Positions 1-38,497 of a DNA stretch of 38,497 nucleotides are shown one piece after another. Origin of the DNA: an uncultured marine group I thaumarchaeote (GTDB lineage Archaea > Thermoproteota > Nitrososphaeria > Nitrososphaerales > Nitrosopumilaceae); the NCBI GenBank assembly GCA_902578515.1, contig CACHDH010000003.1, positions 1-38,497 of the forward strand. The letters run 5' to 3'. The position numbers and the translations under genes were made by a program. Under the pieces are notes generated by a model that saw only the letters and a list, made by a program, of their open reading frames with translations, had not been told where the DNA came from and searched no databases. Position 1 is the first letter of the stretch; every line of letters begins with the position of its first letter.

Positions 1-623
1 AGTTCTGAATAAAGTCTACTCAAAGAGGATTTTTTTCCTATTGCAATTACCAAGAAATCTTCATTCATCTTTCTTCCAGCAGTCATGATGGCTTCTGATA
101 TTTGTGTGGTGGTTGCAAACCTAAGCAAAATGTCCGTTTCAATTTTTTTTGATAACATGGTATTTGCTTTTTTAGCCTGGAAAGAGATTGCAAGTATTTT
201 TTTTGCATGCTGTGCACTAAGAAGAAATTTTGGGTTTATTGCCTGAATTATTAGCTGCTTGTGGCTAATTCTAAGATCATCTAAAAAATCTCTGTGAAGG
301 TCCTTGTGAAATAGAACATCAAATATCTCCACACTTGACTTGCCGATGGAAAACTGTATTCTGCGAGAACCTCCATGTATGATTGGTATGATGCTAATCT
401 CATCATTGTCACTCAACTTTGTGTCATAGCCTTTCAGTGCCGATGAATCAACGCCATTAACAGCTATAAGCAGGTTTTTTGTATCGAATTCTAATGTGTC
501 TTTTGGTTTCATTTCGACAAGGTGGCTAATCAACTCGTTTATTGTATCTGTCTTTTTTTCCAAAACTATTCTGTCAGTAGAAAATGATTTTTTGGCACCG
601 CCAAGTAGTTTCACAGTAATCAA
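1..623 (-). CDS. MoaD/ThiS-like domain fused to KEOPS subunit Cgi121 (C-terminus cut by window edge)
   Basis: This ORF runs off the left edge, so it is absent from the ORF track. I translated it by hand. A TTG start at 623 gives MITVKLLGGAKKSF; an in-frame GTG lies three codons later. Residues 1-85 look like a beta-grasp MoaD/ThiS sulfur carrier ending in SIIPIIHGGSRR, with the Gly-Gly at the usual carrier terminus. The rest resembles Cgi121, the KEOPS subunit that aids t6A tRNA modification: FLLSAQHAKKILAISFQAKKAN, then DILLRFATTTQISEAIMTAGRK. Cgi121 binds the Bud32 kinase and the tRNA 3' end. What is seen is the continuous frame; the domain names are from remembered family patterns. Whether the Gly-Gly is used or cleaved is unknown. 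Confidence 0.72.
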   Translation of the reverse strand, partial: MITVKLLGGAKKSFSTDRIVLEKKTDTINELISHLVEMKPKDTLEFDTKNLLIAVNGVDSSALKGYDTKLSDNDEISIIPIIHGGSRRIQFSIGKSSVEIFDVLFHKDLHRDFLDDLRISHKQLIIQAINPKFLLSAQHAKKILAISFQAKKANTMLSKKIETDILLRFATTTQISEAIMTAGRKMNEDFLVIAIGKKSSLSRLYSE

Positions 624-649
624 TGCATTAGACCGGAATTAGTTCAAAA

Positions 650-952
650 TTAATCTTGTACTTTGTCAGCAGGAGTCTCCTCGACCACATGCTCACTTGC
701 TGGTTCAGGCTGAGTAGGTGCTGTCTCTTCTGGCACCTCTTCCTCACTTTCTACAGCTTTTGTTTTCATTTCCTCATTTCTAAGCTCGTTTTTGATAAAT
801 TTTGTAATGTACCCAGCCAATTCGTTTCTTAACATTTTAGATCTAATTGTAGATATTTGATTTAGTGCTTCCTTATTCTTATCAAAATCGACTCCAAACA
901 TATCACGTTTGTCTTTTAGAACCTCCATTGAAAGTCGTTTTATCCTATTCAC
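650..952 (-). CDS. rps17e: 30S ribosomal protein eS17 (S17e) with acidic C-terminal tail
   Basis: Small-subunit ribosomal protein specific to archaea and eukaryotes. Residues 1-58 carry the family pattern IKRLSMEVL, DFDKNKEALNQISTIRSK and LRNELAGYITKF. Archaeal eS17 is usually about 60-80 residues; here about 35 further residues, rich in Glu and Pro, form a low-complexity acidic tail (EEEVPEETAPTQPEPASE). The start codon is GTG. It lies immediately upstream of the Cgi121 fusion on the same strand, with a 26-nt gap, so the two are probably co-transcribed. This also places the KEOPS-related gene in a translation-linked operon. Confidence 0.85.
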   Translation of the reverse strand: MNRIKRLSMEVLKDKRDMFGVDFDKNKEALNQISTIRSKMLRNELAGYITKFIKNELRNEEMKTKAVESEEEVPEETAPTQPEPASEHVVEETPADKVQD

Positions 953-983
953 TGACTAATTGCATTTGGACTGTATTTTATAC

Positions 984-1739
984 CTATAGAATCAGATAGC
1001 GCTGAGAGTTTTGTTCTATTACGTTACATAACTCATCATAATTCATGTGTAAAACTTTGGACGCACAAAAAACTATGCTTGGAATAAAGTCAATTTGGGC
1101 AGTCTTGTTTTCAAAACACCTAGAGAATCTTACCGGACCGTCTGTTTCTACTAGTATTCTGTCTCTATTTGCTTTTGACAACAACACTTGTTTGTCCTGT
1201 GAATAAACCATAACAGGTCCGAAGGAAACATAGCATTGCAAATCCATTGCCTTTTGCAGTTGTTTCTTACTTCCGTCAAACCAATGTAATAAAACACTAG
1301 GAACTTTGTATGAAGGTAAGATCTCTAATATCTCGTCAAGTGTTTTCCTGGAATGAATTGAGACAGGCTTTACAAATTTTTCCGCAAGTGAAAGCTGAGT
1401 TTTGAAAACTTCTTCCTGTTTTTTGAATTCCTCATCGGAGTTTGTGTATGTTGTATCTAATCCAATCTCGCCTATTCCTGAAATTTTTGCATTGTTTTCA
1501 TCTATCATTTTGAATACAGAATCTGTATCATCTTGCGCTTTTTCTGGGTGAACACCTATGAACGGTAAGACTAGGTCGCTTTGTTCACCAAGCTCGAGAG
1601 TTTTTGTCGAGGAGGAATAATCCATCGAGACGCAGCATGCCTTGATGGAAAGTCTTTTCATTGAATTCATAATAACAGGAATTTCATCTTCATATTCTGC
1701 ATCAGAGAGATGGATATGCGAATCGTAAAGCCAAGTCAT
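984..1739 (-). CDS. TatD-family metal-dependent hydrolase (putative DNase)
   Basis: TIM-barrel metallohydrolase of the TatD family, whose characterised members are metal-dependent 3'-5' DNases. The metal ligands are visible in order: H8 and H10 in DSHIH, E91 in GIGEIGLD, H129 in SIHSR, H152 in LLHWFDG and D200 in VETDGP. The length of 251 aa is normal for the family. It precedes eS17 on the same strand with about 30 nt between them. Substrate cannot be read from sequence; the assignment to the family is firm. Confidence 0.88.
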   Translation of the reverse strand: MTWLYDSHIHLSDAEYEDEIPVIMNSMKRLSIKACCVSMDYSSSTKTLELGEQSDLVLPFIGVHPEKAQDDTDSVFKMIDENNAKISGIGEIGLDTTYTNSDEEFKKQEEVFKTQLSLAEKFVKPVSIHSRKTLDEILEILPSYKVPSVLLHWFDGSKKQLQKAMDLQCYVSFGPVMVYSQDKQVLLSKANRDRILVETDGPVRFSRCFENKTAQIDFIPSIVFCASKVLHMNYDELCNVIEQNSQRYLIL

Positions 1740-1841
1740 ACAACAGATAACCTCGTCTGCCTAAAATAGTCTGTTTTGCTCATACTTGTAGTGGAATTTT
1801 TTTACTAATGATCTTTTATCATACATTTAACAAAAAAGAGT

Positions 1842-2063
1842 ATGAAATCATCAGAATTAGGATTATCTGCGATGTATCGCATTTTAAAAAAATCTGGAGC
1901 ACAGCGAGTTAGTGATGAATCTGCTGCCGAGCTTAGAAGAGTCATAGAGGAGATAGCTGAAGCTATTGCAAAAAATGCTGTCGACGATGCAAACCATGCC
2001 GGCAGGAAAACTGTCAAGGCTGAGGATGTTAAACTAGCTTCTAAGCAATTTAGTAAGTTTTAA
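1842..2063 (+). CDS. Archaeal histone
   Basis: A 73-residue single histone fold. ELGLSAMYRILKKSGAQRVSDESAAELRRVIEEIAEAIAKNAVDDANHAGRKTVKAEDVKLA covers helix 1, loop 1, the long helix 2 and the RKTVKAEDV loop 2/helix 3 signature. It would dimerise and wrap DNA as chromatin. There is no N- or C-terminal tail. A TATA-like TTTTATCA lies about 25 nt before the ATG, consistent with a very short or absent leader. ORF 1805..2017 on the other strand is its shadow. Confidence 0.93.
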   Translation: MKSSELGLSAMYRILKKSGAQRVSDESAAELRRVIEEIAEAIAKNAVDDANHAGRKTVKAEDVKLASKQFSKF

Positions 2064-2103
2064 TCTAAAGAGTTAATTGCCGATTTTGTGTTTTTATTGA
2101 TAC

Positions 2104-2176
2104 GGTGAGGTAGTACAGTCCGGTAGTGCATGGGCCTGCAAAGCCTAGAGTCGGGAGTTCAAATCTCTCCCTCACC
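2104..2176 (+). tRNA. tRNA-Cys (GCA)
   Basis: Folded by hand into a full cloverleaf of 73 nt. The acceptor stem GGTGAGG pairs with CCTCACC, the D stem GTAC with GTGC, the anticodon stem TGGGC with GCCTA (one wobble), and the T stem GGGAG with CTCTC around TTCAAAT. The loop CTGCAAA gives anticodon GCA. No CCA is encoded and no intron is seen. An abortive-infection gene starts 68 nt downstream, but I found no repeat of the tRNA 3' end further on. Confidence 0.95.
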
Positions 2177-2243
2177 TCTTTGATCTTGGTTATTTCATAA
2201 TCACCCACCACTTCTTAAGCAGGACAAAAAAGCAAGTACAAAA

Positions 2244-3998
2244 TTGACATCTAAAGAAGCAACTCTCTTAGATTATAGCGAAGAGGGACGTGCTCTTCTA
2301 TCTCAGCAATCAAGCGCACCTCTTGAGGGATTTGCAACACATGCAGTTGATGCAAGCATTACCGAATTCATGAAGGATGCAAAAAATGAAGTTGAGAAAG
2401 GACATCTCTATCTCTTATGGCACTTGTTGTACGTTGAGGAGGTACTGGAGGACGTTGCAGAAAATGCAATAATTGATGGTGCATATGATTGTGGAATCGA
2501 TGCGTATTTGGTAGATACCTCGGAAAAAAGAATTAGATTATTCCAATCAAAGTATGGTGAAGCTCATTCTATCGGAGCGATTGACAAGTTCGTGAAGGAT
2601 GTAGATCGTTTCAAAAAACTAGAACAATCAAAGATTAGACGTGATGAGTTACAGTATCTTTGGAAGCATCTTCATGAGAAAAACGTGAAGACAGAGTTGG
2701 TTTACGTGACTGATAATGATGTAGACGAGTATGAAGATGGCGAAGTGAAAGTTGTAGGAAAGGAGCAAGTCTACCAAACACTATGGGAACGCATTAAGAA
2801 ACCAGCCAAGGGTGAAAAGTCCAGTTTAAGGATTCAAAAATGTCTTGAGCATGATAATGCGCTATGCTGTATTGTCTCTGCATTTGACTATGCAGATTTC
2901 GTAGAAAGGAATGAACATTATGTCTTTGAATCAAATATCAGAAAGCACCTTGGCGGAAAAGGGTCAATTAACAAAGGAATAACAAAAACTCTGGAAGAAG
3001 ACCCTCACAAATTCTTTGAATGGAATAATGGGATTACCATAACTGTAGATAATTATTCAATGAAAGATAACAAGATTAGCCTAGGTGGAGCGCAAATTGT
3101 CAACGGTGCGCAAACATCCAAAAGCATTCTTGATAGAAAGAAGAAGACAAATAATCTGGATGCGGAACTTTTGGTTACCATTATCAAAACCAAGGACGAG
3201 GAACATCAGAGAAATATCACAAAATTCAGAAATTCTCAGAATGCCATTAAAGGTAAAGACTATGTTTCACTAGAGGATTATCATATAGCAATACATTCTA
3301 TGTTACAAAGAGTAGGATATTTCTACGAACATCAACAGGGTTCCTGGCTTAACCTACCATCTTCCATGAAAGCTAAATTCAACGGTGATGAAATTTACAA
3401 CAAATACCTATCAGATAAAAAAGAAAAATGTAGAATTAAAGATGATACTGCGATTGCCTCAATGGTCTCATATTTTGAACAGAGGCCAAATGACGTGTAT
3501 GGTGGTATAGGGAAATATCTTCCCAAGGGTGCAAAATATGAAACTGTATTTGATGATGAACTGGAATGTGACTATCGTTACTTTCTATTCCCACACTTAA
3601 TTCGTGAGTATGCCAAAAATGAATTGGGATACGACAGAAGTAATACACAAAATAGATACAAGAAATATGCACAGAATCTTTTTGTTGCAGTTACTGCAAG
3701 AATTGTTCACAAAAACATTATAGGAAAAAATGATGATTTCAAGAAGGACATTTCTGAGTTAGAAAAGATGATTCAGAATATTGGATTGTTTACAAAAGTC
3801 CTAAAAACTGCAGATAAAATTGTAACAAAGTTTCTTGAAGATTCTAAGGTTGAAGAAAAGATAGATGAGGCTAACACTGCTCACAACTTTTTCTCAAACC
3901 AGGTTTATGGCAAATCCATGTTAGAAGTCATAGACTCAAAAATTAGGCAAGAACAGGAAGAGATAGAATACATCAAAAAAACATTTTCAGGAATTTAA
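2244..3998 (+). CDS. AIPR-family abortive infection protein with N-terminal nuclease-like domain
   Basis: The middle carries the AIPR (abortive infection phage resistance) pattern: FESNIRKHLG (228-237), FFEWNNGITI (257-266) and QIVNGAQT (284-291). The N-terminal part has a GIDAYLVD...LFQSKYG arrangement (D86, Q101, K103), which matches the D-x(n)-(E/Q)-x-K layout of PD-(D/E)XK nucleases of the Mrr type. The start is TTG; the 584-aa length suits the family. It stands alone directly behind tRNA-Cys. By family it is a single-gene phage defence; that the N-terminal fold cuts DNA is my inference. ORFs 3085..3273 and 3436..3672 are shadows. Confidence 0.82.
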   Translation: MTSKEATLLDYSEEGRALLSQQSSAPLEGFATHAVDASITEFMKDAKNEVEKGHLYLLWHLLYVEEVLEDVAENAIIDGAYDCGIDAYLVDTSEKRIRLFQSKYGEAHSIGAIDKFVKDVDRFKKLEQSKIRRDELQYLWKHLHEKNVKTELVYVTDNDVDEYEDGEVKVVGKEQVYQTLWERIKKPAKGEKSSLRIQKCLEHDNALCCIVSAFDYADFVERNEHYVFESNIRKHLGGKGSINKGITKTLEEDPHKFFEWNNGITITVDNYSMKDNKISLGGAQIVNGAQTSKSILDRKKKTNNLDAELLVTIIKTKDEEHQRNITKFRNSQNAIKGKDYVSLEDYHIAIHSMLQRVGYFYEHQQGSWLNLPSSMKAKFNGDEIYNKYLSDKKEKCRIKDDTAIASMVSYFEQRPNDVYGGIGKYLPKGAKYETVFDDELECDYRYFLFPHLIREYAKNELGYDRSNTQNRYKKYAQNLFVAVTARIVHKNIIGKNDDFKKDISELEKMIQNIGLFTKVLKTADKIVTKFLEDSKVEEKIDEANTAHNFFSNQVYGKSMLEVIDSKIRQEQEEIEYIKKTFSGI

Positions 3999-4130
3999 AA
4001 AGGCAGACATCCGGCCAGAGTAAAATCTTGCAGGAGGTTACAATGGCCAGACATTCTACCGGTAATTTATAAAAAAAGCTTCTATTTAACAAAATATGGT
4101 TTTTATAACAAATCAAAAGTGATTACATGT

Positions 4131-4295
4131 ATGAACTCTGAAAAATGTGCAGTTTGTGATGGAGACATGGAACATGCATACTTGCCTATGAAAGAATGGA
4201 AGATAGATGGACATTTGTGTGGTGACTGCTATTCAAAAAAACTTTCAGAGTTTTATCCTGGCGATCATGTAAGAGTGGATCTTTCAGATAATTAG
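4131..4295 (+). CDS. Small two-CxxC zinc-ribbon protein (54 aa)
   Basis: Too short for the ORF track; read by hand. The product begins MNSEKCAVCDGDMEHAYLP and contains a second pair in GHLCGDCYSKKL, so C6/C9 and the later CxxC should bind one zinc. The end is acidic (YPGDHVRVDLSDN). An in-frame GTG at 4119 is an alternative start adding four residues. Its stop overlaps the stop of the convergent gene by 4 nt. The balanced CxxC spacing and PMKEWKIDG core look like a conserved small protein rather than chance. Function unknown. Confidence 0.6.
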   Translation: MNSEKCAVCDGDMEHAYLPMKEWKIDGHLCGDCYSKKLSEFYPGDHVRVDLSDN

Positions 4296-4885
4296 TTAGT
4301 ATCTTTTTCCGCATACTTGTTAACTGAAAAACAATTCCATGCTAATACATCGTCTTTTACTTCAGCCTCTGTAAGGAACTTGATATTAGTGACAGTTTTC
4401 TTCTTTTTTACCAAGTTTACTTGGAAAGTTTCAAACTTCTCACAGTCACAGTCTTCAAAGAGACAAGCATCGTTATCATCTCCTTCTTCATGATCCTCCT
4501 TTATGTGACCGCAGTTACACTTTGCGTCGTTCTTTACATCTTTCTTGAACTTTTTTACCCAAGTACCTAAACGCAGATATGCACTACCTTCATGTCCCTT
4601 CTTGAACCGATCATAATGTTCAGACTTTGGAAGTACTTTGAAAAGAAATTTGTTGTCTTGAGCCTTACGTGATTCTCCACCAAGTATGAACCAGTAAGTG
4701 TCACCAGTCTCGACAAACCTAATTTTGATCGAGTGGTCGTTCCACCAATGAATTGTTTCCCTCCAAAAAACCTGTGCCTCCTTCAGATCAGAAAATAGTG
4801 GAACAACATTCATACGTATTTCATAATAACGATAAGCTACTCCGATGAAATTATCAAACCATGGAATGGCGGGTTCTGAAGACAA
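4292..4885 (-). CDS. Hypothetical protein with Cys/His zinc-binding insert
   Basis: I do not recognise a named family. The first 115 residues are rich in aromatic residues (FWRETIHWWNDHSIKIRF, DTYWFILGG) and may form a compact beta domain. Residues 120-150 hold CNCGHIKEDH...ACLFEDCDCEKF, a CxCGHxxxxH/CxxxxCxCxxF arrangement that is a plausible zinc site and recurs in small archaeal proteins. The start is TTG. No signal peptide or membrane segment is seen. It is convergent with the 54-aa zinc-ribbon gene and divergent from the winged-helix gene. Confidence 0.6.
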   Translation of the reverse strand: MSSEPAIPWFDNFIGVAYRYYEIRMNVVPLFSDLKEAQVFWRETIHWWNDHSIKIRFVETGDTYWFILGGESRKAQDNKFLFKVLPKSEHYDRFKKGHEGSAYLRLGTWVKKFKKDVKNDAKCNCGHIKEDHEEGDDNDACLFEDCDCEKFETFQVNLVKKKKTVTNIKFLTEAEVKDDVLAWNCFSVNKYAEKDTN

Positions 4886-4970
4886 TACCTACGAAATCAA
4901 ATTAATATTATATGTATTTGATCACTTTTACAGTTATACTCTTATATCAGAGTGAAACTCAAATTCATTA

Positions 4971-5252
4971 ATGGTCGTATATAGAACCAGCATGCAAATT
5001 GTAGCCGATCTCTTGGTAGCTACAGATCAATGCGGTCAAGAAGGAATCAAAACCACTTCTTTGCTAACAAAGGCTAATCTTTCACATTCTAGATTAGAGA
5101 AATTTGTAGGCAACTTGACTGGTGCAGGTCTTGTCAACAAAATAGAATACGACGGAAAAAATGTTTTTGTAATTACTCCAAAAGGAAAACAATATCTCGA
5201 CCAATACAGAAAATTTGCTGATGTTGCAGAATCTTTTGGTCTAGAAATGTAA
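4971..5252 (+). CDS. Winged-helix transcriptional regulator (about 93 aa)
   Basis: A single winged-helix domain of the short type common in this phylum. Helices are followed by a recognition segment KTTSLLTKANLSHSRLEKFVGNLTGAGLV and a wing with KIEYDGKNVFVITPKGKQYLDQYR. The '(F/Y)xITxKGxxYL' end is typical of these HTH proteins (HTH_45-like). It would bind DNA as a dimer; the target is unknown. It is adjacent to two mini membrane-protein genes, which may be under its control, but nothing in the sequence proves this. Confidence 0.8.
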   Translation: MVVYRTSMQIVADLLVATDQCGQEGIKTTSLLTKANLSHSRLEKFVGNLTGAGLVNKIEYDGKNVFVITPKGKQYLDQYRKFADVAESFGLEM

Positions 5253-5255
5253 AAA

Positions 5256-5474
5256 TTATTTCTTAAATTTTCTTCTTCTTTCTCTGTTTGCTTTTTGTCT
5301 TGCTTTCTTTCCCTTATATCCACTGTAAACTATAACTACAATTATTCCACCAATAGAGGCATAAAACAACGGAATGAATGGTTGTTCTCGAAGTTCCCCA
5401 GTAGTTGGTGAGATAAACGCTATTGGTATTCCAATCATGAGGAAACCCAATACTACCATCAGAGTCTTGTCCAC
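5256..5474 (-). CDS. Two-pass mini membrane protein (72 aa)
   Basis: Two hydrophobic segments, LMVVLGFLMIGIPIAFI and FIPLFYASIGGIIVVIVY, are joined by a short hydrophilic turn with TGELR and followed by a very basic tail (KGKKARQKANRERRRKFKK). By the positive-inside rule both ends are likely cytoplasmic. It resembles the 59-aa protein at 5526..5705 in segment order, the ELR turn and the basic tail. The two are divergently transcribed. Function unknown. ORFs 5036..5323, 5314..5532 and 5374..5556 overlap it in other frames and look like shadows. Confidence 0.6.
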   Translation of the reverse strand: MDKTLMVVLGFLMIGIPIAFISPTTGELREQPFIPLFYASIGGIIVVIVYSGYKGKKARQKANRERRRKFKK

Positions 5475-5525
5475 GAAAGTCTGTTGTTATAAAGCCATAT
5501 ATCTTTTTGATGTTAATTTCATACA

Positions 5526-5705
5526 ATGTCAAAAATTATGGAAATCATCGGTCTGATTCTAATTGGTGGAACTATTTACTCGTTCATCGGAATGACAGAG
5601 TCAGAACTTAGATGGCCTGTTTTTTGGTCATGTGCAGGTGGTGCGATGGCAATCATTGTGTACAGAAACTACATAAGAAAAAGAAAAAAGAATCAGATGA
5701 AATAA
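5526..5705 (+). CDS. Two-pass mini membrane protein (59 aa), paralogue of the divergent neighbour
   Basis: One residue under the ORF-track cutoff; read by hand. Two hydrophobic segments (IMEIIGLILIGGTIYSFI and VFWSCAGGAMAIIVY) flank a short TESELRW turn, and the end is basic (RNYIRKRKKNQMK). Alignment by eye with the divergent 72-aa protein matches the GxxxIG helix, the ELR turn, the GG(A/I)..IIVY helix and the basic tail. This is probably a local duplication with inversion. No enzyme motif is visible, so function is open. Confidence 0.6.
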   Translation: MSKIMEIIGLILIGGTIYSFIGMTESELRWPVFWSCAGGAMAIIVYRNYIRKRKKNQMK

Positions 5706-5730
5706 GTAACTAAACTACAAACCGGCAGAT

Positions 5731-5738
5731 CTATAAAG
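5731..5738 (+). promoter_or_regulatory. Probable TATA box for the 30-aa ORF
   Basis: CTATAAAG lies about 33 nt before the ATG at 5767, a spacing close to other short-leader promoters in this window. It supports a transcript starting near 5760. Confidence 0.4.
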
Positions 5739-5766
5739 GAGCATTTTACGGTTACTTGAGGGGAGT

Positions 5767-5859
5767 ATGACGGAACAAGCTGACGAATGGTGGAAAGGTT
5801 TAGGAGAAGAACTAGAAACTGACATAGAAGCCCTAACTGACAAAGCTGAAAACTCTTAA
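5767..5859 (+). CDS. Possible 30-aa acidic micro-protein
   Basis: Starts MTEQADEWWKGLGEELETD and ends shortly after as an amphipathic acidic helix. The codons look protein-like, a TATA-like box precedes it, and GAGGGGAG lies just before the ATG as a possible ribosome binding site. It sits between the mini membrane-protein gene and tRNA-Thr. At this length coding capacity is uncertain; a non-coding transcript is the alternative. Confidence 0.4.
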   Translation: MTEQADEWWKGLGEELETDIEALTDKAENS

Positions 5860-5901
5860 AATTATTTTAAAAAGTTGTAACTGAAAAGAAATTTTATCAA
5901 A

Positions 5902-5974
5902 GCCTCGAGCGAGATTCGATCTCGCGACCTAACGCTTACGAGGCGTTCGCTCTACCAGGCTGAGCTATCGAGGC
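5902..5974 (-). tRNA. tRNA-Thr (CGT)
   Basis: The reverse strand folds into a 73-nt cloverleaf. The acceptor is GCCTCGA with TCGAGGC, the D stem GCTC with GAGC, the anticodon stem AACGC with GCGTT, and the T stem GCGAG with CTCGC around ATCGAAT. The loop CTCGTAA gives anticodon CGT, reading ACG. No intron and no encoded CCA. Confidence 0.95.
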
Positions 5975-6017
5975 ACTAACCATTTCCTCTCAGAGTTTAA
6001 TAAAAAGCGTATCTAAG

Positions 6018-7325
6018 TTGGAAACATTGAAAGTAACAATTTCAGGAATTAGGGGCATTGTTGGAAAAGACCTAACACTACGTGACGTATTGAAATTTTC
6101 AAAAAACTTTTCCACATTGATAGATTCAAAGAAATGTGTCATTGCAACAGATACCAGACCAACAGGACAGATGATAGCAGAGACCGTTAAAGCGCAACTA
6201 ATGGAATCTGGAATAGATGTTTATGATTTGGGTATAGCACCAACACCCGTAGCATTTCGCGAGTCACGAAAATATGGCGCAGGGATAATTGTCACCTCCT
6301 CTCACAACCCTATAGAATGGAATGGCATGAAGATGATCATAGATGGGAGAGGAATAACCGAGGAACAGCTTGCTACGGTAATGAAAGAGCAAAACCCACC
6401 AAAATCAGAAATTGGCAAGGAACACAAGATAGAGTCTTCCTATATTGACGATGCATCCAAAATCATAGGTGCAATCCCTGACCCACCAGCAGTTACGGTT
6501 GACATTGGTGGCGGTGCTGCAAGAGGATTCTCGTCACAGTTGCTAGAAAAAGTGGGATGCAACGTTGTCACAATTAACGATGAACGTGAAAAAAGTTCTC
6601 GAGGACCAGACCCAACCACAGATGCACTAAACGACCTTGTTGCAAATACGAAGGATAGGGACATTGGATTTGCATTTGACTTGGATGGCGACAGACTTGT
6701 TATTGTGATTAATGGGGAGAAAAAGAACCCAGATGTTACCTTGGGAATTGGCGTAGTAAAGGCGCTTGAGATTGGGTGCAAGAATTTTGTGCTAAGCCAG
6801 GACACAAGCATATCTGTAGAGAAGTACATAAAACAAAATGGTGGAACCATCTACCGCTCTAAGGTTGGAGAGGCAAATGTTGCATCAAAGATGATTGAAA
6901 CAGAATCACAAGTTGGTGGTGAGGGAAGTAGCGGTGGATTCATACTTTCTGACTTTAACTATTGCAGAGATGGAATTTTAACTAGCGGCTTGATTGCGTC
7001 GATAATCAAGAAAGAGAAATTTACAGACGTACTAAACTTTATGGAAAAATACCACATAATACGAGACAAGGTAGGGTATGACTCGGAACAGCATGACAAC
7101 ATACTGAAAATATTACATGACAAGATGAAAGAAAAATTCGGTAATGTTGACACACTTGATGGTCTTAAGGTAATGATTGACGAGGATAGTTGGGTTTTGG
7201 TTAGAAGATCAAACACTGAGAATATAATTCGTATCTCTACGGAATCTGACAGTTTGGAAAAAGTTAGAAAGATCGATCAAGAGATAAAGGATCTTATCAA
7301 AGAAAGCCATGAGCAAATTAAGTGA
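6018..7325 (+). CDS. glmM: Phosphoglucosamine/phosphomannomutase (alpha-D-phosphohexomutase)
   Basis: Moves phosphate between C1 and C6 of a hexose phosphate, giving glucosamine-1-P or mannose-1-P for nucleotide-sugar synthesis. All four loops are visible: the phosphoserine loop TSSHNP (S95), the metal loop DLDGDR (221-226), the sugar loop GEGSSGG (301-307) and the phosphate loop RRSNTENIIRI (396-406). The length of 435 aa is normal. The annotated start is TTG; a second TTG at 6027 gives MKVTISGIRGIVG and fits the TTTAATA box better. It overlaps the next gene by 17 nt, so they form one operon. Exact hexose specificity is not decidable. Confidence 0.88.
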   Translation: METLKVTISGIRGIVGKDLTLRDVLKFSKNFSTLIDSKKCVIATDTRPTGQMIAETVKAQLMESGIDVYDLGIAPTPVAFRESRKYGAGIIVTSSHNPIEWNGMKMIIDGRGITEEQLATVMKEQNPPKSEIGKEHKIESSYIDDASKIIGAIPDPPAVTVDIGGGAARGFSSQLLEKVGCNVVTINDEREKSSRGPDPTTDALNDLVANTKDRDIGFAFDLDGDRLVIVINGEKKNPDVTLGIGVVKALEIGCKNFVLSQDTSISVEKYIKQNGGTIYRSKVGEANVASKMIETESQVGGEGSSGGFILSDFNYCRDGILTSGLIASIIKKEKFTDVLNFMEKYHIIRDKVGYDSEQHDNILKILHDKMKEKFGNVDTLDGLKVMIDEDSWVLVRRSNTENIIRISTESDSLEKVRKIDQEIKDLIKESHEQIK

Positions 7326-8259
7326 AAAAAAAATCATTGAACTTTTTCAGAGTAAACTAGGCAATGCAAGTTTTGTTCCGGAGGATGTTGAATCGTTTAA
7401 AATTGGAAGGCAGCAGCTTGTTGTCAAAGTAGACACATTTGTTGAAAGCACCGATCTACCACCACAAATGAAATTGGAGGATGCTGCACGAAAAAGCATT
7501 GTATCTTGTGTAAGTGACTTTGCTGCCAAGGGGGTAAAACCAATTTTTGGAATCGTATCCCTAACAATCCCAAGAAAACTTTCGAGATCCAATATAGAAA
7601 ATTTGGCTAAAGGATTTCAGGGCGCTGCAAGAGAATTTGGGCTGAAGATACTTGGCGGGGACACTAACGAGGGAAAGGAACTTGTGATAACCTTCTCGTT
7701 GTTTGGCACTGGGAAAAAAATTGTGAGCAGGAGCGGTGCAAAAACCGATCATGTGATAATTACATCTGGTTCATTTGGATATACTGGTGCTGGATTATCC
7801 ATACTGATCAAAAATAAAAAATCTTCAAAAAAATTTCGTGCAAAGGCAAAGAATGCTGTGTTTAAACCAAAATGCCGACTTTTGTTTGGATTGAAAAACC
7901 AAAAACACTTCTCCTCAAGCATGGATTCCAGTGACGGACTTTCAACAACGCTCAACGAGATGTCAAAACAAAGTAAGAAAAAATTTGTAATTACCAGTAT
8001 GCCTTCAGATAATGACATCCTTGAATTTGCAACACTAAACAAGCTGAATCCAAATGATCTAATCCTTAATGGTGGTGAGGAATATGAGATTGTTGCGACT
8101 GCAAGCAAATCCAATCTGCCAAAGATCAAAAGTCACGCAAAAAAACACAGAATCAAACTATATGAGATTGGTTACGTCACAAAAGGAAGAGGAGTGTTTC
8201 ACAAAAGAAACGGAAAACTAGATAGGATCAGGGACAAAGGATGGGAACATCTGCAATGA
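7309..8259 (+). CDS. thiL: Thiamine-monophosphate kinase (AIR-synthase/ThiL fold)
   Basis: ThiL phosphorylates thiamine phosphate to thiamine diphosphate with ATP. Visible family pieces are VVKVDTFVESTDLPPQM, RKSIVSCVSDFAAKGVKPIF, LGGDTNEG and the C-terminal SSMDSSDGLSTTL, which hold the Asp residues that bind Mg-ATP. The 316-aa length is normal. The start overlaps glmM by 17 nt in another frame, so translation is probably coupled. Other AIR-synthase-fold kinases such as SelD and HypE are less likely because the FVESTD and SDFAAKG blocks match ThiL. Confidence 0.85.
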   Translation: MSKLSEKKIIELFQSKLGNASFVPEDVESFKIGRQQLVVKVDTFVESTDLPPQMKLEDAARKSIVSCVSDFAAKGVKPIFGIVSLTIPRKLSRSNIENLAKGFQGAAREFGLKILGGDTNEGKELVITFSLFGTGKKIVSRSGAKTDHVIITSGSFGYTGAGLSILIKNKKSSKKFRAKAKNAVFKPKCRLLFGLKNQKHFSSSMDSSDGLSTTLNEMSKQSKKKFVITSMPSDNDILEFATLNKLNPNDLILNGGEEYEIVATASKSNLPKIKSHAKKHRIKLYEIGYVTKGRGVFHKRNGKLDRIRDKGWEHLQ

Positions 8260-8284
8260 ACTAGCTATAATAAGATGTGAATAT

Positions 8285-8294
8285 GTTTTTTAAA
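8285..8294 (+). promoter_or_regulatory. TATA box for uS11
   Basis: TTTTTTAAAC is centred about 28 nt before the TTG start at 8317. The spacing implies a nearly leaderless mRNA and supports that start. Confidence 0.45.
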
Positions 8295-8316
8295 CCCCTC
8301 ACAACTGTGGTATACA

Positions 8317-8880
8317 TTGTCTGAAACAGAAGCAGTTAGCGAAGAGGAAGTAAAGGAGGTAGTCTCCGAAGAATCATCTGAAGCTCCAACTGAAGCTGTT
8401 AAAGAATCCACTGAAGCTGCTGAAGAATCCGCTAAATCTAGCGAGACAGCAGCTGAAGCTAGTAAAGAGGCCTCAACACAAACCAAGAAACCAGCGCAAG
8501 AAAAATGGGGAATTGCACACATCTACAGCAGCTACAACAATACAATCATCCACATAACTGATACCACCGGTGCAGAAACTGCAGCAATTAGTTCTGGTGG
8601 TCACCATGTAACTGCTGCGAGGTACGAGTCATCACCATTTGCGGCAATGAAAGCAGCTAACGCTGTGGTGGAAGCTGCCAAAACAAAAGGCTTTACTGCA
8701 ATACACATCAAGGTGCGAGCAGTAGGCGGTGTGGGCTCTAGAGTCCCAGGACCTGGTGCACAAGCTGCAATCAGAGCACTAGCAAGAGGAGGATTCAAGA
8801 TTGGACGTATTGACGATGTTACTCCAATACCACATGATACTACCAGAAAGAAGGGTGGTAAGCGTGGAAGAAGGGTCTAG
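8317..8880 (+). CDS. rps11: 30S ribosomal protein uS11 with acidic N-terminal extension
   Basis: The uS11 body begins near residue 67: [53 protein letters not shown] and the basic end [12 protein letters not shown]. uS11 lines the mRNA exit region of the small-subunit platform. Ahead of it lies an Ala/Glu/Ser-rich extension of about 60 residues that ordinary archaeal uS11 (about 130 aa) lacks. The TTG start is supported by the TATA box at 28 nt. The gene stands alone here, away from S4, S13 or RpoD, which often accompany it. Confidence 0.92.
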
Positions 8881-9188
8881 TCCTTAACAATCTTCACTTT
8901 AACATTACAACCCTGAGATTCAAAATACTGTCCTAGAAAATTTACAAACTTCTCATCAGGCTTGTCTCCCTTGGTTTTTCTTATCATATCTGCAAACTTG
9001 TCCTCCATTCCTACGTATAGCTCCTGATCTAGGAACATCCGGAAGAACGTCCAGCCAAACTTTGAAGTTGGGTCTCCAAACTTGAAACCATTTGAAACGT
9101 TACAAAGCGCAGCCATCTTGTTCATGAGCAGCTGGATACTTTTGATATCCTCATCATATTTTGTGGTGCTAATTTCAAAGAAAGCCAT
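8877..9188 (-). CDS. Hypothetical protein (about 103 aa) downstream of PDCD5
   Basis: I prefer the ATG at 9188 ([19 protein letters not shown]) to the longer frame in the ORF track, because the upstream PDCD5 gene stops 1 nt before it and the extension would overlap that gene. The product is a small mixed alpha/beta protein with no membrane segment or metal motif: [34 protein letters not shown] and a beta-like [10 protein letters not shown] end. It is last in the rtcB-PDCD5 operon and overlaps the rps11 stop by 4 nt. Family not recognised. Confidence 0.65.
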
Positions 9189-9189
9189 G

Positions 9190-9600
9190 TTACTCTGTAG
9201 ATAATTTTCCCAACTTGTCAGAAAGTGATACAAACTTGCCATCCTTTTCCACGTTGATTTTGGTCTTCATTCTCACATTAAGGCCGACCGCCCTGAATAA
9301 TGCAAGTAGGTTGCCCCCATCCAATGTTTCCTTGATCTCGCCTGACGATATCAGTTCTGATAATTTCAATACTATGATCTGCGTTTCTCTTGGAAATTGG
9401 TACTCTGCGTTTTGCAGAACCTCCATTCCCCGATAGCCCAAACGCTTTACTATAATCTCACGTGGTGATGGTTTCTTGTCTTGCTCTTCCTTTTGTGATT
9501 CGGTAATCTTCTCCTGATGTCGCTGAGATGAAATGTTATTCCGCATCTCAGCCAGACGCTTTGCCTTTAATCTTTCCAGGTCCTTGTCCTCGTCGCTCAT
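9190..9600 (-). CDS. PDCD5-family DNA-binding protein
   Basis: Homologue of eukaryotic PDCD5/TFAR19, present in most archaea. The N-terminal helix DLERLKAKRLAEMRNNISSQ is followed by a charged linker and the three-helix body: SPREIIVKRLGYRGMEVLQNAEYQFPRETQIIVLKLSELISSGEI. Normal archaeal members are about 115 aa; at 136 aa this one has an extra C-terminal stretch. It overlaps the rtcB stop by 4 nt and is followed after 1 nt by the next gene, so the three are co-expressed. Molecular role in archaea is not settled. Confidence 0.82.
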   Translation of the reverse strand: MSDEDKDLERLKAKRLAEMRNNISSQRHQEKITESQKEEQDKKPSPREIIVKRLGYRGMEVLQNAEYQFPRETQIIVLKLSELISSGEIKETLDGGNLLALFRAVGLNVRMKTKINVEKDGKFVSLSDKLGKLSTE

Positions 9601-11045
9601 CCCTTGATCACTCCTACTGGTACAAGCTTTGCAACTTTAGTGGCAATGCCAAGCTCGTGTGAAACGTTAACCACAGAATCAACATCCTTGTATGCTTGTG
9701 GCGTCTCCTCCACCACACCATCTCGCGTCAAGGACTTTATGAAAATTCCTTTATCGTTAAGTGATTTTTTTACTTCAGATTCTGTAAAGTTTCTCCTTGC
9801 CTTTGAGCGGGACATCATTCTTCCTGCTCCATGTGCTGTCGAACCAAATGTTGTATTCATTGAGTTTTCTTTTCCTAAAAGTATCCAGCTTCCCGTTCCC
9901 ATTGAACCTGGTACCAGAACTGGTTGACCAAGATCGCGGTACTTTGCTGGAACGTCATCCATGTTTGCAGGGAATGCTCTGGTAGCTCCTTTACGATGGA
10001 CAACAACTGGTTTTAACTTGCCATCAATCTTGTGGTTTTCCACCTTTGCTATGTTATGTGCTACGTCATAAACTAGTCTCATATCCAGATCAGATTCTGA
10101 TTGTTTGAAAACCCTTTCAAAGGACTTTCTTGTCCAATGTGTAATCATTTGTCGATTACTCCAGGCAAAATTCAGTGCTGCAAACATTGCTGTCCTGTAT
10201 GATTCTCCCTCCTCCGATTTGTTTGGGACACACGCAAGCTCCCTGTCCGCTAGATGAATATCATATTTCTTTTGAGCCTGCTCTGAAATTCTAAGATAAT
10301 CACTACATATTTGGTGACCAAATCCTCGCGAGCCACAATGAATCAGTATGGTAACACTTCCCTTTTCAATTCCCATTGCAGCAGCTGCCTTCTCGTCATG
10401 AACCTCTGCAACCTTTTGTATTTCTAGGAAATGATTTCCAGAACCAAGGCTACCAAGCTGTGGTGCACCTCGTTTCCTTGCACGGTCAGAAACTTTGTTT
10501 GGGTCGGCATTTGCCATCTGTCCACTCTCCTCACACACGTCTGCGTCGTCCGTTGTACCATATCCGTTATCAATTGCCCAACTTACTCCCTTAACCAAAA
10601 CTTCATCCAGCTGTGACGGGTTTAGTCTGATGGCACCTTTTGATCCAACACCTGAGGGAATAGACTTGAAAAGATCAGTAACAATGTCTTTCAGCTTTGG
10701 CCTAACGTCATTTTCCGTCAAGTTAGTTCTAAGAAGCCTGACGCCACAATTGATATCATAACCAACGCCACCTGGGCTGATCATTCCCTCCTCCGCATCC
10801 ATCGCAGCAACACCGCCAACAGGAAATCCGTATCCTTCATGACCATCTGGTAGAACTATTGAATGCTGTTGAATTCCAGGAAGTGTTGAAACATTCACCG
10901 CCTGCTGGATTGTCCTGTCGGTCATCATTTTTGTAAGCAGTTTCTCATCAGCGTAAATTGTTACGGGTACTTTCATTCCAATGGATGAATCAGGATCTAT
11001 TTGATATCGCATATCACCGATTTTTTTGGGTTTGAAGTTGGACAT
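9597..11045 (-). CDS. rtcB: tRNA-splicing/RNA ligase RtcB
   Basis: RtcB joins 2',3'-cyclic phosphate and 5'-OH RNA ends using GTP and Mn; in archaea it completes tRNA intron splicing. The 482-aa protein shows GIQQHSIVLPDGHEGYGFPVGGVAA, the metal-binding GVGYDINCGVRLL (conserved Cys), HCGSRGFGHQ, and the GMP-site region GSMGTGSWILLG followed by STAHGAGR. No intein is inserted. It is first gene of an operon with PDCD5, and its 3' end overlaps PDCD5 by 4 nt. Five smaller plus-strand ORFs inside it are shadows. Confidence 0.95.
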   Translation of the reverse strand: MSNFKPKKIGDMRYQIDPDSSIGMKVPVTIYADEKLLTKMMTDRTIQQAVNVSTLPGIQQHSIVLPDGHEGYGFPVGGVAAMDAEEGMISPGGVGYDINCGVRLLRTNLTENDVRPKLKDIVTDLFKSIPSGVGSKGAIRLNPSQLDEVLVKGVSWAIDNGYGTTDDADVCEESGQMANADPNKVSDRARKRGAPQLGSLGSGNHFLEIQKVAEVHDEKAAAAMGIEKGSVTILIHCGSRGFGHQICSDYLRISEQAQKKYDIHLADRELACVPNKSEEGESYRTAMFAALNFAWSNRQMITHWTRKSFERVFKQSESDLDMRLVYDVAHNIAKVENHKIDGKLKPVVVHRKGATRAFPANMDDVPAKYRDLGQPVLVPGSMGTGSWILLGKENSMNTTFGSTAHGAGRMMSRSKARRNFTESEVKKSLNDKGIFIKSLTRDGVVEETPQAYKDVDSVVNVSHELGIATKVAKLVPVGVIKG

Positions 11046-11116
11046 TTAGATTTGAATTGCTGATTGACAATTTAAATCATAATTAGATTAAAATGAAATG
11101 AGATTGTTGGACAGTT

Positions 11117-11764
11117 ATGAAGACTGCCATAGTTTTAGGGGGTTCAAGGGGAATCGGCAAGGCAATTGCTGACTCGCTGAAATCAATTGACTGTGATGTC
11201 ATTGCCACCTCAAAGAATGATTTGGACACATCAAGCTTGGAAAGTGTTTCAGGCTTTGCTGAAAAACACAAGCAGGCAGACATTCTAGTTCTAAACACAG
11301 GCGGTCCTGAACCCAAAGAATTTTTTTCCATAACAGAGGATGATTGGAATCATTATCATAATCAATTGTTTCTGGGATTTTGTTCTCTCTTACAAAAGAT
11401 CAAGATCAATGACAACGGATACATCTTCCTCATGTCATCCAATGTGATAAAGGAGCCAAATGCAAAACTGATCATCTCAAGCGCTTACCGCTCCGCTTTC
11501 TCCAGTGTCTTTAAAATTTTGAGTAAGGAGTTTGCAAAGAGACAGATTAGTTGCATCAACATAGCACCGGGACCAATCCACACTGACAGAACAAAGGAAC
11601 TAATCGATGACGTTGATGCATTCGCAGAAACCCTCCCAATGAAAAGACTTGGCAAGCCACAGGAGATTGGTGATTTTGTAAAATCAATAGTTGAACATGA
11701 TATCAAGTATCTTTCCGGCGCAGTAATCAATTTTGACGGCGCAAACTCGAATTTTGTTTTCTAG
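11117..11764 (+). CDS. Short-chain dehydrogenase-like protein lacking the usual Tyr-x3-Lys
   Basis: Rossmann-fold SDR, 215 aa. The cofactor loop LGGSRGIGKAI (residues 7-17), the NTGG motif after DILVL, and the C-terminal NIAPGPIHTDR are clear. The catalytic region reads KLIISSAYRSAFSSVFKILSKEF: where classical SDRs have YxxxK, this has Tyr-Arg-Ser-Ala-Phe. A known FabG-like subgroup has SNxxR here and likewise lacks the classical pair. It is therefore either an atypical reductase or a non-catalytic SDR. It is divergent from rtcB; substrate unknown. Confidence 0.8.
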   Translation: MKTAIVLGGSRGIGKAIADSLKSIDCDVIATSKNDLDTSSLESVSGFAEKHKQADILVLNTGGPEPKEFFSITEDDWNHYHNQLFLGFCSLLQKIKINDNGYIFLMSSNVIKEPNAKLIISSAYRSAFSSVFKILSKEFAKRQISCINIAPGPIHTDRTKELIDDVDAFAETLPMKRLGKPQEIGDFVKSIVEHDIKYLSGAVINFDGANSNFVF

Positions 11765-11804
11765 CAAGACATAGATTTATTTCCAGAACAAGCTAACGGT
11801 AATT

Positions 11805-13166
11805 GTGTCCATTTTACCTATAGATACTGGCCGCTATGGTACGAAGGAGATGCTGGAAATTTTCAGGGAACAAAAGAAGATTGATTATCAGCTAGAGATT
11901 GAAGCTGCAGCCGTACTATCACAAAACGAGATAGGACTGATTCCAGCTTCCGTTGCGAGAGACATAGCAAGAGCAGCCAAATCTGGCAAGATAACAGCCA
12001 AGAGAATCAAACAGCTTGAAGCTAAGAGTGACCATGACACTGCTGCACTAGTAGAAGCACTGGCTGAAAAATGTCAAAAGGCATCAAGACCATGGATTCA
12101 CTACGGTCTAACATCAAACGACTTGGTTGACACAAGTAACTCGATGCAGATGAGGGACGCAATTAAGATCATCCAACCAAAAGTTTCAAAGTTATCATTA
12201 CTACTTTCAAAAAATGCTGTAAAGTACAAGAACGTTCCAGCCGTCGGAAGAACACACGGCCAGCATGCCAGCATCATTTCATTTGGATTAAAATTTGCAA
12301 ACTGGGCTGCGGAAATGTCAACCCATCTTGAGAGATTAGATGAGATAAAGAAACGTGTTCTCATCTGCAAGACGATGGGTGTTGTCGGTACCGGCTCACT
12401 GATGGGAAAGAATGCCATAAAAGTTCAGGACCGCGTAGCCAAGAAGCTTGGACTTTATCCTGCAAGGGTCACCACGCAGATCATTCCAAGGGAGAGATAT
12501 GCCGAATACATATTCCAGTTGTCACTGCTTGGCGCGACCTTGGAAAAGATTGCCATAGAGATTAGAAACCTACAGCGTACAGAGATTGCCGAAGTCTCGG
12601 AACATTTCAAGAAAGGCCAGATGGGAAGCAGCGCGGTACCAACAAAGAGAAACCCAATCAAATCAGAACGGATATCATCCCTATCAAAACTTCTGAGAAG
12701 CCAGATTAACATATCATTTGAGAACATTCCACTCTGGCATGAGAGAGACCTATCAAACTCTGCCAATGAGAGATTCATCCTTCCAATGACATCCATTCTA
12801 CTGGATGAGATGATAGAGACGATGACCAGAATAATTGAAAATCTTCAGGTTAACACAAAGCGCGTACAGGAAAATCTTCACATAACCAGGGGGCAAATCT
12901 TTGCAGAATTTGTTCTGGAAGCCCTGATCAAAAAGGGAGTCCCAAGGTTCGAAGCGTACAGGGATGTGCAACGTGTTGCTTTTGATGCACACAAAAAGGG
13001 AATCGACTACCTTGATGCAATTAAAAATGACAAGTTGATCTCGACCAATCTTTCTGATAGAGAAATAGAATCGATATTTGTCCCAGAGAAACATCTTGGT
13101 GCATCACTTGGAATAATTGATAATGTGTTCAGCCACGTAAAGGCAAACGCTAAGAAGTTTTCCTAG
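11805..13166 (+). CDS. purB: Adenylosuccinate lyase
   Basis: Cleaves SAICAR and adenylosuccinate to release fumarate in purine synthesis. The fumarase/aspartase signature GQMGSSAVPTKRNPIKSE is near residues 270-287, and VGRTHGQHAS is near 145-154. The 453-aa length is normal. The start is GTG (MSILPIDTGRYGT matches the family N-terminus). Its 3' end overlaps the convergent asparagine-synthase-like gene by 17 nt. ORFs on the minus strand inside it are shadows. Confidence 0.93.
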   Translation: MSILPIDTGRYGTKEMLEIFREQKKIDYQLEIEAAAVLSQNEIGLIPASVARDIARAAKSGKITAKRIKQLEAKSDHDTAALVEALAEKCQKASRPWIHYGLTSNDLVDTSNSMQMRDAIKIIQPKVSKLSLLLSKNAVKYKNVPAVGRTHGQHASIISFGLKFANWAAEMSTHLERLDEIKKRVLICKTMGVVGTGSLMGKNAIKVQDRVAKKLGLYPARVTTQIIPRERYAEYIFQLSLLGATLEKIAIEIRNLQRTEIAEVSEHFKKGQMGSSAVPTKRNPIKSERISSLSKLLRSQINISFENIPLWHERDLSNSANERFILPMTSILLDEMIETMTRIIENLQVNTKRVQENLHITRGQIFAEFVLEALIKKGVPRFEAYRDVQRVAFDAHKKGIDYLDAIKNDKLISTNLSDREIESIFVPEKHLGASLGIIDNVFSHVKANAKKFS

Positions 13167-13905
13167 ATTTTAACAACGACTTGTGTATCTGAGAGCCATA
13201 CTGTAGTGCCTTTTTCTGTTTTTTTGCGGCAACCTCCGGCACACCATAATCCATGGCTAACTCACGAATAGGATGCTTTCTCTGCATGTCATCTAGACCA
13301 TGAATCTTTTCAGAGACTGGAATTGTTTTCGAGTAATCTACAAAACTTGGTGAGAGGAAAGGCTGGACCATCTTCACATCAAACTCTGCAGTAACTTTAT
13401 TGATTGCAATCATCATCTCTCCCTCATTCTTCAATTTCTCATCCATCATTTTTGTAACCTCATCCTCTCCTTTCTCAATTGCCTCACGGTAAGAATTGTA
13501 ACCGCAAAACAGTTCATCAATGCCATTGGCGGTAGCAACTGTCTTCAGACCATTCTTTTGCGCAAGCCCAGCAACATAATGGAACGCAATCGAGTTCTCA
13601 TTCCAAGAGAGGTTGTCTGATTTGATTATTTGGTTGATCTTCTGGCTAACCTCCTTAAACTTTTCAGGATCAATTTCAGAAATGCTGTGTTCCAAGTTGA
13701 GCAGCTGATTTACTTCCTTGGCAAAATTGATGTCATGGGAATCCTGAAATCCAATTGTCAGAAGATGGACACCATATCCCATATCCTTGACGAGCTTTGC
13801 CAATAGGGTGCTATCTACTCCACCCGAAAATGCAACACCTATCTTCTTGTCAGAGATGGTTTCCTTTACCGCGTTCTCCATTTCACTAAGTAATTGCTTA
13901 TTCAT
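13150..13905 (-). CDS. Asparagine-synthase-like ATP pyrophosphatase (synthetase domain only)
   Basis: The PP-loop FSGGVDST (residues 26-33) marks an adenylating enzyme, and TANGIDELFCGYNSYREAI resembles the conserved region of the AsnB synthetase domain (PF00733). The N-terminal Ntn glutaminase domain is absent; the protein is only 251 aa. It could use free ammonia or another amine donor, or adenylate a different acid. The FLSPSFVDYSKTIP and KHPIRELAMDYG blocks also follow AsnB. Family is clear; true substrate is not. It is divergent from the PCD gene. Confidence 0.78.
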   Translation of the reverse strand: MNKQLLSEMENAVKETISDKKIGVAFSGGVDSTLLAKLVKDMGYGVHLLTIGFQDSHDINFAKEVNQLLNLEHSISEIDPEKFKEVSQKINQIIKSDNLSWNENSIAFHYVAGLAQKNGLKTVATANGIDELFCGYNSYREAIEKGEDEVTKMMDEKLKNEGEMMIAINKVTAEFDVKMVQPFLSPSFVDYSKTIPVSEKIHGLDDMQRKHPIRELAMDYGVPEVAAKKQKKALQYGSQIHKSLLKSRKTS

Positions 13906-13959
13906 AATTGCAATGAAGTAATCTAGACAATTTATTAATTAACTCTGCCATGTCCCTAC

Positions 13960-14241
13960 ATGGGATTAACAAAACTATCAGATGAGGAGATTCAAACAGC
14001 ACTTCAAGACTTGGAGGGCTGGTCAGTTGTAGATGGCAAGCTCCACAAGGAATTCCAATTTTCAGATTTCAATGAGGCGTTTGGCTTTATGGCCAGAGCA
14101 TCGATGCACATTGAAAAGATGAATCACCATCCAGAATGGTTCAACGTATACAACAAGCTGGTTGTTGATTTAATGACCCATGATGCCTCTGGCATAACTG
14201 AAAACGATACCAAATTGGCAAAGATTCTCAATTCGATTTAG
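13960..14241 (+). CDS. Pterin-4a-carbinolamine dehydratase
   Basis: A 93-aa PCD-fold protein. The signature [22 protein letters not shown] contains the catalytic His pair H56/H57 and H74, with LEGW at residues 18-21. In organisms with aromatic amino-acid hydroxylases it recycles tetrahydrobiopterin; in many prokaryotes without them its role is uncertain, possibly in molybdopterin or folate-like metabolism. It ends 2 nt before valS, so the two are probably co-transcribed. Confidence 0.92.
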
Positions 14242-14243
14242 AT

Positions 14244-16553
14244 ATGGAACCAAAAATTCAGGAGAAGGTATGGGACCCCAAGATAGAATCTGACATTAGA
14301 AAAAAATGGGAGGACTCGAAACTTTATGAATTTAATTCTGGTGCTGACGGTTATACGATAGATACTCCACCACCATATCCATCTGGCAGACCATGGCACA
14401 TCGGAGCCGCGGCACACTATGCTCAGATAGATATGGTTTCAAGAACAGCTCGCATGAATGGGAAGAATGTTTACTTTCCAATTGGTATCGACCGAAACGG
14501 TTTGCCTGTTGAACTTTACACGGAAAAAAAACATAGCATACGAATGCGGGAGACCGAGCGAGGAAAATTCTTGGACCTCTGCAAGGATGCGCTTGATGAT
14601 CTTGAGGCTGAGATGATTCAGATTATGAAAAATCTTGGGCTCAGCTGTGACTTTGATAACTATTACCGAACGGACTCGGAGGAATATCGAGCTCTAACAC
14701 AATCTACCTTCATTGAATTATGGAAGAATGACTCGATTTACCTAGCAACCAGACCCAACAACTATGACTGGGTGACTGGAACAACAATAGCAGATGCCGA
14801 GATAGTCTACGAGGAGCTCCCAACCAAACTAGTCCACATGAAGTTCAAGGCGGGAGGAAAGGAAGTCATCATTGCTAGTACCAGACCTGAGCTTTTGTGT
14901 GCCTGTAAAACCATAATTGTAAACCCAGATGACGAAAGATATTCTGATTTAGTTGGAAAGAAAGTAACTGTCCCAATATCAAATCAGGAAGTTGAGATTC
15001 AGACTCACCACTCTGCCGAGATGGAGTTTGGTTCCGGTGCTGTGATGGTCTGTAGCTATGGTGACCAGAACGACGTTGCGCTGTTTAGAGAATTAAATTT
15101 GGAGGAGGTTGTCGCAATCGGGCAGGACGGAAGGATGACCGAGGCTGCTGGAGCTTATACAGGCCTCAAACCAAAGCAAGCCCGCACAAAAATAATTGAG
15201 GACCTAGAAAGTGGCGGCTTTGTTGAAAAGATTGAGGAGATTTCCCACCGAACGCCAGTCTCGGAACGAAGCAAGACTCCAATTGAGATCATTCCCATGG
15301 AAGAATATTATTTGAAACAGAAGGAATCTGTAGGAAAGATGAAAGAGCTTGGAGCTCAAATCAAGTTTTACCCAGAGATGCACCAGCAAATTCTAATGAA
15401 CTGGTTGGATTCGATTAAGATAGACTGGCCAATTTCTCGCAGACGATTCTATGGAACAGAGATTCCAATCTGGTATTGTAAGAAATGTTCAGAGCCATAC
15501 TTGCCCGAGCCAGGAAAATATTATCGTCCATGGAGCGAGCCATGTCCGGCAGAGAAGTGTTCCAAGTGTGACTCGACCGAGTTTGTTGGGGAGGAGAGAA
15601 CCTTCGATACCTGGATGGACTCTAGTGTCTCACCATTATTCATTACAAAATTCAAAAAGGATGAGGAGTTTTTCAAAAGAACTTATCCAACCGGAGTAAG
15701 GCCACAGGCAAAGGACATTGTCAGGACTTGGCTGTACTATACTCTTCTGCGATGTGAGAATCTCACCGGCGAGAAGCCATGGTCCGAGGCTTGGGTCATG
15801 GGATATGGTTTGGATGAAAAGGGAATGAAGATGTCAAAAAGCAAAGGAAATGCTCTGGATCCCCTACCAATTATTGAAAAGTTTGGTGCTGATACCTTCC
15901 GATTTTGGAGTGCCAGCGAAGTAAACCATGGTTCTGATTTCCGATGTAGCGAACAAAAAATTGATTCAACGAAAAAATTCCTCACTAAATTATGGAACGT
16001 ATCCAGATTTCTTTCTAGTTTTCCTATAATTGAGTCGGCGGACCTGGCTGACACCGACAAGTGGATCATCTCCGAGCTGGATAAGCTGGTAAAGGACTGC
16101 AAGGTTGGCTTTGACCAATACAACTTCTTCATCCCAGCCACAGCAATTCGAGAGTTCACCTGGAATGTCTTTGCTGCCCAGTATATTGAGATGGCAAAGA
16201 CTCGGGCATATGGAATTGAATTTTCAGATGCCGAGCGGGACGGAGCAATCTATACCTTGCATAAGGTTTTGTCCACCCTGCTGAAGCTTTTGGCTCCAAT
16301 CACCCCATACATTACCGATTTCCTCTGGCAAACCCTCTACTCGGACAAGAGCATCCACACCGAGCAGCAGGCAAAGGAGGAATCAAACGAGGACATGACC
16401 CAGCACACTCAGGCCATCAGCGACTTCAACTCGAAGGTTTGGAATGAAAAAAAGGAGAAGGGGCTGTCTCTCAAGGACTCGATCAAGATTGAGATTCCAA
16501 AAGAGCTTGAGATTTTCAAGAAAGACCTAGTTGCGATGCATCATTTGGAATAA
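14244..16553 (+). CDS. valS: Valyl-tRNA synthetase
   Basis: Class Ia synthetase of the Val/Ile/Leu group. The HIGH equivalent is HIGA in TPPPYPSGRPWHIGAAAHYAQIDM (residues 41-64), the KMSKS loop is near 530, and the editing domain carries ASTRPELLCACKTIIVNP. DWPISRRRFYGTEIPIWYC and the following Cys-rich zinc module point to the archaeal ValS form rather than IleS or LeuS. At 769 aa it is compact and lacks the C-terminal coiled-coil of bacterial ValS. ORFs 15204..15389, 15451..15699 and 15737..16159 are shadows. Confidence 0.88.
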   Translation: MEPKIQEKVWDPKIESDIRKKWEDSKLYEFNSGADGYTIDTPPPYPSGRPWHIGAAAHYAQIDMVSRTARMNGKNVYFPIGIDRNGLPVELYTEKKHSIRMRETERGKFLDLCKDALDDLEAEMIQIMKNLGLSCDFDNYYRTDSEEYRALTQSTFIELWKNDSIYLATRPNNYDWVTGTTIADAEIVYEELPTKLVHMKFKAGGKEVIIASTRPELLCACKTIIVNPDDERYSDLVGKKVTVPISNQEVEIQTHHSAEMEFGSGAVMVCSYGDQNDVALFRELNLEEVVAIGQDGRMTEAAGAYTGLKPKQARTKIIEDLESGGFVEKIEEISHRTPVSERSKTPIEIIPMEEYYLKQKESVGKMKELGAQIKFYPEMHQQILMNWLDSIKIDWPISRRRFYGTEIPIWYCKKCSEPYLPEPGKYYRPWSEPCPAEKCSKCDSTEFVGEERTFDTWMDSSVSPLFITKFKKDEEFFKRTYPTGVRPQAKDIVRTWLYYTLLRCENLTGEKPWSEAWVMGYGLDEKGMKMSKSKGNALDPLPIIEKFGADTFRFWSASEVNHGSDFRCSEQKIDSTKKFLTKLWNVSRFLSSFPIIESADLADTDKWIISELDKLVKDCKVGFDQYNFFIPATAIREFTWNVFAAQYIEMAKTRAYGIEFSDAERDGAIYTLHKVLSTLLKLLAPITPYITDFLWQTLYSDKSIHTEQQAKEESNEDMTQHTQAISDFNSKVWNEKKEKGLSLKDSIKIEIPKELEIFKKDLVAMHHLE

Positions 16554-16555
16554 TC

Positions 16556-16996
16556 ATGAGTAATTTACGCGATAGTGTTGAACGCTGGTTAGTTCAAGAT
16601 GGATATTCAATTACTGAAACTAAAACTGAAGATAATTTCAAAATTATAGTAAAAAATATTGATGCGTTCAGTAATGATTTAGAAATTTTTGAGCCAAAGC
16701 AGCAGGCCGGTGTACTAGTAATTGGTGTAAAGATTCCGCTGAAAGGCAAGCAGATGATGAGATATAATCAATTGAATGAAAAGGAAAAGACAAATTTCGA
16801 GAAAAAAATGACAGATTTTTGTCAATCAATACAGGCGATTAACAAGTTTTTTGATGAAGATGGGATGAAAAAGGTGGGAGTTTACATTGTATTGGATAAA
16901 AAAGAGCAGCTAAACCAACCAAGCTTTATTGCAACACTGCCAAAAATTATAGAAATAAGCGAAAAAACCGCCCAATTTCTCTTCAAGTCATTTTAA
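16556..16996 (+). CDS. Small conserved archaeal protein, DUF2299-like
   Basis: Begins 2 nt after valS. The 146-aa product starts with LRDSVERWLVQDGYSI and has alternating beta strands and helices (NDLEIFEPKQQAGVLVIGVKIPL, KKVGVYIVLDKKEQL), resembling the archaeal DUF2299 family in my memory; I give that name with moderate confidence. It is soluble, with no catalytic motif visible. It is noticeably more AT-rich than valS, so the compositional border between core and accessory DNA falls at or near its start. Confidence 0.65.
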   Translation: MSNLRDSVERWLVQDGYSITETKTEDNFKIIVKNIDAFSNDLEIFEPKQQAGVLVIGVKIPLKGKQMMRYNQLNEKEKTNFEKKMTDFCQSIQAINKFFDEDGMKKVGVYIVLDKKEQLNQPSFIATLPKIIEISEKTAQFLFKSF

Positions 16997-17007
16997 TTGA
17001 TGAAAAA

Positions 17008-17145
17008 ATGAAGTTTGAGGGTTTTACCCCTGGCAGTCTTGAGGATATTATGGATAAAAAACGCAAGGAATCGTTTACTTATCATGATCCTCGTAATCCT
17101 AGCTACACGTACAGTTCCGAATATTTTGAAGAAAACAGTGGTTAA
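17008..17145 (+). CDS. Possible 45-aa small protein
   Basis: Read by hand; below the ORF-track size. The product begins MKFEGFTPGSLEDIMDKKRKESF and is rich in Tyr, Ser and Asn towards the end. Codon choice looks like that of the neighbours and the spacing from the upstream stop is only 11 nt. No motif is recognised. Its stop codon lies inside a 15-bp palindrome. Confidence 0.4.
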   Translation: MKFEGFTPGSLEDIMDKKRKESFTYHDPRNPSYTYSSEYFEENSG

Positions 17146-17156
17146 GTATTACTTAA
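17142..17156. repeat. 15-bp perfect palindrome
   Basis: TTAAGTA-T-TACTTAA is a perfect inverted repeat with a single central base. It lies about 60 nt before the start of the next gene pair and could be an operator; it is AT-rich, so chance is possible. Confidence 0.4.
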
Positions 17157-17218
17157 TTCACTACTACTAATATTAATTCCTGCTTAATACTCATATACGA
17201 TGCAAACTAACCATATTT

Positions 17219-17428
17219 ATGAAAAATAATTGGAAACAAATTTTCGAAGGGGAGTATCTTGACATTTGGCAAACCCCTAAGGGCAAAGATGGAAAGAGTG
17301 ACTTTGTTTTGGCCGTTGGTGGCACACACTTGTTCCTGAATGCTAACACTGTGTTTCCCGAGCTAAAGATTGCTACGGACACAGTAAGTCGTGAAGTGTT
17401 AAAACCAAACGAGGCGTGCTACCAATGA
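17219..17428 (+). CDS. Hypothetical protein (69 aa), first of a coupled pair
   Basis: Small soluble protein (NNWKQIFEGEYLDIWQTPKGKDGKSDFVLAVGGTHLFLNANTV). A run of predicted short strands ends in LKIATDTVSREVLKPNE. No family is recognised. A TATA-like CATATTTATG immediately precedes the ATG. Its TGA overlaps the ATG of the next gene as ATGA, indicating translational coupling. The pair is immediately upstream of the DISARM-associated helicase but separated by a hairpin, so shared function is only a guess. Confidence 0.6.
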   Translation: MKNNWKQIFEGEYLDIWQTPKGKDGKSDFVLAVGGTHLFLNANTVFPELKIATDTVSREVLKPNEACYQ

Positions 17429-18000
17429 GCAAGGCATTACAAGTCTACGATAAACTTGAAAAAAAGGTAGTGGACATACCAGAGGACGAAGTTGAATCAG
17501 TACAGAATTCGAGGCGAATTTATTTTGCTATTCAAAAGAAGGTCTTCGAGCCAAGCACAGTAGGAACTGTCGCCAACATTTCAGTCCGGAGCTTTATCAC
17601 TGGACTCTTGCGGTATGGAATAACAGAAGTTGAGAGTGGTTTGAAACAAAAACCAGAACTCGATGAGCAATGGCAAAGGATTTGGGAATCCGTAGGACAT
17701 AAGATCGCTGACATAGCAGCAGAAGCAGCAGATGCAGAAGACGACAGGATTGCCATAGCGAAATTCAAAAAACCGTACAAGCAGCTTAGTGACGCAGAAA
17801 AGGAAACTCTGGAAGAGGACTTGGATGATCGATACACACTGGATGCAATAACATATTGTTTCATATGGCAAGCATTAAACACATGGACTCCAAAATTCTG
17901 GAGACTCAATGATGTTGCAGCCAAGATAGCGGAAGTAGAGCGAGTTGAGGTGGAAAAAGAGAAAGCCAAGGCTGAAAAAAGAGTACCCTTAGGAAACTAG
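17425..18000 (+). CDS. Hypothetical mainly helical protein (191 aa)
   Basis: I start it at the ATG at 17425 (MSKALQVYDKLEKK), which overlaps the upstream stop as ATGA, rather than at the TTG chosen in the ORF track. The product is largely helical and acidic in the middle (IAAEAADAEDD, LSDAEKETLEEDLDDRY), with a Trp-rich patch (FIWQALNTWTPKFWRLND) and a charged coiled-coil end. No catalytic or metal motif is visible. Family not recognised. The minus-strand ORFs here are shadows. Confidence 0.65.
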   Translation: MSKALQVYDKLEKKVVDIPEDEVESVQNSRRIYFAIQKKVFEPSTVGTVANISVRSFITGLLRYGITEVESGLKQKPELDEQWQRIWESVGHKIADIAAEAADAEDDRIAIAKFKKPYKQLSDAEKETLEEDLDDRYTLDAITYCFIWQALNTWTPKFWRLNDVAAKIAEVERVEVEKEKAKAEKRVPLGN

Positions 18001-18001
18001 G

Positions 18002-18034
18002 GCCTCAATTTTTTCTTTGATATTATATTGAGGC
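18002..18034 (+). terminator. 8-bp inverted repeat, possible terminator
   Basis: GCCTCAAT and ATTGAGGC pair perfectly around a 17-nt T-rich loop, right after the stop codon at 18000 and before the helicase promoter. In archaea the T-rich run itself may matter more than the stem. Confidence 0.4.
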
Positions 18035-18050
18035 TGTACAGCGATCAAAC

Positions 18051-18058
18051 TTATACAT
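18051..18058 (+). promoter_or_regulatory. Probable TATA box of the helicase gene
   Basis: TTATACAT lies about 33 nt ahead of the ATG at 18087 and downstream of the hairpin, so the helicase appears to have its own promoter. Confidence 0.4.
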
Positions 18059-18086
18059 CATAAGCCGATCCAATATTCTTACAGAT

Positions 18087-21000
18087 ATGAGTCTAAGTGG
18101 GCAATTTGGGGATAAAGAAAAAAAAAGTGATAAGCAAGTTATCATTGAGAAATTCCATAAATTATTTCCTCTAGAGCATATTAAGATAATATTAACTGAA
18201 TTTGATGCTGATTTTTATAACCAAATCAAACAACTAGATGAAAAAAATCCAGGAAAATTAGATCATAAAAAATATGTAAATTTTCTATATGAGGTTGTAG
18301 GGAGTAATTTTTTAGTTAACTCAAATATTGGTAAACAAGAAAAAAGTGCGCCAATTGGTAACCGTGAATGGTTTTTAGGTGCTTTGATAATTAGAGAAAT
18401 GAAACAGAACAAATACTTACTAGATAATGTGATTGACATCTTTAAGAAAAAGCAATGGAAACCACAAGAAGTAGGGAAATGTAAGCACTGTAAAAAATCC
18501 TGGAATATTGATAAAAAAGAGTATAGATTAAAGTTTTCTAAAAAAAATATAATCAAATGTATAGATGTAGATTGCTATACACAACAACTTCATGATGCGG
18601 GATTAACTGATTATAATGGATCGGATAATGAGCAAAAAAAGAAATGGAAAAAAAAATTAGTAAAATTTTTTGGTCTTTTAACACCAAGCCATAGATATGA
18701 CTATGAAGAAATCGCTATCTGTTTAGGCCTTCCAGCTAGTTGTGCTGCAGCGATGCCAGGTTCTCAAAGACCAGAAAAAGTCACTGTACGTCCCATAGAA
18801 AATCTTAATCCACTATATGATTTTCAAAATGAAATTAGTGGAAAAATAAAAGAAATGTTACAAGTATATAATCCTGATAAAGCCAAAGCAATTGTAGCGC
18901 TTCCAACAGGGTCTGGAAAAACTAGATTGGTTGTTGAAACTATAGCAGATTGGATAAATTTAGGTAGACCAGGAAAGGATCAAAACAAGAGATTTATTCT
19001 GTGGGTTGTCGAAAGGCAGGAATTGTGTTGGCAAGCTTATAATGAATTTCAAAATGTGTTTACAAATAAAGGTAAGTCGTCTTCACCACTGGAATTATAT
19101 CCTTACTGGGGAACCGCGGGAAAAAATATGCGAGATATACTTGACAATTCAGAAGGCGATGTAGTAATAGTAGCTAGTAAAGATTCCCTTGATAAAAAAG
19201 CAATTAATGAAAATAGAGCTACCATAAAGGAACTAGGAAAGCGATGTTCCATTGTGATATTGGATGAAGCTCATAGAGCAACGGCACCAGGCTACATAAG
19301 ACTTCTAAATGCTCTGGGATTTAGAAAGAATCAGCAACACCCAGAACAAACCATTTTGTTAGGATTAACAGCTACACCATTTAGAGGTAAAAAAACAAGT
19401 GATCTAGAACAAAGATTTGGGAATCGAATTTTATGGCCAACACTTGCTGGCGAAGCAGGTTCAAATCAAAAACCGATACCAATACTTGAAGTGCAAGAAG
19501 AGGCAGTGGAAAATCAAATTGTGAGAATATATGGAGAAAGATCATTTGATAAGGATGGTACTATAGCGGAATATTACTGGAAAATACTGCGAATTCCAGA
19601 AGAAATGCAGGAGGCGGCAGATGATCATTTAATTTCCTTTGTGGATCAATTTGGTAATCAAGAATTATCCACAGAATTTAAGGAATTATACAAAAGAGCT
19701 GGAGAAAGTTCAAATTTTATTCTTGATTCAGAAACTTCGAAATATGAAAAACTAAAAAAGGAAAAAAATATTGAATTTAAATTTCCTGAACCAGGATTCT
19801 ATCTTATTGCTTTAGAGGTATCAGATGATGAAGGTATACGAAGCCAACTCCCGATATCTCATTACATTAGAATATTAGAAACTCCAGTAGAAAATTCTGG
19901 TAATAATCCTCAACAAATGCAGAAATTATACAGAAGATTAATGGAAAAAAGAATTCTATCTAAGGTTCAACATAGAATTCTAGGATATACAGGCAGAGAA
20001 TATGAAGACGCTATCATTTCTGAGACTGAATATGAAGATCTTACTGAGGATAATATTCGTGTAATAGGCGAAGATCCTGATAGAAACAATATGATTATAG
20101 AAGAATTAAGAAATTTGGTAATAGAAGATAAGAAAAAATCTATTTTATTTTTTGGCTGTTCAATTGCACATTCTAGAGCAATTGCAATTACATTGAATTC
20201 ACTTTATAGTGATGAGGGAATTGTGGCAGAACATGTCTCTGGTGAAACAAGTTCTAAAAGAAGAAATGAGATAGTTAATAAATTCAAGGAACAAAAAATC
20301 AATGTCTTATGTAATTATGGACTTTTTACTACGGGGTTTGATGTTCCCAAGATTGATTGTATCTTTATAGGAAGACCAACTTACAGTTTACTTTTGTATA
20401 CACAGATGATTGGACGTGGACTTAGAGGCCCAAAAAATAAGGGTACTCCTGATTGTTTAGTTATTGATACTGATGATCAAATTCAATATTACAAAGTGGT
20501 AAAAGACACTGACATTGATGATTTAGATGGTGAAGAATTAATTTCTCCTGACAATGAAAAACTAGATCAAGCATGGCGAATTTTTGACGAATTGTGGGAT
20601 ACAGATGAAAAAAAATATTGGTATGACGAAAAATTCCATCATACACCACCGCCACCAGATTCTATCAAAATTAAAAAAGTCAATTTACAAAAAAGTATTA
20701 CATCCTCAAAAAACGTATGGAAATGTAAAACATGTCATGTAAAAGGAAGTACAAAAAACAAAACTGATAGAAGCTTTACAAGTAGAATATTTGGTACTAA
20801 TTCAAAAAATATAACTAATGACAACCCAGATGGATTCAATCATAAATGTCTTAATTGCAGAGAGAAGGAACAAAGAGATATGGCTGAAGGTTTACGTTAT
20901 ATCAATATACTACAAAAAGATGGTACATTACTTTCGCATCAAATAAATCGATTGGGTGAATTCTTTGAAAAATTTCCTGAACAAATTAAAAAATGGTCAA

Positions 21001-21125
21001 AAGCTTTCGAATATGTATCAAAAAAATTAGAAGAAAAAAGAAGGAAACAACGTGAAGATGCTAAAAAACAAGATGCTAACGACGCTTCGTTTACATTTTA
21101 TGATCCAGAAAATAAAGATGACTAA
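18087..21125 (+). CDS. SF2 DEAH-box helicase with zinc modules, DISARM-associated
   Basis: A 1012-aa ResIII-type SF2 ATPase. Order of parts: an N-terminal domain with CKHCKKSW (about 131) and a later CIDVDC pair; Walker A LPTGSGKT (about 272); DEAH (about 391) and LTATPFRG; an insertion at about 515-600 whose FKFPEPGFYLIALEVSDDEG looks like an Ig/PKD-type strand set; helicase C with TTGFDVP and QMIGRGLRG (about 776); and a C-terminal zinc ribbon with CKTCH and CLNCREK. It is convergent with drmC, 2 nt between the stops. It is not the SNF2-type DrmD of classical DISARM but may take that place. Confidence 0.8.
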   Translation: MSLSGQFGDKEKKSDKQVIIEKFHKLFPLEHIKIILTEFDADFYNQIKQLDEKNPGKLDHKKYVNFLYEVVGSNFLVNSNIGKQEKSAPIGNREWFLGALIIREMKQNKYLLDNVIDIFKKKQWKPQEVGKCKHCKKSWNIDKKEYRLKFSKKNIIKCIDVDCYTQQLHDAGLTDYNGSDNEQKKKWKKKLVKFFGLLTPSHRYDYEEIAICLGLPASCAAAMPGSQRPEKVTVRPIENLNPLYDFQNEISGKIKEMLQVYNPDKAKAIVALPTGSGKTRLVVETIADWINLGRPGKDQNKRFILWVVERQELCWQAYNEFQNVFTNKGKSSSPLELYPYWGTAGKNMRDILDNSEGDVVIVASKDSLDKKAINENRATIKELGKRCSIVILDEAHRATAPGYIRLLNALGFRKNQQHPEQTILLGLTATPFRGKKTSDLEQRFGNRILWPTLAGEAGSNQKPIPILEVQEEAVENQIVRIYGERSFDKDGTIAEYYWKILRIPEEMQEAADDHLISFVDQFGNQELSTEFKELYKRAGESSNFILDSETSKYEKLKKEKNIEFKFPEPGFYLIALEVSDDEGIRSQLPISHYIRILETPVENSGNNPQQMQKLYRRLMEKRILSKVQHRILGYTGREYEDAIISETEYEDLTEDNIRVIGEDPDRNNMIIEELRNLVIEDKKKSILFFGCSIAHSRAIAITLNSLYSDEGIVAEHVSGETSSKRRNEIVNKFKEQKINVLCNYGLFTTGFDVPKIDCIFIGRPTYSLLLYTQMIGRGLRGPKNKGTPDCLVIDTDDQIQYYKVVKDTDIDDLDGEELISPDNEKLDQAWRIFDELWDTDEKKYWYDEKFHHTPPPPDSIKIKKVNLQKSITSSKNVWKCKTCHVKGSTKNKTDRSFTSRIFGTNSKNITNDNPDGFNHKCLNCREKEQRDMAEGLRYINILQKDGTLLSHQINRLGEFFEKFPEQIKKWSKAFEYVSKKLEEKRRKQREDAKKQDANDASFTFYDPENKDD

Positions 21126-21127
21126 AT

Positions 21128-21895
21128 TTACACATATATGATATATTTTTGTTCGATTAATCTATCAATTATTTCATCAACGTCTTTTGCAATACTTCCT
21201 TTGTATTTGATACCCAACTCAAGATTTCGTTCTAGAGCACGACCAGTCAGATTTGCTGATGTTATCAAAATTTGATTAGAATCAACAACCCATGCTTTTG
21301 CATGAATTTTACCATTATACGTGTAAATTCTTGGAAATGCTATGATGTTTTTCCAATATTGCATAAAGTATTCTTTTATTGTCAATTTCTTCTTTTTCCC
21401 AACCCTTTTCTTTTTGTCTGCCTCATTAAAGATAATTCTAATTTTTACATTACGTTTTTTTGCTGCCGACATTAAAGATTCTATAATCTCTTCCACATTT
21501 TCTTCATCCCACAACCAATAACCAATTATTGTAATGGTTTTTTTCGCAGAGTTTACCATTTCGTGTATTACAGGTGCTGTATTGTCAGCCATTTCGTTAA
21601 AAATAGGGCCAGACCATACTAATCTAACATTTTTGGAAAACTTGTGTTGTTCTCGTTCAAGTTCTTTTAGCAATTCTAAATTCATTAAAAATGCTTCTAC
21701 ATCAGAAACCTTCTCGAGTATTTTCTTTACATAAGCAAATTCCTCTGATGTTAGCTTTAGTTTTGATTTAATTGTAAAAATATCATTTGGTTTTAAAATT
21801 TTCTTTTTTTCTAAGAGTAACTTTAAAGAATGTAATTTTTTGTCTGGGATATGTGTTAAAATATTTTCCAGATCAATTCTAGTTATTTTTTTCAA
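21128..21895 (-). CDS. drmC: DISARM phospholipase D-like protein DrmC
   Basis: A 255-aa PLD-superfamily protein with one HKD motif: KIHAKAWVVDSNQILITSANLTG (about residues 195-217), followed by NLELGIKYKG. The N-terminal half is a helical domain. Family members act as nucleases or as non-catalytic partners; in characterised DISARM drmC is dispensable in some systems. It begins 2 nt after drmB and ends the operon. The single HKD implies dimerisation to form the active site. A standalone PLD nuclease is the alternative, but linkage to drmAB decides the name. Confidence 0.82.
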   Translation of the reverse strand: MKKITRIDLENILTHIPDKKLHSLKLLLEKKKILKPNDIFTIKSKLKLTSEEFAYVKKILEKVSDVEAFLMNLELLKELEREQHKFSKNVRLVWSGPIFNEMADNTAPVIHEMVNSAKKTITIIGYWLWDEENVEEIIESLMSAAKKRNVKIRIIFNEADKKKRVGKKKKLTIKEYFMQYWKNIIAFPRIYTYNGKIHAKAWVVDSNQILITSANLTGRALERNLELGIKYKGSIAKDVDEIIDRLIEQKYIIYV

Positions 21896-21897
21896 CT

Positions 21898-23823
21898 TTA
21901 CTCAGAAACTATTTTTTTAAAAAATCCACATTCTATGTTATTAATAGTCCATCTATCAAGTAAATTATTAAAATTTTCACAACTTGTTTCTGGTAATAAG
22001 GTGCAAGAATAACAACTAGAACCACCCATATTACTAGTTATGATTCCTGCCTTCTTAATTTTCTCTGGATTATTTTCAAAACACATAGGATCACGTGAAC
22101 ATCTGGTTGATTGTTTTATAGAATCTTTGAGTATCTTCAAAAATCGTTTTCCCTCACCAATTCTTACTAATCCACCCAAACTTCCTTGCGAAGAAACACT
22201 AGATGTATACAACATTACACCATTAGTGTTTTTTGAATGGTATATTCTCTCTTGTATATCCCCTTCATGGTATCCAGATCCCATTGAAAGTTGACGTACG
22301 AGTAAATGGGATAACGTATGTAACAAAACATAACGTGGATGAGAAAATGTATCTATAATATATTCACTTTTAGATCTTTTTTGTTTTTCCACTGATGTGA
22401 TATAGTTTTCACGCAAGCCCTCAAATCTTTCTTTTACTTTCTTTTGTTCTTCCCATTCTCTTAATTTTTTCTCGTTTAAACTAAAGAAAATTCCTTCTCC
22501 ATTGTTTTGTACTCCTGGTAACCATGTGATAGGAACAGTATTTCCAGTGGGATCTTTTCGTGAACCTGGAGATATTGGTCGAAACTTCTCATTTTTCTTC
22601 GAAAATTCCTCTGGTGCAAATGGATCTGGTGGTTTTCCCCTCGTAAATCCTCGCAAAACCTTGATTTCTGTAATTCGATTAAGTTTTTTCAAAAAGTCAA
22701 AATATTCTATAAGATCACCTTCCAGAGAAACTGGTTCAACATCAATTCTCGGATCATCAATACTCGGTTTAATCAATCTAGTTTTGATATTTTTAAGATC
22801 TGCAAATTCAACGTCAAGAACATTTTTTAAATCAGCTGTTTCATCGGGAATTTGTTCGTATCGTAATTCTAGTTCTTTTTTTATTTCATCAGCAGAAAAC
22901 TCTTCAAGAAGTTTTCCAAACACTGTAGGTTTTAATGAGTTGATTATTTCGTCAAAGCTTTGGCCATTTTCTCTTAATACTCTAACTGCAGTATCTGATT
23001 GCCCCTGTTTATCTTGTAATGCATCATGTACAGGATGAATCCAACTTGGAATTGATAATGCACTTGAGACAGATGGATAATAAATAGAAGATGCTCTTGT
23101 CTGAACGCCATACGGTGTTTCACTGCAATTTTTCTCCTGAGATTTTCCTGATTGTCCTAACCATGGTTGTTTAGCATAACAAGTATTGAATCCTAAATCA
23201 CGTCCTAATACTTTTTTATCTGTAGCTCCTGCGCAAGAAGCAATGGCATTACAATGTAAACACCTTACTTTGTAGTCACCCAAACCTGAACTCTTCCCTG
23301 ATGATCTGAAAGTTAATTTTTCGCTCTCTTTAGATTCCTTACAACCACCCTTATTTTTTTTATCATGTTTATGTGCCCATCTATTCCAAGGAAAATCATC
23401 TATGTGTCCATTATCACAAATTTGCACAAATCTTGCATGATAAAGATGCTGCTGCCCACTCTTTCCCCATGAACAAAATCTGCAGTAAAATCCACCGCCC
23501 TTATTTGTTGATTCTTTGGAATGCTTTTGTAGTCTGTTACATGCTGGATTGGGGCATACACCATATTGTGGAAATGAAATACATGGAACTGCAGCATCTC
23601 CTTTTATCGTCATTGGCATCTTAAAGAAAGTTACATGAAGAAGATTTTGTAAATATGGATGGTTGATCTCCTGGAAATATTTTTTATCATCTGTGTTTTC
23701 CTGCCATTTGTGTAATCCCATTAGCATTATTGCATCATGTTCCATGTTTATGATAGAACCTGGACCAAATGTTGTAATAATTTGACTTGGGCGTAATTTT
23801 CCTGGCTCAACCATTATCATCAC
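21898..23823 (-). CDS. drmB: DISARM protein DrmB (DUF1998)
   Basis: A 641-aa protein beginning LRPSQIITTFGPGSIINMEHDA, as DrmB does. A Cys-rich region with CPNPAC, YCRFC and CDNGHIDDFPWNRWAH fits the family's zinc-binding block. The C-terminal DUF1998 part carries CSRDPMCFENN and GGSSCYSCTLLPETSCENFNNLLDR. DrmB forms a complex with DrmA that loads on phage DNA ends and is opened by 5' overhangs. Its start overlaps drmA by 17 nt, so the two are tightly coupled. ORFs 22040..22294, 22502..23038 and 23373..23624 are shadows. Confidence 0.9.
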   Translation of the reverse strand: MMIMVEPGKLRPSQIITTFGPGSIINMEHDAIMLMGLHKWQENTDDKKYFQEINHPYLQNLLHVTFFKMPMTIKGDAAVPCISFPQYGVCPNPACNRLQKHSKESTNKGGGFYCRFCSWGKSGQQHLYHARFVQICDNGHIDDFPWNRWAHKHDKKNKGGCKESKESEKLTFRSSGKSSGLGDYKVRCLHCNAIASCAGATDKKVLGRDLGFNTCYAKQPWLGQSGKSQEKNCSETPYGVQTRASSIYYPSVSSALSIPSWIHPVHDALQDKQGQSDTAVRVLRENGQSFDEIINSLKPTVFGKLLEEFSADEIKKELELRYEQIPDETADLKNVLDVEFADLKNIKTRLIKPSIDDPRIDVEPVSLEGDLIEYFDFLKKLNRITEIKVLRGFTRGKPPDPFAPEEFSKKNEKFRPISPGSRKDPTGNTVPITWLPGVQNNGEGIFFSLNEKKLREWEEQKKVKERFEGLRENYITSVEKQKRSKSEYIIDTFSHPRYVLLHTLSHLLVRQLSMGSGYHEGDIQERIYHSKNTNGVMLYTSSVSSQGSLGGLVRIGEGKRFLKILKDSIKQSTRCSRDPMCFENNPEKIKKAGIITSNMGGSSCYSCTLLPETSCENFNNLLDRWTINNIECGFFKKIVSE

Positions 23824-26800
23824 CGCTTACGCCATAATCTTTGATATAGTATGTAGATACTTCTGATTCTGCTTCTCTTAATGACTCTGGTATAACAAAT
23901 CCCTGCGGATTATAATCTCTAGAACTGTTAAGTAGATAAACTTCATCTTTGGGTGCATCACGTCGTTGATACATTGGTCGTCTGTATTTCAATTTGATTG
24001 TTCCATTATGATGTTTAGTTGATAAGCTATCCCATCTGTTTACAAAACTATCTAGCTGTTTCTCTGTTTCTTGTTTTTCTGATGGATCCAAAAGTTCTAC
24101 TCTTGCTAAAATTTTTGCCTTAATATCATCAACAAGTTTAGAAACATCAGGATCTTTACGATGAAACCGTTCTGGATTCTTAGCGAGAAGGCAACTTTCT
24201 AGTCTTATCAATGCGACAAATACTCCAAATAGTCCTCGATCTCTTGCTCTTGCTGAGAATGGAGTAAGTGTTCCTGGTTCAACTTCTTTATGAAACGTTG
24301 TATGGAAGTGTAAGAAATTTTCAAAATATGATAAATCTCTTGATTTGGTATAAGTGTAGTTAGTAACCACAAGACCAGGGTACTTTCTGCCAACTCTTCC
24401 TGTAGCTTGAATATATTCAGATGTAGAACCTGGTTGCCCATTAACTAAAAGTACAGATAATCTATCGATATCCACTCCCACTGATAACATGTTAGTACAT
24501 AGTAAAGCATCTATCGCTTCATTCTTACTGTCTAATTTTTTTCCAACTGCTTCCAAAGTTTTTGGAACATCGAAATGACTAATTCTGCCAGTAAGTTCCT
24601 TTACTGTAAGATTTGTATCTTGTTTTGGTTTTGTTTTTTCATATGTATTGATAATAGTTTTAATAAAATCAGGTATAGAGTCATCATACATTCGTACGGA
24701 AGCGCCCAAATTTTTGATAGTGTTATAATATTCAACTAAAGTATAGTAGGGATCAAGATCATCATCGGAAAACGAATAATCTTTACCTTCAAAATTATAT
24801 TTTGATTTCATTTCTCTAATTTGTCTGATTTTTCTTAATACGGTGGCAGCTATTCTTGCATCAATAGTATAACCACCAACAGAAGTAGCACAAATTCCTG
24901 CGTAAATTTTTCCTGGGTTCTTAGGACTCACAGGTAAAATTTCTGCAAAGAATGAATCTCCGAATCTGTATCCTTGTGATGGAAAAATCTTTGTTTCATT
25001 CTTGGCAAACAAGTGACTAATTTGATCAGCTGATTTTTTTGTTGTAGCTGTTGATGCAATTATTTTTGGTCCAATACCATCTTGCTCACATAGTGCAGAG
25101 ATTGCAGTCTCATATAATCCAGTTAAAGTTCCCAGTGGGCCAGAAATAAGATGTAATTCATCTTGTATGATCAAATCTGATTTATCTATTCCTTGTGGGA
25201 GGGGGATTGTTTCAAATGGTGATCTTGTTCCATCCTTCCAACCAACTGCATTATGATTACAACCTCTCGCGTTTCCAGGTCTAAATGCATCCTGTGCACA
25301 GTATTGGTTAACGTTACCAAATAATGATGAATATCTGTAATTCCAAGAAATTTGTGCAAATTTATCTACGGTAGAAATCAGCAATGAGGGGCAAAAATTT
25401 CTTATGTCATCATCAATGAAAATGACCGGTAGATATCTATCATTATCACCAGGTTTACCGAAGAAACAATCCTTATGACACTTTATTCTAATTCGTTTAG
25501 GTCTAAAGTCTTCTGGATTAGTCTCAGATGGTTTTTGCTCCTCAAATTTGTAATTATGAGCGTCCAGTTTTCTACCACAAGAAGGGCAGCTCAAAAGTAT
25601 TACAGGATTTTCTGATTCGTATACTGTACCTTTTCGCATCCATTCAATTCTCTCTGCCGCTGCAGCAAAATCATTAGGAGTGGTAGCTCTTCCTACCCAT
25701 AAACCAACAAAAAATGGCGAATTGCCAAACTTTTTGCGGTTTTCTTTCTTCCTCAGTCGAATACGTTCACATGCACACATTAATGCTGACGCACGTTGGA
25801 ATTGTTGTAAAGTAAGTAATCTGTATGTATAACGCATAATTACTGTGATCCCATATCGGGCAAATTCTTCTTCAAATGTTTTAGCGTCTTTTTTTAGTAA
25901 ACGACGCAATGCCATCGTAAATGCAATAATGCCAAAATAAGCTTCAGTTTTTCCACCACCAGTAGGAAACCACAATAAATCAACCGTCTTTCTATCCAAT
26001 GACTTTGGGTTGTAAATTGATTCGATGTTTAGTAGAATGAATGCTAATTGAAAAAGTCGCCAAGATGGTCTATCTTTAGGATTATCAGTCTCAGGTTCAT
26101 CTCTTAGAACTTTACCGCCACGTTCCCGATTTTCTTGTGCCCATTGACTGTAAATTCTTTGTAAATACATTGCTTCATTTGCAAAGCGAAATGCTTCTGC
26201 AGCATCAGCGTTCTCAGAAATTATTTGAATTCCATTACTAATTCTTTGTTTTGCGTCTAGACAATTATCAATTTGATGTTGTGGAATATCAAAATCATCA
26301 ACAAAAATTGGATCTACATTTTTTTTATCTTTTGTTAAGTCATTAATCCAATCAGAATACTTTTCCACAAGCGGTTCAAGGATCTCTTTATACTTACTAG
26401 AATCTTGGACTTCGTATAAAATCCTCATATCCAATAATTTTTTAATTTCTTCTGTTGGTTCCCTAGGCTTTATTTCTGGCACAGTGTAAGTTGGGAAGAA
26501 TGTAGTTCTAACCCATGATCTTTTGTTATCTTTATCATCTTGATCCCAATCCACAGAACAATTATGACCCTGTGCAAAATTATGTTCATCTTTAAACAAA
26601 AATGTGGTGATTCTATCTTCTGGATCATCAGGGAGACTATCTTTTTCAATTTTAGTAAAGTTAAGAAAGATCTTTTCTGAATTTGGAGATGACAACTCCA
26701 TTTCTGGATGAAAAATACAATCGAAATCCTGAGTAAATTCCCCTTCTACAGTTTCTTTTTCATTTGTGAGAAATATACTAAGTGATGTTTTATCATCCAG

Positions 26801-27373
26801 TAATTTGATTTGATATTTTACATAACAATCATCTTTTATTTTGAGTGAGGAAAACTCTTCATCTGTATCGACTAATTCTATAGATTTTGTTTCATTGGTT
26901 TCTTCTCTTATCCATTTTTCATATCTTTCTCTGCCTGTCTTGGTTTCTTGTTGTTTTGGTTCTTCCTTTTTCTTTTTTGTATTAGAATTATTTTCTACTT
27001 TATCATCTTTTTTTTTATCATCTGTACCATGATAAATTCCGTATTTGATTTTAATATCAATTGATTTTGTACCTGGTAAAAGATAACATGTTAATCCCAT
27101 CGAACTTGGCTTAGTATCAAACTTTAGTGCAGTTTTATCAGCACTATCATCATTCTCATCATTCTCGTTTGAAGAAGTTTGAATATCACCTTCAACTATA
27201 TCATCACTTTCATCCAATGGTGTTCGCTTTGGATACAAAACACCACTAAAGTAGCGGCTTTGTGGTCGTTCAAAATCAACAAATTCCTCCTCTTTTTCAC
27301 GTGGACCAATAGAATCCTTCTTTATAGCATCGATGAGAATTTCTCGTAATTTGAGTGTGTTTTCCTTATTCAA
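23807..27373 (-). CDS. drmA: DISARM helicase DrmA
   Basis: A 1188-aa SF2 helicase, the largest gene here. The N-terminal 450 residues are charged and include a low-complexity KKDDK/KKKKEE stretch. Walker A is FPTGGGKTEAYFG (about 470); the DExH box reads IIQDELHLI (about 735); STATTKK and the C-terminal IQATGRVGRKYPG (about 990) follow. A CPSCGR...CHKDC zinc pair is near 595-640. The closing FHTTFHKEVEPGTLTPFSARARDRG block is typical of DrmA. The TTG start is supported by a TATA box 29 nt upstream. With DrmB it forms the DISARM core. ORFs 24208..24441 and 26841..27032 are shadows. Confidence 0.9.
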   Translation of the reverse strand: MNKENTLKLREILIDAIKKDSIGPREKEEEFVDFERPQSRYFSGVLYPKRTPLDESDDIVEGDIQTSSNENDENDDSADKTALKFDTKPSSMGLTCYLLPGTKSIDIKIKYGIYHGTDDKKKDDKVENNSNTKKKKEEPKQQETKTGRERYEKWIREETNETKSIELVDTDEEFSSLKIKDDCYVKYQIKLLDDKTSLSIFLTNEKETVEGEFTQDFDCIFHPEMELSSPNSEKIFLNFTKIEKDSLPDDPEDRITTFLFKDEHNFAQGHNCSVDWDQDDKDNKRSWVRTTFFPTYTVPEIKPREPTEEIKKLLDMRILYEVQDSSKYKEILEPLVEKYSDWINDLTKDKKNVDPIFVDDFDIPQHQIDNCLDAKQRISNGIQIISENADAAEAFRFANEAMYLQRIYSQWAQENRERGGKVLRDEPETDNPKDRPSWRLFQLAFILLNIESIYNPKSLDRKTVDLLWFPTGGGKTEAYFGIIAFTMALRRLLKKDAKTFEEEFARYGITVIMRYTYRLLTLQQFQRASALMCACERIRLRKKENRKKFGNSPFFVGLWVGRATTPNDFAAAAERIEWMRKGTVYESENPVILLSCPSCGRKLDAHNYKFEEQKPSETNPEDFRPKRIRIKCHKDCFFGKPGDNDRYLPVIFIDDDIRNFCPSLLISTVDKFAQISWNYRYSSLFGNVNQYCAQDAFRPGNARGCNHNAVGWKDGTRSPFETIPLPQGIDKSDLIIQDELHLISGPLGTLTGLYETAISALCEQDGIGPKIIASTATTKKSADQISHLFAKNETKIFPSQGYRFGDSFFAEILPVSPKNPGKIYAGICATSVGGYTIDARIAATVLRKIRQIREMKSKYNFEGKDYSFSDDDLDPYYTLVEYYNTIKNLGASVRMYDDSIPDFIKTIINTYEKTKPKQDTNLTVKELTGRISHFDVPKTLEAVGKKLDSKNEAIDALLCTNMLSVGVDIDRLSVLLVNGQPGSTSEYIQATGRVGRKYPGLVVTNYTYTKSRDLSYFENFLHFHTTFHKEVEPGTLTPFSARARDRGLFGVFVALIRLESCLLAKNPERFHRKDPDVSKLVDDIKAKILARVELLDPSEKQETEKQLDSFVNRWDSLSTKHHNGTIKLKYRRPMYQRRDAPKDEVYLLNSSRDYNPQGFVIPESLREAESEVSTYYIKDYGVSGDDNG

Positions 27374-27397
27374 GAGATCATTGAAGATGATTTAGAA

Positions 27398-27406
27398 CTG
27401 TATAAG
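27398..27406 (-). promoter_or_regulatory. TATA box of drmA
   Basis: On the minus strand CTTATACAG is centred 29 nt ahead of the TTG start, the spacing seen at other short-leader promoters here. drmABC can therefore be transcribed independently of the methyltransferase gene. Confidence 0.5.
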
Positions 27407-27425
27407 ATTTTAGCTTATTTTCAAA

Positions 27426-28364
27426 TTAAAAGTGTAATTTTTTATTTTTCACTTTGATATTTTCTGGTAACTTCCAAATCACATGAAGATTTTTTGTGTG
27501 AACATAATCATCCCATAATTTTGTAATATCATCAGCTTGTCGTAAACTTTCTAATCTTTTTTCAATAAGAGAGACATTATCATTATCAAGTTCAATTCCA
27601 ACTGATTGGCGCTGAAGTTGTTTTGCAACTACAAGTGTAGTACCAGTTCCTGCAAAAGGATCAAAAACCAGATCGTTTACTTTAGTTGAAGATAGAATTA
27701 TTCTTGTCAAAAGAGCTACTGGTGATTGCTGTTTGTGTGCTCTCTCCGCAACACGTACCGTAAAATCTCCTTTATTACATTTTTTACACTTAGGGAATGT
27801 TTGTTCTCCAATTTTTCTATAAGGTTCATGGCCAGCAAAATATCCTGCAGTAAGCTCCCGTATATCATCCCAAACATCAGTTAGCATCATACCATTTTTT
27901 CTGCGGTATCCTAATTCGGAATGACTCTTAGCATAGGGAGGATCAATTCGTAGTTTATTGAATACGTGAGGTTTATCACCTTTAGTTGCATATGCTATAA
28001 TCTGATAATGTTTTGCATACCTAGTTCTACCTGGAACAGCAGCAGATTTTTTTCTCCAGATGATAAGATTTTGAAAAGTCCAGCCTGACTTTGATAATGC
28101 TTGTAATACAAAGCTGGTATTTTTCTCTCTTTGCATAAAGTAGATTGCCCCACCGTTGGCTGTTTTTTGATAAATTAATTTACAAACGCGTGTCAGCCAA
28201 TTCCAATAATCATCTTCAGACATGTTATCATCGTGACTGTTGTATTCTTTGCCCTGATTAAATGGAGGATCAAAGAATGTCAGATGTATTTTTTTTGAAA
28301 AATTACTTTTGAGGGTTTTTTCGCAATCATCTTTTATAATATCACAAAGAAGTTTGTTTTCCAA
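27426..28364 (-). CDS. Beta-class DNA methyltransferase (N6-adenine or N4-cytosine)
   Basis: A 312-aa amino-methyltransferase with the catalytic motif DPPF at residues 32-35 and the SAM-binding motif VFDPFAGTGTTLVVAKQL near 231-248. Catalytic-first order marks the beta class. The DPPF motif favours adenine-N6, but N4-cytosine is not excluded. A CKKCNKGDF zinc-like pair lies between the motifs. Classical DISARM uses a much larger adenine methylase (DrmMI) or a cytosine-C5 methylase (DrmMII); neither fits. The likely job is marking host DNA so DISARM spares it. It starts 10 nt after the upstream PLD gene. Confidence 0.85.
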   Translation of the reverse strand: MENKLLCDIIKDDCEKTLKSNFSKKIHLTFFDPPFNQGKEYNSHDDNMSEDDYWNWLTRVCKLIYQKTANGGAIYFMQREKNTSFVLQALSKSGWTFQNLIIWRKKSAAVPGRTRYAKHYQIIAYATKGDKPHVFNKLRIDPPYAKSHSELGYRRKNGMMLTDVWDDIRELTAGYFAGHEPYRKIGEQTFPKCKKCNKGDFTVRVAERAHKQQSPVALLTRIILSSTKVNDLVFDPFAGTGTTLVVAKQLQRQSVGIELDNDNVSLIEKRLESLRQADDITKLWDDYVHTKNLHVIWKLPENIKVKNKKLHF

Positions 28365-28374
28365 TTTTAATCAT

Positions 28375-29661
28375 CTAAACTTTCTTTGCCTGCCTTATAA
28401 TTTTCTCTAAATATTTTCTGTAAATCTTGGCGTCATCTTCGATCTTTTCTCTTATTATATGCTCTAACGTAGATTCATCAATTTTCATATCAGCGTTTTT
28501 CAAGTCCTTCATCACATTCTTCTTTTCCTTTTCCATAAGTAAATCGATGAATGATCTACTGTCTTTGAATTCAGATTCGTACTGTTTTTTGGCCTCATCT
28601 ATTATGGTTTTATCTGAGACGACCGTAATTGTTTCAGTATTTGCCCTCCACTTATCAAGCGTTTTAGAATTTCGAATTCCTAAACCTATTTTATTTATAT
28701 TAACAGAACTTACTACAACTCGTTTATTTGTAATAACCAATTTTCCATGAATATTTTTTTTTGGAATACCTACATCTATCCCTAATGAGATCATATTTTG
28801 AAAAATTGAATTAGTTCTGGATTGAAAATCTGCACTAATTCCTGAACTGAGTAATTTTATTTCCTTGCCTTTTTGCTTTTGATTAATAAGAAACTTACCA
28901 AAATCATCATCAGTTAGTGTCTCTGAGGAAATAAATGCAAAATTGGATTCCTCAATTATTTTTTCTAGGTAACTTCTAGCTCTGCAATCAAATGGTGATA
29001 TGTACAATCCATCATTAATGGTAGAAGGTTCTTGACAAATTTCACCTGGATAATCCCGTACCCAATGTTCGCGTAATTCTTTATTTTTTACCCTTTCTTC
29101 AGGCTTTAATAAAATTGGAATTTTTTCCTTAGGATATTTTTTAGCATTTTCAATTAATGAACTAATCTTATTACTAGGATCTGAGAAATTTTCAATCAAC
29201 CAATCAAATTTCTTATTATATAACTGGATTTGCCTATCATTTTTTTCGAAAATTAATAATGCATCTAATTCATCTTCATCAAGAAAATTTGCAGATAGTG
29301 TGATTGCAGATTTTTCCGTTACAGCAAATTTTCCGTGAAAAGAAAACCAAGAATCTGGATATACATTTGTGCTTGTTCTAAGTGGAGAACCAACATTCCA
29401 CCAACAAAGGTAGATTTTGGCACCAAGTTTCTCTATTTTTTCAAAGTTCTTCCTAACACTTTCAAAGATTTTTGGTTTTACACTTTCATGTGGCAGTGTA
29501 AAAACTTCAATTTTTACACCTTGTTCGAGTTTTCTCTCTAGTAATTCAAAAACATCATCTCGATGAATTTGAAACATAGCAATCCTGATGTATTTCTCAG
29601 CTCTTTCCAACTCACTGAGAACATTATCAACAATTTTTGTACTATACTCGAATCTAATCAA
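28375..29661 (-). CDS. Two-HKD phospholipase D-superfamily protein
   Basis: A 428-aa protein with two PLD repeats. The first motif is SFHGKFAVTEKSAITLSANF (H109, K111); the second is NIHGKLVITNKRVVVSSVN (about 304-322). Two HKD motifs in one chain suggest an intramolecular active site as in PLD-type nucleases. The C-terminal 80 residues are charged and helical. It differs from DrmC, which has one motif, so the island holds two distinct PLD proteins. It overlaps the MBL gene by 4 nt and precedes the methyltransferase by 10 nt, so it belongs to the same operon. Phosphodiester substrate unknown. Confidence 0.8.
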   Translation of the reverse strand: MIRFEYSTKIVDNVLSELERAEKYIRIAMFQIHRDDVFELLERKLEQGVKIEVFTLPHESVKPKIFESVRKNFEKIEKLGAKIYLCWWNVGSPLRTSTNVYPDSWFSFHGKFAVTEKSAITLSANFLDEDELDALLIFEKNDRQIQLYNKKFDWLIENFSDPSNKISSLIENAKKYPKEKIPILLKPEERVKNKELREHWVRDYPGEICQEPSTINDGLYISPFDCRARSYLEKIIEESNFAFISSETLTDDDFGKFLINQKQKGKEIKLLSSGISADFQSRTNSIFQNMISLGIDVGIPKKNIHGKLVITNKRVVVSSVNINKIGLGIRNSKTLDKWRANTETITVVSDKTIIDEAKKQYESEFKDSRSFIDLLMEKEKKNVMKDLKNADMKIDESTLEHIIREKIEDDAKIYRKYLEKIIRQAKKV

Positions 29662-31043
29662 TTAAGATCGTATTTTTTTCCTATCTCTACTGTTGTAATC
29701 TTATCTGTAACTTTCTTGTATGCATCTGGATTTTCTGTATGAATTGGATAAAGCATCTTGGCATCTATTCCTTTTACAATCTCAAGTAGGTCATTTCCCT
29801 TAGAATGGCCAGAACAATGGCTTTGAATTCTGTTTAATCCAAAGTGGTCTAGCCACATATTGACTCGTTTCTGGTCAAAAACTCCTTCATCATTGAATGG
29901 CTCACTAAGAGAATGAAGATAGAGAGCTCCAGGAGTTGGCTTTATGTCAATCAGTGCACCAAAATGCCAAAATGAAAATGCACATAATGACCTGTTTTGC
30001 CGCTTTACGATGTCTTCGGCTGTTGTAATGTTGGAGCCAGTTAGATATTCCTTCTCAAATTTTTTCCAAGATGATTTTTTTGGTGCAAAAATTTCAATAT
30101 TTTCATCATCAGGCTTTGGTACATTTAGCTGTGGATCCTTTGAAAGATATTCTAGATATGCCGCATCCTTAACATCAACTACGAACTTTCTGTCATTTTC
30201 TTTTGCAATGTTGTAAAATGTTCGAAGCCTATCCATATCTTTGAAATTAAAATCAGCAATTGCAAGCTTGTCTGATTTTGAGACATGTTCATTGCACTCA
30301 CTGTAAACTTTAGCCTCAGACTCGTCAGTTTCTAGATCATCAATTCTGGTCCCTTCTGCTAAGAGAGCGATTGGTTTTACCTCAATTGCTTTTTTGACAA
30401 AATCTTCTGTCATTTTTGGATTAGTACCATGTAGCCGAATGTCACCGGTGTAAACTACAGGACCAGACGATGTGTATATGATAAATCCATATGCACCTGG
30501 GACGGAATGATCAACATGAATTGGTTCCACTTCTAATGAACCAATTTTGAACTTGTCACCGGTTCGGAATGTGTTAATGTCTCTGTCAATCGGCTCTGCC
30601 TTTTTGTCATGCCTTGGCTTGAAGGATAAAATCTCCCGCTCAAAAGTTCTAGATGATCTACGCTCAATTGCCTCTAAGATTAGTTTGCAAGTTTCGCCCA
30701 TGTAGACAGGAATGTCTTCGTGTAGAAATGAGATGTAATCAGCATGATCAGCATGTGCATGGGTTAACAATACAGCGTCAATGTCAGTTTCTGTGTCTGT
30801 TCTTTCCATCATTTGTAAAAGGTCTGTTCGGTAAACTCCTTGCAGGTCGGGAAGTAAGCCCATCTCGAAAAAATCTTTCATACCAGTGCTTAACCTCGGA
30901 CTCATAAACTCGTCAAAATATGCACCTCTTTGAGAAAAGCTCTTACCAAAATCTAAGAAAACCTTGGTATCCTTGTCTTCTAGTAGGATTTTGTTTCCTC
31001 CAATTTCATTTACACCACCATAGAAAGTTAAACTAGTCATCAA
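29658..31043 (-). CDS. MBL-fold, RNase J-like metallohydrolase
   Basis: A 461-aa metallo-beta-lactamase-fold protein. GGVNEIGGNKILLED...FLDFG opens the fold, the metal motif HAHADH is at 95-100, further ligands lie in VDHSVPGAYGF and VVYTGDIRLHG, and the end SGHSKGNDL...YPIHTENP matches RNase J/beta-CASP-type proteins. Such enzymes cut RNA or DNA as exo- or endonucleases. The first in-frame TTG (31043) is followed by an ATG (31040), which I favour. It overlaps the two-HKD gene by 4 nt. Codon use is more core-like than the rest of the island, so it may be a host gene recruited into the operon. Confidence 0.78.
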   Translation of the reverse strand: MMTSLTFYGGVNEIGGNKILLEDKDTKVFLDFGKSFSQRGAYFDEFMSPRLSTGMKDFFEMGLLPDLQGVYRTDLLQMMERTDTETDIDAVLLTHAHADHADYISFLHEDIPVYMGETCKLILEAIERRSSRTFEREILSFKPRHDKKAEPIDRDINTFRTGDKFKIGSLEVEPIHVDHSVPGAYGFIIYTSSGPVVYTGDIRLHGTNPKMTEDFVKKAIEVKPIALLAEGTRIDDLETDESEAKVYSECNEHVSKSDKLAIADFNFKDMDRLRTFYNIAKENDRKFVVDVKDAAYLEYLSKDPQLNVPKPDDENIEIFAPKKSSWKKFEKEYLTGSNITTAEDIVKRQNRSLCAFSFWHFGALIDIKPTPGALYLHSLSEPFNDEGVFDQKRVNMWLDHFGLNRIQSHCSGHSKGNDLLEIVKGIDAKMLYPIHTENPDAYKKVTDKITTVEIGKKYDLN

Positions 31044-31087
31044 ATAGAATATGAGAATCTAATACAAAAACAAGATCTTAGTAAAAT

Positions 31088-31127
31088 AGTATCTACAGTA
31101 TGCATACTATGTCTTTGATATTTAATA
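31088..31127 (+). promoter_or_regulatory. Operator/promoter block, copy 1
   Basis: A 40-bp block containing the palindrome AGTATGCATACT (31097-31108) and, 20 nt on, the TATA box GATATTTAATA (31117-31127). It matches copy 2 at 37 of 40 and copy 3 at 35 of 40 positions. The ATG of the next gene is about 31 nt after the TATA centre. It lies in the divergent interval between the MBL gene and the small-gene module. Confidence 0.8.
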
Positions 31128-31152
31128 GATTTATTCCAACTAATATGGTAAT

Positions 31153-31443
31153 ATGGAAAAAGAAAACAACTCGAAGATTGACAAACTTGAAAAATGTGTC
31201 ATACGACAATCACAGGAAATCAGGAAACTAAAGAAAAAACCAGAAAGAAGGATGACGGAAATGAAGTTTGTCGGTGTAATATTTGATCCAGAAAAATACA
31301 AAAACGGCGAGAACGAAATCAACAATGCATTAGCCAATGGCTTTGAAGTCTTACGTGACTTTGAGACAGGTGGTGGAATTGTAATAGCACTTGGAAAATG
31401 GGTGAAAAAAGACGAGAAGGTGAAGAATGGATGGACCAAATAA
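31153..31443 (+). CDS. Small coiled-coil protein, first gene behind operator copy 1
   Basis: A 96-aa protein. Residues 1-30 are a charged coiled-coil (IDKLEKCVIRQSQEIRKLKKK), and the rest is a compact alpha/beta unit: TEMKFVGVIFDPEKYKNGENEINNALANGFEVLRDFETGGGIVIALGKWVKKD. The C-terminal layout of strand, helix, strand, strand resembles small ligand- or protein-binding domains, but I cannot name the family. The coiled-coil suggests dimerisation. The ATG lies about 31 nt behind the TATA box, and the stop overlaps the next gene by 13 nt. Confidence 0.7.
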   Translation: MEKENNSKIDKLEKCVIRQSQEIRKLKKKPERRMTEMKFVGVIFDPEKYKNGENEINNALANGFEVLRDFETGGGIVIALGKWVKKDEKVKNGWTK

Positions 31444-31688
31444 AAAATGTCTCTATAGATTCAAGGAAAAAGTCTCTAATAGAAACAACCCTCGATATTT
31501 TTTTAGGATTTGTAATGTTTCTACCAGTAAATTACTTTATTCTTCCATTATTTGCAGAAATGATAGCAGAACATAGCATTTTGGCTGCAATTCAGATAGG
31601 TATGATATTTTCTGGAATCTCACTTGTTCGTAAATTCGCTATTAGACGTTGGTTTGAAAGAATGAGAGAGGAAGTTACAAAAGTTTAA
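31431..31688 (+). CDS. Two-pass membrane protein, DUF7220-like
   Basis: I prefer the ATG at 31431 (MDQIKNVSIDSRKKSLIETT) to the longer frame, because the extra residues only mirror the upstream gene in another frame. The product of about 85 aa has two membrane segments, TTLDIFLGFVMFLPVNYFILPLF and AAIQIGMIFSGISLVRKFAI, and ends RRWFERM. SLIET...FPLF...FTxISxxRxxxxRRxF is the pattern I remember for a phage/mobile-element family (DUF7220), so this is a possible hallmark of mobility. It is coupled to the preceding gene. Confidence 0.65.
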   Translation: MDQIKNVSIDSRKKSLIETTLDIFLGFVMFLPVNYFILPLFAEMIAEHSILAAIQIGMIFSGISLVRKFAIRRWFERMREEVTKV

Positions 31689-32431
31689 AGTAAAAATTCA
31701 GAGGCATAGTTTCCATCGTCGGTTAGCTTTAACCATCTGTTTCTTCCTATCTTTTCAACCTCAACAAATCCCCACGTATCTACCAGCGGTTGTACAATAT
31801 TCTTGTCCAGACTTGCAAAGCGTGCCTGAGTAAAGTTCTGTTTCCTTGCATTAACAATTATAATCTTACTCTTCTCGGCCTCCTCGGCCATCTGCTTTTT
31901 CTGAATGCGGCCGCCTGCATTTTTTATTATCCTTATAGCATCTATCAGTTCAGGTTTTGGTGTTCCAATTCTATATGTAGGAAGTGGATGTATCTCGGCC
32001 ACCCCATATGTTTGCTGTAAAGTTCCATCATATTCAGGATATTTTTCTGCCTGTGCGTAAAATGGATGTATTTTTTCCCTGTCATCAAACATCATGCAGG
32101 CCATCATACATCCTATGGAATGAATCTTGGAACCACTTGCAACGTTAATGTAGATCTCATTTTTTCTCTCCTTGATAATTATCTCTGTGACAACTTTGAT
32201 AATTGGAAAAAGTCTAAGCCTATTGGCATAGGCGATCTCAGTCTTGATTCCATTTTTTTCCAGCTGCTTTACAATATTTTCCCGATATTTTACTGCCTTG
32301 TCTTCAGAAACATTATCATGTGCAATCAGCCAAACCTTGTCTGCTTTTTGCTCAGTTGCAGGAATTATTATTCTGTCAATCTCAAAACCGACAGGGGCTA
32401 TATGGATACGGAGGTTTACCATGTTCTTCAT
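31685..32431 (-). CDS. CARF-type winged-helix regulator (DUF6293/HFX_2341-like)
   Basis: The N-terminal 140 residues have NLRIHIAPVGFEIDRIIIPATEQKADKVWLI and EIYINVASGSKIHSIGCMMA, matching the DUF6293 (HFX_2341) family whose ligand domain is CARF-like. The last 80 residues form a winged helix (IRIIKNAGGRIQKKQMAEEAEKSK...GRNRWLKLTDDGNYASE). CARF domains sense cyclic oligonucleotides or other nucleotides; no cyclase is in the window. I start it at the ATG at 32431 (ATG 32422 is the alternative), because the longer frame reads through operator copy 2. The block 13-24 nt upstream implies autoregulation. Confidence 0.72.
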   Translation of the reverse strand: MKNMVNLRIHIAPVGFEIDRIIIPATEQKADKVWLIAHDNVSEDKAVKYRENIVKQLEKNGIKTEIAYANRLRLFPIIKVVTEIIIKERKNEIYINVASGSKIHSIGCMMACMMFDDREKIHPFYAQAEKYPEYDGTLQQTYGVAEIHPLPTYRIGTPKPELIDAIRIIKNAGGRIQKKQMAEEAEKSKIIIVNARKQNFTQARFASLDKNIVQPLVDTWGFVEVEKIGRNRWLKLTDDGNYASEFLL

Positions 32432-32434
32432 AAT

Positions 32435-32474
32435 AGTATCTATAGTATCCATACTATGGCTTTGATATTTAATA
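32435..32474. promoter_or_regulatory. Operator/promoter block, copy 2 (between divergent genes)
   Basis: Same 40-bp architecture as copy 1: near-palindrome AGTATCCATACT (32444-32455) and GATATTTAATA (32464-32474) at 20-nt spacing. The TATA centre is 29 nt before the plus-strand ATG at 32498. The block lies just upstream of the CARF-HTH start on the minus strand, so one site may control both genes. Confidence 0.8.
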
Positions 32475-32497
32475 ATTTTCATACATTATTCTTTTAG

Positions 32498-32806
32498 ATG
32501 GCAGTTAGCAATTGGATTCTCTACATTGGGGTTTTTCTCTGCGCCACAGGATTTGGCGTAGTAATTGGTGCAATTTTCATTTTTTATTGGGGTATCAAGA
32601 AATTAGAAGAGGCCAAGCAAGGTAATTCTTACACTGAAAACTATACTGAAAATCACTTTACAGCTAACATAGATCACTACCACGCAGGTGATGATGGTTC
32701 CGATACTGATGATTGGCGTAAATCTGCAACACCCATACATGGTGCTGTTGGTGAAGACGTTCCAAGAGAATATCTCTCAAAAGATACACGGGAGGAAAAT
32801 CGATGA
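32498..32806 (+). CDS. Single-pass membrane protein with acidic cytosolic or external tail
   Basis: A 102-aa protein. One strong membrane helix, WILYIGVFLCATGFGVVIGAIFIFYWGI, is followed by a short basic-acidic stretch and a 65-residue polar tail: an imperfect tandem YTENYTENHFTANIDHYHAG and DDGSDTDDWRK. No signal-peptidase site is obvious; an N-out anchor is likely. It is controlled by operator copy 2. Its stop overlaps, as ATGA, an ORF that runs through copy 3. Family not recognised. Confidence 0.65.
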   Translation: MAVSNWILYIGVFLCATGFGVVIGAIFIFYWGIKKLEEAKQGNSYTENYTENHFTANIDHYHAGDDGSDTDDWRKSATPIHGAVGEDVPREYLSKDTREENR

Positions 32807-32928
32807 AGTGGACAAACAGTATCTATAGTATGCATACTATAGATATGATATTTAATAATTCTAGTTCTATTATAGTAGACATGAATTCAAAAAAAATAGA
32901 GAAAGAAAAACTGGTGGATTGTAGATGA
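32803..32928 (+). CDS. Possible 41-aa ORF reading through operator copy 3, or its 15-aa 3' part
   Basis: An in-frame ORF from the ATG at 32803 (ATGA overlap with the previous stop) runs through the operator palindrome as SIYSMHTIDMIFNN and ends MNSKKIEKEKLVDCR. The ATG at 32881 sits 29 nt behind the copy 3 TATA box, the spacing of the other two units, so the promoter would start a 15-codon leader peptide. The stop overlaps the next gene as ATGA. Either form would couple translation to the operon. Function unknown. Confidence 0.4.
   Translation: MKWTNSIYSMHTIDMIFNNSSSIIVDMNSKKIEKEKLVDCR
32818..32857 (+). promoter_or_regulatory. Operator/promoter block, copy 3 (24-bp perfect palindrome)
   Basis: Same block as copies 1 and 2, with AGTATGCATACT at 32827-32838 and GATATTTAATA at 32847-32857, again 20 nt apart. 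Here the symmetry extends to a perfect 24-bp palindrome, 32821-32844, starting ATCTATAGTATG. It precedes the long chain of overlapping small genes. Confidence 0.82.
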
Positions 32929-33344
32929 GTACCTGCACAGTTTGCCAGAAAGATAGCAAGAAACACAGTCAAAAACTGTGGGAATTGCACAAGCAGGTAA
33001 CAATATGCGAGTTTTGCTTCAAATCAAGCAGTACCCATACAGAAGAACTTTGGGATATGCATCGAAGAACTGTAGAGACCGCTAAGAGCAAAACAAGACA
33101 CAAGAAGTTATGGACTATGCAAGTTGGCTTTGGGCCAAAATGTCCGGCATTGCTTGACAATAACTTCAGCTACAACAGCAAGTTGAACATGGCTGAATGG
33201 CTGACACCAGTCTATATGTCATGTACTGACTGTGGACTTTTCCTCGGTAGCATTGAGACAGACCATGCAGATATGCTGGGTGGAATGTGTCTGAAATGTT
33301 TCATGAAAGCGACGGATCTAACAGGTTGGGGGTATGGTGAATGA
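32925..33344 (+). CDS. Cys-rich zinc protein with three HxxxLWxxH-like repeats
   Basis: A 139-aa protein. Three imperfect repeats are visible: KHSQKLWELHKQ, THTEELWDMHRR and RHKKLWTMQVG. They are interleaved with CxxC pairs (CTVC, CEFC), and a second Cys module (CTDCG...CLKC) follows near residues 105-130. It probably binds two or more zinc ions. No enzyme motif or family is recognised; a nucleic-acid or protein-binding role is a guess. It overlaps both neighbours as ATGA. Confidence 0.7.
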   Translation: MSTCTVCQKDSKKHSQKLWELHKQVTICEFCFKSSSTHTEELWDMHRRTVETAKSKTRHKKLWTMQVGFGPKCPALLDNNFSYNSKLNMAEWLTPVYMSCTDCGLFLGSIETDHADMLGGMCLKCFMKATDLTGWGYGE

Positions 33345-33637
33345 CAACTCAACTAGGTTATGAAATAGATAGTCAAGGAAACGTTGGGAATGAAACTAGA
33401 AGAATAGAAGATCTCCAACTGCGATTCATCCTTTTGATGGCGATGATAAACACAACCATTGAAGATTCGGAAGATTGTAAGAGGATGTCAGAGCAGGCAG
33501 TGAGGACATGCCACAAGGAAAGTGGAATTCCCATGTCCGAATTGGTATCTTTGATCAAGCGAATGACCAAGGAAGTCAAAGAGATTACCGATTACTTGGA
33601 AAAAAATTCTGAAGAAATACGGGGGTTCTTTAGATGA
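33341..33637 (+). CDS. Small helical protein (98 aa)
   Basis: After an unstructured start (QLGYEIDSQGNVGNETRR) the chain is helical: IEDLQLRFILLMAMINTTIEDSEDCKRMSEQAVRTCHKE, then SELVSLIKRMTKEVKEITDYLEKNSEEI. This suggests a four-helix or coiled-coil partner protein. No catalytic motif. Start and stop both form ATGA overlaps with the flanking genes. Family not recognised. Confidence 0.65.
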   Translation: MTTQLGYEIDSQGNVGNETRRIEDLQLRFILLMAMINTTIEDSEDCKRMSEQAVRTCHKESGIPMSELVSLIKRMTKEVKEITDYLEKNSEEIRGFFR

Positions 33638-33750
33638 GATGCAAGCAATGTCTTAAAGTCACCAGACATCCAAGTTACAAATCAAAGATTTTACAAATCT
33701 GTGGTTTGTGCCGGAAGCATTTGGGTTTAGTGAGGCCGGAGCAATGTTAA
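33634..33750 (+). CDS. 38-aa basic zinc-ribbon micro-protein
   Basis: Read by hand; absent from the ORF track. The product begins MRCKQCLKVTRHPSYKSKIL and continues with ICGLCRKHLGLVRPEQC. Two CxxC pairs (C3/C6 and C23/C26) make a minimal zinc ribbon with a strongly basic surface, so nucleic-acid binding is possible. It overlaps the previous stop as ATGA and the next start by 7 nt. That fit in the chain is the best evidence that it is real. Confidence 0.6.
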   Translation: MRCKQCLKVTRHPSYKSKILQICGLCRKHLGLVRPEQC

Positions 33751-34031
33751 GTGATAGAGAGAAACTCATACTACATTTTGTAGCAATGATGACTATCGCA
33801 AGAATAAATGATACACCTCATCGTGACAAACTCATTCACAAAATGATAAATGATGTAGTACACAGTAGGTGCCGTTCATTGACTCCAGAAGATGTAGAAA
33901 ACATACTCAAAGAAATCAATGAAGAAATGATAGTCGGAAAAATCATGTTCGAACATCTGATGACCGAAACAGTATGGAGCATGACAGGAGAACGTCCAAA
34001 CAAGAATACCAATTGGAGGGATATGAGATGA
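33744..34031 (+). CDS. Small helical protein (95 aa)
   Basis: I use the ATG at 33744 (MLSDREKLILHFVAMMTIARI) because it overlaps the upstream stop by 7 nt. The TTG start in the ORF track would overlap the zinc-ribbon gene by more. The product is helical with a motif-poor body: DKLIHKMINDVVHSRCRSLTPEDVENILKEINEEMIVGKIMFEHLM. It resembles the 98-aa helical protein two genes earlier in size and helix spacing, but identity is too low to call them paralogues by eye. Function unknown. Confidence 0.6.
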   Translation: MLSDREKLILHFVAMMTIARINDTPHRDKLIHKMINDVVHSRCRSLTPEDVENILKEINEEMIVGKIMFEHLMTETVWSMTGERPNKNTNWRDMR

Positions 34032-34498
34032 AATCCCATTCACGCTATGCAAAGAAACTCAACAAAAAGCGAGTTTTGATTTGTATGATAATGTTTTTTG
34101 CACTTTTGCCAGTCTTCAGCTATCTACATGAGGCTGGACATGGACTAGTTTGTATTGCTGATGGTAACGAAGCAGAAATCAGTGTTGATTTTAGTGGAGG
34201 CACAACTCTTTGCCATGGAGATGTTAGTAATCTATTTGCATACAAAATCTCTGGAGGCCTACTTGCAGGAATCATTGGGACAACTATCGGTATAGCATTA
34301 TTCAGATGGAAGATTCCATTCATTGCTATTACAACAATTGGTGCTGGACACCTAGTCAATGCAGTAATTGAAACATTTGCAGATTCTTACTTTACACATG
34401 GTGGTGAATGGAGTTTAGTTTTGGGATTCATCGAGTTTGTTACATTTTTCAGTCTTTTGATAATTTTTGATAGGAAAACGGTGAAACAAAATGACTGA
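34028..34498 (+). CDS. Multi-pass membrane protein with HEAGH motif (M50-like metalloprotease)
   Basis: I start it at the ATG at 34028 (MKSHSRYAKKLNKKR), which overlaps the previous stop as ATGA. Of 156 residues, four segments are hydrophobic: RVLICMIMFFALLPVFSYL, ISGGLLAGIIGTTIGIALF, FIAITTIGAGHLVNAVIETF and SLVLGFIEFVTFFSLLIIF. The zinc motif HEAGH (H34, E35, H38) is at the end of the first helix, as in site-2 proteases. A typical S2P third ligand (NxxPxxxLDG) is not seen; H or N in GHLVNAVIE might supply it. It is small for M50, so activity is inferred. Confidence 0.62.
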   Translation: MKSHSRYAKKLNKKRVLICMIMFFALLPVFSYLHEAGHGLVCIADGNEAEISVDFSGGTTLCHGDVSNLFAYKISGGLLAGIIGTTIGIALFRWKIPFIAITTIGAGHLVNAVIETFADSYFTHGGEWSLVLGFIEFVTFFSLLIIFDRKTVKQND

Positions 34499-34859
34499 AG
34501 AAAATCTAGATTTGATGTGCTGGAAGTGCCAATTAGAAATGACACAAGAAGAATTTCAGGAGAATGTTAAGGAAGAGCCAACTTGTAGAAAGTGCACTAC
34601 TATGGAAAATCGATTACGTGAGTTCTGGGAACATATGAATGACGATGAATATTGGCAGTATAACAAAGTTCCAGCATGGGAATTCTGGGCCAACCGTATC
34701 ATCTTGGATGCAGAAGACACTTCAATCTTTTTACACGACATAAACATGTTGAAGGAAGAAAAAGTTCCGATAGAAGATTATATAAAAATAATAGAAGTTT
34801 TACGAGATGCATTCCTTTGGGCCAAGTATGACGATGGAGCGTTTGAGTTACCTAGATGA
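34491..34859 (+). CDS. Zinc-ribbon N-terminal, helical C-terminal protein (122 aa)
   Basis: Two CxxC pairs, CWKC and CRKC, lie within the first 36 residues and should form a zinc ribbon. The rest is acidic and Trp-rich helical sequence (LREFWEHMNDDEYWQYNKVPAWEFWANRIIL). It resembles no family I know. It overlaps the membrane protease gene by 8 nt and the next gene by 4 nt (ATGA), so it is part of the same coupled chain. Confidence 0.65.
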   Translation: MTEENLDLMCWKCQLEMTQEEFQENVKEEPTCRKCTTMENRLREFWEHMNDDEYWQYNKVPAWEFWANRIILDAEDTSIFLHDINMLKEEKVPIEDYIKIIEVLRDAFLWAKYDDGAFELPR

Positions 34860-35167
34860 TTATGATGGTTTCTCTAAAACAGGTCAATAAAATCATGTTA
34901 AAGATTTTCAGTGTAATGGAAAAGATTAACGAATTCTCAAATCAGATGGCAGGATCTGGTCTACCTTCAGATTATGGTAAAGAAAAAACAAAAAGAAAAG
35001 TCGAACATAAAAAACAAAAATTAAAAAATAAAAAAGAAAAGAAAAAACTGCGAGAAGCCGTTGCCAAGCCAGAAATTTTAGGCGGTTTTGACTGTAAGGG
35101 CATAGGCGACAGAATGATGGATGAATTTCAACGGCCGCATAAAGACAAGACAGAAGAAAACCAATGA
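34856..35167 (+). CDS. Lys-rich coiled-coil small protein (103 aa)
   Basis: Residues 1-30 are an amphipathic helix (VNKIMLKIFSVMEKINEFSNQM). Residues 42-70 are a very basic run (KEKTKRKVEHKKQKLKNKKEKKKLREAV). The acidic end holds GIGDRMMDEFQRPHKDKTEENQ. The basic stretch could bind nucleic acid or membranes. It overlaps both neighbours at stop/start. The minus-strand ORF 34926..35372 is a shadow. Function unknown. Confidence 0.6.
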   Translation: MIMMVSLKQVNKIMLKIFSVMEKINEFSNQMAGSGLPSDYGKEKTKRKVEHKKQKLKNKKEKKKLREAVAKPEILGGFDCKGIGDRMMDEFQRPHKDKTEENQ

Positions 35168-35340
35168 TGAATAAAAAAATGCAAAGAGACGTATTTTTCC
35201 TCATAATTATTGCGATGATTGCAACTGTTCTTATTCTGACTGGCGGATGGCTATACTTGATAGCTGCAGTAGGCGTTGCAGTAGCGGCTGTTGCAATAAC
35301 AAAATGGAGAAGAAGACAAAGAGCGGGGGTGTATGCCTGA
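35164..35340 (+). CDS. 58-aa two-pass membrane mini-protein
   Basis: Read by hand. Two hydrophobic segments, VFFLIIIAMIATVLIL and WLYLIAAVGVAVAAVAI, flank a TGG turn, with a basic tail (TKWRRRQRAGVYA). It overlaps the previous stop by 4 nt and the next start by 8 nt. The two-helix plan recalls holin-like or small anchor proteins, but that is only an analogy. Confidence 0.6.
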   Translation: MMNKKMQRDVFFLIIIAMIATVLILTGGWLYLIAAVGVAVAAVAITKWRRRQRAGVYA

Positions 35341-35548
35341 AATGTTTGGAACCGAATTTGTGGCTTTTGCACTTGTAATTTTTACAATTATTGCAGTAAC
35401 TACCCGCCTTGGCATATTTGATTCTGTAATCAGGTCACATGGCACACAACTGTCTTCTGTCAGAACCAAATCATGGTTAGTTTTTCTTACCATAATTTTT
35501 GTCGGTATAATTATGGGTATAGCCTTACTTGTAGAATATTTTTACTGA
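35333..35548 (+). CDS. 71-aa two-pass membrane mini-protein, last of the chain
   Basis: Two membrane helices, EFVAFALVIFTIIAVTT and SWLVFLTIIFVGIIMGIALLVEYF, are separated by a polar RLGIFDSVIRSHGTQLSSVRTK loop. It starts inside the preceding mini-membrane gene with an 8-nt overlap, and is the last gene before darT, which is separated by 77 nt. No motif is recognised. ORF 35251..35493 on the other strand is a shadow. Confidence 0.62.
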   Translation: MPEMFGTEFVAFALVIFTIIAVTTRLGIFDSVIRSHGTQLSSVRTKSWLVFLTIIFVGIIMGIALLVEYFY

Positions 35549-35625
35549 TCACTGTCAAACGAAAACTTATTTTGATCAGATGTGAATAAGTCATTACGAA
35601 TTCACAGCAAGATAGATTAAACGAT

Positions 35626-36600
35626 TTGTTAGATGCAATTAAAGAAAATCCTTACTATTCACCCAGAATTAGGATGGCAATTGTTATGGCTAAAAGACTG
35701 AAGAGGGATGAACTTTTTGTAAAAGATTTAGAAAGTAAGCTTACTGTGGCAATAAGCGAAGAGCGCAAACAAAGTGAGGAAGAAAATAAAGAAAAATTTG
35801 AAGAATATCAAAAACAACAAGAAGAACGTAAACGAAAGCGTGAGATTGAAGAGGAAGAAGAAGAAAGAGAAAGAAAGGAACGTAAACGAAAGCGTGAGAT
35901 TGAAGAGGTAGAACGAAATGAAAATGCTCAGAAATCATCCATAAAAAAAAATTGGGATTTATTCTTTATTACTCATATAGATAATCTACCCCACATTACA
36001 AAAGATGGAATAGTGGCACCAAAAATTAGACCGAAATATTACAAAAAAATTGCTGACGAAAAATTAGCTAGCATCCGTAATGATAAAATTATTGCAAATA
36101 GTAGATTAGCAGCAGAATATGCTCATGTCTACTTTAGACCAGATAATGCAATGTTAACTGCTGTATTAACTCGCAAAGGTTTTAGACTAAACGAAATTGT
36201 AATAATTAGAATTAAAATCGACATAACTGAACATGAACTATACATGACTGATCGAAATGCGTATTATTATGATAGTAATGATCCTCGCTTTATTCCTTCG
36301 AACAGATATATGGAAATTATTCCCAGGATTGAATCGATGATCAAAGAAGATGGTTGGAATCAGAGTTGTGATGAAGAAATGAAAAAGAAATTTATGGCCG
36401 AATGTCATATTCTCTATAAATTTCCACTAGACTCTTTGAAAGCTATTTGTATAGCTGATAAACAGTCGATTAAAAATAGAGGATATAATTTTGCAGAGTT
36501 TTATGATAATGTAAAGAGCAAGATAAGTAGAGGGTCAATATTAACAGAAGAAAATATTGAAGAACGTAGAGAATTTTTCTTTAAAGGTAGATATGGCTAA
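35626..36600 (+). CDS. darT: DarT-like DNA ADP-ribosyltransferase with N-terminal coiled-coil
   Basis: Residues 110-270 match the DarT (DUF4433) pattern: LFFITHIDNLPHITKDGIVAPK, VYFRPDNAMLTAV and FMAECHILY, where E259 fits the catalytic Glu. DarT transfers ADP-ribose from NAD to thymidine in ssDNA. Residues 45-100 are a very charged coiled-coil (RKRKREIEEEEEE) built from a 31-bp DNA repeat; classical DarT is about 210 aa and lacks it. The start is uncertain: TTG at 35626, but an in-frame extension from a rare ATT at 35593 reads TNSQQDRLNDLLDAIKENP. The ORF overlaps its antitoxin by 8 nt. Confidence 0.78.
   Translation: MLDAIKENPYYSPRIRMAIVMAKRLKRDELFVKDLESKLTVAISEERKQSEEENKEKFEEYQKQQEERKRKREIEEEEEERERKERKRKREIEEVERNENAQKSSIKKNWDLFFITHIDNLPHITKDGIVAPKIRPKYYKKIADEKLASIRNDKIIANSRLAAEYAHVYFRPDNAMLTAVLTRKGFRLNEIVIIRIKIDITEHELYMTDRNAYYYDSNDPRFIPSNRYMEIIPRIESMIKEDGWNQSCDEEMKKKFMAECHILYKFPLDSLKAICIADKQSIKNRGYNFAEFYDNVKSKISRGSILTEENIEERREFFFKGRYG
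35824..35908 (+). repeat. 31-bp direct repeat pair inside darT
   Basis: GAACGTAAACGAAAGCGTGA and the 11 following bases occur at 35824-35854 and again at 35878-35908, identical over 31 bp and exactly 54 bp apart, so loss or gain of a unit changes the protein by 18 codons in frame. Confidence 0.85.
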
Positions 36601-37141
36601 TTCACATATTTCCCTAGAAGATAGTAATATTTTCTTTACAAATCTTCAAACTATCATCATTACCGTAAACTGTGTAGGGATAATGGGTAAGGGTATAGCA
36701 CTTCAAGCAAAGGATCTTTTTCCTGACGCTTTTTTGTATTATAAAGATCTGTGTGATAAAGACAAAATGAATATGGGAACACCTGTTCTTTATGATAAAC
36801 CATCAAAGACTCTTCAGACTACTGATAAAGAATACAAAAAATTACTTCTCTTTCCAACAAAACAACATTGGAAAAAGCCTGGAGACATTGTTAGTATTGA
36901 AAAAGGATTACAATGGTTGGTAGATAATTATGAGAAGTGTGGAATAAAGTCACTTGCTACTCCAGCTCTTGGCTGTGGTAATGGTGGATTAAATTGGAAA
37001 GATATTGGACCTTTACTTTACAAATATCTTGGAATGATGAATATTCCTGTGGAGATATACTTGCCCAAACAAAGTATACCTGAAAAGTACCTTGCTGAGG
37101 AATTTTTACTAACTGAACCGCCTAAAATTACTGATTATTAG
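36593..37141 (+). CDS. darG: DarG-like macro-domain antitoxin, short form
   Basis: I start it at the ATG at 36593 (MANSHISLEDSN), which overlaps the darT stop by 8 nt. The macro domain is clear: ITVNCVGIMGKGIALQAK (residues 23-40), LLFPTKQHWKKPGDIVSIEKGLQWLVDNY and ALGCGNGGLNWKDIGPLLYKYL (about 122-143). DarG removes ADP-ribose from DNA. Full-length DarG has a second domain of about 180 residues that binds DarT directly; here only about 15 residues follow the macro domain. It should therefore rely on hydrolase activity alone, or bind DarT by other means. Confidence 0.8.
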   Translation: MANSHISLEDSNIFFTNLQTIIITVNCVGIMGKGIALQAKDLFPDAFLYYKDLCDKDKMNMGTPVLYDKPSKTLQTTDKEYKKLLLFPTKQHWKKPGDIVSIEKGLQWLVDNYEKCGIKSLATPALGCGNGGLNWKDIGPLLYKYLGMMNIPVEIYLPKQSIPEKYLAEEFLLTEPPKITDY

Positions 37142-37148
37142 GGCGTCA

Positions 37149-37940
37149 CTACCCAATCTTAATCTTGTATTTTTTTAAATCTTTTCTTAGCCGCCTTACA
37201 GAATTTCCAATGGTTTGAGGGTTCATCAAAGTAATCTCTGCAAGTTGTTTCTGTGTAATAGCATTGACATCACTTTCAGATACCAGATACAATGCTGCAG
37301 CAGCTATGCCAGTAGGATTTGAACCTGTCTCGGAACTAGGAATACGATTAAGAATTTTGATTGCTTTTCGTGAGAAAAACTCTGGCATGCTGGCCTTTGA
37401 GGCTACATATCGAACCTTTTTGTCAGCCTTGTCTAAAGGCAGACTAATCTTATGCAGTTTACAAATCTGATTAAAAATATCAATGAGTTTGTCTCTTTTG
37501 ACATTGGTTAATTCTGCAATAATGGTGGGTGACGAAGGTATTTCTTGTTCTCGGCATGCAATGTGAAGGCATGCAGCAACAAATGAGTTGGTATCTTTTC
37601 CTTTGAGTAGCTTTCTAGAATTCTTGAATAACTCCTCTGTTCTGGAGGAGATTATTTTTTGTGAGCTAACTTTTTCTGTATATACCTCTATCAATTTCTT
37701 CGCAATGACCAGTATTTTATCAAAACCTGCAAGAAATTTGGTATTTGGTGCTACCTTTTTGAATCCACTTCCCTGCTTTCCAACGGTTCCACCTAATCCA
37801 TAGTCACCTTTTTCAGCGGAATAACCAACTTCTGATGTGACCTTCTTCCATAATCCACATTTAGAGCAGGATTTTTCTCCAACAATATCGTAAACCCATT
37901 TATGATTTCCACCAACTTGGCAAGTGTCCTTTGAATCCAT
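37149..37940 (-). CDS. Divergent transcription initiation factor TFB
   Basis: A 263-aa TFIIB homologue with two cyclin repeats. Repeat 1 includes SRTEELFKNSRKLLKGKDTNSFVAACLHIACREQEIP; repeat 2 includes PTGIAAAALYLVSESDVNAITQKQLAEITLMNPQTIGNSVRRL, which holds the BRE/TATA-reading HTH. The N-terminal ribbon is altered: the second pair is CSKCG, but the first is CQVGGNH (Cys plus His), and the B-finger GPEWRAF pattern is absent. The protein is also shorter than the usual ~300 aa. Such variants may serve a subset of promoters. It is convergent with darG. Confidence 0.85.
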   Translation of the reverse strand: MDSKDTCQVGGNHKWVYDIVGEKSCSKCGLWKKVTSEVGYSAEKGDYGLGGTVGKQGSGFKKVAPNTKFLAGFDKILVIAKKLIEVYTEKVSSQKIISSRTEELFKNSRKLLKGKDTNSFVAACLHIACREQEIPSSPTIIAELTNVKRDKLIDIFNQICKLHKISLPLDKADKKVRYVASKASMPEFFSRKAIKILNRIPSSETGSNPTGIAAAALYLVSESDVNAITQKQLAEITLMNPQTIGNSVRRLRKDLKKYKIKIG

Positions 37941-37944
37941 CTAG

Positions 37945-38205
37945 TTACAAGTCTTCGTAGTCCAAGTCTTCATTATACTCTACCTCATCGAAATTATTAA
38001 CACGTTGTCTCTTTTCTCTTTCTTGCCTAAGTGATAGGTCAATATCTTCTCTTGTTATCTCGTCGTGGAGATTATAGTCCGATTCTTTTCTAACTCCTCC
38101 TATAATTCGATCTTCCGGAATATCTTTTGTATATCCTCTCGCTAGACAATTGCAACACAACAGAGTATCTGACACTACTCCACATCTGTAACAAACAGTA
38201 TACAT
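37945..38205 (-). CDS. Small N-terminal zinc-ribbon protein upstream of TFB
   Basis: An 86-aa product beginning MYTVCYRCGVVSDTLLCCNCLARGY: CYRCG and CCNC give a treble-clef or ribbon-type zinc site. The rest is acidic and probably disordered (EITREDIDLSLRQEREKRQR, EVEYNEDLDYEDL). It lies 4 nt upstream of the TFB gene on the same strand, so it is likely co-transcribed. A role as TFB partner or RNA-polymerase-associated factor is inference only. Confidence 0.6.
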   Translation of the reverse strand: MYTVCYRCGVVSDTLLCCNCLARGYTKDIPEDRIIGGVRKESDYNLHDEITREDIDLSLRQEREKRQRVNNFDEVEYNEDLDYEDL

Positions 38206-38293
38206 GTTACTTCTAAAGATCTATTTTCTAAATAAGATTTTATGATAGTAGGTCATTTGTCTTCAATGAACATCTTGTTTGCGTTTATCCTGG

Positions 38294-38497
38294 TCAGTAA
38301 AAATTGTTAAAACTTTTTCTAAGTTTTTTTTCTCGATCAGCACCAAAATGACCTTTTCTTCCAAAATCATCTCCTTTTTGTTCATCGGTCAGTTCATCAT
38401 GACAATCCCCGTGAACCATTGAAGTATTGAATTTGGTTGATGGGCCTCCCTCACTATATGGTACTTCATGGTGACATTCAGCATGATCCATATCTAA
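38294..38497 (-). CDS. C-terminal part of an HNH-like protein, truncated by the window edge
   Basis: The frame stays open through the right edge, so the ATG at 38491 is probably internal. DHAECHHEVPYSEGGPSTKFNTSMVHGDCHDELT resembles the HNH/HNHc finger (D/H-H, S-x-GG, N, CH), found in homing, restriction and Cas9-type nucleases. The last 30 residues are basic. The N-terminal part, including any CxxC pair, lies outside the window. Confidence 0.5.
   Translation of the reverse strand, partial: LDMDHAECHHEVPYSEGGPSTKFNTSMVHGDCHDELTDEQKGDDFGRKGHFGADREKKLRKSFNNFY

Follow-up and report, generated by a model that had tools for sequence, protein, structure and literature searches.

CARF-domain regulators are usually read as receivers of cyclic oligoadenylate (cOA) signals from Cas10, the enzyme of type III CRISPR systems. 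We analysed a regulator of this kind in a 38,497-nucleotide stretch of archaeal DNA (the window), which constitutes contig C3 of a 690-kb draft genome that is 58% complete. HFX_2341, the homolog studied in most depth, is chiefly a repressor (PMC11434293). In the case of purified Csa3a, cA4 left specific DNA binding unchanged (PMC8844856, PMC8699464), and RtcR is a CARF regulator able to read tRNA fragments (PMC7790460).

The closest relatives of the window protein belong to the Nitrosopumilaceae (Nitrosopumilus, Nitrosopelagicus and Marine Group I). Our family survey covered 186 Nitrosopumilaceae genomes (at least 80% complete, plus the window's own genome), 90 of which carry the CARF gene, as do 67 of the 131 high-quality genomes of the set. 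The gene and its domains are located as follows.

31685..32431, minus strand: CARF-winged-helix (wHTH) regulator of 248 aa, CARF3 / HFX_2341-DUF6293 family (Pfam, PADLOC, AlphaFold2, Foldseek)
32039..32410, minus strand: CARF domain, residues 8-131, with the motifs RxHxAPxGFExDR and NxxxGSK
31697..31984, minus strand: DUF6293_C winged helix, residues 150-245, with the conserved FASLDKNI helix

The initial annotation had described a DUF6293-like CARF-HTH protein, and profile searches confirmed this identity. The N-terminal CARF Rossmann domain matches HFX_2341_N (PF19810, E 8.6e-37, 126.7 bits against a cut-off of 30), the C-terminal winged HTH matches DUF6293_C (PF22665, E 9.1e-21, 74.6 bits against a cut-off of 27), and the PADLOC CARF3 model matches the reading frame with an E value of 9.7e-71. 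The Csa3_N family scored 22.4 bits on the protein, under its cut-off of 27, and a PDB sequence search with the protein as single query returned no match. As judged by these profiles, the protein is a member of the CARF3/DUF6293 family and not a Csa3. The earlier start codon first given for the gene (32474 or 32482) was abandoned, as homologs begin at the ATG at 32431; the longer frame runs through an operator, described below as copy 2.

The AlphaFold2 monomer model, built on 62 homologs, has a pLDDT of 93.3 and a pTM of 0.81. Its top Foldseek matches in the PDB are CARF proteins, namely the Sis0811 ring nuclease, Csm6, Csa3, Can2, Card1 and Cam1 (best E 7.6e-8), and the Csa3 matches (2wte; 6wxq and 6w11 with cA4) span both domains. 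The motifs RxHxAPxGFExDR and NxxxGSK, which follow strands 1 and 4 respectively, are near invariant across 62 sequences, with the candidate ligand-pocket residues R8, G15, E17, R20, N96, G100 and K102 invariant among them, and NxxxGSK aligns with NITGGTK of Card1. Together the structural matches and the motifs point to a CARF-type pocket in the monomer model, as the initial annotation had supposed.

The gene had also been placed between two copies of an operator, the second directly upstream of its start. The CARF gene is indeed flanked by copies 1 and 2, with 3 nt separating copy 2 from the ATG, and this upholds an operator of its own; the count was too low, the operator AGTATnCATACTnTnnATACT being present in three copies in the window.

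31088..31108, no strand: operator copy 1, upstream of a TATA box and the ATG at 31153 (plus)
31153..31443, plus strand: 96-aa coiled-coil protein, candidate target of copy 1
31398..31688, plus strand: DUF7220 membrane protein (PF23858, E 2.1e-15), second gene of the copy-1 operon
32435..32455, no strand: operator copy 2, common to the CARF gene (minus) and a divergent 102-aa gene (plus)
32465..32475, no strand: TATA box ATATTTAATAA, which separates operator copy 2 from its divergent gene and can be read on either strand
32498..32806, plus strand: 102-aa membrane protein (family N11), candidate target of copy 2, ATG 42 nt from the operator
32818..32838, no strand: operator copy 3, upstream of a TATA box and the ATG at 32881 (plus)
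32881..32928, plus strand: 15-codon ORF that immediately follows copy 3 and shares an ATGA overlap with the next gene
32925..33344, plus strand: 139-aa multi-CxxC zinc-ribbon-like protein (family N10), candidate target of copy 3

The core palindrome, at up to three mismatches, has 14 matches in the window against 1.5 expected, a number reached by none of 100 shuffles, and there is no further operator copy elsewhere in the 690-kb draft genome. Among the 46 loci of our comparison set (L078-L124, including near-duplicates such as L116/L122 and L082/L083), 39 carry the operator at up to three mismatches just before the CARF start codon, as against 0.05% of shuffled upstream sequences, and in nearly all of these it ends at 0, -2 or -3 from the ATG. 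Besides the CARF promoters, 687 kb of CARF neighbourhoods contain 30 operators where 0.4 would be expected. At no more than one mismatch the operator occurs in 55 of the 186 family genomes, distributed as 45 of the 90 with CARF versus 10 of the 96 others (Fisher 2.6e-9), and a reversed-pattern control gave 9 matches in the 186 genomes versus 79 for the real operator; eight CARF-less relatives have none. The operator clade has one common recognition-helix sequence, FASLDKNI. Nitrososphaeraceae, methanogen and haloarchaeal relatives lack the operator and have different helices (for example YMSLNKN and YRLLDSH), and this joint difference across clades suggests that protein and site changed together. 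From these patterns we infer that the CARF-wHTH protein very probably binds the operator, both in its own promoter and beside nearby genes. Separately, TGTCG-type repeats precede haloarchaeal CARF homologs (L141, L142, L144-L147, L150 and L155) and are possibly a different operator of the same family.

The genes behind these operators are small, encoding a microprotein of 24-44 residues, a PIN nuclease, DUF7220 proteins and zinc-ribbon proteins. In L078, L079, L088 and L093, homologs of the 96-aa protein have their start codons no more than about 45 nt from an operator, the DUF7220 family is found in 23 of 47 CARF loci, and the family N10 zinc-ribbon-like protein also lies behind operators in L087 and L101; the predicted fold of the N10 protein in the window (pLDDT 77) has no PDB match. 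A PIN-domain protein is the divergent partner at the shared CARF operator in 11 loci (L082, L083, L100, L102, L106, L108, L113, L116, L118, L122 and L123). At L086, L089-L091, L095, L097, L098, L104, L107 and L109-L112 the gene divergent from CARF, 41-42 nt from the CARF operator, encodes a microprotein of 24-44 aa that had no annotation (consensus FFPRIIREFDDxDEPMxYG). It is present in 48 of the 186 genomes, 45 of which carry CARF, and 40 of its 53 matches lie no more than 600 nt from a CARF gene on the same contig.

Nearly every operator has, on one side, a TATA-like box about 9-18 nt off and an ATG at 41-42 nt. An ATG falls at +39..44 from the operator in 35 of 38 CARF-promoter sites and 27 of 30 others, over a background of about 11-13%, the TATA box occupies the same spot in these promoters, and the operator-upstream-of-TATA layout is kept at 24-27 of the 30 target sites. 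At CARF promoters, the TATA box of the partner serves the CARF gene too, across the operator; seen from the CARF gene, the one operator comes downstream of the TATA box, and seen from the partner it comes upstream. For archaeal regulators, a site upstream of the TATA box indicates an activator and a site downstream a repressor (PMC4158304). By this rule, the mirror layout would put the protein in the repressor's place at its own gene and in the activator's place at its targets, implying autorepression together with activation of the partner. The upstream position of an operator is by itself no proof of activation.

The reading that we hold to be reasonably probable is that of a switch that represses its own gene, activates local targets within a defence-island regulon and answers to a ligand from a source other than Cas10. 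The CARF-wHTH protein, a dimer by analogy with Csa3 and MM_0565, would bind the AGTAT-GC-ATACT palindrome and a third half-site. At the CARF promoter, CARF transcription would be blocked because the bound site lies between the TATA box and the start codon, whereas at the divergent gene and the two other operons the site immediately precedes the TATA box, a position from which the bound protein could recruit TBP/TFB. A pocket ligand, made or released in infection or RNA damage, may shift the protein between these states, and the ligand state would then set the output of the local set of small genes in the defence island. This reading draws on sequence for the fold, the pocket motifs, the operator conservation, the layout, the regulon and the absence of known synthetases; its DNA binding, direction of control, ligand and defence role are presumptive. 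The mainly repressive action of HFX_2341 and the unchanged DNA binding of Csa3a in the presence of cA4 weigh against it.

A protein that purely represses, both itself and its targets, by a site that blocks TFB/BRE until the ligand frees all of them, is in our estimate rather unlikely. HFX_2341 mostly represses (PMC11434293), BrxR, a WYL-domain regulator at defence islands, is a repressor (PMC9122601), and the operator ends about 9 nt from the TATA box, near the BRE. The target sites, however, lie wholly upstream of the TATA box, which is the archaeal activator's place (PMC4158304), and this is kept at the frequency given above.

The switch would act within a neighbourhood that contains defence genes.

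21128-31043, minus strand: DISARM-like operon of drmC, drmB, drmA, a DNA methylase, a second PLD protein and an RMMBL metallo-beta-lactamase
35626-37141, plus strand: DarT-like protein (E 8e-20) and DarG macro-domain protein (E 6e-49), in overlapping frames
37149-37940, minus strand: TFB paralog of family N8, near the CARF gene

PADLOC identified the DISARM genes with E values of 1e-32 (drmC), 2e-73 (drmB) and 3e-226 (drmA), and the window also encodes, at 2104-3998, what we take to be an AIPR-like protein beside tRNA-Cys. Neighbours of CARF in the relatives include McrBC and UvrD helicases, and a scan of 74 large neighbours, drawn from CARF loci alone, added a second DrmA as well as Gabija-like, type IIG and Hma-like genes. 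Because the target genes have no known function, the putative defence role of the CARF regulon rests on this neighbourhood. The DISARM operon itself was considered as a target of copy 1 and set aside: its first gene, the metallo-beta-lactamase, starts some 47 nt from the opposite end of the copy, with no TATA box at the conserved place, and for this reason we do not claim control of DISARM.

The locus could instead be a mobile element's own control region and not a defence switch, which we regard as unlikely. Its patchy spread (90 of 186 genomes), variable partners and many tiny genes would fit such an origin, as would the match of DUF7220 to a PHROG, but DISARM, McrBC, type IIG and Gabija-like genes are found among its neighbours. 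A viral origin of the CARF gene was also rejected, since no relative was found in IMG/VR or phage records and the plasmid relatives, among the matches listed, are all haloarchaeal and 26-32% identical.

We then considered the source of the ligand. The window contains no CRISPR, Cas10 or nucleotide cyclase, in agreement with the initial annotation, and no type I cas genes; a Cas1-family protein is absent from 52 of the 90 CARF genomes. Absence from the window's own genome is weak evidence, given its 58% completeness; the absence of a cyclase holds in near-complete relatives too. The genome-wide search for Cas10 that the initial annotation had proposed found no palm2 match above cut-off in any of the 186 family genomes, including the 90 with CARF. 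Two weak palm2 matches are about 250 aa long, and the one opened (G032) is GTP cyclohydrolase III. Weak mCpol matches occur in 50 of the 186 genomes, 3 of them just above cut-off, and show no enrichment among CARF genomes; both of the two examples opened proved to be GTP cyclohydrolase III, encoded next to a RibB-like gene. The same pair at L158 and L162 scores as an mCpol/Cas10 palm, and GTP cyclohydrolase III is thus a source of false positives for cyclase searches in these archaea. The proposed search for CBASS cyclases, which together with that for diadenylate cyclase (DAC) covered the SMODS and DAC families, yielded no convincing synthetase: SMODS gave nothing above cut-off in 16 CARF genomes, the opened candidate being a CCA-adding enzyme, and no DAC protein occurs in 61 relatives, on which ground the c-di-AMP ligand proposed for HFX_2341 was rejected here. 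On present evidence the CARF protein is not part of a cOA module, and an enzyme of another type is a possible source of the ligand.

Like RtcR, the protein might sense an RNA end or a fragment of tRNA, with the PIN partner in the loop; we consider this improbable. In 11 loci the operator's divergent gene encodes a PIN protein, but the window locus has no PIN partner, the CARF motifs resemble those of cOA-binding CARFs, and RNA-repair genes do not recur in the neighbour families that were examined. Very improbable is the binding of the operator by a factor other than CARF-HTH, for example a TFB paralog: 9 of 47 loci have family N8 paralogs close to CARF (adjacent in L030 and L033), as does the window, yet the operator follows the CARF gene and its recognition-helix clade and is present at the CARF start in loci that lack a nearby TFB gene as well. 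Finally, the fold and the NxxxGSK motif match cA4-binding CARFs, but a cyclic oligoadenylate from a Cas10 or CBASS enzyme elsewhere in the cell is scarcely credible as the ligand after the searches above (Cas10 0/186, mCpol 3/186 just above cut-off, SMODS 0/16, DAC 0/61).

To the initial annotation the analysis adds the third operator copy, the mirror layout, the conservation of the regulon among relatives, and the nearby DISARM and DarTG genes. A CARF-HTH protein is present in about half of the genomes of a major ocean archaeal family, and no tested genome has Cas10. The conserved pocket motifs and the precise operator bring two questions within reach of experiment, namely the signal sensed by stand-alone archaeal CARF regulators and the switching of defence islands in ammonia-oxidising archaea, and the conserved small proteins of the regulon, including the microprotein encoded beside CARF, are candidate effectors. 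A bolder and doubtful extension is a self-contained Nitrosopumilaceae system in which CARF-HTH reads a nucleotide or RNA-end signal of no known synthetase and activates, via one promoter cassette, a divergent effector swapped between lineages (the FFPRIIREFDDxDEPMxYG microprotein, the PIN nuclease or the membrane protein). If true, CARF signalling would here act by transcription and not by an allosteric nuclease.

We take the window regulator to function in the manner of Csa3a and HFX_2341. Among described systems, HFX_2341 (Crr) of Haloferax mediterranei is likewise a DUF6293 protein, with CARF and wHTH domains and no tie to type III CRISPR (PMC11434293). It is a global, mostly vertical haloarchaeal repressor without a known operator, for which c-di-AMP, with DacZ, has been proposed as the ligand, whereas the window regulator has a local, cis-clustered operator and regulon, and no such enzyme occurs in the 61 relatives searched. 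Csa3a of the Sulfolobales shares the CARF-wHTH fold over its full length (TM 0.53-0.63), and its CAPPa palindrome lies directly upstream of BRE/TATA, like the operators here (PMC8699464). The targets of Csa3 are cas genes and CRISPR leaders, next to type III systems that produce cA4, in contrast to the window, with no Cas10 and a sub-cut-off Csa3_N score. MM_0565, a CARF-wHTH protein of Methanosarcina mazei, binds its own promoter, as the window protein probably does, and has targets beyond cas genes; unlike it, MM_0565 is linked to a type I-B locus and no distinct motif was found (PMC7465815). RtcR is also a CARF-based transcription factor, and its ligand is not cOA (PMC7790460), as is presumed for the window regulator, but it has a sigma-54 AAA+ architecture and serves a bacterial RNA-repair operon. 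BrxR, although bacterial and built on WYL rather than CARF, is an autoregulating defence-island switch with inverted-repeat operators (PMC9122601), as the window regulator would be.
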